Shown in pieces: positions 1-61,003 of a stretch of DNA of 61,003 bases; the first letter of the stretch is position 1, and each line of letters starts with the position of its first letter. This DNA comes from Caldilineaceae bacterium (GTDB lineage: Bacteria; Chloroflexota; Anaerolineae; Caldilineales; Caldilineaceae): positions 1 to 61,003 of the forward strand of contig JALSIX010000085.1 in the NCBI GenBank assembly GCA_026989655.1, written 5' to 3'. A model generated the notes under the pieces. That model had not been told where the DNA came from. It was given only the letters and a program-made list of their open reading frames with translations, and did not search any database. The position numbers and the translations under genes were made by a program.

Positions 1-38
1 GGACTCAGATGGACCGCGTATTCCTTGGGGCGTCCCAT
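1..38 (-). CDS. 5' end of a possible IS630-type transposase (runs off the window)
   Basis: Only the first 12 codons are visible, reading MGRPKEYAVHLS. The ATG is preceded by a strong AAAGGAG ribosome binding site and by a promoter at 76-104, so it is a genuine gene start. IS630-type transposases commonly begin with a basic Arg-Pro-Lys segment followed by a short 'V.L' strand, which this resembles. Twelve residues are too few for a firm call, and any other protein starting this way is possible. Confidence 0.35.
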   Translation of the reverse strand, partial: MGRPKEYAVHLS

Positions 39-75
39 TGGGGCTTCTCCTTTCGTCAAGATTTGGAAGCCCCCC

Positions 76-104
76 AGTGTACCACAACCCCCATTTTGTA
101 TCAA
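76..104 (-). promoter_or_regulatory. sigma70-like promoter of the edge gene
   Basis: On the minus strand TTGATA (99-104) is separated by exactly 17 bp from TACACT (76-81). It lies about 40 bp upstream of the ATG at 38, with the AAAGGAG ribosome binding site in between. Confidence 0.5.
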
Positions 105-263
105 AATATACTTGACTGAGTACTAGATTTATCCGCTTAAAAGTCATTCAGCGGAGCGCAGCTCCACTGGAATGGGGCGCGAGGTGAGCGGCGCCCCAAT
201 ACATGCCTCGTTCGGATCCATTCATCAGCGAGGTGAAAACCACCCCTCGTTCGTATGTGCAAA

Positions 264-304
264 ACCACTAAAGACGGTGCATTCCGTGCGCCGTCTTTGG
301 TGGT
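264..304. repeat. 14-bp inverted repeat in the leader of the small membrane protein gene
   Basis: ACCACTAAAGACGG (264-277) pairs with CCGTCTTTGGTGGT (291-304) with one G-U wobble and a 13-nt loop. It lies just upstream of the AAGGAGG ribosome binding site of the gene at 342. Read on the minus strand it is followed by TTTT, so it could be a weak terminator for leftward transcription, a mobile-element end, or a leader hairpin. The rest of 39-341 holds the promoter of the edge gene, short palindromes and no gene I can support. Confidence 0.5.
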
Positions 305-341
305 ACCATCGATATTTGCATAGGAAGGAGGACAAAGAACG

Positions 342-746
342 ATGCTGCGCAAACTTGGCATTCAAACCCAATCGAAACGAGAGCGGATATTGTTAGGTAT
401 ATTAACAATCGTCGTATTCGCCGTGCTTGGCTACGCCTTGGTTGACCTCAAGACGCATGGCATACACCATTATTGGTGGTTTGGTTCTGCCAATGTCGCC
501 ATCGGCATACTGGGTTTATGGGTTTGGGCAATCTTCCATCGGCGACTTCTCGAACCTGAGCGATTCGTTCTCCGTTGCTCGTTAGGTTTCTTGCTCTCCT
601 TGGTGATGTTGTTCGATGTGGTGAATTGGTTTTGGAATATATACAGATCTGCAGCTCCTACTATGCAATTCTTGCGTCCCCTTCAGTCCGTTCTCATAAT
701 GGTGTTATTCTTTCTCCTGTTTTGTCGTCGAAACTTGGCCCGATAA
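342..746 (+). CDS. small multi-pass membrane protein of unknown function
   Basis: A 134-residue protein that I do not recognise. It has an N-terminal basic segment followed by about four hydrophobic segments (roughly residues 17-34, 42-64, 78-96 and 108-127) and ends in a basic tail, so it is an integral membrane protein with short loops. The start is supported by AAGGAGG about 8 nt upstream. Base composition is less GC-rich than the rest of the window, which together with the possible transposase at the edge suggests an acquired segment. The PhoX-type gene begins 23 bp downstream on the same strand, so the two may be cotranscribed. Confidence 0.6.
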   Translation: MLRKLGIQTQSKRERILLGILTIVVFAVLGYALVDLKTHGIHHYWWFGSANVAIGILGLWVWAIFHRRLLEPERFVLRCSLGFLLSLVMLFDVVNWFWNIYRSAAPTMQFLRPLQSVLIMVLFFLLFCRRNLAR

Positions 747-769
747 TCTTCGTCCAGAGGACATAAGAA

Positions 770-3006
770 TTGGCCAAGAAGCAAGGGACACGCTCTCCAC
801 ACAGTCTTGCGAGCCGATTGCTCATCGTCGCGCTATTCGGTTTGCTTCTCAGTCAGCCAGCCTCTACCGCGGCTGGCCACGACACCGTCACGCCTGCCCT
901 CTCTTCTCTTATCGCCATTTCCTTCATCTCCGATCAGGACACAGGGACCACGAACGCGGCCGATTGGGTCAAAGCGCTCGTTCACGCCTACACGACGGGT
1001 GCACTGTCGCCCAGTGTCGAGTTCCCCTTGGCCAACGAAGCGACCGACCGAGTGCGCACCATCCCGGGCCTGCAGTACAACGTGGTGGTGAGCTGGCTAA
1101 ACCCGTTGACCCAGGATGACTCCCCCGACGCCCCCTCTACGGCGCCAACAACGACTACATCGCCTACTTCGGTGACGGCTGGCAGGACGCAGGCAGACCA
1201 CCGCCCTTCAGCGGCAGCGGCAACTCTGGCTGGCTCTGGGTCAACCATGAGTCCATGGGAACGCCCATCGAAAACCGGCCGCCCACTGCCACCTCTGCGC
1301 CTACCGGCCAGCACTTGAGCTTAGCCCGTTCCCTTCAGGCCAGGGGGATTCTAACTGATGTATCGAGCAATCGTTGGAATGATGCCGATCTGAGCACCTA
1401 TCTTCGTTACGCCAAGCGCCAGATAGGTGGCTCCTGGTTGCGTGTTGTGAAGGATGCGCAAAGCGGTGCCTGGCGCGTGGATCACAGCGCCCCCAACCGG
1501 CGCTACGACGCCACCAGCAATACTCTGTTTACGCTCGTTGGTCAACGACTGCACAGCCCCGATCACGACGATTTCAGCGGAGCGGTGCTGACCGACACAG
1601 TCGTCTCCGGCACGTTGGCCAACTGTTCAGGCGTGCAAACGCCCTGGGGCACGATCCTCTCTGCCGAGGAAAATGCACAAGGTTTTTATGGTGATCTGGA
1701 ACAAGCCTGGACCGGTGACAACAAGTTCATCCGTGGAACAGGCTTTGACCCTGGGGAGTTTATTACACCTGATTTCGTTGCCCATCCTCTGTCTGTTTTT
1801 GGCGGGAACCCGGATGCAAACGGTCTCCATCAGCGTGATCTCTATGGCTATTTGGTCGAAGTGGACCCAGGTGAGCCGCCAAACGCATTCTACACAAGCA
1901 TGGTCGACGGCGGTGCCGGCAGCGGTCATCGCAAATTGGGCGGTCTGGGCCGTGCCCGCTGGGAAGACGTGACGTTCGTCGTAGATGCGAGCGGGAACCT
2001 CATCGATGGTCAGCCGATTGTCCTCTATGCCAGCCAGGACCGAGCCAGTGGACGTATTTACAAGTGGGTGAGCAAAACGCCTTTCGCCCAAGGCATGAGC
2101 CGGGTCCAAATACGTGCTTTGCTTGATGAGGGCACCCTCTACGTGGCTCACTTCCAGGACCTGGACTATGACACCGGCTGGACTGTGAACGGTGTGATGC
2201 CCACAGAGGACAACCCGGGACATGGCCGCTGGATTGAGTTAAGCATCGCCAGCAAGGACATCGCCCCCAATGCCGTCGCCCTGGGCCATCCAGGAACAAC
2301 GGTGGGAGAAGCCTTGCAGGACGTAACCTGGAATGGCATAGGCGGGTTCGCCTCGAACGAAGAGGTACGCATGGCGTTGTTCACAGCGGCCAACAAGATC
2401 GGTGTGGCGGAACTAAATCGACCTGAGAACATCCTATGGAACCCTACGGATCCCAGCGGAGAGCCACGGCTCTATATCGCCTTCACGGGACACACGCGTC
2501 AGGTAGCGCTGAATTCAAGAGGTGTTCTATTTGATCCGGACACCCATGCAGAGGAAGCCCCTACTCGCTCGGACCGCGTCGGCTCCATCTTTGTTTTGCG
2601 TGAAAATAGCCTGGGTAACCCGGCCAACTCCCATACCTTCTCATACTTTGCCGTTTGGCGAGGAATAGAAGGAGCCGGTCTGTTCGCCGCCGCCAATCCT
2701 GACAACCTAATGACGGACATAGATGGCGGCCTCTGGTTCACCACGGACGGGAATCGTCGGGTCAATGGAACGGATGACGGTTTGTACTACCTGGATCTGG
2801 ATCCAGATCATAGACAAGGAAAAACAGGCATTATCACTTCCACGTTTGGTCTGGCCTTCCGGGTTGTCACGGTGCCTAACGATTCAGAGCCTACTGGGCC
2901 AGCCTTCAGCTCGAATCTAAAGACGATCTTTCTCAGCCTGCAGCGACCTGCTGCGATTGCAGAAAAGAGACGGATCTATCTCCCCTTACTCGGTCGTAAT
3001 CCTTGA
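770..3006 (+). pseudogene. PhoX-family (DUF839) phosphatase, disrupted by a single frameshift
   Basis: Two overlapping reading frames (770-1318 and one open from before 1132 to 3006) together encode a PhoX-type secreted calcium-dependent alkaline phosphatase. It starts at TTG 770 behind AGAGGA, with a Sec-type signal peptide. The frame changes inside the C-rich stretch 1121-1137: the upstream frame reads SWLNPLTQDDSPDAP, and the downstream frame continues with YGANNDYIAYFGDGW. Restoring one missing C joins them. Family hallmarks after the junction are WLWVNHES, NCSGVQTPWGT followed by AEEN (the Cys and Glu are metal ligands in characterised PhoX), YGYLVEVDP and a C-terminal region with RPENILW. 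The protein ends IYLPLLGRNP. The frameshift may be a real mutation or a homopolymer sequencing error. Family assignment is firm; functionality is open. Confidence 0.8.
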
Positions 3007-3077
3007 GCGACTGCCCTTTTCCCCTTGCTGATCCCTGGCAAACGAAGAGGCAGCGACCCTCCCGGATCGCCACCTCC

Positions 3078-6000
3078 TCACCGCTCCACACTAGGCAGGA
3101 AGATGAACCAGGTCCCCGGTGAGGGCGCGGACGGGTCCACGACGATCGTCCCCTGGTTCAGGGGATTCTCCCCATCCCTGTAGGCGAAGCTGCCCGTCTC
3201 GTCCAAGCGCAGGCGGAAGCTCTCCCCCGGCCAGAGGACGCCGCTGTTCCACGCGTCCCCCTGCACCGAGTGCTCGGCCAGATCCACATTCACCCATGCC
3301 ACCACCGTGCCCGGTGGAACGGTCAACACGTTGGGTGCAAAGCCGCCTTCGCCGACCATCATGGTCACGTCCGGCGGGTCGCTCACAGCTGGCGCCAGGT
3401 GGATGGTGGGGTTCATGCCCCCGGCATCCACCTCCATCCCGGCCGTGCGATAGGGCTGATAGCCCGTCTTCGTCACCAGCAGCCGGTAGACCCCCGGCGG
3501 TGGCGCGAAGAAGAAGCTGCCGTCCGCGGCCGTGGTCTGGGGATTGGCCTGGCCCAGGTCGCTGTCCAGAGGAACAGCGCCAAAGTCGGCCCCCCTCGCG
3601 GACAGGGAAGCCTGCTCCGCCAGCAGAACGACCTGCGCGCCGACCACCGGCTGCCCGGTGACCGCATCCACCACCGTGCCCAGGGCATCCATCTCGCCGC
3701 TGACGTCAAAGGTGGTCACGGCCTGGGTCGCGCCGTCAGCCGAGGTTACGGTCAGACTCAGGTTGGCCCTACTGCTGGTCCGGAGCCGCCCTCCTAGATC
3801 CAGGAGGCCGGTGTAGCGGCCGTCCCCATCCGGGTCGGTGAGAACAATGTTCTTCTCCGTCTCGCCGATGTATTTGCTCACCACATGCTCCAGTTCCGTG
3901 CAGCCGGTGACACCCAGCTCGAAGGGGCCGCTGCCGGGCAGACGCAGATTGCGCCAGCTCGTCCCCAGGGTGTCCATGGCGAAGATCCGCCCCGCAGCGT
4001 CGATGACGGTGAAACTGGCCGGATCCACAGGCAGAGCGCCATCCACCCGCACCGTCAACCCCGATCCCATGGGGCGCCCCAGGGCGTCTGCCTGGAACCC
4101 CACCCAGACCTCGATCTGGTGCAGGCCGTCAGAGAGGCCAGTGAGCGGCTGCTGCCAGCGGCCATCCGCCCCAACCAGGACGGTCAGACCCATGTCCACA
4201 CCATCCAGCATCAGGCGAAGCCGCGCCCCGGGAGTGGCCCGGCCCACCAACTGGATCCCATCCCGACAGGTGCTTCCCTGCCGAAGGAGCGGCAACCCGT
4301 CGCCTGTGCGGAAGCCCATCTGCACGAAGGGCGTCTCCTCGATCCCGGTGGCGGCGCTGTCGTTGCCTGGGTTGGCGTCGTTTTGGCTGCTGACCGTGAC
4401 CGTGGCCGTGTAGCGGCTGCCCCCGGTCAGGCTGCGTGCCCCGGTCTGGGGTTGCCAGCCCACCAGGATGGAGCCGCCCGTGCCCGGCGCCAGGTCCCCC
4501 AGAGCGAAGACGATCTCGCCGTCGCCGGGGCGTACGGCGTTGTTAGGCAGGCCCGGGGCGGAGACATGGACCAGTTGGGGCTGGCCGCCGAATCCGGTCA
4601 GCTTTTGGGTGATCTTCACATCCTGCGCCTGGGCGTTGCCCTCGTTGCCGTAGGTGATGCGGAACTGGGCAAAGCGTTCCGTGTCCAACGAGGTTTCGTT
4701 GCCGAAATCGGGCTGGTTGACCCACGTGCTGCTCTGCGCCACCACGACGTCCGCGGTTCCGGGCGGCCGCCAGAGGTAGTCCTCGGTCTCACCCAGGCGG
4801 TAGCCCTTGGCCGGTCCCCGACCATCGCCGTAGGTGCGGCTGGGCAGTTTGGGCGACTTGGCCTCGCTCAGGGTGATGCGCAGCCACGCGGCTTGGTCCG
4901 TCAGGCTGTCCGGCCAGAGGGCCTTGACGTTGCTCACCATGCTCACCAGGTTGTTTCCCGGCGTGAGCTGGCCCACGCTCACCGGATGGTCGATGACGAT
5001 GTGCTCCAGGGCCAGGTCGCCGGGCTGCTGGCTGCACGGGCCGGTGTCGTTCCAGTCCCCGTCCCGGTTGCCGTCGATCCACACGTTCAGGTAGAGCACC
5101 TGGATGTTCCGCTTCAGCAGAGCCTGCTTCGCCTGGTTGTTGAGCAACTCCACCCGCACCTGCATCCGAGCCGGTTGGCAGTTCTTCAGGGCGACAGAGG
5201 AGAGCTTTAGCCCGTCGTCGAAGCGGTCCCGGCCGGCCGCGTCCTGGCCGGGCAGCAGATTGTTCGTGGGGTCCGCGTCCGGGCCCGCGTCGGCCTCAGC
5301 CTCCATGCTCACCCGGGGACCCAGGTGCACGGGCCGGGGATAGCGGTGCAGGGGGCCTGCAGCCTCGCCGGGCAGGCGGGCAAAGACCGTGGGGAAGCGG
5401 GCCGTGACGCCCGGGTAGGCGGTCATGGTCTGGCCGGCGTGGTTCGTGCTGTCCGGCGCGTCGCCCAGATCGTTGGGCCGCACGGGGACGGTCACCGTGA
5501 CCTGGCCGGTGGGATCGGGGATCGGGCCTGGATCCGGGCAGGGGATGCGGGGCTGGCCAGGGCCGCCCTCGCCGCAGCCAGCAGCCAGCCCGGAGCGGGC
5601 CTGTTCCGGCCCGGTGGTGGCGCAGGTACGGCCGTCCCCGGTCAGCAGGCAGTAGACCACGCCCACGGTCAGGGAAACGTCCCCGTCCAGCAGGCTGTCG
5701 GGAGAGATGGCGCGGCCGGGCTTGATGGCCTGGTCCACGCTTCGGCTCTCGCCTGGGGCCAGGGCCAGCAGGGTGATGCGCTGGGCTGGCCCGGCGCCCA
5801 TCTGGCTGGAGCCGACGGCCAGCAGCCGGGGACGGCTTACGCCCAGGAGCACCGGGACCGGCGCGTCGTTGCGGAAGGTGGTGCGCAAGGTCAGGCCGTG
5901 GCCAGGCAGGAGGCTCGGATCGTAGGGCGCCCAGGCCGGTGCGTCGGTCCGCATCACCTGCTGGTTCACCTGGATGTCGTCCAGGGTGGCCAGAGGGCAG

Positions 6001-6500
6001 TGGACCTGGATCTCCCGGCTGGCCTGCTCCGTCTCCCCACTTGGACGCTGGGCCACCGCGAGGATGGTCAGGACACGAAAGCCGCCCCAGCAGTGATCCA
6101 CCCGCACGGGCACGCGCAGGGTGAGCTGGCCGCCGTTGTCCAACGCGCCCTGCCACGCCACCGTATTCCCGCGGCGGCGCACCTGGAGTGGGTCCACCGA
6201 CTGGGCCGGGCTCTCGGAGAGGATGGTCCGTTCGGCCAGCTTCAGGCCCCTAGGCAGGGTGGTCGTCACCCCGGTGTTGACCGTTCCACTGCCGCCGGTG
6301 TAGGCCAGGGTCACGGTGAGGGTGAACGCGTCCCCTGGCCGGACGGACTGCCCTGCTGGAACGCTGGTGTCCACGGTCAGGTCCAGGGACGGCGCGGCCA
6401 GGACGGGGAGGGTGGAGAGTAGGGAGTAAAGAGCAATGAGTAAGACCGGTGCGACGAGACGGGTCCACATGTCTCGGTGATGGCTGTTGAGGGTAGTCAT
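3078..6500 (-). CDS. secreted multidomain surface protein (DUF11-like, GEVED, carboxypeptidase-regulatory-like, cupredoxin fold)
   Basis: About 1140 residues. The ATG at 6500 (MTTLNSHH) has AAGGA upstream and gives a clean signal peptide ending LPVLAAP; an ATG at 6569 would add 23 unlikely residues. Domains in order: a DUF11/alpha-beta-sandwich-like region (about 40-160), a segment opening DLGDAPDS, a GEVED-type domain ending GETEDY (about 440-580), a second DUF11-like region (about 590-720), Ig-like stretches, a carboxypeptidase-regulatory-like domain (VVDAVTGQPVVGAQV, about 945-1030) and a C-terminal cupredoxin-like domain (about 1040-1125). It ends TWFIFLPSVER. The cupredoxin keeps one His (AEHSV) but lacks the usual Cys-His-Met set, so copper binding is doubtful. 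It is the last gene of the surface operon, 115 bp after the dockerin protein. A structural or adhesive role is inference. Confidence 0.75.
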   Translation of the reverse strand: MTTLNSHHRDMWTRLVAPVLLIALYSLLSTLPVLAAPSLDLTVDTSVPAGQSVRPGDAFTLTVTLAYTGGSGTVNTGVTTTLPRGLKLAERTILSESPAQSVDPLQVRRRGNTVAWQGALDNGGQLTLRVPVRVDHCWGGFRVLTILAVAQRPSGETEQASREIQVHCPLATLDDIQVNQQVMRTDAPAWAPYDPSLLPGHGLTLRTTFRNDAPVPVLLGVSRPRLLAVGSSQMGAGPAQRITLLALAPGESRSVDQAIKPGRAISPDSLLDGDVSLTVGVVYCLLTGDGRTCATTGPEQARSGLAAGCGEGGPGQPRIPCPDPGPIPDPTGQVTVTVPVRPNDLGDAPDSTNHAGQTMTAYPGVTARFPTVFARLPGEAAGPLHRYPRPVHLGPRVSMEAEADAGPDADPTNNLLPGQDAAGRDRFDDGLKLSSVALKNCQPARMQVRVELLNNQAKQALLKRNIQVLYLNVWIDGNRDGDWNDTGPCSQQPGDLALEHIVIDHPVSVGQLTPGNNLVSMVSNVKALWPDSLTDQAAWLRITLSEAKSPKLPSRTYGDGRGPAKGYRLGETEDYLWRPPGTADVVVAQSSTWVNQPDFGNETSLDTERFAQFRITYGNEGNAQAQDVKITQKLTGFGGQPQLVHVSAPGLPNNAVRPGDGEIVFALGDLAPGTGGSILVGWQPQTGARSLTGGSRYTATVTVSSQNDANPGNDSAATGIEETPFVQMGFRTGDGLPLLRQGSTCRDGIQLVGRATPGARLRLMLDGVDMGLTVLVGADGRWQQPLTGLSDGLHQIEVWVGFQADALGRPMGSGLTVRVDGALPVDPASFTVIDAAGRIFAMDTLGTSWRNLRLPGSGPFELGVTGCTELEHVVSKYIGETEKNIVLTDPDGDGRYTGLLDLGGRLRTSSRANLSLTVTSADGATQAVTTFDVSGEMDALGTVVDAVTGQPVVGAQVVLLAEQASLSARGADFGAVPLDSDLGQANPQTTAADGSFFFAPPPGVYRLLVTKTGYQPYRTAGMEVDAGGMNPTIHLAPAVSDPPDVTMMVGEGGFAPNVLTVPPGTVVAWVNVDLAEHSVQGDAWNSGVLWPGESFRLRLDETGSFAYRDGENPLNQGTIVVDPSAPSPGTWFIFLPSVER
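6417..6444 (-). repeat. heptamer array (GAGTAAR type), inside signal-peptide codons
   Basis: The plus strand reads as four 7-bp units GAGTAGG, GAGTAAA, GAGCAAT, GAGTAAG. It is an inverted copy (24 of 28 identical) of the array at 6581-6608. It lies inside the coding sequence for the signal peptide of the 3078-6500 gene. Confidence 0.65.
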
Positions 6501-6580
6501 GGTCTGTTTCCTTATCATCAACGGCGCGAATGCGCGGCAGAAAAATTGAGCTTGCTCGTTTCTGAGCATCCTGTTTGTCG

Positions 6581-6608
6581 CTTACTCCTTACCCTTTACT
6601 CCTTACTC
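6581..6608 (+). repeat. heptamer array (GAGTAAR type, inverted partner)
   Basis: The reverse complement reads GAGTAAG, GAGTAAA, GGGTAAG, GAGTAAG, four 7-bp units. It sits in the 115-bp spacer between two operon genes and is inverted relative to 6417-6444, with which it could form a long stem around the start codon at 6500. Confidence 0.65.
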
Positions 6609-6615
6609 ATCCTCG

Positions 6616-9600
6616 TCAGAACGGACATTCTCCATCCCAGTTGAAATCCGCCTCGGTGGTCGAGCCCTTCAGGGGAATGACGAAGTCCAGGGTCAGGATG
6701 CACTTGATGCAGCCCTTGTCCTCCCGAACCTTCTGTTTGGTGGTCCACTTCTCCGGTTCGCAGAAGCCGCAGCCGGCCCCGGCCCAGGCGTCGCCGGTCA
6801 GGTCCAGGGCGTTGCTGCCGAAGTCGTTGTCCAGTTGCAGGGTGACGCTGGCCTTGACCGCGGCCACACAGAGGGCCTTGCCCGTGGCGTTGACCCCCAG
6901 GCGCACGCCCCAGGCGTTGTTGGGCTGACCTGCTTCGGTGAAGACCCAGAAGGCCACCTCGCCGCCGCCGCTGATGCGCACGCCGGGGCAGCTCCCCAGC
7001 AGGTCGAAGATGACGATGTTGTTGGCGTAGAGCTGCATGTACGCGCCCTGGATGACCATACCGGGGTCCGGGTCCATAGCCGCCATGATGTCGCCGTACT
7101 CCTGCTCCAGCACCGGGCTGCTGGGGTCCAATCGCCCGAAGAGGAAGGCCCCGCCCACGTTGATCCTGCCGATGGTCTCCAGCTCCACCCACAGGTCCAG
7201 GCTGGCGCCGGTGTAGAGGAGTACAATCTGCTGGTCGTCCACGGTGAATCCGGCCACGGCGCCGGCCTTGTCCACCGTGGCCGCCTGGGTCTCGATATCG
7301 TAGAGGGTCACCCCGCCCTCGATGCCGTAGCCCAGGTCGTCCAGATCGAAAAGCAGGCGCATGTCCGCGTCCAGGCGCACATCCAGGTCGGCCATGGTGG
7401 TGCCCAGGTCCCGGGTGTTCAGGTAGACCGAGCCGTTCGGGTCCCACTCCATGGAGAAGTCCCCGGCCAACAAGGTCTTGGGCTCTGGGCCTGCGGGATC
7501 CCGTTCGTTGTCGTAGACGGTCACGTAGGCATCGGCCTGGAGTAGGTCCAGCTCCCCGCCGATGATCCGGCCACTGCTGTCGGTGACTGGGCGCACGGTG
7601 GCGTCGCCCCGCACCCATTGGAGTTGCAGGGGCGAGTTGGCCAGCTTCTGCTGGAAGAGGGGCAGGCCCACGTGTACGTCCGCGAAGGCGCCGTCCGTCA
7701 GCCAGTCGGAGACGATGCCCCCGTGGGCCTCGGCCTTGGCATCCACGTCGTCGATCAGCGTGCGGTAGTCGTCGAAGCCTTCCTGTTTGGCCAGGTAGGC
7801 GGCCAGCTTGGCCTCCAGTGCACAGTCCCAGCCGGCCCCGAAGAGGCTGAAGAGGGGCCCGTTGTCCCCGCCGCTGCCGGAGCACCAGTCCAGGAAGCGC
7901 TGCTCCAGCTCGGCCCGGGAGCCCGCGGGGTCGTTGCCCGGGAGGGTGACCCAGGCTTCGTTCGCGGCCAGGAACATGCCCGTGGCCGAAGGAAAGCCGA
8001 AGAAGATGCGCTCTGTGTCCGGTTCCACCACCAGGGCGTTGGGGATCTCCGCGATGATCACCTCGGCCAGCTTGTTGTCCAGCACGCTGATGTCCCGTCC
8101 CTGGGAGGTGGCCAGGCCCACCCAGCGACTGGCCACCCCTGTGCCCTGGGACTGGGCGTAGAGCAGTTCGTACTGGAGCTGGATGTCCAGGGCCGGGCTG
8201 AAGACATGCTCGGCCAGAGGCCGCTTGTCGAAGCCCACGTAGGGGTCCCCGCCCAGCAGGTACATGTGGTCCGCGTTGGGGTCTGTGGCCTCGCCGAAGA
8301 AGGGCAGGTAGACCCCCGCGCTCAGCTCTACGAAGCCCCCTTCCAGGCCGGGTGTGGCCGTGCAGCCGTTCTGTTGGGGCAGGCAGGGCGCGGGCGCCAG
8401 GGTGGCGCTTCGATCCCAGCCCGGCCTCTCCCGCAGATTCAGCGCCGGGTCGTAGTCGCTCAGGCGCAGGTCCTGCATGACCACGTAGAAGTCGTCCACA
8501 GTGTAGACCGTGTCCTCCGGGTAGACTTCTCCGTCGTAGGGGGTGCCGTCCGGGTTGAAGGCCAGGGCCATCTCCACCAGGGGATCGCCCCTGTTGCCGT
8601 CCAGCCGTTCCAGGTTGGCGATCTGGGCCTCCAGCTCGATCCAGAGCTTGTCCGCATCATCGAAGAAGATGGCCCAAGGGAGCACGGTCACCTGCCAATA
8701 GTCCAGGTCCTCCTCCTTGGGCAGGAGCGCGCCGCCCACCACGCAGCCAGCCTCGTCCAGGAGGAGCTGATCGAACTGGAAAATGGCCTCCGCGGGGTAG
8801 GGCAGGTAGAATTTGCCCGCGGACGCGCTGTCGTAGGGCCAGTTGCTCAGCCAGCTCTGGGCGAAGCGGCTGATGCGGAACTGGTAGTCGGCTAGGGTGG
8901 CGGGCAACGGGCTGGCTGGCTGCATGTTCACCACCCCACTGACGCCGCTGCGCCGGACGTAGAGGTCCACGTCGCTGCCGCCGGTGAAGGGAAAGGCCAG
9001 GGGTGAGGGAGCCGCAGGGGTGGGGCAGGGGGTCCAGTCCAAGTCATGGCCGTAGGCGTTGAGGCCGGGCTGGGCCCGCTCATCGCCGGGCAGGCCACTG
9101 GCCGCCGCGCCCAGGGAGGCGGGCCAGCTCACGTTGGGCAGGCCGGAGGTCATCACCGGCGGGATGTAGAGGGCGTAGTCCCCGTCGTAGGCCCGGAATT
9201 CGGTCCAGGTGATGGTGTCCGTGGACGTGACCGTGCCGGTGATACCCCCGTTGGCCGTGATGTCCAGTTGCACGTAGTTGCCGCTGAAGCTGTTCAGGGC
9301 GAAGCCGTCCGTGTCCTTGCGGTAGTCGAGGCTGAGGCTGTCGCCCACCAGTTTGCGGGTAAGCCGCCCCTGGCTGAGTTGGCCGTCCACGAAGCGGAAG
9401 CTGCGTGCGCTGCTGCCTACCTCCACACCGAAGGGGTAGGCCGTGGTGTAGGTGTGAGGGAGGACGCTGACCCAGCAGCCGTTCAGGCCGTCTTTCACGC
9501 TGTAGGTGGCGTCGCCCGTTCCCGTGCAGAGGCCGGTCTTGGCGTCTGTCGCCAGGATCTCCATGAAGCCGTCGTTGCGGTAATCCAGCGTCCCTTGCTG

Positions 9601-12600
9601 GCCCGCAAGCTGCATGAAGCGGTCCCGGTAGAGGGTACAGGTGCTGCCGAACTGGACACCTGTCTCGTCAATGGTGAAGTCGCTCGTGGGCACGACGGTC
9701 AGGGACCAGTCCCGCACACCGAAGGGGAAGACGATGCTGGTCTTGGGCGTCAGGCAGGTCTGGCTCACCGGGAGTACATGGCTGAAGCGCAAGGTGTCGT
9801 CCTCGATGAGGACGCCCTGGGAGGCGGCCTCCACCGGGTAGCCGGGGCCATCGGTCTGGAGCTTGTAGGGGGTGAAGTCCGGGCCGAAGTCGTAGATGCG
9901 TACGGTGGCCTTGGCGCCGAACTTGTCCAGGGTCATGTCCTTCACCGTGTAGCGCACCCGGTTGGTCCGCTCCACGGCCATGGTCCCCAGGAGCACATCG
10001 CCGCTGCCTCCGCTCACGTTGCCGTTGCCGTCCGCGCTGACGCCGGAGAAGGTCACCTTGACCGGCGTATTGGCGCCCGGGCTGGGCCGTAGGGTCACCT
10101 GGCCGTTGCCGGCCAGGTTGCCCGCGGTCTTGTTACTATAGCTGGTGACGGTCACGTCCCAGGTTCCAAAGCGGAGGGTGGCCGGTGGGTCGCCCGGTCC
10201 TGGGGTGAAGGTCCCCGATTCCGGCGGCGTGTGGGCCACACTGGGCAGAGGCTTGTCCGGGATGGTGGCCTGGATCACGTTTGACTTGGCGGTGATCTCG
10301 CCCCGGGCCGTGACAGGATCGATGTTCGTTCCGTCGAAGGTCCCGGCGGAGATGCGCACCAGCTGGTAGTAGGCCGTGTCCCCGGGATGCACGTCGAGGT
10401 CGTAGAGGTTATCGGTGATGCCGATGATGGGGCTGATGGGCGTGAAACCGTCCACGCCGTTCTGGCTGCGGAAGACGATGTAGCAGCACTGTCGGTTGCC
10501 GTTGGTGGCGGAGGGATCGTCGATGGTGATGGCCACGCCGTTGCCGTCGGGCGGACCGCTCACCCACTCCACCTGGATGGTGAAGCTCTGCTGGTAGCGT
10601 TCGGACTCATCCAAGCCCACGTAGCGGGCCGGGTAGGGTCTGGACGCGGCCCTGTTCCCGGCCACATCCACCGCCTCCACCGCGTACCAGAAGATGTTGT
10701 TGCTCTGTAGAACGGAGCTGCTATCGATGAACTCGAAGGTCCGATCCGCCTCCGGCTGGCCGTTCACCAGGATCTCGCCGATCTGGGACATGGCGGCCAC
10801 GTCCGTAGGTCGATCCTCGCCCTTGGCCCGGTAGACGATGAACTTCTCCAGGTTCTGCTCCCCGACTGTGGTCCAGGTCACCCGGCCCTGGAAGCCACTG
10901 TCGACGCGGGCCTCCAGGATGGCCGGCGGGATGAGCTGTTGGGCCACGCCCGGGCTCAGGACCCGGGTGAGGGTGAAGGCAGAGGCGTCACCCAGGTTGC
11001 CCGCCTCGTCCACCCCCCGGATCTCGTACCAGACGGGGGTCTCCCGCAGGGGCGCGTAGTCGTCGCTCCAGGAGGTCCAGACGAAGCTTTCCCCAGGGGA
11101 AACGTCCACCTGGTCCACCAGCACGGCCACGCCGTCCAGGCTGAACTTGCGGTAGACCTCCACCGTCTCCACGTCGTCGTCCTCCAGGAAGCAGATGTCC
11201 TTCGGGTTGCCCAGGATGTCCATGGTGCAGGCGATGGGCGCGGCCGGCGGGTAGATGTCGTCCACCTTGCTGACCTGGGGCGCACTGGGTGCGCTCATGT
11301 TGCCCCGTTTGTCCACGGCCACCACCCGGTACCAGTAGTCTTGGTGCTCTTGGAGGCCACTGTCACTCAGGACCATCTCCTCCCTGCATACATCCGGCGT
11401 CAGGATGTCGATCCGCTCCCACTCGTCCGGCCAGACGGCCAGGGCGCTCTTGGCCCGGTAGAGCTCGAAACGCTGCCAGTCCTCGTTGCCCTCCACCGCA
11501 GGGTCGAAGGTGAAGACCACTTGCACGTCCGCGGGGTTGCCCTTGCCGTTGTATACCGTCTCCACCCGTAGCAGGTCCGGCGCGCCAGGGGGCCGGTAAT
11601 CCGGGGGTTGCAGACAGGTCTGAGGAGAGAGGCTCCCGTCCTGCTGGAGCAGGTCCAGGGAGGTGACGCTGTAGCAGTACATCCTGGATGTGTCCAGGTC
11701 GAAATCGGCCCAATGGTACTCGAACTCGTGGGCCTCCACGCCGTAGGCCAGGCGACCGCCGCTCACGTCCTCGGGGGCGCTGACGTCCTCAGGCTGGGGC
11801 TGAGGGAAGACAGGATACTCGTTGATCCGCTCCCAGCCGCTGCAGTTGACCGGGCCGGGATCGCAGGTGCGCCGGTAGACGTTGAAGCCGTTCTGCCAGA
11901 CCGGGTCCGTCTCGGGCAGGTCCAGGTCCAAGTTCCAGGTGAGATAGATGTTGGCGTGGGCCTGCCGCAGGGCACGTAGGCGCACCGCGTCGTTCAGCGC
12001 GCCGCTCGAGGGAACAGGCAGATTGGCCTCGATCTTCGAGCCGGCGTCGAAGGCATTGACGCCACTGGGATTGGGCAGGCGAGTGGGCCGGGTCGTGTCC
12101 ACCTCCACCGGCCCCAGGAGGATCTCGTCAGGTTGGCCTGCCCCCACCCGGATCCAGTAGCGGTGGACGCCTGTGCCGCTGAAGTCGGTGTCCAGATAGC
12201 CCAATCCGAAGACCTGGGCCACGCCGGGGTTCCGGCTGGCCAACCAGGAGACCAGCATGGGGTTGTCCCCAGCCTGGACGTAGGCGTGGATCTGGGAGAT
12301 GCTGTTCAGGGGAATGGGGTTGCCGTCCCCGTCCCGCTCGTAGCCGTTGCGCAGGGTCTCCCAGTGCTCGTCCAGGAGGGGCAGAGCCGTGGCGTCGTCG
12401 GTGATGGGGGAGACGGTGGCCACGATGCCCGCGCTCCCCACACCGGCGCTGGGGGAGCCGGCCGGGGCCGGCTCCCGCAGGACCTCCACGGGGGTGGTGT
12501 AGAGGTCCACGGCGTCAGTGAGGGCCCAGCGCAGGAAGACATTTCCGGCCGAATCCACCCCGTAGCCGAAGCGGCCTTCCTCGGTGGCGGCCCGGGTGGC

Positions 12601-12879
12601 TCCTCGCCAACGCCGCCGGCCCTCCTGCAGGTCGGTCAGGTCCACCACACCGTCGCCGTTCAGGTCCAGGCGAGCCGGATCGGTCCGGGGCGTGGACTGG
12701 ATGGCCCCCGCGATCTGCTGGAGGTCAGCTACGTCGATGCGGCCGTCGCAGTTCACGTCTCCCTGAACGCAGGGCTCCCCGGAGGACTGGGCGTAGGAGG
12801 TGGCCGCCACAAAGAGGACGAGCAGGAGCATTCCCGCAATGGGAAAGGCGTAACGAAGGCTGAGCAGATGGCGTCTCAT
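6616..12879 (-). CDS. giant secreted protein with N-terminal dockerin-like module and fibronectin-III-like repeats
   Basis: 2087 residues. A signal peptide ends near SYAQS. It is followed by a dockerin type I-like pair of calcium loops, DVNCDGRIDVADLQ and DLNGDGVVDLTDLQ (about residues 39-86). Residues about 90-900 hold several fibronectin-III-like domains with repeated phrases such as 'YWYRVVAVDKRGN' and 'WYEIRGVDEAGN'. The remaining 1200 residues are beta-rich and I recognise no family in them; the C-terminus (DFNWDGECPF) lacks the LP tail of its neighbours. The start is 9 bp after the stop of the cohesin-like gene, whose TAG overlaps the TAGGAG ribosome binding site, so translation is probably coupled. 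A dockerin normally binds a cohesin, and the upstream neighbour is cohesin-like, so the two may assemble on the cell surface (inference). Confidence 0.75.
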   Translation of the reverse strand: MRRHLLSLRYAFPIAGMLLLVLFVAATSYAQSSGEPCVQGDVNCDGRIDVADLQQIAGAIQSTPRTDPARLDLNGDGVVDLTDLQEGRRRWRGATRAATEEGRFGYGVDSAGNVFLRWALTDAVDLYTTPVEVLREPAPAGSPSAGVGSAGIVATVSPITDDATALPLLDEHWETLRNGYERDGDGNPIPLNSISQIHAYVQAGDNPMLVSWLASRNPGVAQVFGLGYLDTDFSGTGVHRYWIRVGAGQPDEILLGPVEVDTTRPTRLPNPSGVNAFDAGSKIEANLPVPSSGALNDAVRLRALRQAHANIYLTWNLDLDLPETDPVWQNGFNVYRRTCDPGPVNCSGWERINEYPVFPQPQPEDVSAPEDVSGGRLAYGVEAHEFEYHWADFDLDTSRMYCYSVTSLDLLQQDGSLSPQTCLQPPDYRPPGAPDLLRVETVYNGKGNPADVQVVFTFDPAVEGNEDWQRFELYRAKSALAVWPDEWERIDILTPDVCREEMVLSDSGLQEHQDYWYRVVAVDKRGNMSAPSAPQVSKVDDIYPPAAPIACTMDILGNPKDICFLEDDDVETVEVYRKFSLDGVAVLVDQVDVSPGESFVWTSWSDDYAPLRETPVWYEIRGVDEAGNLGDASAFTLTRVLSPGVAQQLIPPAILEARVDSGFQGRVTWTTVGEQNLEKFIVYRAKGEDRPTDVAAMSQIGEILVNGQPEADRTFEFIDSSSVLQSNNIFWYAVEAVDVAGNRAASRPYPARYVGLDESERYQQSFTIQVEWVSGPPDGNGVAITIDDPSATNGNRQCCYIVFRSQNGVDGFTPISPIIGITDNLYDLDVHPGDTAYYQLVRISAGTFDGTNIDPVTARGEITAKSNVIQATIPDKPLPSVAHTPPESGTFTPGPGDPPATLRFGTWDVTVTSYSNKTAGNLAGNGQVTLRPSPGANTPVKVTFSGVSADGNGNVSGGSGDVLLGTMAVERTNRVRYTVKDMTLDKFGAKATVRIYDFGPDFTPYKLQTDGPGYPVEAASQGVLIEDDTLRFSHVLPVSQTCLTPKTSIVFPFGVRDWSLTVVPTSDFTIDETGVQFGSTCTLYRDRFMQLAGQQGTLDYRNDGFMEILATDAKTGLCTGTGDATYSVKDGLNGCWVSVLPHTYTTAYPFGVEVGSSARSFRFVDGQLSQGRLTRKLVGDSLSLDYRKDTDGFALNSFSGNYVQLDITANGGITGTVTSTDTITWTEFRAYDGDYALYIPPVMTSGLPNVSWPASLGAAASGLPGDERAQPGLNAYGHDLDWTPCPTPAAPSPLAFPFTGGSDVDLYVRRSGVSGVVNMQPASPLPATLADYQFRISRFAQSWLSNWPYDSASAGKFYLPYPAEAIFQFDQLLLDEAGCVVGGALLPKEEDLDYWQVTVLPWAIFFDDADKLWIELEAQIANLERLDGNRGDPLVEMALAFNPDGTPYDGEVYPEDTVYTVDDFYVVMQDLRLSDYDPALNLRERPGWDRSATLAPAPCLPQQNGCTATPGLEGGFVELSAGVYLPFFGEATDPNADHMYLLGGDPYVGFDKRPLAEHVFSPALDIQLQYELLYAQSQGTGVASRWVGLATSQGRDISVLDNKLAEVIIAEIPNALVVEPDTERIFFGFPSATGMFLAANEAWVTLPGNDPAGSRAELEQRFLDWCSGSGGDNGPLFSLFGAGWDCALEAKLAAYLAKQEGFDDYRTLIDDVDAKAEAHGGIVSDWLTDGAFADVHVGLPLFQQKLANSPLQLQWVRGDATVRPVTDSSGRIIGGELDLLQADAYVTVYDNERDPAGPEPKTLLAGDFSMEWDPNGSVYLNTRDLGTTMADLDVRLDADMRLLFDLDDLGYGIEGGVTLYDIETQAATVDKAGAVAGFTVDDQQIVLLYTGASLDLWVELETIGRINVGGAFLFGRLDPSSPVLEQEYGDIMAAMDPDPGMVIQGAYMQLYANNIVIFDLLGSCPGVRISGGGEVAFWVFTEAGQPNNAWGVRLGVNATGKALCVAAVKASVTLQLDNDFGSNALDLTGDAWAGAGCGFCEPEKWTTKQKVREDKGCIKCILTLDFVIPLKGSTTEADFNWDGECPF

Positions 12880-12888
12880 GGCAGGCTC

Positions 12889-13464
12889 CTACGGATTGTT
12901 GCTGATGCTGGGCAGATAGAGGCGATGGCCGCCGGCGCCCAAGGTGAGTTCGGTGGATTCCAGGAGGGGCGTCACCGCCTGGCCCTGGCGATCTGTAACC
13001 AAGCCGTCGGTCAGGCCGATGGCGGTGGTCCCGGTGCGTCCGGTAGGCTGGAAGTGGAGCAAGGCGACCACGCCCTCCCCGTCCAGGCCTGAGGCCCGGC
13101 CGTAGGAGACGGCACCCAGGTTCACTCCGCCCAGGGTGGGCCGGGGTCCCAGGAGCAGCACGCAGCGCTTTCCGGACGGGTCACAGTCGGCCTGGTCGTT
13201 GCCCAGGCCTGGGGCCGCTTCCATGTCGGCCAGGGTCAGGAAACTTGGGTCGTAGGTCAAGGTGAGCTCCCAGGCGGCCAGAGCCGTGGCCTCCAGCGCG
13301 TGGAGTTCCACGGTCACCGGGGCCAGGGCGGGCAGGTCGTCCGTGGGGGCCACCAGGCGCAGGGTGGGTGCGGAGGCCGCGGATGGCCGAACACTCCCTA
13401 GGAAGGCGACCAGGGTCAGGGTCAAAAGGGCGGCCGCGAGGGCCAGAATGTGGGTGCGGTTCAT
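12889..13464 (-). CDS. secreted single-domain cohesin-like protein
   Basis: 191 residues: signal peptide (about 1-31), one cohesin-type beta-sandwich (about 32-180) and the C-terminal tail LYLPSISNNP. Cohesin-like phrases are the early V.VELHALEA strand, WELTLTYDPSFLTLADME, and VALLHFQPTG near the end, matching the 'f.L.yDp..L....v..G' and 'l..l.F' pattern of PF00963. Start ATG 13464 has GGAGGA upstream. It lies between the beta-helix protein (37 bp gap) and the dockerin protein (9 bp gap) in one operon. Cohesin-like domains outside cellulosomes often have unknown partners; here the adjacent dockerin is the obvious candidate. The assignment is by pattern, not by search. Confidence 0.65.
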   Translation of the reverse strand: MNRTHILALAAALLTLTLVAFLGSVRPSAASAPTLRLVAPTDDLPALAPVTVELHALEATALAAWELTLTYDPSFLTLADMEAAPGLGNDQADCDPSGKRCVLLLGPRPTLGGVNLGAVSYGRASGLDGEGVVALLHFQPTGRTGTTAIGLTDGLVTDRQGQAVTPLLESTELTLGAGGHRLYLPSISNNP

Positions 13465-13501
13465 GGGTTCCTCCGTCGGAGATCGCCTCGGGCCCTGTAC
13501 G

Positions 13502-16231
13502 CTATCTGCTCACCAGGGGCAGGTGGATGGAGAGGGTGTCGTCGTCCTGGATGGTGCCGGTGGCCTGGCCGTCTGCCAGGATCCCGTTCACCGGGTTGCT
13601 CAGGGCGAGGGTGAAGGTCTCATCGGGTTCGTCCACCGCGTCGCCCAGCACGGGGACCTGGATGGTCCGGCGAGTCTCGCCGGGGTTGAAGGTGAGGGTG
13701 CCGCTGACCGGCGAGTAATCGCTGCTGGCGGTGGCCGTGCCATCGCGGGTGGTGTACTCCACGGTGGTGGTCTTCCCCGAGGCTGGGGAGAGGGTGACCG
13801 TGAAGACCGCGTCCACGCTGCCGGCATTTCCCTCCTCCAAGCTCACATCGGCCACGCTCAGGGAGGGAAGGCCGTCGTCATTCAGGATCGTGATGATCGC
13901 GCTGGTGGCCTTGATGGAGACCGGGTCCGGGTTCCGGAGACGCACGGAGAAATTCTCGTCCTCCTCGAACGCGATGTCCCCCAGGATGGTGACGGGGATC
14001 TGCTGCCCGGTCTGGCCCGGGGTGAAGGTCAAAGCGCCCGTGGCGGTGATGTAGTCCACGCCTGGAGTGGCGAAGTCAGGACCACAGCAGGCGCTCGCGG
14101 AAAGATACTCCACAGTGACGGTGAAGGATGCCGGTGTAGTCAGGGTCACTGTGAGCACGGTGGAGGTGTCGCCGCTGTCCCCTTCCTCCACCTGGATGCT
14201 GGCGCCCATGGACACCTGCGCGATGTCGTCGTCCTGGATGGTGCCGGTGGCTTGGCCGTCTGCCAGGATCCCGTTCACCGGGTTGCTCAGGCTGAGGAAA
14301 AAGGTCTCGTCGGACTCGTCCACCACGTCACCCATCACCGGGACCCGGACGGTCTGGCTGGTCTCGCCGGGGTTGAAGGTGAGGGCGCCGCTGACCGAGG
14401 CGTAGTCGCTGCCTGGGGTGGCCGTGCCGTCGCGGGTGGTGTAGTCCACGGTGACGGTCTTCCCAGAGGCTGGAGAGAGGATGACCGTGAACACCGCATC
14501 CACGCTACCGACATTTCCCTCCTCCAAGCTCACATCGGCCACGCTCAGGGCGGAGAGGCCATCGTCGTCCACGATGGTGGCCTGCCCGATGGCATCCTGC
14601 ACATCCCCACCCTGGGGATTGCTCAACACCAGGCTGAAGTCCTCGTCCGGCTCCTCGTCCACATCGCCCAGGACGGGCACGCTGATCGTCCTGGTGGTCT
14701 CGCCGGGGTTGAAGGTGAGGATGCCGCTGACCGGTGTGTAGTCGCTGCCTGCGGTGGCGGTGCCGTCCTGGGTGGCATAGTCCACGGTGACCGTCTGGGC
14801 GGAGGCAGGCGCCAGGGTCACGGTGAAGACTGCGCTGCTCGTACCGCTGTCTCCCTCGTCCACCACCACGTCGGCCACACTCAGGCTGCTGCGCAGTTCG
14901 AAGGCGCCTTTGTCGCAGATGGCCGTGCCGCTGTTGTCCCCATCCACCGGCCGGGCCACGCCCCGCTGATCCGTGGCCGGACAGTTCGCGGGATCCCCGT
15001 TATCCACGGCAGCACTGCCCGGCATCAAGGCATGAGTCCAGGTGCTTCCGCCGTAGTCGCCCAGGGGCTCCAGCAGCGGATCGGCGTTCTGGAGATCGCC
15101 GGTGCCGGTGAACTGGCAGTACGTGTCGTCGGAGAGGTTGTACCCGGCAGAGGCCCAGGTGCCGCCGGCCAGGCAGTTGCGCCCTTCGTTGTTGGCCACG
15201 ATGCTGTTGTGGATGGTCATGCTACCCGAGTTGTACACGCCGCCGTAGACGACGAAGCTCGACTTGCTGGACTGGTTGTGGACCACAGTGTTGCTCTCCA
15301 GCAGGGTCTCGGCGTTGGTGAGAGAGGCCAGGCCGCCTCCGGTATCCGCCTCGTTGTCGCTGAGGGTCACGTTGGTCAGGGTGAGGACGCCGGAGTAGTT
15401 TAAGAGGCCGCCCCCGTAGTAGCTAGGCGCCTGGTTGCCGACAAATGTGCTACGGAGCACTTCCACCGGACCGTTGAGCATGTTCAACCCGCCGCCGCCC
15501 TGGCTGGTGGCTTGATTGTCCCGGAATGTGGTGTCCACGATGTAGGCGGTCGCGTTGTTGTAGATCCCACCTCCGCCTGTGGCTTTGTTGCCAGCGAACA
15601 GACTATCCGTTACCGTCAGGTAGCGGGTGTAGCTGGGATGGCCAAAGCCATAGATGCCCCCGCCTAAGCTTGCAGAGACGTTGCTGATGACCTGACTCTC
15701 CTGGAGCACAAGTTGGTTGTTGTTGTAGATGCCGCCCCCGGAGGACTCGGCAGTGTTGCTCATCACCCGCACTCGCTGCAGGGTCATCTCGCCGAAGTTG
15801 AAGATGCCCCCCCCTTTGTCATTGCCGGTGGCCAGGCCGTTGCGCACGGTCAGGTCGGCCAGGGTGACAGCCAAGGTGCCGGTGATCACCCGGGCTCGCT
15901 GGCCCCCATCGAGGATGGTGGCTTCCATGCCGGCGCCCACCAGGGTGATGTCCTGGAGGTCCAGGTTGGCGTCGTAGATTCCGACGGCGATCTGGACGGT
16001 ATCCCCCGCTCCAGCCCTGGTGACCGCCTCAGCCACCGTAGCGCAGGCGGTGGTTGGGGTCTGACAATCGTTGCTATCGCTGCCCGTGGCCCCATCCACG
16101 TACCAGGTGGCGGCTGTCGGCCCGGCCAGGACCAGGCTCATGTGCAGGACGGTTAGGAGCAGGGCGCTGAGGATAGCGATAGGAAACAGGCGGTCCAGGC
16201 GCCACGTTCGGCGAGGGGTGAACTCGTGCAT
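13502..16231 (-). CDS. secreted right-handed beta-helix protein with four CalX-beta domains
   Basis: 909 residues from ATG 16231 (MHEFTPRR, preceded by GAAGAGGA). Signal peptide/anchor about 1-40. A parallel beta-helix of the choice-of-anchor Q kind follows, with repeated 'GGGIYN' and 'GGGLLN' turns (about 45-440). Four CalX-beta domains then follow (about 445-900), each ending in a DDD or NDD calcium-binding turn, and the tail is IHLPLVSR. CalX-beta 2 and 4 are nearly identical, including at DNA level (13530-13850 versus 14230-14550), indicating recent internal duplication; domain 3 is divergent and carries a Cys-Cys pair. First gene of the four-gene surface operon. Likely a calcium-stabilised surface or adhesion protein (inference). 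Confidence 0.8.
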   Translation of the reverse strand: MHEFTPRRTWRLDRLFPIAILSALLLTVLHMSLVLAGPTAATWYVDGATGSDSNDCQTPTTACATVAEAVTRAGAGDTVQIAVGIYDANLDLQDITLVGAGMEATILDGGQRARVITGTLAVTLADLTVRNGLATGNDKGGGIFNFGEMTLQRVRVMSNTAESSGGGIYNNNQLVLQESQVISNVSASLGGGIYGFGHPSYTRYLTVTDSLFAGNKATGGGGIYNNATAYIVDTTFRDNQATSQGGGGLNMLNGPVEVLRSTFVGNQAPSYYGGGLLNYSGVLTLTNVTLSDNEADTGGGLASLTNAETLLESNTVVHNQSSKSSFVVYGGVYNSGSMTIHNSIVANNEGRNCLAGGTWASAGYNLSDDTYCQFTGTGDLQNADPLLEPLGDYGGSTWTHALMPGSAAVDNGDPANCPATDQRGVARPVDGDNSGTAICDKGAFELRSSLSVADVVVDEGDSGTSSAVFTVTLAPASAQTVTVDYATQDGTATAGSDYTPVSGILTFNPGETTRTISVPVLGDVDEEPDEDFSLVLSNPQGGDVQDAIGQATIVDDDGLSALSVADVSLEEGNVGSVDAVFTVILSPASGKTVTVDYTTRDGTATPGSDYASVSGALTFNPGETSQTVRVPVMGDVVDESDETFFLSLSNPVNGILADGQATGTIQDDDIAQVSMGASIQVEEGDSGDTSTVLTVTLTTPASFTVTVEYLSASACCGPDFATPGVDYITATGALTFTPGQTGQQIPVTILGDIAFEEDENFSVRLRNPDPVSIKATSAIITILNDDGLPSLSVADVSLEEGNAGSVDAVFTVTLSPASGKTTTVEYTTRDGTATASSDYSPVSGTLTFNPGETRRTIQVPVLGDAVDEPDETFTLALSNPVNGILADGQATGTIQDDDTLSIHLPLVSR

Positions 16232-16311
16232 GGTTGGGTCCTCTTCTCGTCTGTGGAATGGGTTGCCAGGATCAGTCATTCACGATTTGAGCCAAACAGA
16301 GGAGTGAGCAG

Positions 16312-16358
16312 CCTCAGATGCGGCATCGCCCCTCTGGGATCGGCATCTGAGGATGCCG
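16312..16358. repeat. two overlapping, mutually exclusive hairpins upstream of the surface operon
   Basis: CCTCAGATGC (16312-16321) is perfectly inverted at GCATCTGAGG (16343-16352). The right arm is also part of a compact hairpin CGGCATC-TGAG-GATGCCG (16341-16358). Only one stem can form at a time. It lies about 80-130 bp upstream of the start at 16231. No other gene is supported in 16232-16695, which otherwise holds the 14-bp tandem repeat at 16622. Confidence 0.45.
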
Positions 16359-16621
16359 ACTCCGCTACGAATTCGTGAACTGCTGAGGATAGAAGCGTTC
16401 GTCCAGACGTCTGGTCTCAGTGTAGGGCCTCGGTGTCGGATGACTGTCGGAGGAGGGCGCTCCAGCCGGCCGGTAGGTCTTACCCCGGTGACATGTCCAC
16501 CGTTCATGGCCAGGCGACGATTCTCTCGGGGAGTGTTGCCCGGTCCCTGTGTTCTTGTGGGTACTCGGTGGGCACGCGCCGGGGCGCGTCACGAGCCGCT
16601 ACGGATGCGCGCGGAAGCGTG

Positions 16622-16649
16622 CACTACGAACCGTCCACTACGAACCGTC
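16622..16649. repeat. perfect 14-bp tandem duplication
   Basis: CACTACGAACCGTC occurs twice without a gap (16622-16635 and 16636-16649). It lies in the intergenic stretch upstream of the surface operon and just past the 3' end of the small gene at 16696. It could be an operator pair or a slippage duplication. Confidence 0.7.
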
Positions 16650-16695
16650 ATCGTATTGCGATTTGCTGAGGGTCAAGATGTTCGGACTTTCGGAG

Positions 16696-16890
16696 TCACC
16701 TGGGGGTGCCCCGATCCTGCTGTAGCCAGTTCTCCAGCAATGCGAGAAGGCCGGCCAGGGACTGGAAATAGTGGATCTGGGAACTCCGCGTATCCTGCAG
16801 GGAGCCGCGGAGCACGGATTCACCTTCGGGCACGGGGTGTCCCTCATGCCATATGCGCAGCACAAACACTCGCCTTGGGGATGTTGTCAC
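16696..16890 (-). CDS. 64-residue conserved-looking small protein beside the BTAD regulator
   Basis: Starts at GTG 16890 with AAGGAG 6 nt upstream, which strongly supports translation. The protein reads RVFVLRIWHEGHP, a central V.RGSLQD strand and IHYFQSLAGLLALLENWL. I recall small Chloroflexota proteins with this 'FVLRiW.E ... WRG.l.....g....F.sl..L..fl' layout, usually without assigned function, often next to large transcriptional regulators. It is 164 bp downstream of the BTAD regulator on the same strand. A beta-rich small modulator domain is a guess; function unknown. Confidence 0.6.
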   Translation of the reverse strand: MTTSPRRVFVLRIWHEGHPVPEGESVLRGSLQDTRSSQIHYFQSLAGLLALLENWLQQDRGTPR

Positions 16891-17054
16891 ACGGGCTCCT
16901 TGGTGTTCTGGGTAGAGAACGATGTCGGAGATGTTCCCAGTCTATTGAGGAGCTGTCGGAGCAGTCTCGGAAGGAGGAGGCAGGAGGCCGAGAGGGGCAG
17001 GAGCTGGGTGACAGGTGGGAGTTTCCTACCTGTGGAGAGGGGCGTCTCTTCTCC

Positions 17055-20000
17055 CTATGGCATCTCTTTCGCGACCCGCGCGGGAAAGGAGATCCCCCGT
17101 TCGACCAGGGTCTGCATGTCCCGGAGGATGGTGCGACGGCTGACATCCAGGGCCTGGGCCAGGTCCGCGGCTGTGGGAGCTCCGCCTTGGGCCTGGGCTT
17201 CGACCAGGAGCCGGGCCAGGACGTTCCGTCGCCGTTCGGGGCCGCTGGCAAGGCGTAGATCCTCCGGCGTCTCCAGGGTCCAGGTGACGGAGATCCGGTC
17301 CGCGGGCGTGAGGGGGCGTCCTGTGGGGGCATCGGCCCGGGCGATCTGGGCAGTCGTTCGTCGGATGTGGCGTTCCCGGGCCTCCTGGAGCCGTTGGCAG
17401 TTGTCGATCTCCTGGGCGAAGCGTTCCCGTTCCTCGAGTTCCAGCGCGGCCATCTGTTCGTCCTCGGCCTCTTGGGCCTGGAGGAGGAACTCCAGGGCTT
17501 CCTCTGTTCGGCCCTGGATCCATCGGACCCAGTATCCAGCGACGTACAGCCCTATGCGGACATCCGGCGGGGGCAGGTCGGGGAGCTGGGCGAGGCTCTG
17601 GAGCATCTGGTCGAGGGCACTTTCGGCTGTCTGGGATGCTCCCTGTCGAGCCGCGACGTAGGCCAGATCGCTCGCGGTGAGCGCGGCGGTGAGGTGTTCT
17701 CCCAGCGAGCGCCGCACGTGCAACGAGGCCTCCAGAGCGGCCTGGGCATCGGCCAGGCGCCCCATGCGGAGGAAGGCCTGTCCTCGACAGTACTGGGCGA
17801 AGCCCTCCAGGCGCCTGAAGCCGATCTCCACGGCGATCTCCAGACATTCCTCCAGGCAGGTCAGAGCCTCCTTGAAACGGCGGAGGGAGAGATAGGCGCT
17901 GCCCAGGTTGTTGAGGTCCACCCCGATTCGGAGGCGGTGGCCCAGGGGACGGGAGATGGCCAGGGCCTGGCGGTAGCAGTCCAGGGACTGTTCCACCCGG
18001 CCCATGCGCATGGCAATGCCCCCCAGGCTGCTCAGGTTATGGCCTTCTTCGGCCCGATCGCCCAGCTCCCGGCAGAGGGCCAAGGCCCGCTCGTGGTTCT
18101 CCTGGGCCTTGGTGAAGCGGCCCAGTTCCAGGTAGACTCCGCCCAACAAAGTGAGGGTACGCACCTCACCGTGGAGGTCACCGATGCGGCGGTAGAGCGC
18201 GGCGGCCCGACGGTGCAGGGTGAGCCGCTTCTGGAGCTGTCCTGTGTTGTGGGCCACCATGGCCAGAAAGTTCAACGCCTCGGCGACGCCGGCCCGGTTC
18301 TGGGCCTGGGCGTAGAGGGCCTGGACCCGCTCGCCGTGGGTGCGGGCAGCCTCGTACCGCCCTCTCTGGTTCTCCAGACGCCCCAAAGCCAGGAGGAAGG
18401 CGGCCTCCAGGGCTGGATCTTGGGCGCGGCGGGCATGGCCCAAGCCGGTTTGGATCCGGTCTCGGGCAGCATCGAGCTGCCCCTGGGCCCGGAGATATCC
18501 TGTCCAGAGCAGGGTCACCTGGGCATGGCGGCGCCCGTCGCCCAGCTTTTCGGCCAGGCAGTCCAGTTCTTCCAAGGGTTCCACCAGCTCGGCCCAGCGC
18601 TCCAGGGCCTCTAGGCTCTGGGCCTGGCCATATCGAGCCTGAAAGCGGTCGATGGTCTGTTCTGGGGGCAGGACATCCAGGGCGCGCTGGAAATGGGCCT
18701 GGGCTTGGGCGAAGCTGGCCATGGCCAGAGCCCTCTTGCCAGCCTCCAGCGCGTGGAGGGCGATGGCCGGGAGATCCTCCGCGCCCTCCGCGTGGGAGAG
18801 GAGGACCTCTGGACCCTCCGCGGCTCGATTGCGGAGAACCCGGAGGGCCGCGGCGTGATAGGTGCGGCGACGCGGACGCGGAATCCGGGCGTACACCGCG
18901 GCCCGCAGGGTGTCGTGGACAAAGCGATAGAGTGTGTCCTCGGGGATCAGGAAGCGGGCCTGTTCCAGCTCCCCGGCCCAAACCGGCAGCTCCTGGGCCG
19001 GCAGGGCTGCCTGGATGCAGGTATCGTGCCAGTCCAGGTAGGCAAAGCGCTGGCCCAGGATCGCGGCCAACTCCACGGCGCGGAGGGCTTCGGGCGAGAG
19101 GTGCATCAGCCGCTGCTCGGTCAGATCTTCCAGGCCCAGGGTTTCGGCGTTCAGCAGACCGGGGGGGTTCAGGAATGTCAAGATGGCCAGAGGATTGCCG
19201 CCTCCTCGTTCGTGGAGGTAGGTCACCCATGCGTCCTTGTCCCCGGCGGGATCGGTCCCCGAGCCAGGAGGTGTTGTGGCGTGGCTGTGGCGGGCCAGTT
19301 CGGCCACCTCATCCCAGGTGAGGCCGGCCAGGTGGAGGACTGAAGCCTCTCTCCGGTCCCAGGAGAGCACCTGGGACCAGGCCGCTTCCTGGCGGCGGAG
19401 CGCCTGGGGACGCGCACTGAGAACCAGCAGCACGCCGATCTTCTGCAGCGCGGGCTCCACGGCCGCCAACACCGGCCACAGGGCCGGGTCCGCCCAGTGG
19501 ACGTCCTCCAGGATCAGGAGGTGGGGAGCGATCTGGTGGAGGCCTTTCAACAGCCGGACCAGGGCCATGGACAGGTCCTGGTTCATTTCAGGAGGGCCTT
19601 TCCGCGGGGGCTCGGCGAGGTCTCGGTCCACCGGGATCTCCTGGGCCAGTCCGGGGAACAGGGGGCGCAGGGCCCGCAGCCAGTGCGGCCGGAGCAGTTG
19701 TTGGAGCTGTTGGACCCGGGGTCGGGAGAACAGGCTCTCCAGGGCCTGTGCCAACGGAGCGTACGGCGGTGGATGGAGGTAGGCCTGGCTGTGTCCCCAG
19801 CTCACCTGCCAGCCACGCCAGTCCGCCGCGCCGGCAAGTTCTTCCAGCAGGCGGCTTTTGCCGATCCCGGGTTCCCCCAGGAGGGTCACCAGCCCTCCGT
19901 GGCCCCGATAGGCTCGGTCCAGTCGGTCCAGAAGCCAACGGCGTTCCGTCACCCGCCCCACGAAAGGAGGGGGTGCTGAGGAGGTCGGGGCCGCATGGAG

Positions 20001-20720
20001 GGTCAGCTCACGCTGTAGGCGTTCGGCCAGTTGCCGGGTGTCCTGGCTCGGTGAGATGCCGAGCTCCTGGTTCAGGTGAGTGGCAAAGGCGCTGTACTCC
20101 TGCAACGCATCCGCGATGCGCCCCTCCCGGGCCAGGCAGCGCATGACCCCTTGACAGACCGTCTCCCGTAGGGGGTCCAGGGCCAGGAGGCATCGCCAAC
20201 AGTGCAGGGCCTCTCGAGGGCATCCGGCCGCCTCCTCGTGTGTGGCCAGCCGTTCCAAGGCGTCCAGGAAACGCTCGTGGAGGTGGGTCCGTCGGGCCAG
20301 GATCCAGTCCACGTAGAGGCCTGGCAGAAGCTCGCCCCGATAGAGCTCGATGGCCTCGCGCAGAGCAGGAGCCGTGTCCTGGGCAACCCGTTGTTCGAAG
20401 CGCCATACATCGGTCCACAGGCTCTCCTCTGTCAGGGCCAGCGCAATGGAATGGCGGTCGATGGACAGCCAGTGCTCGCCCAACACGGTGTGCAGCCGAT
20501 AGAGCACGTCGGAGAGCCGGCGGCGAACCCTTTCCGGGCTTCCTTCGGGCCACAACAGTTCGGCCAATATCTCCCGATCGTGCGCCACTCCGGGATGGAG
20601 GATCAGGTATGCGAAGAGTTGGAGGACGTGGCCCTTCGGGATCGTGAGCGCTCTCCCCGAATCCACCACCTGGAGATCCCCCAGCAGGTAGACATGGCGA
20701 GAGGGTGGCATGGCCTTCAT
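17055..20720 (-). CDS. large BTAD/SARP-type transcriptional regulator with AAA ATPase, TPR repeats and C-terminal HTH
   Basis: 1221 residues. An N-terminal OmpR-type winged helix (about 5-100) is followed by a bacterial transcriptional activator domain (about 100-245) and an AAA/STAND-type ATPase. The ATPase has Walker A GEPGIGKSR (about 280) and Walker B LLILEDVHWAD. A long TPR solenoid (about 640-1060) includes canonical 'A....ALA..R.LGDRAEEG..L..LG' units. A C-terminal helix-turn-helix reads DLAQALDVSRRTILRDMQTL (about 1175-1200). Members of this class integrate a signal through the ATPase/TPR part and activate nearby genes. A second HTH at the far C-terminus is unusual. Likely target regions are its own promoter (20867-20896) or the downstream surface operon (inference). 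Cytoplasmic; ligand unknown. Confidence 0.85.
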   Translation of the reverse strand: MKAMPPSRHVYLLGDLQVVDSGRALTIPKGHVLQLFAYLILHPGVAHDREILAELLWPEGSPERVRRRLSDVLYRLHTVLGEHWLSIDRHSIALALTEESLWTDVWRFEQRVAQDTAPALREAIELYRGELLPGLYVDWILARRTHLHERFLDALERLATHEEAAGCPREALHCWRCLLALDPLRETVCQGVMRCLAREGRIADALQEYSAFATHLNQELGISPSQDTRQLAERLQRELTLHAAPTSSAPPPFVGRVTERRWLLDRLDRAYRGHGGLVTLLGEPGIGKSRLLEELAGAADWRGWQVSWGHSQAYLHPPPYAPLAQALESLFSRPRVQQLQQLLRPHWLRALRPLFPGLAQEIPVDRDLAEPPRKGPPEMNQDLSMALVRLLKGLHQIAPHLLILEDVHWADPALWPVLAAVEPALQKIGVLLVLSARPQALRRQEAAWSQVLSWDRREASVLHLAGLTWDEVAELARHSHATTPPGSGTDPAGDKDAWVTYLHERGGGNPLAILTFLNPPGLLNAETLGLEDLTEQRLMHLSPEALRAVELAAILGQRFAYLDWHDTCIQAALPAQELPVWAGELEQARFLIPEDTLYRFVHDTLRAAVYARIPRPRRRTYHAAALRVLRNRAAEGPEVLLSHAEGAEDLPAIALHALEAGKRALAMASFAQAQAHFQRALDVLPPEQTIDRFQARYGQAQSLEALERWAELVEPLEELDCLAEKLGDGRRHAQVTLLWTGYLRAQGQLDAARDRIQTGLGHARRAQDPALEAAFLLALGRLENQRGRYEAARTHGERVQALYAQAQNRAGVAEALNFLAMVAHNTGQLQKRLTLHRRAAALYRRIGDLHGEVRTLTLLGGVYLELGRFTKAQENHERALALCRELGDRAEEGHNLSSLGGIAMRMGRVEQSLDCYRQALAISRPLGHRLRIGVDLNNLGSAYLSLRRFKEALTCLEECLEIAVEIGFRRLEGFAQYCRGQAFLRMGRLADAQAALEASLHVRRSLGEHLTAALTASDLAYVAARQGASQTAESALDQMLQSLAQLPDLPPPDVRIGLYVAGYWVRWIQGRTEEALEFLLQAQEAEDEQMAALELEERERFAQEIDNCQRLQEARERHIRRTTAQIARADAPTGRPLTPADRISVTWTLETPEDLRLASGPERRRNVLARLLVEAQAQGGAPTAADLAQALDVSRRTILRDMQTLVERGISFPARVAKEMP

Positions 20721-20866
20721 TGGTCCGTTATCCTTGTTTCCTCGATCCGGCTTCTGTCGGAAGGGGGGTCCTGGGAGGTGAGGCCTGCGAGGCGATCCAG
20801 CTCACCCGGCCGCCATCCGATGAAGCGGCCTCCAGCGGCAGTAAAGGGTCTGGGGCTCTGGAGACC

Positions 20867-20896
20867 ACTCTATCATCGCGCATCGAGCGCTGTCAA
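20867..20896 (-). promoter_or_regulatory. promoter of the BTAD regulator
   Basis: On the minus strand TTGACA (20891-20896) is followed after 18 bp by TAGAGT (20867-20872). It points toward the start at 20720, leaving a leader of about 140 nt. Confidence 0.5.
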
Positions 20897-21065
20897 GACA
20901 ACGAGATGATACAATGATGACAAAAATGACAAGATCGCAGCCGGGCTCCCCCGAACAACCCTGTTCCTGGACATGGGGATCGATTTTTTTCCTGAGGAAG
21001 GGGCGCCATCTCCGATGGAGGCGGTGTCATGGAAGTGTCGCCCTGGAGGGCGCTCTCCTGGGGGG

Positions 21066-21251
21066 GCATATTTCAGCACCTTCGGTAAGGGAAGGCTCTC
21101 TGTCCACGGTCGCCCCCCCTCTGGCCTTCCTGTGCGGGGGAACCGTGTAAGGGACCCCTCGCTCTCTCGGGGGGTCAACGCGTGCCCCCCCAGGACCGCA
21201 TCTCTCAGGGCCCCCCTCTGCCGGGGGTATCGTTCAGGATCGTCGGTAAGG
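21066..21251. repeat. three degenerate direct repeats in a long intergenic region
   Basis: A segment of about 25-30 bp recurs at 21066-21090 and 21223-21251. Both copies have the form G-run, TAT or CAT, TTCAG, then TCGGTAAGG. A shorter relative (GCGGGGG, then CCGTGTAAGG) lies at 21134-21153. The surroundings (20930-21360) are rich in G and C runs and small hairpins, for example CGCCCTGGAGGGCG at 21039-21052. No gene is supported between 20897 and 21477. Confidence 0.4.
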
Positions 21252-21363
21252 TGGGGGCTCCTGCGACGACTGGGAGGAAAGCGGGGTTTTTGTGGCAGAG
21301 CCCGACCATCGTGAAACATACACCACGGAGCTCTTCGAATTCCCCGGAGAGGACAGGATGGGG

Positions 21364-21369
21364 TACAAT
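21364..21369 (+). promoter_or_regulatory. candidate -10 box of the small gene at 21478
   Basis: TACAAT, the same -10 sequence as at 23432-23437 (minus) and 60454-60459, lies 109 bp upstream of the start. No good -35 box is visible, so the promoter call is weak. Confidence 0.3.
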
Positions 21370-21477
21370 GCAGGGGCCCGTCTGTACAGAGGCATATCCC
21401 CGTCCTCGGTCGGCTGGACAGGCCGAGCCATCGCTGCCGAGCCCCAGCGGGCTTGCCTGGAGAAAGGAGCGAGATCC

Positions 21478-21708
21478 ATGGCCATGACGCACCAGGAGGC
21501 ACTGGACCTGATCCGGGAGCTGCTCAAGGCCCCAGATGAGGAGAAGTTGATGCAGATCGTGACCCTGAACCTCCCCCGGATCGACGGCACCTTCTTCGGG
21601 GTGCTCAACCAGTCGGTGGAGCAGCTCCGGCGGGAGGGCAAGGGACACATCGCGGATGCCCTGGAACGGCTGGGGGACAGGATCCTGCGCATGCGGACGC
21701 TGATCTGA
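21478..21708 (+). CDS. small soluble helical protein of unknown function
   Basis: 76 residues from ATG 21478 with AAAGGAG 8 nt upstream. The sequence is almost entirely amphipathic helix (HQEALDLIRELLKAP, EEKLMQIVTLNLPRIDGTFF, and a closing helix ending RILRMRTLI), with no cysteine, no membrane segment and no motif I can name. It stands alone on the plus strand and is followed by a strong terminator at 21755-21782. Start, stop and terminator make it a convincing monocistronic gene; the product could be a small regulatory or adaptor protein. Confidence 0.7.
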   Translation: MAMTHQEALDLIRELLKAPDEEKLMQIVTLNLPRIDGTFFGVLNQSVEQLRREGKGHIADALERLGDRILRMRTLI

Positions 21709-21754
21709 GGGGCCTGGGGCGTCCATGTCCCGGCCAAAGCGGCCTGAAAGGGAA

Positions 21755-21782
21755 GCGGGGCGCCCCCTCCGGGGCGCCCCGC
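21755..21782. terminator. strong intrinsic terminator, possibly bidirectional
   Basis: GCGGGGCGCCCC, loop CTCC, then GGGGCGCCCCGC forms a perfect 12-bp GC stem followed by TGTTTCC. On the other strand it is followed by TTCCCTTTC. It sits between convergent genes ending at 21708 and 21816 and can serve both. Confidence 0.8.
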
Positions 21783-21815
21783 TGTTTCCAGGACCATGTG
21801 CCCGTCGCCGCGGCG

Positions 21816-23264
21816 CTAGGCATCCATGCGGAAGAAGTGCATGGCCGCGTTCCACAGGTTGCGCACGCTGAACTTCGTGGGATGGACCCGCCGGCTGATC
21901 ATCCAGCCCTTGAACAGCTTGTGGATCCACCAGTAGACCGTGTCCACCACCTTGTTGTGGGGCAGCTTGATGAGCTGGCGGATCACCGGCTCCAGCCAGG
22001 GATACTCCACGCCGATGGCGAACCAGCGCTGCAGGTGCTCGATCTGGCGTTTCTCCTTCTCGTCCTCGAAGACGATGATGGAACGGTCCCAGGCGATGGA
22101 GGAGATGTCGTCGAAGGTGCCCACCATGAAGTTGTTGTCCTGCGCGTACTTGCCCAGCTCTGTGCCCGGGTAGGGTTGGAAGAGAAAGGCGTGGGCGTAG
22201 GAGATCCGGGCCTCCGCGTTCAGGCGCATGGTGTCCAGGTCGTCCTCCAGCCGGCCGGAGGGCAGCCCCAGGATGTTGGTGGAGGTGACGTGGATGCCCG
22301 CGTCCCGCAGCATGCGGCCGGCCAGGACGATGTCCTCCCGGGACATGTGGCGCTTGAGCACGTCCCGACGGATCCGGTCGTTGGCGGCCTCGATGCCCAT
22401 GCTCACCGTGCCCGCGCCGGCCTTGGCCAGCAGATCCACCTTGTGGGGCCAGCGGACCAGCAGGTCGGCCCGGACGTTGCAGAAGAAGGGCAGCCCCACC
22501 TGTTGGGGCCACTTCTCCGCGAACTCCTCCAGCCAGTCGTCGAAGATGATGAACAGGTCGTCGATGAAGACCACCTGTTCCAGGGGCCACAGGGAGCGGA
22601 CCCAGTTCACCTCGTCGATGATGGTGTCCACCGGACGCTGGTTGCCCCGCTTCTCCTTCTTGTAGATCTGGTAGTAGGCGTGGTTGAAACAGTAGGTGCA
22701 CTGGTAGGGGCAGCCCCGGGAGCCCATGAAGTGCTTCACCGGCGCGTCCCGGCTGTACTCGTGTTTCTCGTAGATCAGGTGGCGATCCGGGTGGGGCAGG
22801 GAGCCCAGGTCGTGGATCAGGGGGCGGACCGGGTTCTTCACGATCTCGTCCTCCAGCTTGATCCACAGGTTGGGGATGTCCGGGCGGACGCGACCCTCCT
22901 CCAGGGAGTTGGCCAGGTCCACGATGGCCCCTTCCCCTTCGCCCACGCAGATCGCGTCCACCCCAGGCTCCTCGATCATCTCTGGGAAGAAGGTGGGATG
23001 GGGCCCCCCGAAGATGGAGAAGACCCCCTTGCCGTTCAGGGCTTCCCGGATGCGACGGTTTAGCTCGTAGTAGTACTGGTGGGAGCCGGTCATCACGCTG
23101 AACCCCAGGATGTCCGGCTCGAACTCCAGGGCCACCTGCACCGGATCCTCCTGGGCCGCGATGGCCAGCCCCACCTGGTGGCCGGCCTGCTTCAACACCG
23201 AGGAGAGCTGCATGATGCCCTGGGGCTCGTAGTCGATCTGCTTTTCCACAAAGAGAACGCGCAT
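21816..23264 (-). CDS. B12-binding-domain radical SAM protein
   Basis: 482 residues. The N-terminal Rossmann-like cobalamin-binding domain (about 1-140) includes [10 protein letters not shown] and [12 protein letters not shown], but the canonical DxHxxG lower-ligand motif is absent, as in many base-off B12 radical SAM enzymes. The radical SAM core has the cluster motif GCPYQCTYC (Cys about 183, 187, 190), the SMGIEAAND strand and 'NILGLPSGR'. The C-terminal 110 residues are helical with conserved-looking Trp. Such proteins act as methylases or in B12-dependent radical rearrangements; the substrate cannot be read from sequence. Start ATG 23264 has AGGAGGA upstream and a good promoter at 23432-23460. 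Confidence 0.85.
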
Positions 23265-23431
23265 GGGCTGGTCTCCTCCTGCTCAGTGGGCTGTCATCCC
23301 CGGTGGGCGGCCACCTCCCTACAGGATACGACACCGTCGGATGGGGACACGGGCGCCACCGGGGGCAAGGGGGGGCCTCACAGGGTGCTCTTCTCTCGGC
23401 ATGCGGCACCGGTTGCTGGGGTGTGGATGCT

Positions 23432-23460
23432 ATTGTAGTCAAAAGGCCTGCCCTCGTCAA
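23432..23460 (-). promoter_or_regulatory. promoter of the B12 radical SAM gene
   Basis: On the minus strand TTGACG (23455-23460), 17 bp, TACAAT (23432-23437). The leader to the ATG at 23264 is about 160 nt. One of the best sigma70-like sites in the window. Confidence 0.7.
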
Positions 23461-23503
23461 ATTTATCTGAAACTTCTGCCAAAAATCCGTGTCCGGCCGG
23501 ACC

Positions 23504-24286
23504 TCACACGGCCTGGGCCACCAGGATCAGCCGTTCGCTCCCGCTGTCCAGGGGCGCCCCGTGGAAGTCGCCCCACCGCTCCACCACCTGAAAGCCGCTT
23601 CCCTCCAGCAGCAGGGCCAGCTCGTCCGGCCACAGGTAGCGCAGCAGGAAGGGGAACTCGGTCCGGACCACCGCGCCATTCGGCCGGACCTCCTCGTAGA
23701 TGAAGAGGACGTGGATCCGCTGGGTGGCCACGTCCACCCGGCGCACCACCCACTTGTGGACGGGATGGCCTGTCTCCGGATCGGTCCAGGTGTCGGCCAG
23801 CTCCTGGAGGCCGTCCACCCGGGCCAGCTCGGGAAGGTGTGGGAAGAAGAGGTCCACCAGGAGGGTGCCGCCCGGGCGGAGATGGCGGCGGGCGTTCGCC
23901 AGCACAGCCCGTTGGTCGGCCTGGGTGGCCAGGTGCATCAGGGTGTTGCTGACACAGCAGGCGAAGTCGTGGTCCCTGCGCGCCAGGTCCACCGTGCGCA
24001 GATCCGCCTGGACCAGCACCACCCGGTCCAGGTATCTCTGTTCCTGGAGCTTGCGCCGGGCCTGGGCCAACAGGCCTGGGCTGCTGTCCACCCCCGTCAC
24101 CTCACACCCCACGGCCGCCAGGGGGAGCAACACCCGGCCGGTGCCACAGCCCAGCTCCAGGGCCCGTCCCCCGGCCTGTTGGGCCAGGTCCACGATCAGG
24201 GGCAGGTCCTCCGTGTGATCCCGGTAGTCCGCATCGTAGAACCGGGCGATGCGGCCGAAGGGGTCGGTTTCGGGTATCATATCCAT
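23504..24286 (-). CDS. class I SAM-dependent methyltransferase
   Basis: 260 residues. Motif I is ALELGCGTGRVLLPL (about residues 42-56), motif II acidic VTGVDSS (about 63-69), and post-motifs VVLVQADLRTVDL and LRPGGTLLVDLFFP. This is a Methyltransf_25/11-type fold. The N-terminus (FGRIARFYDADYRDH) is typical of small-molecule methyltransferases. No targeting signal; cytoplasmic. A TAGAGT -10-like box lies only 6 nt upstream of the ATG on the minus strand, so the mRNA may be leaderless; no Shine-Dalgarno is visible. It is divergent from the lipocalin-like gene. Substrate unknown. Confidence 0.8.
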   Translation of the reverse strand: MDMIPETDPFGRIARFYDADYRDHTEDLPLIVDLAQQAGGRALELGCGTGRVLLPLAAVGCEVTGVDSSPGLLAQARRKLQEQRYLDRVVLVQADLRTVDLARRDHDFACCVSNTLMHLATQADQRAVLANARRHLRPGGTLLVDLFFPHLPELARVDGLQELADTWTDPETGHPVHKWVVRRVDVATQRIHVLFIYEEVRPNGAVVRTEFPFLLRYLWPDELALLLEGSGFQVVERWGDFHGAPLDSGSERLILVAQAV

Positions 24287-24406
24287 GCGGGTACTCTAGC
24301 ATGTGGAGACCGGATCCGGGAAATGGGATCGCCGCGGTGGACGCCCCCCGGCAGAGGCCCGAGGGAACGGTCTTCGAGTCTGCCAACGGTCGTGAGGTCG
24401 GTCACC

Positions 24407-25588
24407 ATGTTCTCCTTTCCGGGATTGTCCGTCCAGACGGTGGGCTGGACCATGGCAGCGCTCCTGGCCATGGTCCTGGCCGGCTGCAGCCCCCGGGCCG
24501 ACGCCCACCAGGCCTCCGCGGATGTGGTGGCCGAGCTGTCCGGGCCTTCGGACCCGGGATTCGCCCGGGCCCTGGCTCCCCGGCCCCTGGTCTTTCCCCA
24601 GGACCATGGCCCCCATCCGGAGTTCGCCACGGAGTGGTGGTACTACACGGGCAATCTCCAGGACCCGGAGGGACAGGACTACGGCTACCAGCTCACCTTC
24701 TTCCGGACGGCCCTGGCTCCCCAGGACCCGGACCGCCCCTCCCGCTGGGCCACCACCCAGGTCTACATGGCCCACTTCGCGTTGACCAGTGCCCCGGCCG
24801 GGCGCCATGTGGCCTTCGACCGTTTCAGCCGAGGCGCCGCAGGCCTGGCCGGTGCCCAGGGAGTTCCCACCTTTCAGGTCTGGCTGGAGGACTGGCAGGT
24901 CCAGCAGGTGGGACCGGGGCGATATCGGCTCCAGGCCCGGGAGCCCACGGCCGAGGGCCTCATGGCCCTGGACCTGGACCTCCGGGAGACCCGGCCTCCG
25001 GTCCTCCACGGCGACCGGGGCCTGAGCCAGAAGGGGCCCGAGCCGGGCAACGCCAGCTATTACTACAGCCTGGTCAACCTGGAGACCACGGGGGTCCTGA
25101 CCTTTGCCGGCGAGGCGGTGTCCGTCCAGGGGCTGAGCTGGATGGACCACGAGTTCGGGACCAGCGCACTCAGCGGGGATGCTGTGGGCTGGGACTGGTT
25201 CAGTGCCCAGCTGGACAACGGGATGGTCCTGATGTTCGGCCGTATCCGCAACGCGGACGGCTCGTCACAGCCCCACTTCGAGGGCACCCTCCTCTACCCG
25301 GACGGACGTCAGGTCCGCCTGGCCCCGGAGGACTTCGAGCTGCGGGCCCTGGGGAGCTGGACCAGCCCCCAGACGGGCATCGTCTATCCCCAGGGGTGGC
25401 AGGTCCGTTTCCCTGCCCATGGCTTGGAGCTGCGGATCGAGCCCATCGTGGCCGACCAGGAGATGCGGGTGAGCTTCGTCTACTACGAGGGGGCCACCCG
25501 GATCTGGGGGACCTTCCAGGGGGCACCGGTGCGGGGGCGGGGCTTCGTGGAGCTGACCGGCTACGGGGGCCGCCGCAGCGCCCGCTGA
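24407..25588 (+). CDS. lipocalin-like lipoprotein (CrtC/AttH family)
   Basis: 393 residues with a lipoprotein signal ending in the lipobox LAGC (Cys about 28). The mature part carries the family start 'FPQDHGPHPEFATEWWYYTG' (about 64-83) and the later signature LSWMDHEFGTS, followed by GWDWFSAQLDNG, characteristic of the double-lipocalin hydroxysqualene/hydroxycarotenoid hydratase-like CrtC/AttH proteins. It is probably anchored outside the membrane and binds or modifies a lipid-like substrate (inference; catalysis not shown). No strong Shine-Dalgarno is visible before ATG 24407. Confidence 0.8.
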   Translation: MFSFPGLSVQTVGWTMAALLAMVLAGCSPRADAHQASADVVAELSGPSDPGFARALAPRPLVFPQDHGPHPEFATEWWYYTGNLQDPEGQDYGYQLTFFRTALAPQDPDRPSRWATTQVYMAHFALTSAPAGRHVAFDRFSRGAAGLAGAQGVPTFQVWLEDWQVQQVGPGRYRLQAREPTAEGLMALDLDLRETRPPVLHGDRGLSQKGPEPGNASYYYSLVNLETTGVLTFAGEAVSVQGLSWMDHEFGTSALSGDAVGWDWFSAQLDNGMVLMFGRIRNADGSSQPHFEGTLLYPDGRQVRLAPEDFELRALGSWTSPQTGIVYPQGWQVRFPAHGLELRIEPIVADQEMRVSFVYYEGATRIWGTFQGAPVRGRGFVELTGYGGRRSAR

Positions 25589-25689
25589 TCGGCCCCCCGG
25601 GATCGGCGATTGGGGAGGCCTGGGCCCCCGTGCTAGAATGAGGTGCTCTGACCGAGGTATGCCCAGCCCTGCTGGACGAGGCAAAGGCC

Positions 25690-26550
25690 ATGACCGCTGA
25701 GCCCATACCGGTGGCGTTGCCCGAACCCTGGCGTCGGGCCGCGGTGACGGTGGTGATCCCCACCTACAACGAGGCCGACAACATCGGCCCCATCACTCGG
25801 GCCGTGTTGGGCCTGCCCCTGCCCAATCTGCGCCTGATCGTGGTGGACGACAACTCGCCCGACGGCACCGGGACCCTGGCCGAGGCCCTGGCCAACCGGG
25901 AGGATCCGAGCCGAATGGTGGTGATCCGCCGTCGGGGCAAGGCCGGCCTGGGCACCGCGTACATCGAGGGCATGCGCCGAGCCCTGCACCTGGGCGCGGA
26001 GTTCGTGGTCCAGATGGATGCGGACTTCAGCCATTCGCCGGACTACATCCCCCAGATGTTGGCCGTGAGCCTGATCACCGGCGCGGACGTGGTCATCGGC
26101 AGCCGTTACGTGCCCGGCGGCAGCCTGGACGAGCGCTGGAGCTGGTGGCGGCGTCTGTTGAGCTGGTGGGCCAACGCGTACAGCCGGGCCATCCTCCAGA
26201 TCCGGGTGCGGGACATGACCGCGGGCTTCAAGCTGTGGCGTCGGGAGGCCCTCCTGGGCATTGGCCTGGACACGGTGCGCAGCAACGGCTACGTCTTCCA
26301 GGTGGAGATGGCCTACCTGAGCGAGAAACTCGGCTACCGGGTCATCGAGCTGCCCATCCACTTCGAGGACCGCCGGATCGGCCAGAGCAAGATGGACGTG
26401 CCGGTGAAGCTGGAGTCGGCCTGGCGGGTATGGGAGCTGCGGTGGCGCCACCGTCGGCGGATCCGGCGTGGGCGTCCAGCCCTGGCCTCGGAATCGGGCC
26501 ATCCCCTCCTGTCGTCTGCCCCGGTGCCCAACGTGGAGCGCGAGGCGTGA
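25690..26550 (+). CDS. polyprenol-phosphate mannose synthase-like glycosyltransferase (GT2)
   Basis: 286 residues. The GT2 fold shows [29 protein letters not shown], the DxD motif in [10 protein letters not shown] (about 114-123) and the DPM1 signatures IGSRYVPGG and [13 protein letters not shown]. It transfers a sugar from a nucleotide donor to polyprenyl phosphate on the cytoplasmic face. There is no C-terminal membrane domain; residues after 245 are a basic, low-complexity tail. A TAGAAT box lies at 25634. The final codons and stop fall inside the degenerate heptamer array 26531-26586. The following YfhO-flippase gene suggests use of the lipid-linked sugar for envelope glycans (inference). 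Confidence 0.85.
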
Positions 26551-26586
26551 GCCGTGGGCCGTGATGTGTGGAGCGTGGCGTGGTGA
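26531..26586 (-). repeat. degenerate heptamer array (NCGTGRN) spanning a stop and a start codon
   Basis: The plus strand divides into successive 7-mers ACGTGGA, GCGCGAG, GCGTGAG, CCGTGGG, CCGTGAT, GTGTGGA, GCGTGGC, GTGGTGA. The core is the reverse complement of the YTCACGY units at 53061-53151. It contains the TGA stop of the DPM1-like gene (26548-26550) and the possible GTG starts of the next gene. Confidence 0.55.
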
Positions 26587-29500
26587 GGCGGATCTCCGGC
26601 CTGCGAAGGGAGCTGTGGCCGCTGGCGGTGCTCCTGGCCCTTGCCCTGCTCTGGTTTGCCCCGGTCCTCTTCCTGGGCCGGACTCTGCTGCCCTACGATA
26701 ACCTCTACACCTTCGAGCCCTGGCGCAGCCTGCGGCCGGGCCTGGTGCCCCACAACGGCCTCCTCAGCGACCTGGTGTTGGAGAACGCGGTGTGGAAGCT
26801 CCACATCCGGCGGACCCTGGCCCAGGGCCAGCTTCCCCTCTGGAACCCCCAGATCTTCACCGGGCTGCCCTTCCTGGCCGCGGGCCAGTCCAGTGCCCTC
26901 TATCCCCTGAGCCTCCTGTTCTACGTGCTGCCCCTGGAGGCCGCCTACGGCTGGTTCACCGCGCTCCAACTGGCCCTGGCCGGATGCAACATGTACATCC
27001 TGGCCCGGGTCCTGGGGCTGCGGCCTCTCCCGGCCCTGTTCAGTGGCGTGGTCTACCAGTTCAGCGGCTTCATGGTGGTGAGCGTGGTCTTCACCATGGT
27101 GATCGCGGCCGTGGCCTGGCTTCCCCTGCTCCTGGCCATCGTGGAGCGGGTGATCCAGAAGCAGGAGGCCAAGGGGCTGACCCGTTTCCGGCCCGTGCCC
27201 TATGTGGTCCTGGGCGCGGGGGTCCTGGGGTTGGTGGCCCTGGCCGGCCACCCCGAGTTCTACTACTACACCCTCCTGGTCACGGGCTTCTACAGCGCAG
27301 CCCGTCTGCTCCTGGCCTGGCGCAGGCTGCGGGCCAGGAACCAGGGGGCTCCGTCCTCACGGGGTCGGTCTCCCCTGGGGCGTGTCCTGGCCCTGGCCCT
27401 TTGGCTCCTGGCCCTGGCCCTGCTGGGGGTGGCTGCCGGTGGGGTGCAGATCCTCCCCCTGTACGAGCTGGTGACCCTGAACTTCCGGGAGGGCTCCGCG
27501 AGCTATGCCCAGGTGGTGGGCTGGGCCTGGCCTGTCCGCCAGGTGTTGACCTTCTTCCTGCCGGACATCTTCGGCAACCCCAGCCACCATGCCTGGTTCG
27601 ACCTGTGGAACCTGCGCTGGGAACCGGTTCGGGTCAACGCCCTGGGCGAGCCCATCGACACGGTCTTCTGGGGGATCAAGAACTACGTGGAGGGGGGCAA
27701 CTACTTGGGCCTCCTCACCTGGTTGCTGGCCGCGGTGGCGGTGGTGACCGCGGCGAGGAGGGAGGACGGCAGCACCCGGTCGCGTCGTCCCCCTCACGGC
27801 CCGCCCACTGGTCAGCTCGTCCCCGCCACCTGGATCTTCGCGTCCCTGGCCGTCATCTCCCTCCTCTTCGCCTTTGGCACGCCCCTGTACGCCCTGCTCT
27901 ACTATGGCCTGCCCGGCTGGAACCAGCTCCACAGCCCCTTCCGCTGGGTCTTTCCCTTTACCCTGAGCATGGCGGTGTTGGCAGGGATCGGGCTCCAGCA
28001 GATCCGCGCACGGCACGGGGGCTGGGGTCCGTGGCAGGGCCGGGCCCCTTTCTCGGTGCTCCCTGGGCTGATCCTGGGCTATCTGCCTCTGGCCGCCGTC
28101 CTGGCCGGCCTGGCCGCGCTCCTGGCCGTGGTGGCCAGCTATTTTCTCCCAGCCCCTTTCATCGCCCTGGGAGAGCGGGTCCTGGCTGCCAGCGACCTGG
28201 CCCGCCGTTCCTTCGCGGACGGCCGCATGTTCTGGGGGTACCAGAGCGTGAACCTGTTCAAGTTCGGGCTCTTCGCCCTCCTCAGCGGCGGGATCCTGTG
28301 GGCTCTGAGGAGGGGGCAAGGGGACGAGAGCCGCCTGGGGGGCTGGAGATGGGGGGGAGGCCTGCTCGTCCTCATCGTCTTCCTGGATCTCTACGCGGCC
28401 CACGGCCGTTTCAACCCGGCCACGGATCCCTCCCTTTCCCCCTTGGTGAACGTGCCGCCGGTGGTGGCGTTCCTGGAGACCCAGGGCCGTGAGCCGGCGG
28501 GGGATGGGAGCTCCCCGCCCGGGCCGCTCTCTCCCTGGCGTTTCACCACCTTCGACCTGCCCGGGGCCAAGACCTTCAACGCCAACGTGGGCATGTACTA
28601 CGGCTGGCACGACATCCGGGGCTACGACTCCATTATCCCCCGCCAGTACGTGGCCCTCATGGAGCGGATCCAGGACCAGAGCGGGGAGCTCCTCTACAAC
28701 CGCATCGCTCCCCTCTACGCCCAGGGCCCGCGGCCCCTGGAGGTGTTGGAGAACCCCCTGCTGGACCTGCTCAACGTGCGCTACCTCCTCACCGAGACGG
28801 AGCTCCCCGGGATCGCATCCTGGCGTCTGGTCTACCAGGACGGTTCCATCCGGGTGTACGAGAACCTGGAGGTCTTTCCCCGGGCCTTCCTGGTCCCCCG
28901 GGCAGAGGTGGTGCCTCCGGAGCAACAGCCCCTGGTGCAGGCGGATCTGCGCCGGGTGGTCTTCATCGAGGAGGCCCCGGCCGATCCCAACGGGCGGATA
29001 TCCTCCAGCCCCCAGGTGGCCGAGGCCCGGATCAGCCGCTACACGGCCAACGATGTCTTCGTGGACGTGAACCTGAGCGATCGGGCCTGGCTGGTCCTCA
29101 CCGATGCCTACTTCCCCGGCTGGAAGGCCTATGTGCGTCCCTTCGGCGGCGACGAGAGCCAGGAGGTGGAGCTGCCCATCTACCGGGCCTACGGCGCGTT
29201 TCGGGCAGTCTACCTGGCCGAACCCGGGCCGTGGACCGTCCGCTTCGTCTACAGCCCCATGAGCTTCAAGCTGGGCCTGTATCTCTCCTTCCTGGCCGGC
29301 ATGGCCGGGTTGCTGCTGCTCCTGTGGTGGGGATGGGGCCGCTACTATCGGCCGGAGGTGGAGACGGACGAGGTGCGGACGGTGGCCAAGAACTCCCTGG
29401 TGCCCATGGGATTGAGCCTGGCCAACAAGGCCATCGACTTCGCCTTTGCCATGCTCTACGTGCGCATCCTGGGGCCCGAGGGCACCGGCAAGTACGCGTT

Positions 29501-30890
29501 CGTGGTGGCGGTCTACGGCTTCTTCGAGATCGTCAGCCGCTATGGCCTGGGCACCCTGTTGACCCGGGAGGTGGCCGCGGACCGGAACCAGTCCAGCCGC
29601 TACCTGACCAATGTGCTGGCCCTGCGAACCGGCCTGTGGCTGGCCAGCATGCCGGTGTTGGCCCTGGTCACCTACGGATACTGGGCCGTGGGCACGGTGG
29701 GAAGGGAGGAGATCTGGGCCATTGCCCTCTTCGGCCTGGCCATGCTCTTCGCCAACTGGGCCGATGCCTTCAGCGCGCTCTTCTACGCCTTCGAGAAGAT
29801 GGAGTACCCCGCGGGCCTGAGCAGTGCCACGGCCCTGATGAAGGTGGCCCTGGGCGCGCTGGCGTTGCTCCTGGGGTGGGGCTTTGTGGGCCTGGCCGGG
29901 GTGAGCCTGGCCATGAACGTCCTGCAGGGGATCTGGCTCTACCTGCTGGTGCGGTCCACCCTGTTTCCGCCCCAGTGGCGGTGGGATGGCCGGCTGCAGC
30001 GCTGGATGCTGTCCACCAGCGGGCCGTTGATGATCAACCACCTGCTGGCCACCATCTTCTGGCGCATCGACCTGTGGATCCTGCGTCCTCTAGCCGGGGC
30101 CTTCAGTGTGGGGCTCTACAGCGCGGCCCTGAAGTACCTGGACGGGCTGAACATCATCCCCAGCACCTTCACCTTCGCGATCTTTCCCCTGATGAGCCGG
30201 TATGCCCGGCGAGAGCGGGAGGGACTGCTGCGGGCCTATGTCCTGAGCGTGCGGCTGCTCCTCATGGTGAGCCTGCCCCTGGCCATGACCATCGCCGTGT
30301 TGGCCGAGCCCCTGATCTACATCCTGGGCGGCGTGGAGTTCCTCCACGTGCCCGAGACCATCCAGGTCCTGGGGCGGACCCTCTCCTACCGGGGAGGCTC
30401 GGCCCTGGCCCTGCAGGTGATCATCTGGAGCATCCCCATCGGCTTCGTGAACAGCGTCACCCAATATGTGCTCATCGCGGTGGACCAGCAGCGCTACCTC
30501 ACCAAGGCCTTTCTGCTGGGGGTGGCCTTCAACGTGGTGGGGAATCTCCTGTTCATCCCCACCTTCGGGTACCTGGGCGCGGCCGTGGTGACCATCCTCT
30601 CGGAGTTCAGCCTGCTGCTCCCCTTCTACTGGAGTGTCCGTCGCCATGTGGGGAAGGTGCCCTGGTGGGACCTGGCCTGGCGGCCGGCTGTCGCGGCCCT
30701 GGCCATGGGGGGCACCATGTTGGGCCTGCAGACCATGGGGATCTCCCCCTGGATGGCCCTGGTCCCAGGGTGGGGGATCTATGGGATGGCCCTCCTTGTG
30801 GTCGGGGGGTTCCGGGGCGAGGACATGGCCCTCCTGGCTCGGGCACTGCCGTTTGGCCCCCTGCGCCGCTTCCTGCCCGCGGTCGGGTGA
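26568..30890 (+). CDS. fusion of a YfhO-type membrane protein with a Wzx/MATE-like polysaccharide flippase
   Basis: 1440 residues if GTG 26568 is used; GTG 26580 or 26583 are equally possible because the start lies in a repeat array without a clear Shine-Dalgarno. Residues about 1-930 are a YfhO-like protein: N-terminal [30 protein letters not shown], a dozen hydrophobic segments, then a soluble domain with YDSIIPRQY and '[13 protein letters not shown]'. Residues about 940-1440 are a polysaccharide-type flippase ([70 protein letters not shown]) with about 12 hydrophobic segments. YfhO proteins are implicated in lipoteichoic acid glycosylation; flippases move lipid-linked sugars outward. The fusion would couple transfer and flipping (inference). 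Confidence 0.8.
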
Positions 30891-30905
30891 TCCGGGGAAC
30901 AGACC

Positions 30906-31694
30906 TCAGGACAGGGGCCGTTTTCGGGGCAAGCCCTGTTGGCGGGGATACTGGCGGGGCGTGCGTCGAACCTTGTGGATGAGGAGGATGCGCCGTTCTT
31001 CGTCCAGGAAAGGGACCGTGACCGGCGCGAAGCGGACCGTCTCGCCGCCCAGCTTCTCGATGGCCCCCCGGGCCTCCATGAACTCCTGGGCCGCGCCGGG
31101 GCCCTTGTAGGCCACCACGTAGCCGCCTGTCCGGGCCAGGGGGAGCAGATACTCGGCCAGGGTGTTCAGCCGGGCCACGGCTCGGGCCACCACCAGGTCG
31201 AACTGGCCCCGAAAGGCCTCGGTGCGCCCCACCTCCTCGGCCCGGCCCTGGACCACCCGCACCCGTCTCAGCCCCAGCTCCTGGACCAACGTCTCCAGGA
31301 AGCGGACCTTCTTGGCCGTGCCGTCCAGCAAGGTCAGCCGCAGGGAGGGCCACACGATCTTGAGGGGGATCCCCGGGAAGCCGGCCCCGGTGCCCACATC
31401 GATGGCCTGGAGCGGCCGTTGCGGCGGCAGGGGTTCCCCCAACTCCTGGGCGATGACGGGCAGGCCGGCCAGGGAATCCAGGAAGTGTTTGGTCTGCACG
31501 GCCCGATATTCGGTGATGGCCGTCAGGTTCATGCGTCGGTTCCAGTCCACCAACAGCTCGTAGTAGCGTCGGAACTGGGCCACCTGTTCGTCCGAGAGGG
31601 GGATGCCCATCTGTTCACAGCCCTGGCGCAACAGCTCCATGGCTCGGTCCTCTGGGGATGTCTGGGGTTCGGGTTCCCGGTCGTCGACCGTCAT
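30906..31694 (-). CDS. rsmG: 16S rRNA (guanine-527-N7) methyltransferase RsmG/GidB
   Basis: 262 residues from ATG 31694 (MTVDDREPE); a GTG at 31721 would add nine residues. Family hallmarks: [27 protein letters not shown], the SAM site [46 protein letters not shown] and [21 protein letters not shown]. It methylates N7 of G527 in 16S rRNA. The C-terminal tail is longer and more basic than usual. Its 3' end faces the flippase gene across only 15 bp. It is divergent from the DtxR-type gene. No good Shine-Dalgarno; a TACAAT string overlaps the ATG but is misplaced for its promoter. Confidence 0.9.
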
Positions 31695-31757
31695 TGTACC
31701 ATCCCCACCCGGATCCACCACGCGGCGGCTCGACCCTGTCGGGCCTTTCCCGAGATA

Positions 31758-31777
31758 GCCGATATCCGCCGATATCC
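31758..31777. repeat. perfect 10-bp tandem repeat between divergent genes
   Basis: GCCGATATCC occurs twice without a gap and is followed by GATA. One unit equals about one helical turn and contains the palindrome GATATC. It lies 100 bp upstream of the dtxR-type promoter and 64 bp upstream of rsmG. Confidence 0.6.
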
Positions 31778-31857
31778 GATAGAACGTCGTGCCGGCCTGG
31801 GAGCCCCCGCTCCGGACACCGACCCATCCGCCATACCCCCCGGGAGATGCCCCTCTT

Positions 31858-31887
31858 TTGACAGGGGCCGCGTCTTGTCCGTATAAT
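31858..31887 (+). promoter_or_regulatory. consensus promoter of the DtxR-type gene
   Basis: TTGACA (31858-31863), 18 bp, TATAAT (31882-31887): both hexamers match the sigma70 consensus exactly. Downstream, before the ATG at 31935, lies an AT-rich stretch TTTAGAAAAATTAGG with two TTAG half-sites that could be a metal-regulator operator (weak). Confidence 0.75.
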
Positions 31888-31934
31888 GCATCCAGGCTTT
31901 TTGTTGGCCCAATTTAGAAAAATTAGGGGCTGCC

Positions 31935-32717
31935 ATGCGCACGTTCTGTGGTCTGACCACCGATGGAATGCTCGACTACCTGGCCGCTATCTACCGCCTG
32001 AGCGGCCAACATCCCAAGATCACCACCGGTCTGTTGGCCGACGAGATGCACGTGAGCCCTGCTGCAGCCAGCAGCATGCTGCGCCGCCTGGAGGAGGCCC
32101 ACCTGATCCAGCGTTCTGGCTCGGGGGGCATTGTGCTCACGGAGCAGGGACGCCTGGCTGCCCTCCAGCTCATCCGCCGCCATCGCCTGTTGGAGGTCTT
32201 CCTCATCCAGGTGATGGGCTTCACCTGGGATCAGGTGGACGCGGAGGCCCATCGCATGGAACACGCCATCAGCACGGCCTTTGAGGATCGGATGGACGCC
32301 CTCTGTGGCTATCCCACCCGTTGCCCCCACGGGGATCCCATCCCGGCCAAGGACGGTACCATGCCGCCGGATCCCTCGGTGCCGTTGCTCTCTCTCCAGC
32401 CGGGGCAGCTGGGCATCATCCGCCGGGTGACGGCCCGGGATCCCCGGGTGCTGCGCTACCTGGCCCAACTCGAGCTGCTCCCGGGCCGATGGGTTCGTCT
32501 GGTAGAGGTGGCCCCGTTCAACGGGCCCGTGACCTTGGCCCACGTGGACGACGAGCTGGAGGACGACCGGGAACGGGAGCCCGTCATCCTGGGCCACGAC
32601 CTGGCGGAGATGCTCCATGTGGAGCTGGCGCCGGCCCTCACCGCCGGGCCCCAGTCCCTGGCCGATTCCACTGATGTCCCCGATCCGCTGTCCCTCAGCC
32701 AGTCCTCCACCGCCTGA
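31935..32717 (+). CDS. DtxR/MntR-family metal-dependent transcriptional repressor
   Basis: 260 residues. The N-terminal winged helix reads MLDYLAAIYRLS, ITTGLLADEMHVSPAAASSM and LIQRSGSGGIVLTEQGRLAAL (about 11-75). The dimerisation domain has RHRLLEVFLIQVMGF and CGYPTRCPHGDPIP (Cys and His metal-ligand region, about 124-137). A FeoA/SH3-like C-terminal domain (about 145-230) reads LQPGQLGIIRRVTARDP. It binds Fe2+ or Mn2+ and represses metal uptake genes. No uptake gene is in the window, so targets are elsewhere, possibly including itself. It is followed 8 bp later by the Nudix gene. Confidence 0.85.
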   Translation: MRTFCGLTTDGMLDYLAAIYRLSGQHPKITTGLLADEMHVSPAAASSMLRRLEEAHLIQRSGSGGIVLTEQGRLAALQLIRRHRLLEVFLIQVMGFTWDQVDAEAHRMEHAISTAFEDRMDALCGYPTRCPHGDPIPAKDGTMPPDPSVPLLSLQPGQLGIIRRVTARDPRVLRYLAQLELLPGRWVRLVEVAPFNGPVTLAHVDDELEDDREREPVILGHDLAEMLHVELAPALTAGPQSLADSTDVPDPLSLSQSSTA

Positions 32718-32725
32718 ACCGAGCC

Positions 32726-33184
32726 ATGGGCGTTCGTAGATACCGGGCCGCGGGCGGCGTGGTCATCGACGACCGCCCGACAGGCTCTCTCCCCGGTCCC
32801 CGGATGCTCCTCCTGGAGCGTCCCAGCCGGGGAGAGGTACGCCTTCCCAAGGGCCACATCGATCCGGGCGAGGAACCCCTCCAGGCTGCTCTGCGGGAGA
32901 CCCGGGAGGAGACCGGGTACGCGGCGCTGGAGGTGCTGGACGACCTGGGCGCGCAGACCGTGGAGTTCGATCACCAGGGCGATCGGGTGATCCGCGACGA
33001 GCACTACTACCTCTTGCGCCTGCTCTCGGGACAGCAGATCCCTCGTCCTCCGGAGGACGAGGCCCAGTTCCGAGTGCGTTGGCTTCCCCTGGAGCAGGCC
33101 CCCCAGGCCCTCACCTTTGCGGCCGAACAGGAGGTCGCCCGGCGGGCCGTCCAGCGATACCGGGCCCTGCAGACCGGGAGCTGA
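32726..33184 (+). CDS. Nudix hydrolase
   Basis: 152 residues. The Nudix box reads GHIDPGEEPLQAALRETREE followed by TGY (about residues 45-67), with all canonical Gly, Glu and Arg positions present. The N-terminal AAGGVVID and LLLERP strands are typical of the fold. It hydrolyses a nucleoside diphosphate linked to another moiety; specificity is not readable. It starts 8 bp after the DtxR-type gene, probably cotranscribed and without a clear Shine-Dalgarno, and ends just before a hairpin terminator. Confidence 0.85.
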   Translation: MGVRRYRAAGGVVIDDRPTGSLPGPRMLLLERPSRGEVRLPKGHIDPGEEPLQAALRETREETGYAALEVLDDLGAQTVEFDHQGDRVIRDEHYYLLRLLSGQQIPRPPEDEAQFRVRWLPLEQAPQALTFAAEQEVARRAVQRYRALQTGS

Positions 33185-33220
33185 GCCCGGCCACGGGGAA
33201 GTCGCTTCCCCGCGCTGGGC
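33185..33220 (+). terminator. likely terminator after the Nudix gene
   Basis: CGGGGAAG-TCG-CTTCCCCG (33194-33212) is extended by an outer GCCCGGC/GCTGGGC pairing. It is followed by CTTCTCT rather than a clean T-run. Confidence 0.5.
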
Positions 33221-33317
33221 CTTCTCTGCCCCGGGTTGTTGCGCCCTCGTCTGCTTGGATGCCTTCGTGGGGGCGAGAACCCTCCCCTCTGGGTAGCCCC
33301 TTTGTCCCCATATCTGC

Positions 33318-33323
33318 TATAAT
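33318..33323 (+). promoter_or_regulatory. TATAAT box 8 nt upstream of a start codon (leaderless mRNA?)
   Basis: A perfect TATAAT ends 8 nt before the ATG at 33332. Transcription would start at or very near the A of the start codon. No Shine-Dalgarno and no good -35 box are present. Confidence 0.5.
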
Positions 33324-33331
33324 GGCAGACG

Positions 33332-34879
33332 ATGGTCGATCTCCTGCCCCCGCGCCCTGCCCATCCTCTTCGCCACGAGGTGGAGCTGAAGCTTCGCCTG
33401 GAGGACCCTGAGCTTCTGGAAACCCTCCGGGGCTCCCACGTGTTGTGGAGGCGGTTTCCTCGGGGCCCCCTGCATCGGGAGGTCCACGAGGATCTCTACC
33501 TGGACACCCCTTCCTGGGACCTGTGGCAGCGGGGCTGGGCTCTGCGGCTGCGTCGGAGAGGCGACGGCCCCCCCCGGCTGACGGCCAAGGCTCTCCAGCT
33601 TCCGGATGCCCGGGGGGTGGCCCGCCGCGCGGAGTGGGAGGCCTCTGTGCCGCCGGAATGGGCTTCCGGGATCTTCACCTGGGACCAGGTGGTCGCGTCT
33701 CTCCCGGAATGGGCCGCGACCCTGGAGGCGGTGACGTGGACTGGGGAGCTTCCGCTGCGTCCGTTGCTGACGTTGCGCCAGCTTCGAGAGCGGGCCACGG
33801 TCCATGGGGGGCCGGGGGGGGAGGCCTTCGCGGAGCTGAGCCTGGATCGGGTTCAGGTCGTGGCTCCAGAGGATCCCCACGGCCGCGTGGTGGCCGAGTT
33901 CCACGAGGTGGAGTTGGAGCTCCTGACCTCGGGAGAGGCCGCGCCCCCGTTCCACGCCCTGGTGGAGGGGTTGAGCCGCCTCCCTGGGGCTCTCCCGGTG
34001 CAGACCAGCAAGCTGGAGACCGGTCTCCAGGCCCTGGGGCTCCACCCACCCTCCCGATCCGGGCCGAAACGCCCCCGGTGGGAACCCCACAGCCCCCCCA
34101 CGGCCGTGGCCCCGCGGAGAGGCGGAAGGCGCCTGGGGCCTGCCATGGTTCTGTTGTCCCTTCTGGGCCTGGTTGTGGCCGCGTGGCTCCTGGCCAGCGT
34201 GGCCGGGCTGCTGGTGGGCATGGCTGCCTCCACCGCGGCCTCCCCCGGGCCTTCCCCCGCTGCCCTGGCCCTGCTGGTGGTGCCGGGGGGCACGCCCGCG
34301 GCCACGCCGGCCTCCATGCCCTCTGCCGCGGAGCTGGTGGCGCTGGTGGAGCACACGCCCGTGGAGGGCGGAAGCTCCGAGCGGCCCTCCGCGGTGACGG
34401 AACCCGGGGCGCCCTTCGGCCGTCTTCAGAGCACCGCCCCGCGGGCGCGGACCTATCGGGATCTCTTCCAGGCCGTGGCTGCCGAGTTCGGCCTGGACTG
34501 GCGCCTGCTGGCTGCCCTGGCCTATCGGGAGAGCCGGCTCAACCCCTGGGCCCTGGGACAGGACAACGACATGGGCCTCATGCAGATCATCCCGGAGACC
34601 TGGGCCGAGTTTGCCCCGCTGTTCCAGGCCACGGATCCCTTCGACCCGCAGGACAACGTCCGCGTGGGGGCGGCGTATCTGGTCCATGTCCGGGGTCTCC
34701 TGAGCGACATGGGGTACCCGGAATGGCCCTGGGCTCTGGCCGCGTACAACTGGGGGCCCGAGAACGTGGCCCGGGTGTTGCGCAACGGCGCGGATTGGAA
34801 CCGGATCCCCGGGCCCCAGCGTCGATACGTGGACGACATTCTGCGGGCGGCTTTCGGCATGGGAGCGATGGGCCCATGA
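33332..34879 (+). CDS. CYTH-domain / transmembrane / lytic transglycosylase (SLT) fusion protein
   Basis: 515 residues. The N-terminal CYTH (triphosphate tunnel metalloenzyme) domain, about 12-235, keeps the ExExK motif (EVELK, residues 16-20). It also has YLDTPSW, WALRLRRR, LTAKALQLP, FAELSLDRV, HEVELELL and a terminal SKLETGLQALG, so the tunnel residues look intact. A basic stretch (PRRGGRR) precedes a transmembrane segment (about 272-297), predicting CYTH in the cytoplasm. After a Pro/Ala/Thr-rich linker, residues about 375-510 form a soluble lytic transglycosylase domain with the catalytic Glu in YRESRLNP (about 400), GLMQIIPETW and AAYNWG. The fusion suggests cytoplasmic (poly)phosphate sensing or hydrolysis linked to peptidoglycan cleavage outside (inference). 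The stop overlaps the next start as ATGA. Confidence 0.85.
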   Translation: MVDLLPPRPAHPLRHEVELKLRLEDPELLETLRGSHVLWRRFPRGPLHREVHEDLYLDTPSWDLWQRGWALRLRRRGDGPPRLTAKALQLPDARGVARRAEWEASVPPEWASGIFTWDQVVASLPEWAATLEAVTWTGELPLRPLLTLRQLRERATVHGGPGGEAFAELSLDRVQVVAPEDPHGRVVAEFHEVELELLTSGEAAPPFHALVEGLSRLPGALPVQTSKLETGLQALGLHPPSRSGPKRPRWEPHSPPTAVAPRRGGRRLGPAMVLLSLLGLVVAAWLLASVAGLLVGMAASTAASPGPSPAALALLVVPGGTPAATPASMPSAAELVALVEHTPVEGGSSERPSAVTEPGAPFGRLQSTAPRARTYRDLFQAVAAEFGLDWRLLAALAYRESRLNPWALGQDNDMGLMQIIPETWAEFAPLFQATDPFDPQDNVRVGAAYLVHVRGLLSDMGYPEWPWALAAYNWGPENVARVLRNGADWNRIPGPQRRYVDDILRAAFGMGAMGP

Positions 34880-35250
34880 GGATGGATTGGGAACGCTTCG
34901 AGGAGCTGGTGGTGGAGGCCATCGAGGGATTGCCCCAGCCCTTCCTGGATGCCCTGGAGAACGTGGCCGTGGTGGTGGAGGACTGGCCCGATAGAGAGGC
35001 CCTGGCCTCGGTGGGCGTCCACCGTCGGGAGGACCTGTTGGGGCTCTACCAAGGGATCCCCCAGACCGGGCGCACCACGGGCTACACCCTGGTGCCCCCC
35101 GACAAGATCAGCATCTATCGGTACCCGATCCTCATGCGTTGTTGGACGGAGGACCAGGTCCGGGACCTGGTGGGCCGGGTGGTGCGGCACGAGATCGCCC
35201 ACCATTTCGGCATCGACGACGATCGGCTGATAGAGCTGGGCGCGTACTGA
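34876..35250 (+). CDS. zincin-type metallopeptidase of the PF06262 (DUF1025) family
   Basis: 124 residues. The zinc motif HEIAHHFGI (HExxH, about 109-117) lies near the C-terminus, with family phrases FEELVVEAIEGLP, VVVEDWPDREA, LLGLYQGIP and ISIYRYPIL. These are small soluble minimal gluzincins of unknown substrate. It overlaps the transglycosylase fusion by 4 bp (ATGA), so it is translationally coupled and may act in the same pathway. Length is normal for the family. Confidence 0.85.
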   Translation: MRMDWERFEELVVEAIEGLPQPFLDALENVAVVVEDWPDREALASVGVHRREDLLGLYQGIPQTGRTTGYTLVPPDKISIYRYPILMRCWTEDQVRDLVGRVVRHEIAHHFGIDDDRLIELGAY

Positions 35251-35303
35251 ACGCCCCGCACCACCGGGGCCACAGCCCCGGTCCGCATGAAAGGCAGGCG
35301 AGC

Positions 35304-36134
35304 ATGGACGAGGTGAACCCCTGTTCCCGTTCCTGGCGGGTGTTGGTGAGCGGCCTGTTCCTCTCCCTGGTCCTGTTGGCCGGATGCTCTCTGCCCTTCC
35401 TGCCTCGGACCCCCCAGTTGCCCCAGATCCCCGGGATGCCCGACCTGCCCGATCTGGGCCAGCTCCCCGATCTGCTCCGGGATCTGGGGCTGCCGGACCT
35501 GAGCGGCATTCCGGGGTTGCCCCAGCTCGCGGATCTTCCCGGGGTGGACCTGGGGCCGAACGCCATGGCGTTCGCGGGCCCCACCGAACGACGCCTGGCC
35601 ATCGGCGACCGGATACCCGGGACGGACATCCAGCTGGTGGCCGTGGGCGATCAGGGCGCGGAGTTCCGCATCGCGGGGCTGCGGAGCGTGCGCACGGTGG
35701 GCGACTCCCTGGATTTCGACGGCGACTGGCCTGGGATCCAGGGGGTGCGCTACAGCCTGCGCCTGCGCATCTATCGGGTGGGCGAGGACAGCGTCCGGGT
35801 TGCCGGCGTCCATCGTCTGGTGGTGGAGGGGATCCAGCCTCAGGCCATGCCGGTGACCCTGTCCGGCACGGTGCTCAAGGTGCCCTACACCGGGAGCGCA
35901 CGGGTAGGCGAGACCTTGAAAGGCCTCACGTATGGGTACGGCGGCCAGGAGGAGCGGGGAGCCCGGGTCACCGGCATGCCCCAAGAGGAGTACCCCTATC
36001 GCAAGGTGGGCGACAGCCTGCGGTGGAGCGGCTACTTGCGCCCGGACATTCCCATTGAGTACAATCTGCGTGTGGCCTTCGTGGGGCAAGAGCGCTTCCA
36101 GGTCGTCGGGGTGGCCAGCCTCCAGCTCCCGTGA
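35304..36134 (+). CDS. lipoprotein with an LPDL-rich low-complexity linker
   Basis: 276 residues from ATG 35304. Lipoprotein signal with lipobox LLAGC (Cys about 28). Residues about 30-82 are a Leu-Pro-Asp-rich linker made of variants of LPDL, LPQIPGMP and LPGV at 4-6 residue spacing. The remainder (about 90-276) is beta-rich with repeated 'YRVGEDSVRV' and 'YRKVGDSLRW' strands, suggesting two related beta modules. I do not recognise the family. It is predicted to sit on the outer face of the membrane, in a run with the transglycosylase fusion and the zincin, 53 bp after the latter. Confidence 0.7.
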   Translation: MDEVNPCSRSWRVLVSGLFLSLVLLAGCSLPFLPRTPQLPQIPGMPDLPDLGQLPDLLRDLGLPDLSGIPGLPQLADLPGVDLGPNAMAFAGPTERRLAIGDRIPGTDIQLVAVGDQGAEFRIAGLRSVRTVGDSLDFDGDWPGIQGVRYSLRLRIYRVGEDSVRVAGVHRLVVEGIQPQAMPVTLSGTVLKVPYTGSARVGETLKGLTYGYGGQEERGARVTGMPQEEYPYRKVGDSLRWSGYLRPDIPIEYNLRVAFVGQERFQVVGVASLQLP

Positions 36135-36187
36135 CCGGCGGGTCGGCTCCCCATCCCCCGTGTTCGCCACATTGGCCGACCGACAGG

Positions 36188-37147
36188 ATGACCATGACCA
36201 CCCATTCCGACAAGCCCGCATCTGCCGAGCCCATTCTGGAGCCCACCGCTCCCTACACCCTGAGCCCCATCCGGCTGGAAGGCCCTGGCAAGCTGGTCCG
36301 GGCCGTGCCCGCGGAGTACTACAACATCGTGGACACCGGGGGCACCCCCTTGGCAGGCCTCCTGATCCTGTTCGACCGTCAGGGCGAACCCGTTCGCGCG
36401 GAGGTCCAGCTCCACGACACCACCGCGGGGAGCGCCCAGGAGCTGGCCCTGCGCCAGGCCGAGACCCTGTTGCGTACCCGCTACCACGCGCGGCACGCGC
36501 TGCCCATGTACGTTACCCGGCTCCAGGTGGAACAGCCCCACATCCCGGTGACCCTGGAGGGCCCACCGCCCTCCCGATCCCTGCCCTCCTGGCTCCGTTC
36601 GACGGCGATCCTGGTGTTGGTGGCCCTGGTCTCCCTGGGGGCAGGGTGGTTTGCCCGGGGCAGCACCGCGCCGTCCGCCCCGGTGTCGGCCGAGGCTCCG
36701 TCCCAGCCAGAGGAGGATTTCGCCTCGGGCGCGGTGGCGGAGAGATCGCTGGGTCAGGGGGCCGAGGCGCCAGCCCAGCCCGACGCGATCTTCCCGGCCC
36801 AGGACCTGACCCCGATCGCGCAGAGGTTCTCGCCGGGGGGAACCCGGATCGTGGAGACCAACGATCTGCCGCCCAGCCGCAACGCCATTCCCATGGAGGT
36901 GGGCCAGCGGGCCCAGGTGTGTGGCGGCTGTACGGTGTACGTCCGCAGCCAGCCCGGCGCGAACGATGGGGAGGTCCTGGGCTACCTGGAGGGCGGTGAC
37001 ATCGTGGAGATCCTGAACGGACCGGTGTGGCGGGCCGGCGAGAGCGATACCATCGTCTGGTGGTATGTGCACCGTCTCCGCGACGGTCTGGAGGGGTGGA
37101 CCCCGGCCAACACCAGCCGGCTCACCCTGCTGTTCCCCCTGGAGTAG
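36188..37147 (+). CDS. single-pass membrane protein with C-terminal SH3b-like domain
   Basis: About 319 residues. Start ATG 36188 or 36194 (CAGG or AGGATG upstream); a GTG at 36131 overlapping the previous stop is less likely. The N-terminal cytoplasmic domain (about 20-125) has no family I can name. One transmembrane helix (about 139-157, STAILVLVALVSLGAGWFA) follows, then an acidic Ala/Pro linker and a C-terminal bacterial SH3-like domain (about 230-319). That domain reads GQRAQVCGGCTVYVRSQPG, GYLEGGDIVEIL and WWYVHRL...GWTP. SH3b domains outside the membrane usually bind cell-wall peptides. Its last 26 bp overlap the end of thiQ on the other strand. Confidence 0.65.
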   Translation: MTMTTHSDKPASAEPILEPTAPYTLSPIRLEGPGKLVRAVPAEYYNIVDTGGTPLAGLLILFDRQGEPVRAEVQLHDTTAGSAQELALRQAETLLRTRYHARHALPMYVTRLQVEQPHIPVTLEGPPPSRSLPSWLRSTAILVLVALVSLGAGWFARGSTAPSAPVSAEAPSQPEEDFASGAVAERSLGQGAEAPAQPDAIFPAQDLTPIAQRFSPGGTRIVETNDLPPSRNAIPMEVGQRAQVCGGCTVYVRSQPGANDGEVLGYLEGGDIVEILNGPVWRAGESDTIVWWYVHRLRDGLEGWTPANTSRLTLLFPLE

Positions 37148-38225
37148 GCCCCTCCAGGAACACCAGTTGGTCCGTGTGGATCCCCAGGCGTACCCGGGTT
37201 CCCACCTGGAGCGGCCACGCCCCCCCTCGACGGCCCAGGTGGGTGGGCAGGATGAAGGCCAGCCGGTAGTCCTGGCCGCCCTCTCCGTGGACCTCCAGCT
37301 CCATGTGGTAGTCGCTTCCCCGGAAGGAGAGAGCCGCCACCCTTCCCCAGATCGCGCCGGCCTCCCCTTCCTGGCCCAGATGCTCCGGGTCCACCTCCGG
37401 CCGGATCAGGAGGAGCCCCTCTCCGGGGTGGGCCGATTCCGGCAGCCGAAAGGTGCCCAGGGGAGTGAGGGCCTGGCGAGGATGTTCTGACGGCACCCGG
37501 GCGGGGACCAGGTTGTTCAGCCCCAGGAAACGGGCCACGAAGGGGGTGGCCGGTCGGGCATAGACCGCCTCTGGAGTCCCGATCTGGACGAACTCTCCTC
37601 GGTGCATCACCGCGATCCGATCGGCCACCGCGAAGGCCTCCTGTTGGTCGTGGGTCACGTAGAGGGCCGTCACCCCGACCTCTTTCAGGATGGCCCGCAG
37701 CTCCACCATGAGCCGTTCCCGCAGGGTCCGGTCCAGGCTGCCCAGGGGCTCGTCCAGCATGAGCAGCCGAGGGCTGGGGGCCAGGCTGCGGGCCAGGGCC
37801 ACCCGCTGGCGCTCGCCGCCGCTCAGCTCGAAGACGGTGCGTCCCGCGTAGCCTTCCAGGTTCACCAGGGCCAGCATCTCCGCGACCCGGCCGCGGACGG
37901 CGGCCTCCTTCCAGCCGGCCATGCGCAGGCCGTAGGCCACGTTGTCGTACACGTTCAGGTGGGGAAAGAGCGCGAAGTCCTGGAACATGAGGCCGAAACG
38001 GCGCCGATGCACGGGGACCTGGGCCAGGTCCTGGGAGCCGAAGTGGAGGGTGCCGCCGTCCGGCTCCTCCAGTCCGGCCACCACCCGCAGGAACGTGGTC
38101 TTGCCGCAGCCGCTGGGACCCAACAGGCACACCAGCTCGCCGGCTTCCACGTCCAGGCTGACCCCCCGCAGCACCGGCTGGCTGCCGAAGGACTTGCGGA
38201 GTCCACGCACGCGCAGCAGGGCCAT
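37122..38225 (-). CDS. thiQ: ABC transporter ATPase, thiamine uptake (ThiQ-like, with TOBE domain)
   Basis: 367 residues. Walker A GPSGCGKTTFLR (about 36-47), Q-loop FGLMFQDFALFPHLNV, signature LSGGERQRVALARSL, Walker B LLMLDEPLGSLD, H-loop YVTHDQQEA. A C-terminal TOBE-like regulatory domain (about 235-360) makes it longer than enterobacterial ThiQ, more like FbpC/PotA. It starts 7 bp after the permease stop. Specificity for thiamine or its phosphates is inferred from the operon, the ThiB-like binding protein and the TPP riboswitch. Confidence 0.85.
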   Translation of the reverse strand: MALLRVRGLRKSFGSQPVLRGVSLDVEAGELVCLLGPSGCGKTTFLRVVAGLEEPDGGTLHFGSQDLAQVPVHRRRFGLMFQDFALFPHLNVYDNVAYGLRMAGWKEAAVRGRVAEMLALVNLEGYAGRTVFELSGGERQRVALARSLAPSPRLLMLDEPLGSLDRTLRERLMVELRAILKEVGVTALYVTHDQQEAFAVADRIAVMHRGEFVQIGTPEAVYARPATPFVARFLGLNNLVPARVPSEHPRQALTPLGTFRLPESAHPGEGLLLIRPEVDPEHLGQEGEAGAIWGRVAALSFRGSDYHMELEVHGEGGQDYRLAFILPTHLGRRGGAWPLQVGTRVRLGIHTDQLVFLEGPTPGGTAG

Positions 38226-38232
38226 GGCCGCC

Positions 38233-39894
38233 TCAGAGCTCGGAGACCGCGTCCAGGCGGAAGCGTTCGATGACCACGATGCCCGCCGCGGCCACGGCCA
38301 TGAGCAGGGTGCTCATGGCCAGGGCCTTGCCGTAGTTGAGCAGGCCCGGCTGGCCCAGGGCCCGGTAGATGACCACGGGCATGGTGGGGAAGTCCGGCCG
38401 GGAGAGGAGCAGGGTGGCGCCGAACTCCCCCAGGCTGATGGTGAACGCGAAGACCGCGGCCACGATGGCCGCGCTTCGGAGCAGGGGCACGTCCACGGTC
38501 CACCAGACCCGGGCCGGCGACGCGCCCAGCACCGCGGCCGCCTCCCGGAGCCGCGGGTCCAGGCCTCGGAGTGCCGGGAGCAGGGCCCGGACCACGAAGG
38601 GCGCGGCGATGAGGGTGTGGGCCATGGGCACCAGCCACAGGCTGGCCCGCCAGGGGCCCATGGCCACGATGTAGCCGAATCCCAGGGTGACCGCGGAGGT
38701 GCCCAGGGGCAGCAGGAACACCGGGTCCAGAAGGGCGGCCAGCCGGCTCCGGGGACGGGCCAGCAGGTAGGCGCTGGCCGTGCCCAGGAAGAGGCCGAGG
38801 ACCACCACTCCGGCCGCTACCAGCAAGGAGTTGCCCACGGCCGTCATCGGCGGCACGAAGAAAGCGCTGCCGTAGCGGTTCACGGCCAGCTCTCGGTAGT
38901 ACTGGAGGGTGAACCCCTGATCCCCTAGGGTGAAGCTCCGCCAGGCCAGGGCCAGCAGGGGGGCCAGGAGAAAGGCCAGCCCGGCCACCAGGCCCCCGGA
39001 TACCAGAAGCCACTCCCCCCGCTGCCGGGGCGCCCGGGCCACGCCCTGGGCGGGGCGGAATTCCAGGGGCAGGCTGGCCCGCCGCTGGATCCGGGTGTAG
39101 AGGGCCATGATGGCAAAGGTGAGGAGGATCTGGACCAGGGAGAGGAACGCGGCCACCGGGAGGTTGAACAGGCTCACCGCCTGTCGGTAGATCTCCACCT
39201 CCAGGGTCGCGTAGCGGAGCCCGCCCAGGATGAGGACCACGCCGAAGCTGGTGAAGCAGAAGAGGAAGACCAGCAGGCCCGCGGCCACCGTGCTGGGCAC
39301 CAGCAGGGGAAAGGTGACGGTCCACCATCGGCGGGCCGGATCCGCGCCCAAGACCGCGGCGGCCTCCTCCAGATGGGGGTTCAGGTGGGCCCAGAAGCTC
39401 CCCACCAGGCGGACGACCACGCCCACGTTGTAGAAGACATGGGCCAGGAGGATGATCCACACGGTGCCCAGCAGGCGGAGGGGCGGTCGGGGCAGGTCGA
39501 ACAGGGCCTGGAGCCAGATGTTGAGCAGGCCACTGGGCCCCACCAGGGCGGTGAACGCGGTGGCCACCACCACGGTGGGCATGACGAAGGGGAGGGTGGT
39601 CAGCGCCCGGAGGAGGGGCTTGCCCGGGAACTCGTAGCGGGCGAAGATGTAGGCCAGGGGAAGGCCGGCCACCAAGGTGAGCCCCGCGGACGCGGCCGCC
39701 TGCCAGGTGGTGAACCAGAGGACCTGCCAGAAGAGGGGCCGCTGGACCGTCTCCGCGATGCCGGTCAGGGTCCAGCGTCCTTCCGGCGCGAAGCTGATCC
39801 GGAAGATGGCCAGGAGCGGGTAGAAGTAGAAGGCCGCCAGGAAGAGCAGGGGCAGGAGGTAGAGCAGGTAGAGGAGTGGATGGGTGCGTCGCAT
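38233..39894 (-). CDS. thiP: ABC transporter permease, thiamine uptake (ThiP-like, two fused permease domains)
   Basis: 553 residues from ATG 39894 (MRRTHPLL); a GTG at 39969 that overlaps the thiB stop would add 25 non-hydrophobic residues and cannot be excluded. Two homologous halves of about six helices each carry the EAA loops [19 protein letters not shown] (about residue 195) and [19 protein letters not shown] (about 475). This duplicated architecture is the ThiP/FbpB type. It forms the membrane channel with ThiQ. Confidence 0.85.
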
Positions 39895-39965
39895 CTCGCC
39901 AAGCCGTTCCGTGGAGATATCCGGGGGGTGGTCGGCGGCCCACCGACCACCCCCTTCCAGGCCGC

Positions 39966-41072
39966 TCACTCACGCATGACGTCGGTCCAGGCCTGGATCC
40001 ACCTCTCCCGGTTCGCGTCGATCTGCTCCGGGGGCAGCTCCACGGGGTCCTGGGGGATCTCCGCGAACTGCACGAACAGCTCGGGCAGGGCCGCGTCTGG
40101 GTTCACCGGGTACACGAACATCTGGAGGGGGATGTCCTCCTGGAAGGTCCGATCCAGCATGAAGTCCACCCAGGCCTGGGCCAGTTCCAGTTTCTGGGTG
40201 CCCTTCACAATGCCCACGAACTCGATCTGGTGGAAGGTGCCCCTGGGCGGGTTGATGTTCACGTTCTGGGGCTCGGTGCGGCCGTCCGTGGCGAAGAGGA
40301 CATCGGCCGGCGGGCTGGTGGTGTAGCTCACCACCAGGGGACGATCTCCGGTGCCGCCGGAGCCCACGGTGAAGTGTTCGAAGTAGGCCTCGCTCCAGCC
40401 GTCGGTCACCAGGACATCATTCTCGCGCAGGGCGCGCCAGAAGTCCAGGTAGCCGGGGTCGCCGAAGTAGCCCACGGTGGTCAGCAGGAAGGCCAGCCCG
40501 GGCGAGGAGGTGGCCGGGTTCTGGACCACCAGAAGCCCCCGGTACTCGGGCCGGATCAGGTCCTCCAGGGTCTGGGGGAGGGGGATGCCCTGCTCCTGGA
40601 ACCAGAGCCGGTCCGCGTTGATGTTGACGAAGCCGTGGTCCACGGGCAGCAGCCGGTGTTCCGGGTCCAGCTTGAACTCGTCCGGGATCTTGGCCAGGAG
40701 GGGCGACTCGTAGGGCAGGAAGATGTCTGCCTGCAGGGCCCGGCTCAGGAAGGTGTTGTCCACGCCGAAGAAGACGTCGGCCAGGGGCGCGTCCCGGCTC
40801 AGGATCATCTTGTTCAGGGCCTCCCCCGCGTCGCCCAGGCCCAGGTACTGGAACTTCACGTTGTACATCTCCTCGAACTGGGCGATGACCTCCTGGCTCA
40901 CGTTGAAGGAGTCGTGGCTGGCCAGGACCAAGGTCACCGGCTCCTCCGGGGCCGGGGCCTCCGCGGCCTGCTGGCCGGCCAAGGGCGGAGGGCCCGGGAT
41001 GGACTGACATCCGCCCAACATCAGCCCGGCCAACGACAGGAGCCACAACAGGGACAAGGTGTATCGTCGCAT
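39966..41072 (-). CDS. thiB: thiamine-type ABC transporter substrate-binding lipoprotein (ThiB/TbpA-like)
   Basis: 368 residues from ATG 41072 with AGGAGG upstream. Lipoprotein signal with lipobox LGGC (Cys about 22). The mature domain has the ThiB signatures [27 protein letters not shown], 'NIN..R', [29 protein letters not shown] and [14 protein letters not shown]. It binds thiamine, TMP or TPP outside the membrane and delivers it to ThiPQ. The leader contains a TPP riboswitch (41149-41240) and a terminator, so expression should stop when TPP is abundant. Confidence 0.9.
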
Positions 41073-41104
41073 GGTCGACCTCCTGGATGCTCGGTTTGGT
41101 CCAC

Positions 41105-41136
41105 GAAAAAAGGGCCACCCGACCGGGGTAGCCCTT
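41105..41136 (-). terminator. riboswitch-controlled intrinsic terminator
   Basis: On the minus strand AAGGGCTACCC pairs with GGGTGGCCCTT (11 bp, one G-U) around a 5-nt loop, followed by six T. It lies between the TPP aptamer and the thiB start. TACCC in its 5' arm (41126-41130) can instead pair with GGGTA of the aptamer (41165-41169), a plausible antiterminator. Confidence 0.85.
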
Positions 41137-41148
41137 TCCCACACCTAC

Positions 41149-41240
41149 CTCCCTTCGCTGGCATTACCCAGATCAGGTTCACGGGTCGGCAACAGACCGG
41201 TTGCCCTCTCAGCCTGGCGCTTCCAAGCTCCCCGGGTGGC
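41149..41240 (-). ncRNA. TPP riboswitch (THI element)
   Basis: Read on the minus strand the segment contains GGGGAGC, then GGCTGAGAGG, ACCCGTGAACCTGATCTGG, GTAATGCCAGCGAAGGGA in the order and spacing of the thi-box aptamer. The conserved CUGAGA and the ACCUGAUC / UAAUGCCAGCGNAGGGA core are intact, and a variable P3a hairpin (GGCAACCGGTCTGTTGCC) lies between. It controls thiBPQ by transcription termination. Confidence 0.95.
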
Positions 41241-41325
41241 TATGCAGTTGTCCGCCGGCGGTCAGGAAGCCGGAGCCGGCCTCTCCGTCGCCGGGGCGGC
41301 ATGGATCCCACCGCCGTGCAGGGCT

Positions 41326-41355
41326 ATCATAGCACAGGATCGGGCCCTCGGGCAA
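41326..41355 (-). promoter_or_regulatory. promoter of the thiBPQ operon
   Basis: On the minus strand TTGCCC (41350-41355), 18 bp, TATGAT (41326-41331). Transcription would begin near 41319, about 80 nt before the TPP aptamer. Confidence 0.5.
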
Positions 41356-41411
41356 CATCGGTGGGAAGAGAAAGGAGACAGTCGGCAATGTGCCCGGATG
41401 ACGGCACCGAA

Positions 41412-41440
41412 TTGCCACAGGGGCCGTTCTGAGGCAAAAT
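41412..41440 (+). promoter_or_regulatory. candidate promoter of the GT2 gene
   Basis: TTGCCA (41412-41417), 17 bp, CAAAAT (41435-41440); the predicted start of transcription is about 19 nt before ATG 41466, with AGGAGAGA in the leader. Confidence 0.4.
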
Positions 41441-41465
41441 GGAGGCGGATCCAGGAGAGAGAGCC

Positions 41466-42512
41466 ATGCGTGTCTCCGTGGTCGTCACCGTCTACAACGA
41501 GAGCACCAGCATCCGCACCCTGCTGGACTCCCTCTGCGCCCAGACCCGTCGGCCAGACCAGGTGGTGATCTGCGACGGCGGCAGCACGGACGACACAGTG
41601 GCCCAGATCCAGGCCTACGCAGGCCGGTTGCCCGGCCTGCGGGTGTTGGTGGAGCCCGGCGCGAACATCAGCCAGGGACGCAACCGGGCCATCCAGATCG
41701 CGGACGGCCCCATCATTGCGGTGACCGACGCCGGCGTGCGCCTGGACCCCCGCTGGCTGGAACGTCTGGTGGCGCCCTTCGAGTCCTCCCCTGCCCCAGG
41801 GGAGACGCCTCTGGCCGTGGCCGGCTTCTTCCTTCCCGATGCGGACGGGGTCTTCCAGACGGCCATGGCGGCCACGGTCCTCCCCCTCCACGGGGACATC
41901 CGCCCCGAGGGCTTCCTGCCCAGCAGCCGTTCGGTGGCCTTCCTGAAGCGGACCTGGGAGCAGGTCGGCGGTTACCCCGAATGGCTGGACTACTGCGAGG
42001 ATCTGGTCTTCGACCTCCAGGTGAATCGGCTGGCCCCGGGCCGGGCCACGGCCTTCCAGTGGGCCCCGGATGCGGTGGTCTACTTCCGCCCTCGGGCCAC
42101 CCTGGGCGCGTTCTGGCGTCAGTACTACCGATACGCCCGAGGAGACGGCAAGGCCGATCTCTGGCGGTGGCGACACGCGATCCGATACCTCACCTATCTG
42201 GTCCTCCTGCCGGCCCTGGTAGGCCATGGCCTGTGGGCCCGGAAGGGCCGGGCCTTGGGATGGGTGGGGCTGGCCGCGGGGGGCGTCGCGTACTGTGCCC
42301 GCCCCTGGCAGCGGCTGTCCGTGGTGGGGCGCGCGCTCTCTCCGGGAGAGCGGTGGCAGGCAGCCCTCTGGGTGCCCGTGCTCCGGGCTGTGGGGGACCT
42401 GGCCAAGATGGTGGGCTATCCGGTGGGCCTGTGGTGGCGTTGGCGGAACCGGGCTCGGGCCGAGATCCACTGGCGTCGGCCCCGGGAGGAGGTCCATGCC
42501 CCTGTTGATTGA
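41466..42512 (+). CDS. membrane-associated family 2 glycosyltransferase
   Basis: 348 residues from ATG 41466 (AGGAG upstream). GT2 domain: VSVVVTVYNESTSIRTLLDS, VVICDGGSTDDT, ISQGRNRAI, the acceptor/metal region VTDAGVRLDPRWL (about 87-99; DAG rather than classic DxD) and GGYPEWLDYCEDLVFDLQV (ED motif). The C-terminal 120 residues hold basic loops and two to three hydrophobic segments (about 232-250 and 258-275), so it is membrane-bound. Probable role in surface polysaccharide or glycolipid synthesis. It overlaps the NYN gene by 17 bp. Confidence 0.8.
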   Translation: MRVSVVVTVYNESTSIRTLLDSLCAQTRRPDQVVICDGGSTDDTVAQIQAYAGRLPGLRVLVEPGANISQGRNRAIQIADGPIIAVTDAGVRLDPRWLERLVAPFESSPAPGETPLAVAGFFLPDADGVFQTAMAATVLPLHGDIRPEGFLPSSRSVAFLKRTWEQVGGYPEWLDYCEDLVFDLQVNRLAPGRATAFQWAPDAVVYFRPRATLGAFWRQYYRYARGDGKADLWRWRHAIRYLTYLVLLPALVGHGLWARKGRALGWVGLAAGGVAYCARPWQRLSVVGRALSPGERWQAALWVPVLRAVGDLAKMVGYPVGLWWRWRNRARAEIHWRRPREEVHAPVD

Positions 42513-43038
42513 CGGCCACAACGTCATCGGCGCCGGCGTGTTCGAGGACATCCGGCTCCAGGACGAGGACGACGAGCGGCGCCTGGTGGACCGGCTTCGG
42601 GTGTGGAAGAGCCGTTACCCCGGCACCATCACGGTGGTCTTCGACCACGGCATCACCGAGGGGGTCTCCGGGGACCTGAGCGGCGGTGGGGTGCGGGTGA
42701 TCTTTGCCCGCACCCCACAGGAGGCGGATGACCTGATCCGGCAGCGGCTCCGGCGTCCTGCCCGGGGCCTGGTGTTGGTCACCGGCGACGCGGCCCTGCG
42801 CCGAGAGGCCGCGGCCCACCGGGTCCCTGTGTGGCGGCCCCACGAGCTGGTGGAGCGCCTGGGACGCCCCCGACCTGTCCGTCGGCCCCCGGCCCGAGAG
42901 CCCGGCACGGAGGAAGCGCCTCTCCTCTCGGAGCAGGAGGTGGCGGAGTGGGAGCGGCTGTTCGCGGCCCGGGCCCGGAAGCGGCGACGCCGCGCCCAGG
43001 GGCGGGGTCCCTCCCGTTCCGCTCCAAGGAGGCCATAG
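42496..43038 (+). CDS. NYN-domain (YacP-like) predicted RNA nuclease
   Basis: 180 residues from ATG 42496, with GGAGGAGG lying inside the upstream glycosyltransferase gene. PIN/NYN signatures: LLIDGHNVIGAG (catalytic Asp 6 region), VVFDHGITEG, VRVIFARTPQEADDLI and LVLVTGDAALRREA; the acidic triad looks intact. The YacP/NYN family cleaves RNA in Bacillus and chloroplast relatives. The C-terminal 50 residues are very Arg-rich and could bind nucleic acid. Cytoplasmic. Confidence 0.85.
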   Translation: MPLLIDGHNVIGAGVFEDIRLQDEDDERRLVDRLRVWKSRYPGTITVVFDHGITEGVSGDLSGGGVRVIFARTPQEADDLIRQRLRRPARGLVLVTGDAALRREAAAHRVPVWRPHELVERLGRPRPVRRPPAREPGTEEAPLLSEQEVAEWERLFAARARKRRRRAQGRGPSRSAPRRP

Positions 43039-43040
43039 CG

Positions 43041-43571
43041 GTGGAACAGCCCCGGCCAGAGTCCACGGAGGAACCCGCGTCCATGGGGGACGGGCGGCAG
43101 ACGGTTCGGGCCTTCCTGGTGGAGGCAGAGCCCCGGCTGGGGGGGCTGGGCCATTGGATCCTGGCCTCTCCCCTCCTGATCTACCTGGGCTGGCTGTGGG
43201 TGGATCTCTTCATCTACTTCAGCCCCATCCCCTGGGCCTGGGTGGAACGCTTCGTCGGGGTGGCGGCCTACCTGCTCCTGGTGGTGTTGCCCTTGGGGAA
43301 CCTGGCCTTTTGGGGGGTCACCTCCCTTCCCCACCTCTTCCAGCACGCAGGCTGGGATGTGCAGCTCCTGGAGCCGGTTCCCCCGGAGAAGATCTACCTG
43401 GTTCGCTACGCGTACCAGGGGCGGGAGCGGGCTCCCCTGACCTGGCATCGGGCCTGGGTGCGCGCGGCCCAGGGGTGGGTCTACCTGGAGATCGCCGCGG
43501 TTTTCCTCGGCTTCGTGGCCATGGTCCTCCTCTTCTTCAGTGCCGTGGAGTTCGGTTTTGGGCGACGATAG
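43041..43571 (+). CDS. membrane protein of unknown function
   Basis: 176 residues from GTG 43041, which has AAGGAGG 8 nt upstream; it starts 2 bp after the NYN stop. Three hydrophobic segments: about 42-60, 69-95 and 148-168. The loop around residues 105-140 contains a possible amphipathic region (HAGWDVQLLEPVPPEKIYLV). No family recognised. Cotranscribed with the NYN gene and followed by the HtrA gene after 8 bp. Confidence 0.6.
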   Translation: MEQPRPESTEEPASMGDGRQTVRAFLVEAEPRLGGLGHWILASPLLIYLGWLWVDLFIYFSPIPWAWVERFVGVAAYLLLVVLPLGNLAFWGVTSLPHLFQHAGWDVQLLEPVPPEKIYLVRYAYQGRERAPLTWHRAWVRAAQGWVYLEIAAVFLGFVAMVLLFFSAVEFGFGRR

Positions 43572-43579
43572 CAGCGATC

Positions 43580-44764
43580 ATGTCCGGATCTCGGCTCTTC
43601 CTTCGGCAGATCTCCCTGGTGGCCCTGGCCCTGTACCTGGTCGGATGCGTGAGCCTGGTGCCCGAGGCGTTGCAGACTCCCTCGCGCGGGGATCCGGGAG
43701 ATACCTCTCCGGTCGGGCCTGGGGCCGTCCCACCGGGGGAGCCTCTGGTGGACGCGGAGGGCCTGGACTTCGCGGAGCGTCGGGTGGTGGCGGTCTACGA
43801 GCGGGTGGCCCCCTCGGTGGTGAACATCAACACCCAGATCCTCCGTCGCGGTTTCTTCTTCCAGGTGTTCCCGGAGGAGGGCGCGGGTTCGGGCTTCGTG
43901 TTGGACCGGGAAGGACACATCCTGACCAACTTCCACGTGGTGAAAGGGGCGGCCAGCATCGAGGTCACCTTGGGCGAGGATCGGATCTTTCCTGCCCAGC
44001 TGGTGGGCGCGGATCCCCGGACGGATCTGGCCGTGTTGCGCATCGACGCGCCCCGGGAGCTGCTGGTGCCGGTGGAGCTGGGCAGCTCGGCCAATCTCCG
44101 AGTGGGCCAGCGGGCCATCGCCATCGGCAACCCCTTCGGCCAGTTCAGCCGGACGCTCACCATCGGGGCGATCAGCGCGCTGAACCGTACCCTGGAAGGC
44201 CAGGACGGTCGGCCCATCAGCGGCATCATCCAGACGGACGCGGCCATCAACCGGGGCAACTCCGGAGGCCCCTTGCTGGACAGCTCCGGCCGGGTCATCG
44301 GCATCACCACCGCGATCTTCAGCCCCACCGGGGGCAATGTGGGCGTGGGCTTTGCCGTGCCGGTGGACACCATCAAGCGGGTGCTGCCGGATCTCCTGGC
44401 CCTGGGCTACTATCGGCACCCCTTCCTGGGGGTGCGCTACGCGTACCGCATCACCCCCACCCTGGCCCAGGCCCTGGATCTGCCGGTGGACTCGGGGTTG
44501 CTCCTGGTGCAGCTCTACCCGGACAGCCCCTTGGATCGCGCGGGGGTGCGAGGCGCCCAACACCAGGTGGTCCTCCGGGGGCAGCGGTTCTACGTGGGCG
44601 GCGACATCCTGGTGGCCATCGATGGCCAGCCGGTGCGGAGCCTGGAGGAGCTCCAGATCCAGATCGAGGAATATCGGGTGGGGGACTCGGTAACTGTGGC
44701 GTTGCTCCGGGGAGACGAGCCCTTCCAGGTGGTGGTGACCCTGGACCCGGAGCCCCGGCCGTGA
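43580..44764 (+). CDS. HtrA/DegP-family S1C serine protease, lipoprotein-like
   Basis: 394 residues. N-terminal signal with lipobox YLVGC (Cys about 23), so probably a membrane-anchored lipoprotein. The protease domain has an intact triad: His119 (NFHVVKG), Asp149 (RTDLAVL) and Ser228 (GNSGGPL), plus AIGNPFGQFSRTLTIG and IQTDAAINRG. One C-terminal PDZ domain (about 285-390; LGVRYAYRI, GGDILVAIDGQPVRS) recognises substrates. It degrades or refolds damaged extracytoplasmic proteins. No Shine-Dalgarno is visible; translation may depend on the preceding gene. Confidence 0.9.
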   Translation: MSGSRLFLRQISLVALALYLVGCVSLVPEALQTPSRGDPGDTSPVGPGAVPPGEPLVDAEGLDFAERRVVAVYERVAPSVVNINTQILRRGFFFQVFPEEGAGSGFVLDREGHILTNFHVVKGAASIEVTLGEDRIFPAQLVGADPRTDLAVLRIDAPRELLVPVELGSSANLRVGQRAIAIGNPFGQFSRTLTIGAISALNRTLEGQDGRPISGIIQTDAAINRGNSGGPLLDSSGRVIGITTAIFSPTGGNVGVGFAVPVDTIKRVLPDLLALGYYRHPFLGVRYAYRITPTLAQALDLPVDSGLLLVQLYPDSPLDRAGVRGAQHQVVLRGQRFYVGGDILVAIDGQPVRSLEELQIQIEEYRVGDSVTVALLRGDEPFQVVVTLDPEPRP

Positions 44765-44801
44765 GGGGAGCCCGGGGTGAGGGCCCGGGAGACAGGAGGC
44801 C

Positions 44802-45167
44802 ATGAACATGGAAGAGCCCAGCCCGGCGCCGTCTGCCTGGCTGTTGGCGCTCATCTGGCTGGCCCTGGCCGCCTTCAGCGCCTACGTGGCCTGGCAGCTC
44901 TACGCGGCCCTGGTGGTGTTGGCCGCGGTGTGGCTGGACAGCTCCCTGCCTCGCCCCTTTGGGTGGAACAGCGAGGTGTTGGTGGGCATCGGCAAACTGG
45001 CGGTCCTGGGGTTGGGGGCCCTGTGGTTGGCCTTCACCGTCCACGCCGAGCGGGTGTTGTTCCGGGCAGACGGCTGGCCGCCGCTGTTCCGCCGGCTGTT
45101 CGTCTGGTCCGCGGTTCTGGCCTGCCTGCTGGGGGTGGCCTTCGCCGCGGTGGCCGCGGTGGGGTGA
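44802..45167 (+). CDS. small three-helix membrane protein
   Basis: 121 residues from ATG 44802 with AGGAGG upstream. Hydrophobic segments at about 12-42, 57-79 and 96-119, separated by short loops with Arg and Trp. No family recognised. It lies 37 bp after the HtrA gene and its end is 4 bp from the end of rex on the other strand. Confidence 0.6.
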   Translation: MNMEEPSPAPSAWLLALIWLALAAFSAYVAWQLYAALVVLAAVWLDSSLPRPFGWNSEVLVGIGKLAVLGLGALWLAFTVHAERVLFRADGWPPLFRRLFVWSAVLACLLGVAFAAVAAVG

Positions 45168-45171
45168 GCCC

Positions 45172-45852
45172 TCAGCGCAGGTAGTAGGTCATGTGCTGGA
45201 AGTGGATTACGGGATCGATGTACTCCACCCGCACGGACGGGGGGACCTTCAGGGTGGTGGGCGCGTAGCAGAGGATGGCCCGGATCCCGGCCTCCACCAG
45301 CATGTCGGCCACCCGTTGCGCGGCATGGGCCGGCACCGCGATGACCGCGATCTTCACCCCCTCTTCCCGGATCCGAGCACTCAGCCGGGCACAGTCCTCC
45401 ACCACCAGGCCCGGAGCCACCTCCTTGCCGATCTTCCCTGGGTCCTCGTCGCAGATAGCCACGATCTGGAACCCTCGCTTGGCGAAACCCTGGTAGTTGG
45501 CGATGGCTGTGCCCAGGGAGCCGGCTCCCACCACCACCACCGGCCAGGTGTGATCCACGTTGAGGATCTTCTCCAGTTGGCGACAGAGATAGGTCACGTT
45601 GTACCCGGTCCCCTGTTTGCCGAACTCGCCGAAGTGGCTCAGGTCCTTTCGGATCTGCGCGGAGCTGATGCCCAGGATCTGGCCCAACTCCTGGCTGGAG
45701 GTGATCTCCTTGCCCTCCGCGGTCATCTGGCGCAGGGTTCGCAGGTAGATGGGCAGGCGCCCGATCACGATGTCGGGGATCTCGTCCCTGCGGGGTTTCT
45801 TCCGGTTCCGGGTTCGGTTGTTTCGGGCCGGGGGATATGAAGTCGAGGACAT
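45172..45852 (-). CDS. rex: redox-sensing transcriptional repressor Rex
   Basis: 226 residues. The N-terminal winged helix reads [30 protein letters not shown] and [16 protein letters not shown] (about 30-85), almost diagnostic of Rex. The Rossmann NAD(H)-binding domain is [16 protein letters not shown] (about 105-120) and the C-terminal swapped helix is present ([10 protein letters not shown]). Rex represses fermentative and respiratory genes when NADH/NAD is low and releases DNA when NADH is high. Start ATG 45852 has GAGGAG upstream. A Rex half-site lies over its own promoter. Confidence 0.95.
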
Positions 45853-45927
45853 AGCGGGCTCCTCGGGTCGGGTGAGAGGCTCGGCTCAGCGGCTGTCTCC
45901 AGATGTCGTATGGGATCCATTTCGTAC

Positions 45928-45956
45928 ATTTTATCACAATTCAAGGTGCCACCCAA
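45928..45956 (-). promoter_or_regulatory. rex promoter with embedded Rex half-site
   Basis: On the minus strand TTGGGT (45951-45956), 17 bp, TAAAAT (45928-45933). TTGTGA, the conserved half of the Rex operator, directly abuts the -10 (45934-45939). The second half of the expected inverted repeat is poorly kept. Autoregulation is inference. The rest of 45853-46194 carries features listed separately and no gene. Confidence 0.45.
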
Positions 45957-46078
45957 TCCGCGGGCAGTGCCGATGCCCTGGGTGGGGCTCTCGGACCGGC
46001 TCCAAGGCCATTCCCGAGATCGTGGAGATGGAGGTGGTCCTGTCTCATCAAGGGATACGGACCCCTCCTCTATGGGGA

Positions 46079-46098
46079 ATGTCGACGGGGATGTCGAC
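46079..46098. repeat. ATGTCGAC direct repeat upstream of the cysteine-array gene
   Basis: ATGTCGAC occurs at 46079-46086 and 46091-46098, 12 bp apart, each containing the palindrome GTCGAC. It lies 25-45 bp upstream of the TATAAT at 46123, a place where an activator could bind. Confidence 0.4.
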
Positions 46099-46122
46099 CA
46101 TGAAGGGCCGATCACCTTGTAG

Positions 46123-46128
46123 TATAAT
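46123..46128 (+). promoter_or_regulatory. TATAAT -10 box of the cysteine-array operon
   Basis: Perfect TATAAT without a recognisable -35 hexamer, which would fit an activated promoter. It is 67 bp upstream of ATG 46195. Confidence 0.5.
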
Positions 46129-46154
46129 GGGGGGAATTCGTCCGAGCAGGGAGG

Positions 46155-46177
46155 CCCCGAGCCCCAGAGGCTCGGGG
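46155..46177 (+). promoter_or_regulatory. leader hairpin abutting the ribosome binding site
   Basis: CCCCGAGCC, loop CCAGA, GGCTCGGGG: a perfect 9-bp stem that ends directly against AAGGAG (46178-46183). There is no T-run, so it is not a terminator. It may protect or modulate translation initiation. Confidence 0.5.
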
Positions 46178-46194
46178 AAGGAGTGAGGCCCGAC

Positions 46195-48360
46195 ATGGCG
46201 CAGGGAGAGGCCCCCGCAGCCCAGGTGGACCGCCCCGGTCCGACGCCTGGTTTCTCCGGCCACATGGGCGAGGACGAGGCCACCGAGGGCCGGTCGTTGT
46301 CGGCCTTCACCGTGGCCTTCTTCGCCACCTTCGGCGCGCACACGGAGTGGCTCCACACCCCTGGGGGGCCGGTGTTGGCCGTGGACCTCCCGCAGGAGCT
46401 CCAGGAGCACTTCGGGCGCCCTCACCTGCGCCTGGTCTTCCACAACGCGGAGGTCACCCGGGAGACGGAGCTGGTGGCCTATGGCAGCCGCCTCTTCGAC
46501 CGGATGATGGACTACCTGGTCCACCGGGGCTCGGCCACGGTGCTGCGGCTGCCGGTCCGCCACCCGGGCGCGGAGGAGCTCCTCCAGGGGCTCCGACCCC
46601 GGAACGGATGGATCGGGGATCTCCGGCTTCGGGAGCGGACTCGGCTTCTCTGCCTCTTCAACTGGCACATCGCCTACCGGGCGGACGAGAAGTGGGAGGA
46701 GCTGGTCGCGGTCCTGGTGGACCAGGAGGGACGACGGCTGGGCCTGTGGGGGGCGGAGGGCGGTCCAACCGTGGAGCGTGAGCCCTTCTCGCCGGAGAGG
46801 CTGCTGGCCGATGGGCAGCCCATGGGACCGGAGGCCCCTGGCCCTCCTCCACTTCCGCCCATGGCCCATCTGGCCCGGTTGGCCCGCGAGGCCCGGAAGC
46901 ACGCGCTGTACTACGCGGACGTCCGCTCGGTGGAATACGAGGCTGCCGTTCTCCCTCGGCTGCACAAGGTCCTGGCCCGGCTGACGAGCTACTACCAGCA
47001 GCAGATCCAGGAGATCCGCGCGGACCACGACCCGGACGGCACCCAACGGCGGCATCTGGCCGAGGACCTGGAGCGGAAGGTCGCGGAGGAGGTGGAGAAC
47101 CACCGGCTGCGGGTGCGGGTGACCCTGGTGAGCTACGCTCTGTTCCACGTGCCGGTAGCCGAGGCCCGGATGCGGCTGGAGGACGGGACCCAGTCCGTCT
47201 CCGTGGAGGTCCGGCTGGACCGCTACACCGGCGTGTTGGAGCCGCCTCCCTGCCATGCCTGTGGCACGGCTCTGGACACGGCCTGGCTCTGTCGAAACGG
47301 CCACCTGGCCTGCGACGGGTGTGTGGAGACGTGTGCGATCTGCGCGCGGACCGTGTGCCGAGGCTGCGGGATCCACCGGTGTCCCGTCTGCACTCGGGGG
47401 CACTGTGATGCGTGTAGTCATCTCTGTTGGGCCTGCGGCGAGCAGATCTGCCCGGACCATGTAGGACACTGCCCGGTCTGCCGCGATCCGGTGTGCCATG
47501 GTTGCCAGGAGCGCTGTCGGGCCTGTGGGGTCCGCCAATGTCGCAGCCACCTGGTGGTGGATGGGGTGAGCGGGGCCTACCTCTGCACCGACTGCGCGGT
47601 CCGGTGTCCGGGGTGCGGAGACTACGTCCTGGAGGTGGACACATGCCAGGTGAGCGGCCAGCGGTTCTGTCGTCGCTGCGGGGACGCCTGTGTCCGTTGT
47701 GGGCGTTGGGTGGGGCTTGGCTTGACTCTGCCCGACGAGGCAGGGCGTCCCGTGTGTCCCCACTGCCTGGTCACGTGCTCTGGGTGTGGTCAGCGGGTGG
47801 TCCACGGTCTCGCCTGTCGGGTCTGTGGGCAGGCGGGGTGCGAACACTGTCTGTCCTCCTGCATGACCTGCGGTGAACGTCTCTGTCCCGACCATGCCCC
47901 GGGGTGTGGGGTCTGCGGTCGGGAGGTGTGCGAGCGCCATGCGCTCTGGGTGGGCGATCCGGCCCAACGTCTGTGTGACGCGTGCGCTGCCGCCTGCGCC
48001 ATCTGTGGCTCCGGCCACGCCCTGGAGGATGCTCGGACCTGCGCCGTGTGCCACGAATCCTATGGGCCCTGTTGTGTGGAGGGCGGGGTGTGTCATACCT
48101 GTCGGGAGCTGGCCGCGCGCGGCGAACCGGTGGCCATCCTGGAGGAGCCGGTGGTGCAGGACCCACGGGTGGCCCACGTGGCCGGGCGCTACCGCTGGGT
48201 CAGGGCGGCCAACCGCCGGGTGCGCCTCTATCTGGGGCGTTTGCCCCAGGACGAGCTCGGGATCCTGCCCGCGGTGCTGGTGGTGGCCGCCGGGGAGAAG
48301 GTCCACCTGGTCCGGCGGCTGTTGGTGCGCCATCTGCTGGGACGGGAGGGAGAGAGGTGA
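46195..48360 (+). CDS. cysteine-rich protein with a long treble-clef/zinc-ribbon-like array; unknown family
   Basis: 721 residues from ATG 46195; AAGGAG is 11-12 nt upstream. The N-terminal region (about 20-200) is mixed alpha/beta with [28 protein letters not shown] and [17 protein letters not shown]; it loosely recalls the accessory region after the motor domain of some SNF2-like helicases (weak). A helical, coiled-coil-prone stretch (about 225-315) follows, rich in Arg and Glu. Residues about 353-640 contain about 56 cysteines, nearly all as CxxC pairs with His at some positions ([22 protein letters not shown]), enough for a dozen or more zinc sites. The C-terminal 80 residues are a basic beta/helix domain. 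No signal peptide or membrane segment. The radical SAM gene overlaps by 4 bp (GTGA), implying a shared process. Function unknown; nucleic-acid binding, protein scaffolding or metal handling are all possible. Confidence 0.7.
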
Positions 48361-49214
48361 GCCCTGGAACTCCGGCGGCGAGCGCCCTGGAGCTGTCCGC
48401 GGCGGCGGCCCGGGCCCGACACCACCTGGAGGACTGTCTCCTGTGTCCGTTTCGCTGCGGCGCGGTCCGGTCCACGGGCCAGGGGGTCTGCCGGGTCTCG
48501 TCGGTGAGCTACATCGCCCGGGAGATGTTGCACCTGGGGGAGGAGACGCCTCTGCGGCCGGCCCACGCCATCTTCTTCAGCGGCTGCACGGCCACCTGCC
48601 GTTTCTGTGTCGCGGCCTCCTTCGCCTTTCGCCCCACCTATGGCGTGCCGAGCACGCCGGCGCAGTTGGCCCAGCGGATCCGCCTGCGCCAGGAGCAGGG
48701 GGCCCGCTCCATCTGCTTCATCGGCGGGGATCCGGTGCCCCACATTCCCTTCATCCTGGAGACGTTGGCGGTGTTGGGGCCGGATCGTCGGGTGCCGGTG
48801 GTCTTCAACAGCAACTTCTACATGAGCCCCCAGGCCCTGGAGCTGTTGGCCCCGGCTGTGGACATCTACCTGCCCGATCTGAAGTTCGGCCCGGGGTCGG
48901 GTCTGGAGAGCTGTGGCGAGCGGCTCGGCGGCATGCCCAACTACTGGGCGGTGGTCACGGGGTGCATTCAGGAGGTATGGGCTCGGGGGGCTCGGGTCAT
49001 GGTGCGCCATCTGCTCATGCCGGGCCATTGGAGCTGCTGCACAGAGCCGGTGCTCCACTGGCTGGCGGAGCGTCCGGGATTGGAGGTGAGCCTGCTGGAC
49101 CAGTACGTCCCTCCTGTCCGGGCCCAGGGCCGTCTGGCCGGGTTCCTCGCCCCGGAGGAAGGCGCTCGGGCCAGGGCCCTGGCCCGTCGGCTGCGGCTGT
49201 CGTTGGTGGGGTGA
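48357..49214 (+). CDS. radical SAM protein of the PflX-like (COG1313) group
   Basis: 285 residues; GTG 48357 overlaps the previous stop (GTGA) with GGAGGGAGAG upstream. An N-terminal Cys cluster, [11 protein letters not shown] followed by GVCR (about 31-48), precedes the radical SAM motif GCTATCRFC (Cys 77, 81, 84) within [24 protein letters not shown] and [10 protein letters not shown] match the TIM-barrel strands of this group, known only as 'putative pyruvate formate-lyase activating enzyme, uncharacterised'. The usual CQN after the third Cys is replaced by [13 protein letters not shown]. The extra cysteines could hold an auxiliary cluster. The overlapping gene may encode its substrate or partner. 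Confidence 0.8.
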
Positions 49215-49228
49215 GCGCTCCCGGGACC

Positions 49229-49687
49229 TCAGCCGGCCTGGGCCTCGGACTCCTCCAGCTGACGGCGGGCCGCCTCGGTCAGAGGCAGGGGACGGAAGCT
49301 TGCGATGGGCCGGCGACGGCCGTTCTGCAGCCCCTGGGACTCCTCGCAGATCGCGCCGGATCCGGTGGCCACCACCGTCTCATCCACAGGCAGGGTGGTG
49401 TCCACAACGCTGTTCACCGATCCGTACGGGTTCTCGACCCAGCCGTCCGCGTGGTAGTCCGTCTGCCATTCGCCGTCCACCAGGTAACGGAACTGGTACT
49501 GTCGGCCAGCGGGCAGTTCCAGCACAGCCCGCCAGACACCGTCTCGTCCCTGGATGAAGGGCGTGACATGGGTCTGCCAGTCGTTGAAATCGCCGACCAA
49601 GAAGATCCGATCGGCCCAGATGCAGGCGGGGAGCTCGAAGACCACGGTGACGTACCCGGGTTTGCGGGATGGCATCTTGTGGATCAT
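49229..49687 (-). CDS. CBM48-type (isoamylase N-terminal/AMPK glycogen-binding) domain protein
   Basis: 152 residues from ATG 49687 with AGGAGG upstream. The single domain (about 12-100) reads VTVVFELPACIWADRIFLVG, DFNDWQ, GVWRAVLELPAGRQYQFRYL and VDGEWQTDYHADGWVENPYG, the classic CBM48/GBD pattern that binds alpha-glucan. The C-terminal 50 residues are polar, with a helical PLTEAARRQLEESEAQ end. No catalytic module is present, so it is a stand-alone glycogen/starch-binding or adaptor protein. Its end faces the radical SAM gene across 14 bp. Confidence 0.85.
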   Translation of the reverse strand: MIHKMPSRKPGYVTVVFELPACIWADRIFLVGDFNDWQTHVTPFIQGRDGVWRAVLELPAGRQYQFRYLVDGEWQTDYHADGWVENPYGSVNSVVDTTLPVDETVVATGSGAICEESQGLQNGRRRPIASFRPLPLTEAARRQLEESEAQAG

Positions 49688-49886
49688 GGAAGCGGGCCTC
49701 CTGGAACCGACTACCTCCCTCCACATGCCATCATAGCACATCGCGAAGCGCCATTTCAAGAAGATTTGTATGCATTTCAGTATAAGTTCTGTCGGCCATC
49801 TTCCCTGGGCCGATCGGCATAGGGCGATCGCCCGAGAGGGCCGTTTCGGGGAGAGGGCTCCTGGCTCCAGGGATGGGCGTCTCCGG

Positions 49887-51032
49887 GTGACCCTGGACAT
49901 CGGTCCCGCGGTCCACCAGGGGGCGGGGTTGGCCCGGTATGCGGCCCGGTTGGCCCTGTACCTGGCCCGGGAGCACGCCCATCGGCTCCAGGTGCACCTG
50001 TTCTTCAACGCCCACAGCGGCCATGGGCCGCCGGATGCCCTGGGCCACCTCCCACGGACCGCCGTGCAGATGGGCCAGCACGCCTGGCGTCTGGGCGCCC
50101 TGGCCAGCCAACTCCTCGGCCGGCCGTGGCTGGAGCGGCACCTGCCCTCGGGGCATCTCTACCACGCCACCGAACACCTGTTGCCCTGTCTGAGGCGGCC
50201 CACGGTCCTCACCGTCCACGATCTGATCTTCGAGGCCTACCCCCAGCATCACACCTGGACCAACCGGGCCTTTCTGCGGGTGGCCATGCCCCTCTTCGTG
50301 CGGCGGGCCACGGCCATCCTGGCGGTGAGCCGGCACACCCGGCGGGATCTGGTGGAGCGTTACCGCACGCCTTCCACCAAGATCCACGTGGTGTACGAGG
50401 GGGTGGACAGCCGCTTCGCCCCTGTAGGCCTGGCAGGAGTCCGGGCCCTGCGACAACGGTACAGCCCGGACCGTCCCTACCTGCTCATGGTGGGCACCCT
50501 GGAACCCCGGAAGAACCACATCACGGCCTTTCGGGCCTTGGCCCGGCTGAAGGCCCAGGGCTTTCCCCATCGGCTGCTGGTGGTGGGCGGCCGGGGTTGG
50601 CTGTTCGAACCGGTGCAGCGCCAGGTGGAGGCCCTGGGCCTCCAGGGGGATGTGGCCTTTGTGGGCCGTGTGGCGGACGCGGAGCTCCCCGGTCTCTACA
50701 CGGGGGCCGATTGTTTCCTGCTCCCCAGCCTCTACGAGGGGTTTGGCCTGCCCCTCCTGGAGGCCATGGCCTGCGGTGCCCCTGTGGTCTGTTCCAATGT
50801 GAGCAGCCTGCCGGAGATCGCGGGCTCTGCAGCCCTGTTGGTGGCACCGCAGGACGACGAGGCCTTGGCTGAGGCCGTTCGACGTGTCCTGACCGAGCCC
50901 GGATTGGCCGAACACCTGCGCCAGGCCGGTCGGCTGCGGGCCGCTCCGTTCCGCTGGGAGCGGACTGCAGCCGAGACCCTGGCCGTGTACCAGGAGGTGG
51001 TGGACCGAGCCCGGACCAGGGCGCCACGTTGA
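49887..51032 (+). CDS. family 4 glycosyltransferase
   Basis: 381 residues if GTG 49887 (VTLDIGPAVHQGAGLARY) is the start, which fits the GT4 N-terminus; an ATG at 49770 would add 39 residues but lies in AT-rich, promoter-like sequence (TATAAG at 49781). GT4 motifs: VLTVHDLIFEAYP, ILAVSRHTRRDLVERY, VVYEGVD, YLLMVGTLEPRKNH, VVGGRGWLF, VAFVGRVADAELPGLYTGAD, LLPSLYEGFGLPLLEAMACG (E-x7-E type) and APVVCSNVSSLPEIAG. It is a retaining nucleotide-sugar transferase for a glycolipid or surface glycan. Soluble or peripheral. Its stop overlaps the TTGACA of the next operon promoter. Confidence 0.8.
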   Translation: MTLDIGPAVHQGAGLARYAARLALYLAREHAHRLQVHLFFNAHSGHGPPDALGHLPRTAVQMGQHAWRLGALASQLLGRPWLERHLPSGHLYHATEHLLPCLRRPTVLTVHDLIFEAYPQHHTWTNRAFLRVAMPLFVRRATAILAVSRHTRRDLVERYRTPSTKIHVVYEGVDSRFAPVGLAGVRALRQRYSPDRPYLLMVGTLEPRKNHITAFRALARLKAQGFPHRLLVVGGRGWLFEPVQRQVEALGLQGDVAFVGRVADAELPGLYTGADCFLLPSLYEGFGLPLLEAMACGAPVVCSNVSSLPEIAGSAALLVAPQDDEALAEAVRRVLTEPGLAEHLRQAGRLRAAPFRWERTAAETLAVYQEVVDRARTRAPR

Positions 51033-51057
51033 CATTGGACCGGGCTTGTGTTACTTT
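51029..51057 (+). promoter_or_regulatory. candidate promoter of the ABC-2 exporter operon
   Basis: TTGACA (51029-51034), 17 bp, TACTTT (51052-51057). The -35 overlaps the stop codon of the upstream glycosyltransferase. The -10 is weak. Confidence 0.45.
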
Positions 51058-51081
51058 CCCAGGGTCGACCCCAGGTACATC

Positions 51082-51113
51082 TTGTTCCGGTAACTCGTTG
51101 TTCCGGTATCTCG
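51082..51113 (+). repeat. 16-bp tandem direct repeat in the exporter leader
   Basis: TTGTTCCGGTAACTCG (51082-51097) is followed without gap by TTGTTCCGGTATCTCG (51098-51113), 15 of 16 identical. It lies between the promoter and the ATG at 51127, ending 13 bp before it: an operator or mRNA-level control site. Confidence 0.75.
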
Positions 51114-51126
51114 ACAACGGAGTCCC

Positions 51127-52155
51127 ATGGCATCCCCCGTGATCCAGGTCCACGACCTGCGCAAGATCTACATGGTGGGCGAGCGGGAGGCCGGCGTGCT
51201 GGCCGCGGTCCGCAGCCTGGTCCGGCGTCGCACCCGTGCCATCCGGGCGGTGGACGGCATCACCTTTCACGTGGATGCGGGGGAGATCGTGGGCTTCCTG
51301 GGGCCCAACGGCGCGGGCAAGACCACCACCCTGAAGATGTTGGCCGGCCTGCTCCACCCCACGGAGGGCGACGCCCGGGTCCTGGGCTTTCGCCCCTGGG
51401 AACGAGACCGGGAGTACCTGCGCCGCATGACTCTGGTCATGGGCCAGCGCAACCAGCTCATCTGGGACATCCCGGTCGTTGACTCCTTCGAGCTGAACCG
51501 GGCCATCTACAACATCCCCCCGGAGGCGTATCGGCAGACGGTGGAGGAGCTGGTGGCCCTGTTGGAGCTGGGGCCTCTGCTCCACAAGCCCGTACGCAAT
51601 CTCTCCCTGGGCGAGCGGATGAAATGCGAGATCGCGGCCTCCCTCCTCCATCGGCCCCGGGTGCTCTTCCTGGACGAGCCCACCATCGGCCTGGACGTGA
51701 CCATGCAGCGGCGCATCCGGGGCTTTGTGGCCGAGTACAACCGGCGCACCGGGGCCACGGTCCTGCTCACCAGCCACTACATGGCCGACGTGGAGGCGCT
51801 GTGCAGGCGGGTCATCGTCATCCATCACGGCGTGCTCCTCTTCGATGGGGCCCTGGAGGCCCTGGTGGAGCGCTTCTCCCCGTTCAAGCTCATCACCGTG
51901 GAGCTGGCGGACCTCCCGGCCCGGGATCTCTCGGCCTACGGCCAGGTGGTGCGCCAGGACGAGGGAACCGTGACCCTGCGGGTCCCCAAGGCCATCACGC
52001 CCGAGGTCACCGGCCGCCTCCTGGCCGATCTGGAGGTCCTGGACCTGACCGTGCAGGATCCACCCATTGAGGAGGTCATCGAACAGGTCTTTGCCCAGCC
52101 CGAGGAGACGACCTTGGCGACGGGCAACGGGGAGCTCCGGCCGGAGCTCCTGTAG
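51127..52155 (+). CDS. ABC-2 type exporter ATPase (COG4586-like)
   Basis: 342 residues. Walker A FLGPNGAGKTTTLKML (about 58-73), Q-loop VMGQRNQLIWDIPVVDSFEL, signature LSLGERMKCEIAASLL (LSLGE variant typical of this subgroup), Walker B VLFLDEPTIGLDV, H-loop LLTSHYMADVEAL. A C-terminal domain of about 110 residues ends the protein. Together with the two following permeases it forms the common COG4586/4587/3694 triad, an exporter of unknown substrate. GGAG upstream of the start. Confidence 0.9.
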   Translation: MASPVIQVHDLRKIYMVGEREAGVLAAVRSLVRRRTRAIRAVDGITFHVDAGEIVGFLGPNGAGKTTTLKMLAGLLHPTEGDARVLGFRPWERDREYLRRMTLVMGQRNQLIWDIPVVDSFELNRAIYNIPPEAYRQTVEELVALLELGPLLHKPVRNLSLGERMKCEIAASLLHRPRVLFLDEPTIGLDVTMQRRIRGFVAEYNRRTGATVLLTSHYMADVEALCRRVIVIHHGVLLFDGALEALVERFSPFKLITVELADLPARDLSAYGQVVRQDEGTVTLRVPKAITPEVTGRLLADLEVLDLTVQDPPIEEVIEQVFAQPEETTLATGNGELRPELL

Positions 52156-52196
52156 GGAGGGTTCTTTCGGGGCCACGTGTCCTTCCATCGCCGACC

Positions 52197-53021
52197 ATGA
52201 CCGCCATCCTGACCCCGTTCCAGAACCTCTGCGCGATCTACCGGGGCTTCTTCCGCACCTCCCTGGCCGTCCAGTTCCAGTACCGGGTGGCCATGCTCAT
52301 CTGGCTGTTGGGCGGGATCATGGAGCCCCTGGTCTACCTGGTGGTGTGGACCACAGTGGCCCAGCAGCAGGGCGGGGCCGTGGGCGGCTTCACGGTCCAG
52401 GAGTTCGCGGCCTACTACATCGGTGCCATGCTGGTGAACCACGCGGTCTTCACCTGGATCATGTGGGAGTACGACTACCGCATTCGCAGCGGGGAGTTCT
52501 CCGCCACCCTGCTCCGGCCCATCCACCCCATCCACCGGGACATCGCGGAGAACCTGGCCTACAAGGTGCTCACCCTGGCGGTCATGCTGCCGGCCGCGCT
52601 GCTCCTGGCCTGGATCTTCCAACCCCGCTGGGCACCCCAGCCCTGGGCCCTGGCCCTCTTCCCCCTGGCCCTGGTCCTGGCCTTCTTCACCCGTTTCTTC
52701 CTGGACTGGAGCCTGGCCATGGCCGCCTTCTGGACCACCCGGATCAATGCCATCAACCAGGCCTACTTCGTGGTGCTCATCTTCTTCGCCGGGCGGGTGG
52801 CCCCCCTGGATCTCTTCCCAGAGGCGGTGCAACGGCTGGCCCTGGTCCTGCCCTTTCGTTGGATGTTGGCCTTCCCGGTGGAGCTGATCCTGGGGCGGCT
52901 CACCCTGGCCGAGGCCCTGGGCGGGATGGTCGCCCAGCTCATCTGGATCGGCCTGGGCCTGATCCTGGCCCGCACGATCTACCGGGCGGGCATTCGCCGC
53001 TACGCGGCCTTCGGCGCGTAG
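52197..53021 (+). CDS. ABC-2 type exporter permease (COG4587-like)
   Basis: 274 residues with six hydrophobic segments (about 30-50, 65-90, 115-140, 150-170, 185-205, 240-262). Family phrases: SLAVQFQYRVAMLIWLLGGI, EFAAYYIGAMLVNHAVFTWI, RIRSGEFSATLLRPIHPIH and LPFRWMLAFPVELILG. It is one of two non-identical permeases of the triad. No Shine-Dalgarno directly upstream of ATG 52197, although GGGAGGG follows the ATPase stop 36 bp earlier. Confidence 0.85.
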   Translation: MTAILTPFQNLCAIYRGFFRTSLAVQFQYRVAMLIWLLGGIMEPLVYLVVWTTVAQQQGGAVGGFTVQEFAAYYIGAMLVNHAVFTWIMWEYDYRIRSGEFSATLLRPIHPIHRDIAENLAYKVLTLAVMLPAALLLAWIFQPRWAPQPWALALFPLALVLAFFTRFFLDWSLAMAAFWTTRINAINQAYFVVLIFFAGRVAPLDLFPEAVQRLALVLPFRWMLAFPVELILGRLTLAEALGGMVAQLIWIGLGLILARTIYRAGIRRYAAFGA

Positions 53022-53060
53022 GGCGAACGAGGAGGGGACGAGCCCTGCACGCTTTCCCAT

Positions 53061-53151
53061 TTCACGCTTCACGTCTCACGTCTCACGTTTCACGCTTCAC
53101 GTCTCACGTCTCACGTTTCACGCTTCACGTTTCACGTTTCACGTTTCCCGC
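53061..53151 (+). repeat. heptanucleotide tandem array (YTCACGY)x13
   Basis: Thirteen 7-bp units in perfect register: TTCACGC, TTCACGT, CTCACGT, CTCACGT, then the same four again, then TTCACGC, TTCACGT three times and TTCCCGC. A 28-bp higher-order period is visible in the first eight units. It fills the spacer between the two permease genes and replaces any Shine-Dalgarno for the second. Confidence 0.9.
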
Positions 53152-53162
53152 ATCACTCGACC

Positions 53163-53948
53163 ATGCACTACCTGCGTCTCTTCCTCACCTACCTGAAGCT
53201 GGGCCTCCTGGCCGAGCTGGAGTACCGGGCCAACTTCTGGATCCAGTTGGTGCAGACGGCCATGGAGCTGGCCCTGGCCCTGGGGGGGCTGGCGGTGGTC
53301 TTCCGCCACACCGGGGATCTGGGCGGCTGGCGTCCCGCGGAGCTCCTGGCCCTGTTGGGGGTCTATTTCCTCATCGGCGGCCTGATCCGCACCATGGTGC
53401 GTCCCTCCATGCAGAAGTTCATGGAGGACATCCGCAAGGGCACCCTGGACTTCACCCTGACCAAGCCCGCGGATGCCCAGGTGTTGGTGAGCATCCAGCG
53501 GTTCGAGCTCTGGAAGATCACCGATGTGGGGGTGGGGATTGCCCTGCTGGCCATCGCCCTGGGTCGTCTGAGCGACAGCGTGGGGCCTCTCCAGGCAGCC
53601 ATGTTCGGGCTCACCCTGCTCAGCGGTGGCCTCATCGTCTACAGCGTCTGGCTGATCCTGGCCACCTTCTCCTTCTGGTTCGTGAAGGTGGAGAACATCC
53701 TGGTCATCTTCATGACCATGTACGAGGCGGCCCGCTGGCCGGTGACCATCTATCCCCCATGGCTGCGTTGGATCCTGACCTTCCTCATCCCGGTGGCCTT
53801 CGCCACCACCGTGCCGGCCCAGGCGGTCACCGGCCGGATGGATCCGACCACTTTGGGCATCGCGGCCGGCATGGCCGGGATCCTGTTGGTGGTCTCCCGG
53901 GCCTTCTGGCTCTACGGCCTGCGTTTCTACTCCGGCGCCTCTGCGTGA
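53163..53948 (+). CDS. ABC-2 type exporter permease (COG3694-like)
   Basis: 261 residues with six hydrophobic segments. Characteristic phrases: LRLFLTYLKLGLLAELEYRA, YFLIGGLIRTMVRPSMQKFM, DIRKGTLDFTLTKPADAQVL, WFVKVENILVIFMTMYEAAR, ARWPVTIYPPWLRWILTFLI and VPAQAVTGRM. Second permease of the exporter triad. ATG 53163 lies 11 bp after the heptamer array and has no Shine-Dalgarno. Confidence 0.85.
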   Translation: MHYLRLFLTYLKLGLLAELEYRANFWIQLVQTAMELALALGGLAVVFRHTGDLGGWRPAELLALLGVYFLIGGLIRTMVRPSMQKFMEDIRKGTLDFTLTKPADAQVLVSIQRFELWKITDVGVGIALLAIALGRLSDSVGPLQAAMFGLTLLSGGLIVYSVWLILATFSFWFVKVENILVIFMTMYEAARWPVTIYPPWLRWILTFLIPVAFATTVPAQAVTGRMDPTTLGIAAGMAGILLVVSRAFWLYGLRFYSGASA

Positions 53949-54004
53949 TGGGGGGGCGACAGCCGCCTGGGAGCCGTATCCTGTCCATCCAAGGAGTCCT
54001 GCAG

Positions 54005-54964
54005 ATGCCACGGATCGTCTCGTTGATCGCCAGCGCCACGGAGATCGTCCATGCCCTGGGCTTCGGCCCCGACCTGGTGGGGCGCAGCCACGAGTGCGAC
54101 CACCCGCCCTCGGTCCAGGAGCTTCCGGTGTGTACCGAGCCCCGCTTCGATGTCCAGGGCTCCAGCGCGGAGATCGACCGCAGGGTCAAGGCCGTCCTCC
54201 AGGACGCGATCTCGGTCTACCGGGTCCACAGCCATGTCCTGGATGCCCTCCGCCCCGACGTGATCGTCACCCAATCCCAGTGCGAGGTCTGTGCGGTGAG
54301 CTTGAGGGACGTGGAGGAGGCTCTGTGCCGGATGGTCTCCTCCCGGCCCCGGGTGGTGGCCCTGGAGCCCCACAGCCTGGCCGATGTGTGGGATGACATC
54401 CGGCGGGTGGCCCAGGCCTTGGGCGCTCGATCCCAGGGCGAGGCCCTGGTCGCCCGGCTCCAGGAGCGGATGGAGGCCGTTGCCCGTCGGGCCCGGGGGC
54501 TGCCGGAACGTCCTCGGGTGGCCTGCATCGAGTGGCTGGATCCTCTGATGGCGGCGGGGAACTGGGTGCCGGAACTGGTGGAACGGGCCGGCGGCCGGGA
54601 TCTCTTCGGCCGGCCCGGGCACCATTCTCCCTGGATGACCTGGGAACAGCTCCTGGACGCGGATCCGGACATCATCGTCTGCATGCCCTGTGGATTCGAC
54701 ATCCCCCGTACCCTGGAGGAGCTGCCCGTTCTCGCCCGGCGTCCGGGCTGGTCTCGGCTTCGGGCCGTGCAGACCGGGCGGGTCTATGTCACCGATGGCA
54801 ACGCCTACTTCAACCGGCCGGGGCCCCGGCTGGTGGAGTCCCTGGAGATCCTGGCCGAGCTGCTCCATCCCCAGGTCTTCGCCTTTGGACACCAGGGGAG
54901 CGGCTGGGTCCGGGTCGACGGAACCGCCCGGGCCCCTGTGGACGTGGAAGGCGGTGTGATGTGA
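54005..54964 (+). CDS. cobalamin-binding protein (BtuF-like fold) without signal peptide
   Basis: 319 residues from ATG 54005, AAGGAG upstream. Periplasmic-binding-protein type III fold: RIVSLIASATEIVHALGFG, LVGRSHECDHPP, LRPDVIVTQSQCEVCAV, VVALEPHSLADVWDDIRRV, ACIEWLDPLMAAGNWVPELV and ADPDIIVCMPCGFD. The 'SLIASATEIV ... R S.ECD.P' pattern matches proteins annotated as cobalamin-binding. The N-terminus starts directly with the fold and has no signal peptide or lipobox, so it should be cytoplasmic, unlike BtuF. It lies 56 bp after the exporter permease and 14 bp before the RpiB-like gene. Confidence 0.8.
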   Translation: MPRIVSLIASATEIVHALGFGPDLVGRSHECDHPPSVQELPVCTEPRFDVQGSSAEIDRRVKAVLQDAISVYRVHSHVLDALRPDVIVTQSQCEVCAVSLRDVEEALCRMVSSRPRVVALEPHSLADVWDDIRRVAQALGARSQGEALVARLQERMEAVARRARGLPERPRVACIEWLDPLMAAGNWVPELVERAGGRDLFGRPGHHSPWMTWEQLLDADPDIIVCMPCGFDIPRTLEELPVLARRPGWSRLRAVQTGRVYVTDGNAYFNRPGPRLVESLEILAELLHPQVFAFGHQGSGWVRVDGTARAPVDVEGGVM

Positions 54965-54978
54965 CGGAGGAGGTGAGC

Positions 54979-55437
54979 ATGCGCATCGCGGTGAGCGCCG
55001 ATGAGTACACCCATCTGACCCGGGTGGTGTTGGAGGAGCTGGAGGCCCGGGGGCATGAGGTCCGATACTTCGGGCCGGAACCGGGCCAGGAGGCGGACTG
55101 GCCGGATGTGACCGCGGAGGCCGTGCGCCAGGTGGTCCGTGGAGAGGCCGACGAGGCCATCGTCATGTGTTGGACCGGGACCGGCGCCACCATCGCGGCG
55201 AACAAGGTCCGGGGCGTCCGCGCGGCCCTGTGCCACGACGCGGAGACGGCCAAGGGGGCTCGTATCTGGAACCACGCCAACGTCCTGGCCTTGAGCATGC
55301 GGGCCACCTCGGGCCCTATTGCCCGGGAGATCCTGGACGCGTGGTTCGACACCCCCTACAGCACGGACGAGTGGAACCGGACCCAGATGGCCAAACTGGC
55401 CCACATCGAGGCCCAGGAGGCCGGGGGAACCCCCTAG
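54979..55437 (+). CDS. RpiB/LacAB-family sugar-phosphate isomerase-like protein
   Basis: 152 residues from ATG 54979 with GGAGGAGG upstream. RpiB signatures: AVSADEYTHL (N-terminal His of the phosphate site), MCWTGTGATIAANKVRGVRA with the expected catalytic Cys at position 64, ALCHDAETAKGARIWNHANV and LALSMRATS. In ordinary RpiB the motif is CGTGIG; here it is CWTGTG, and the first loop differs, so substrate specificity may differ from ribose 5-phosphate. Cotranscribed with the cobalamin-binding-like gene. Cytoplasmic. Confidence 0.8.
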   Translation: MRIAVSADEYTHLTRVVLEELEARGHEVRYFGPEPGQEADWPDVTAEAVRQVVRGEADEAIVMCWTGTGATIAANKVRGVRAALCHDAETAKGARIWNHANVLALSMRATSGPIAREILDAWFDTPYSTDEWNRTQMAKLAHIEAQEAGGTP

Positions 55438-55520
55438 CCTGGGCCTTCCTTCTGGGGGGCGTGCCCGGGGAAGGGGCCCCGGCTCGACGTCCCCCGCTGG
55501 CCACAGCCCACCTCCAACGC

Positions 55521-55552
55521 GACGAGGGGCACGGCTTTCCGTGCCCCTCGTC
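55521..55552. terminator. 14-bp perfect hairpin between convergent genes
   Basis: GACGAGGGGCACGG, loop CTTT, CCGTGCCCCTCGTC. It sits between genes ending at 55437 (plus) and 55579 (minus). The trailing T content is low, but the stem is very strong and can act in both directions. Confidence 0.7.
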
Positions 55553-55578
55553 CGGTCTTCCTGAGGACGGCGATCTGC

Positions 55579-56448
55579 CTATCCCCGAGCCCTGTCCCGG
55601 GCTGCCTTGAGGGCCCGCTTGCCCAGGGCCTTGGCCAGCTCCTGGCGGTAGCTCGCGGAGGCGTGGATGTCGCCCACCGGATCGGGGACGCGCAGATGGT
55701 CCTCCACCGCGGCGTCGATGGCCCCGTCGCTCAGGTCCGAGCCCACCAGGGCCTGGGCCACCGCGGCCGCGTCCACGGGCCGGGCCGAGACACCGTTGAA
55801 GCAGAGCCGAGCCTGGGCGCAGGAGCCGTCGGGGTTCAGGGAGACGATGGCCGCGGCGCCGCACAGGGCGTACCCGGAGGCCGGGTGTTCGAATTTCAGA
55901 TAGCAGGAGCCCGTGCCCTGGCCCAGGGCGGGCACCCGGATCTGGGTGAGGATCTCGCCGGGCTGGAGGGTGGTGGTCATCAGATCCACGAAGAACTCGG
56001 CCGCGGGGATGGAGCGGCTGCCCTGGGGGCCTTCGGCCTGGAGGGTGGCGTTCAGGGCCACCACCACCGCGGGCAGGTCCGAGGCCGGGTCTGCGTGGGC
56101 CAGGTTGCCGCCGATGGTCCCCCGGTAGCGGACCTGCCGATCGCCGATCTGGGCCGCGGCCTCGGCCAAGAGCGGAGCTGCCCGTTGTACGGCCTGGGAG
56201 GTGGCGATCTCGTGGTGGGTGGTGCACGCGCCGATGCGGAGCTCCCCGCTGTCCAGGGCCTGGATGCCCCGGAGATCGGGGATGCGGCCGATGTCGATCA
56301 CCGCGGCGGGCGCGGCCAGGCGCAGCTTCATCAGCGGGATCAGGCTGTGGCCACCGGCCAGGACCTTGGCCTCGGGGCTGGACTGGAGCAGTTGGACCGC
56401 CTCCTGCACCGAGGTGGGGCGGTGGTAGTCGAATTTGGGCGGGATCAT
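55579..56448 (-). CDS. FAD-binding medium subunit of a CO-dehydrogenase-like molybdenum hydroxylase (CoxM type)
   Basis: 289 residues from ATG 56448 (GGAGGAGA upstream). FAD-binding motifs: KVLAGGHSLIPLMKLRLAAP (about 28-47) and TIGGNLAHADPASDLPAVV (about 111-129), as in CoxM/CutM. It carries electrons from the 2Fe-2S subunit to FAD. Last gene of the operon, 11 bp after the large subunit. Confidence 0.9.
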   Translation of the reverse strand: MIPPKFDYHRPTSVQEAVQLLQSSPEAKVLAGGHSLIPLMKLRLAAPAAVIDIGRIPDLRGIQALDSGELRIGACTTHHEIATSQAVQRAAPLLAEAAAQIGDRQVRYRGTIGGNLAHADPASDLPAVVVALNATLQAEGPQGSRSIPAAEFFVDLMTTTLQPGEILTQIRVPALGQGTGSCYLKFEHPASGYALCGAAAIVSLNPDGSCAQARLCFNGVSARPVDAAAVAQALVGSDLSDGAIDAAVEDHLRVPDPVGDIHASASYRQELAKALGKRALKAARDRARG

Positions 56449-56459
56449 GGCGTCTCCTC

Positions 56460-58823
<2,364 letters not shown>

Positions 58824-58836
58824 GGCTCAGCTCCTT

Positions 58837-59307
<471 letters not shown>

Positions 59308-59436
59308 GGCGCATCTCCTTTCGGTGGATGGGCAAACACGGCATCACGGTAGAGCGGTAGGGATGGGGACCGGCCTGGACGCCGGTGCCGACCCGAGGTT
59401 CGACGGGGGGCCCTGGAGCCGCCCCGGCCAGGGGGA

Positions 59437-60081
59437 TCATCGGAAGAGCAGCCACCAGAGGAGCAGCACCGCGATGACAGCCAGAAGCACCAGGATGGCC
59501 GTCTGCGGGGTGATCCGGCTCTCCCGCACCACGTCCTTGACCACGTCCTTGGCCACCTCGGTGGCCACCTGGGTGACGGTGGGCGCCTCCACCTCCGGCA
59601 TGGGGGGGGCCTCCTCGCCGGCTGTCTCCGCGCGCACCCGGGCCTGGATGATCCGGTCCAGGTTCTCCAGGGCCTGGCGGGTGAGAGAACGGGCCGTGCT
59701 GTCGATGAGCCGTTGGCCCACGCTCGCGATACGCCCGCTGAGCTGGGCCTGGCCGCTGTAGTGCATCACCGTCCTGCCGTCGGAGGCGCTCTCCAGGCGG
59801 ATGTCCCCCTCGCCCCGCACGTAGCCGGGCCGTCCCTGGCCTTCCATCTCCATATGGTAGCCGTTGGGCGGGTCCACCTCCGTGAGATTGATCCGGCCCT
59901 GGAAGGTGCCCTGGACCGGGCCCACTCGGATGTCGATCACCCCGGCGTACTCGTTCTCCGCGACCTGTTCCAGCTTCTCGGCACCGGGGAGGACCTTGGT
60001 GAGGACCGCGGGATCCAGGATGGCCTCCCACACGGCCTGTTGAGGGGCGTCGAACGTATAGGATCCTTCAAGTCGAACCAT
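59437..60081 (-). CDS. coxG: CoxG-like SRPBCC protein with C-terminal membrane anchor
   Basis: 214 residues from ATG 60081 (GAGGTG upstream). The SRPBCC/CoxG domain (about 1-145) begins MVRLEGSYTFDAPQQAVWEA and contains VLPGAEKLEQVAENEYAGVI and the 'HYSGQAQLSGRIASVGQRLI' strand-helix. A linker rich in Ala, Glu and Val leads to a single C-terminal hydrophobic helix (about 192-212) followed by Phe-Arg: a tail-anchored protein. CoxG proteins are reported to attach CO dehydrogenase to the membrane. First gene of the operon. Confidence 0.85.
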   Translation of the reverse strand: MVRLEGSYTFDAPQQAVWEAILDPAVLTKVLPGAEKLEQVAENEYAGVIDIRVGPVQGTFQGRINLTEVDPPNGYHMEMEGQGRPGYVRGEGDIRLESASDGRTVMHYSGQAQLSGRIASVGQRLIDSTARSLTRQALENLDRIIQARVRAETAGEEAPPMPEVEAPTVTQVATEVAKDVVKDVVRESRITPQTAILVLLAVIAVLLLWWLLFR

Positions 60082-60293
60082 GGGTATGGCACCTCGTGTA
60101 CGGTGGACTGTGGATGATGGAACTGCCGTGCGCGCTGGGCTGCCCGTGGAAACAAGAGGCAGCGCGATGAGGGTGTTCAAGGATCTGGGACATGCAGCAG
60201 GCTCACGGACGCCGCTGCTCCGACGTCCACCCAGGGCGTTGGACGCTCCCGGCCCTGGGCCGCCTGCCCACCACGTTTCTCGGGGGCCCATCC

Positions 60294-60322
60294 ATTATAG
60301 CGTCGGGGTTTCTGAACGTCAA
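60294..60322 (-). promoter_or_regulatory. promoter of the CO-dehydrogenase-like operon
   Basis: On the minus strand TTGACG (60317-60322), 17 bp, TATAAT (60294-60299). The leader to ATG 60081 is about 205 nt. No further gene is supported in 60082-60531. Confidence 0.65.
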
Positions 60323-60453
60323 AATTACCTGAAGGAACTCGGCCGAGCCGGAGGGACAGGGGCCCTGGATGGCCGGTGCCTACCCGGGGCCGGAAAGGAG
60401 GGGTGCGCCTCGGGAACGCGCGCGGGAGCGTCTCCATGGCCTCTTTCCTGTGG

Positions 60454-60459
60454 TACAAT
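60454..60459 (+). promoter_or_regulatory. -10 box of the terminal lipoprotein gene
   Basis: TACAAT, 17 bp after a weak TCTCCA (60431-60436); about 73 bp upstream of ATG 60532. Confidence 0.4.
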
Positions 60460-60531
60460 AGGGGCACCTGCCGCGCACGTCCGCCCAGTTCGCTTCTCCG
60501 CCGGGCTCGGGAGCCAACAGGAGTCCACACC

Positions 60532-61003
60532 ATGGAAGCTCGACCTCTTCCCGGACGTTTTCCGCCCGTCCCCACATGGCTCTGGATCGGGGCTCTGGCC
60601 CTGGTGTTGGTGGCAGGGTGTGGGGGCCGGGCTGAGGAGGTGGCACAGGAGGCCACCCCCACCCCCTCACCCCCTCAGACACTCCAGGTCGAGCCCTCTC
60701 CGCCCCTCTCCCCCACGGGGGAGACGCCCGTTCTGCCTCCCACTCCTGGGCCTGACACGGCCCCACCGACTCCGGAGACCCAGACGCCCCAGGCCGAGAC
60801 TCCGGCGGCGGTCGCGTCGCCCACGCCCGTGCCGCCCACCGCCACGCCCACCCCAACCCGGACCCGGCCCTGGGTGGTGGGCACACCCACCCCGACCCCG
60901 ACACCCACCCCATCCGTGGAGCCCGGGACCCCTGTGCCCACCGTGGCCGGGACCGCCACCCCCACCGCCACACCGACGGCCACCTCCACCCCTGGGATGG
61001 GCA
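60532..61003 (+). CDS. 5' part of a lipoprotein with a long Thr/Pro-rich stalk (runs off the window)
   Basis: 157 codons are visible, with no stop. ATG 60532 has AGGAG 7-8 nt upstream. The signal peptide ends in the lipobox LVAGC (Cys 31). From about residue 42 the sequence is a Pro/Thr/Ser/Glu-rich stalk with repeats such as TPTPTPTP, PTATPTPT and TATPTATST, typical of extended, often glycosylated wall-spanning linkers. The functional domain lies beyond the window. Divergent from the CO-dehydrogenase-like operon. Confidence 0.75.
   Translation, partial: MEARPLPGRFPPVPTWLWIGALALVLVAGCGGRAEEVAQEATPTPSPPQTLQVEPSPPLSPTGETPVLPPTPGPDTAPPTPETQTPQAETPAAVASPTPVPPTATPTPTRTRPWVVGTPTPTPTPTPSVEPGTPVPTVAGTATPTATPTATSTPGMG

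Follow-up and report, generated by a model that had tools for sequence, protein, structure and literature searches.

Organization of the locus

The window analyzed here (the whole stretch of 61,003 nucleotides) is a single contig, C85, of a host genome of 4.09 Mb in 150 contigs. Four genes run consecutively on its minus strand at 13502-16279, 12889-13464, 6616-12879 and 3078-6569, separated by gaps of 37, 9 and 46 bp, respectively. The features of this block, all on the minus strand, are listed here in the direction of reading.

13502..16279, minus strand: gene upstream of the cohesin gene, 925 aa, with a beta-helix-like part, choice-of-anchor Q, four Calx-beta stretches and the tail IHLPLVSR
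13470..13474, minus strand: GGAGG, Shine-Dalgarno-like site 6 bp ahead of the cohesin ATG (sequence)
12889..13464, minus strand: cohesin gene, encoding a secreted single-cohesin protein of 191 aa (profile matches; orthologs adjoin the orthologous giant in G005/L065, G020/L068 and G023/L064)
13375..13464, minus strand: signal peptide region of the cohesin protein, residues 1-30, with basic start, hydrophobic core and ASA site (sequence inspection)
12952..13362, minus strand: cohesin domain, residues 35-171 (profile of above-cut-off cohesins; hhalign; PF00963)
12892..12921, minus strand: LP tail LYLPSISNNP at residues 182-191 of the cohesin protein, presumed to serve in anchoring or sorting (tail survey; genome-wide motif)
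12886..12891, minus strand: TAGGAG, combining the stop codon of the cohesin gene with a Shine-Dalgarno-like site for the giant gene (sequence)
6616..12879, minus strand: gene for a giant secreted protein of 2087 aa, with signal peptide, N-terminal dockerin, fibronectin-like and unknown beta-rich body, and no LP tail
12604..12768, minus strand: dockerin module of the giant, residues 38-92 (PF00404, 30.9 bits over residues 40-85; model)
12724..12759, minus strand: calcium loop 1, DVNCDGRIDVAD, residues 41-52 (sequence)
12631..12666, minus strand: calcium loop 2, DLNGDGVVDLTD, residues 72-83 (sequence)
3078..6569, minus strand: third gene of the block, 1163 aa, with DUF11, GEVED and CarboxypepD_reg domains and the LP tail FIFLPSVER

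The distance of 9 bp between the cohesin gene and the giant gene given in the preliminary description is exact, the gap being 12880-12888 up to the giant start codon at 12879. The cohesin stop codon TAG sits inside the TAGGAG ribosome-binding site of the giant gene; from this overlap and the spacing, co-transcription of the two genes is very likely and translational coupling probable. Scans for promoters and terminators gave nothing exceeding shuffled sequences. The gene at 13502-16279, although on the same strand and only 37 bp from the cohesin gene, is not conserved in the related genome G005. Upstream of the surface-protein block lies a large BTAD/AAA/TPR transcriptional-activator-like protein (17055-20720, minus strand), a possible regulator. 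No glycoside hydrolase was found by Pfam among the ~20 window genes scanned (a subset of the window's open reading frames), in agreement with the earlier remark that no carbohydrate-active enzyme is nearby.

The cohesin protein

The protein at 12889-13464 was described beforehand as a secreted, single-domain cohesin-like protein, and this description holds: its N-terminal signal peptide reads, by inspection, MNRTHILALAAALLTLTLVAFLG...ASA, and profiles locate one cohesin domain. The Pfam cohesin profile PF00963 matches residues 50-162 with 20.5 bits (E 5.7e-4), below its cut-off of 24.1; thus, of the profile searches suggested earlier with PF00963 and PF00404, the dockerin search succeeded over the cut-off (see below) and the cohesin search fell short of it. 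The ortholog in G020 (L068), which lies beside the orthologous giant, exceeds the cut-off with 32.1 bits. A profile made from 29 cohesins of this bacterial family, each over the Pfam cut-off, matches the window protein with 53.8 bits across residues 35-171, and hhalign comparison of the window cohesin with above-cut-off cohesins gives a probability of 98.6 % (E 5.8e-16) against 0.4 % for a reversed-alignment control. Given the above-cut-off G020 ortholog and the profile-profile comparison with its reversed control, the window module is assigned, by sequence profile, to the cohesin family. A spurious reading frame was considered and rejected in view of the secreted orthologs.

Structure prediction, also suggested earlier, was less informative for this domain. 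Cohesins have a nine-stranded jelly-roll beta-sandwich fold; the AlphaFold model, computed from an input of three sequences, is all-beta with very low confidence (pLDDT 41). Searches with this model in Foldseek and VIA-align gave Listeria lmo2686 and fluorescent proteins, none better than E 0.14, and these matches were discarded. When the three-sequence cohesin profile was compared with PDB sequences, the top match was to cohesins of 'Cellulosomal scaffoldin adaptor protein B' (E 0.0019), with no single stretch significant.

The giant protein and its dockerin module

The two dockerin-type calcium loops noted previously at the giant's N-terminus (residues 41-52 and 72-83) are borne out by PF00404 (Dockerin_1, type I), a single match to which spans both canonical 12-residue loops (30.9 bits against a cut-off of 22.9; E 3e-7; profile positions 2-50 of 57). 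Among orthologs, the dockerin scores 32.3 bits in G023 (hmmscan) and, in G005, 21.9 bits by hmmscan and 29.5 by six-frame search; the G020 giant has no Pfam dockerin match but reaches 42.8 bits when compared with a profile made from the other dockerins of the family. The giant's N-terminal module is, by these profile matches, a member of the dockerin family.

The predicted dockerin structure (pLDDT 77) has helices at 18-30 and 49-68, one after each loop and none ahead of the first. As expected, this modeled loop-helix layout fits a dockerin and not a classical EF-hand. The loop-helix elements asked of the prediction are present in the model, while their packing is unreliable (pTM 0.39; rmsd ~11 A to solved dockerins), and solved dockerins occupy eight of the first ten Foldseek rows, but at E 0.3 or worse. 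Neither outcome that the preliminary description named as refuting arose in the two models, which stop short of positive structural support.

Separately, cysteines in the motif PCxxxDVxC (C38 and the C45 region; window 12745-12768, minus strand) flank the start of calcium loop 1. The pair is kept in all four giant dockerins compared, and could possibly form a disulfide clamp.

Conservation of the pairing

The closest relatives found for the giant are in metagenome-assembled genomes named Caldilineaceae, Anaerolineae and Chloroflexi. The giant occurs in six genomes of the family, and a scan of genome contigs with the giant alignment returned five loci, all already known from the genome search. 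The upstream side is covered in four of the six genomes (the window, G005, G020 and G023, the last with only the final 35 cohesin codons on the contig), the contigs of G008 and G026 starting inside the giant. In all four, and thus in three of three testable relatives, a cohesin gene lies directly upstream; the pairing extends over related genera. Relative to the window copy, the giant is 74 % identical in G005 and 43 % in G020, and its dockerin 62 % in G005; the cohesin shares only 36-41 % identity with its orthologs. In G005 the giant is followed by an ortholog of the third gene of the block (3078-6569), 59 % identical, and in G023 by a fragment of one. In G020 the cohesin-giant pair is kept and the other neighbors are different, so that general synteny was rejected as the explanation of the adjacency.

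A second arrangement is found on contig C27 of the host genome, where a paralogous giant of ~2720 aa has a dockerin-like stretch directly ahead of the homologous body and is followed immediately by a 485-aa cohesin protein (21.1 bits). The gene order is the same on G008:C46, whose cohesin has no Pfam match yet is plainly similar to that of C27. The dockerin match in these paralogs is weak (5.8-12.8 bits).

The host genome encodes at least five further cohesin copies and three further dockerins elsewhere, and cohesin-dockerin specificity is unreadable from these sequences. Both facts leave room for the modules to be real and their partners to be others, the giant's dockerin binding the multi-cohesin proteins of contigs C12 and C42 and the small cohesin receiving other dockerins. 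This arrangement is judged unlikely, in view of the tight coupling of exactly the window pair, which is conserved while the G020 neighborhood changes, and of the existence of the second, paralogous pair.

The cohesins on C12 are fused to DUF4185 and a LamG domain, and that on C42 to a DUF5060-like protein (22.7 bits, under the cut-off of 27.2). The DUF5060 domain often accompanies glycosidases. These fusions are what speaks for a degradative, cellulosome-like system with its enzymes encoded elsewhere in the genome, a reading held to be very improbable: the C12 and C42 cohesin proteins, like the window genes scanned, have no glycoside hydrolase match in Pfam, and the genome's only Pfam dockerin matches are in the giant and in proteins with no recognized catalytic domain, none being in a recognized enzyme.

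In 46 genomes of the family, 26 of the 44 Pfam dockerin matches have a Pfam cohesin match at a distance of no more than 5 kb, where 0.4 would be expected by random placement, and the number rises to 30 of 44 once cohesins detected by the window protein are counted too; both counts include some cases within one protein. This genome-scale clustering bears on another explanation of the locus, in which the dockerin-like stretch would be a calcium-binding structural spacer and the cohesin-like protein a small beta-sandwich surface protein, the two sharing an operon as members of a coat. The other operon neighbors are likewise secreted, beta-rich proteins, and the window cohesin's sub-cut-off Pfam score and low-confidence model also favor such an explanation. 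It is nonetheless regarded as distinctly unlikely, since the cohesin profile match is full-length and an ortholog exceeds the cut-off, the dockerin match is a two-loop match over the cut-off and not a single EF-hand, and the two families cluster genome-wide.

Other arrangements of these modules were also seen. A separate multi-gene cohesin/dockerin cluster is present in relatives of the family (L105:5238-14998 and L117:4787-13971, also G020:C18 and G027:C177). Its members are proteins with C-terminal dockerins (one of which also has a Lamin Tail Domain), a protein combining cohesin and dockerin, and two further cohesin proteins, one ending in a membrane helix and Arg and the other in an LP tail; Pfam recognized no enzyme among the six L105 cluster proteins scanned. 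Single chains ordered cohesin-dockerin-cohesin occur at L050:3602-6991 (on the host's own contig C12), L056:2062-6696, L103, L104, L113 and L116. Most of them bear an LP tail, and in principle they could link up head to tail or each close on itself.

C-terminal LP tails

A sortase signal of the LPXTG type comprises the motif, a membrane helix and a positive tail; the cohesin C-terminus, GGHRLYLPSISNNP, lacks the motif and any hydrophobic stretch following it. A number of the secreted proteins encoded in the window terminate in an aromatic or aliphatic residue followed by L-P-x-hydrophobic. Such LP tails are found in the window on the cohesin protein (LYLPSISNNP, which deviates from the strict pattern after LP), on its operon neighbors (FIFLPSVER and IHLPLVSR) and on a PhoX-like protein (IYLPLLGRNP); the sites are 12892-12921, 3078-3107 and 13502-13531 on the minus strand and 2968-3006 on the plus strand. 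The giants have no LP tail and end in CPF (ECPF in the window giant).

In a family-wide survey of 74 complete C-termini, from genomes that are related to one another, 29 of 34 cohesin-only proteins had an LP tail ([YF]LPx[VI]xR type) or a membrane anchor, and an LP tail was present in 6 of 20 dockerin-only proteins and 15 of 20 proteins with both modules. Anchor-like ends thus differ between cohesin-only and dockerin-only proteins (Fisher p 7e-5), with an LP pattern that was widened after inspection; the earlier, narrower pattern gave 21/34 versus 6/21 for complete proteins.

The strict DNA pattern [YF]-L-P-x-[VI]-x-R-stop has 19 copies in the genome and none in reversed or scrambled form. All 19 are in frame at the ends of open frames, 15 of which exceed 500 codons. 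There are 20-55 copies in most genera of the family and up to 38 in a few other Chloroflexota families; the motif is absent from many. In two limited searches, no NCBIfam model matched the tail among the tailed proteins tested and no paper on it was found. The tail is possibly an undescribed sorting signal.

Discussion

The preliminary description proposed a two-component surface assembly unrelated to cellulose. The modules at family level, the signal peptides read by inspection on both proteins and the conservation of the pairing outside any cellulase context agree with that proposal and make such an assembly the best reading; the partnership itself, judged from sequence, is probable. With moderate confidence, the locus is interpreted as a non-cellulosomal cohesin-dockerin pair in which the cohesin is a surface socket and the giant, docked on it, has a coat or adhesive role. 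The short cohesin protein would be exported, held at the cell surface probably by its C-terminal LP tail, and there present one cohesin. The giant, exported by its own signal peptide and lacking a tail, would attach to this cohesin through its calcium-loaded N-terminal dockerin, and its fibronectin-like and beta-rich body of ~2000 residues would extend outward as a component of a surface coat or as an adhesive. The neighboring proteins with LP tails likely belong to this coat as well. The assignment of socket and docked partner is suggested by the finding that anchor-like ends are common on cohesin-only and uncommon on dockerin-only proteins.

Several observations weigh against this interpretation, namely the uninformative cohesin model, the weak dockerins of C27 and G008, and the LP tail on the six dockerin-only proteins. 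The low identity of the cohesin compared with that of the giant in G005 also sits uneasily with an obligate partnership; substitutions away from the interface may be tolerated in cohesins.

A close parallel in layout is ScaE of Ruminococcus flavefaciens, a single-cohesin anchoring scaffoldin that holds ScaB/CttA at the cell surface (PMC5301203). In both cases a short secreted single-cohesin protein with a C-terminal anchoring signal (here presumed) is encoded in one gene cluster with large dockerin partners. ScaE, however, has an LPXTG sortase signal and X-module-dockerin partners and is a member of a cellulosome (PMC5301203), whereas the window pair, in Chloroflexota, has an LP tail, an N-terminal dockerin and a cargo with no enzyme as far as Pfam shows. 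By analogy, the giant may dock on the cohesin as ScaB does on ScaE, but without cellulose. A cellulosome assembles dockerin-bearing enzymes for plant polysaccharides on a multi-cohesin scaffoldin; the pair, with its single cohesin, no glycoside hydrolase among the window genes scanned and no Pfam dockerin match of the genome in a recognized enzyme, falls outside this definition.

The cohesin-dockerin pair of Archaeoglobus fulgidus likewise lies outside any cellulosome. That pair is archaeal, with a different cargo and no reported LP tail. It binds and has been used for surface display (PMC9705933), and is cited as non-cellulosomal in passages of PMC9012536 and PMC9705933. ANME archaea also encode cohesin and dockerin proteins, among them scaffoldin-like multi-cohesin proteins, S-layer fusions and transporter substrate-binding cargo, and a conserved one-to-one cohesin-dockerin gene pair is not described there (PMC9012536). 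In 'Ca. Stygibacter' of the Cloacimonadota, an uncultured bacterium, dockerin proteins dock on a cohesin protein with its own C-terminal surface-attachment domain, as proposed here, but enzymes carry the dockerins and the scaffoldin, of 3755 aa, has tandem cohesins and carbohydrate-binding modules (PMC8542988). Non-cellulosomal cohesins and dockerins are thus established in archaea and diverse bacteria, according to passages of PMC9012536 and PMC8542988 (Peer et al. 2009 as cited there). By their titles and abstracts, none of the papers found that combine cohesin or dockerin with Chloroflexi is on this subject.

Against this background, a minimal conserved cohesin/dockerin gene pair with giant cargo in Chloroflexota, linked to a seemingly uncatalogued tail, appears to be new. 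A broader proposal, put forward tentatively and with some doubt, is that the undescribed LP tail is a general surface-sorting signal in some Chloroflexota and that LP-tailed cohesins are sockets for tail-less giant dockerin proteins, forming a non-cellulosomal plug-and-socket coat free of sortase signals.

The Chloroflexota cell envelope is poorly understood, and the locus offers a minimal, genetically coupled pair of one cohesin and one dockerin with a giant non-enzymatic cargo, conserved among Chloroflexota, with which the role of non-cellulosomal cohesins and dockerins becomes directly testable using two short proteins. The tail may be a new surface-sorting signal in Chloroflexota; if so, it would be a more surprising part of the finding than the pair.
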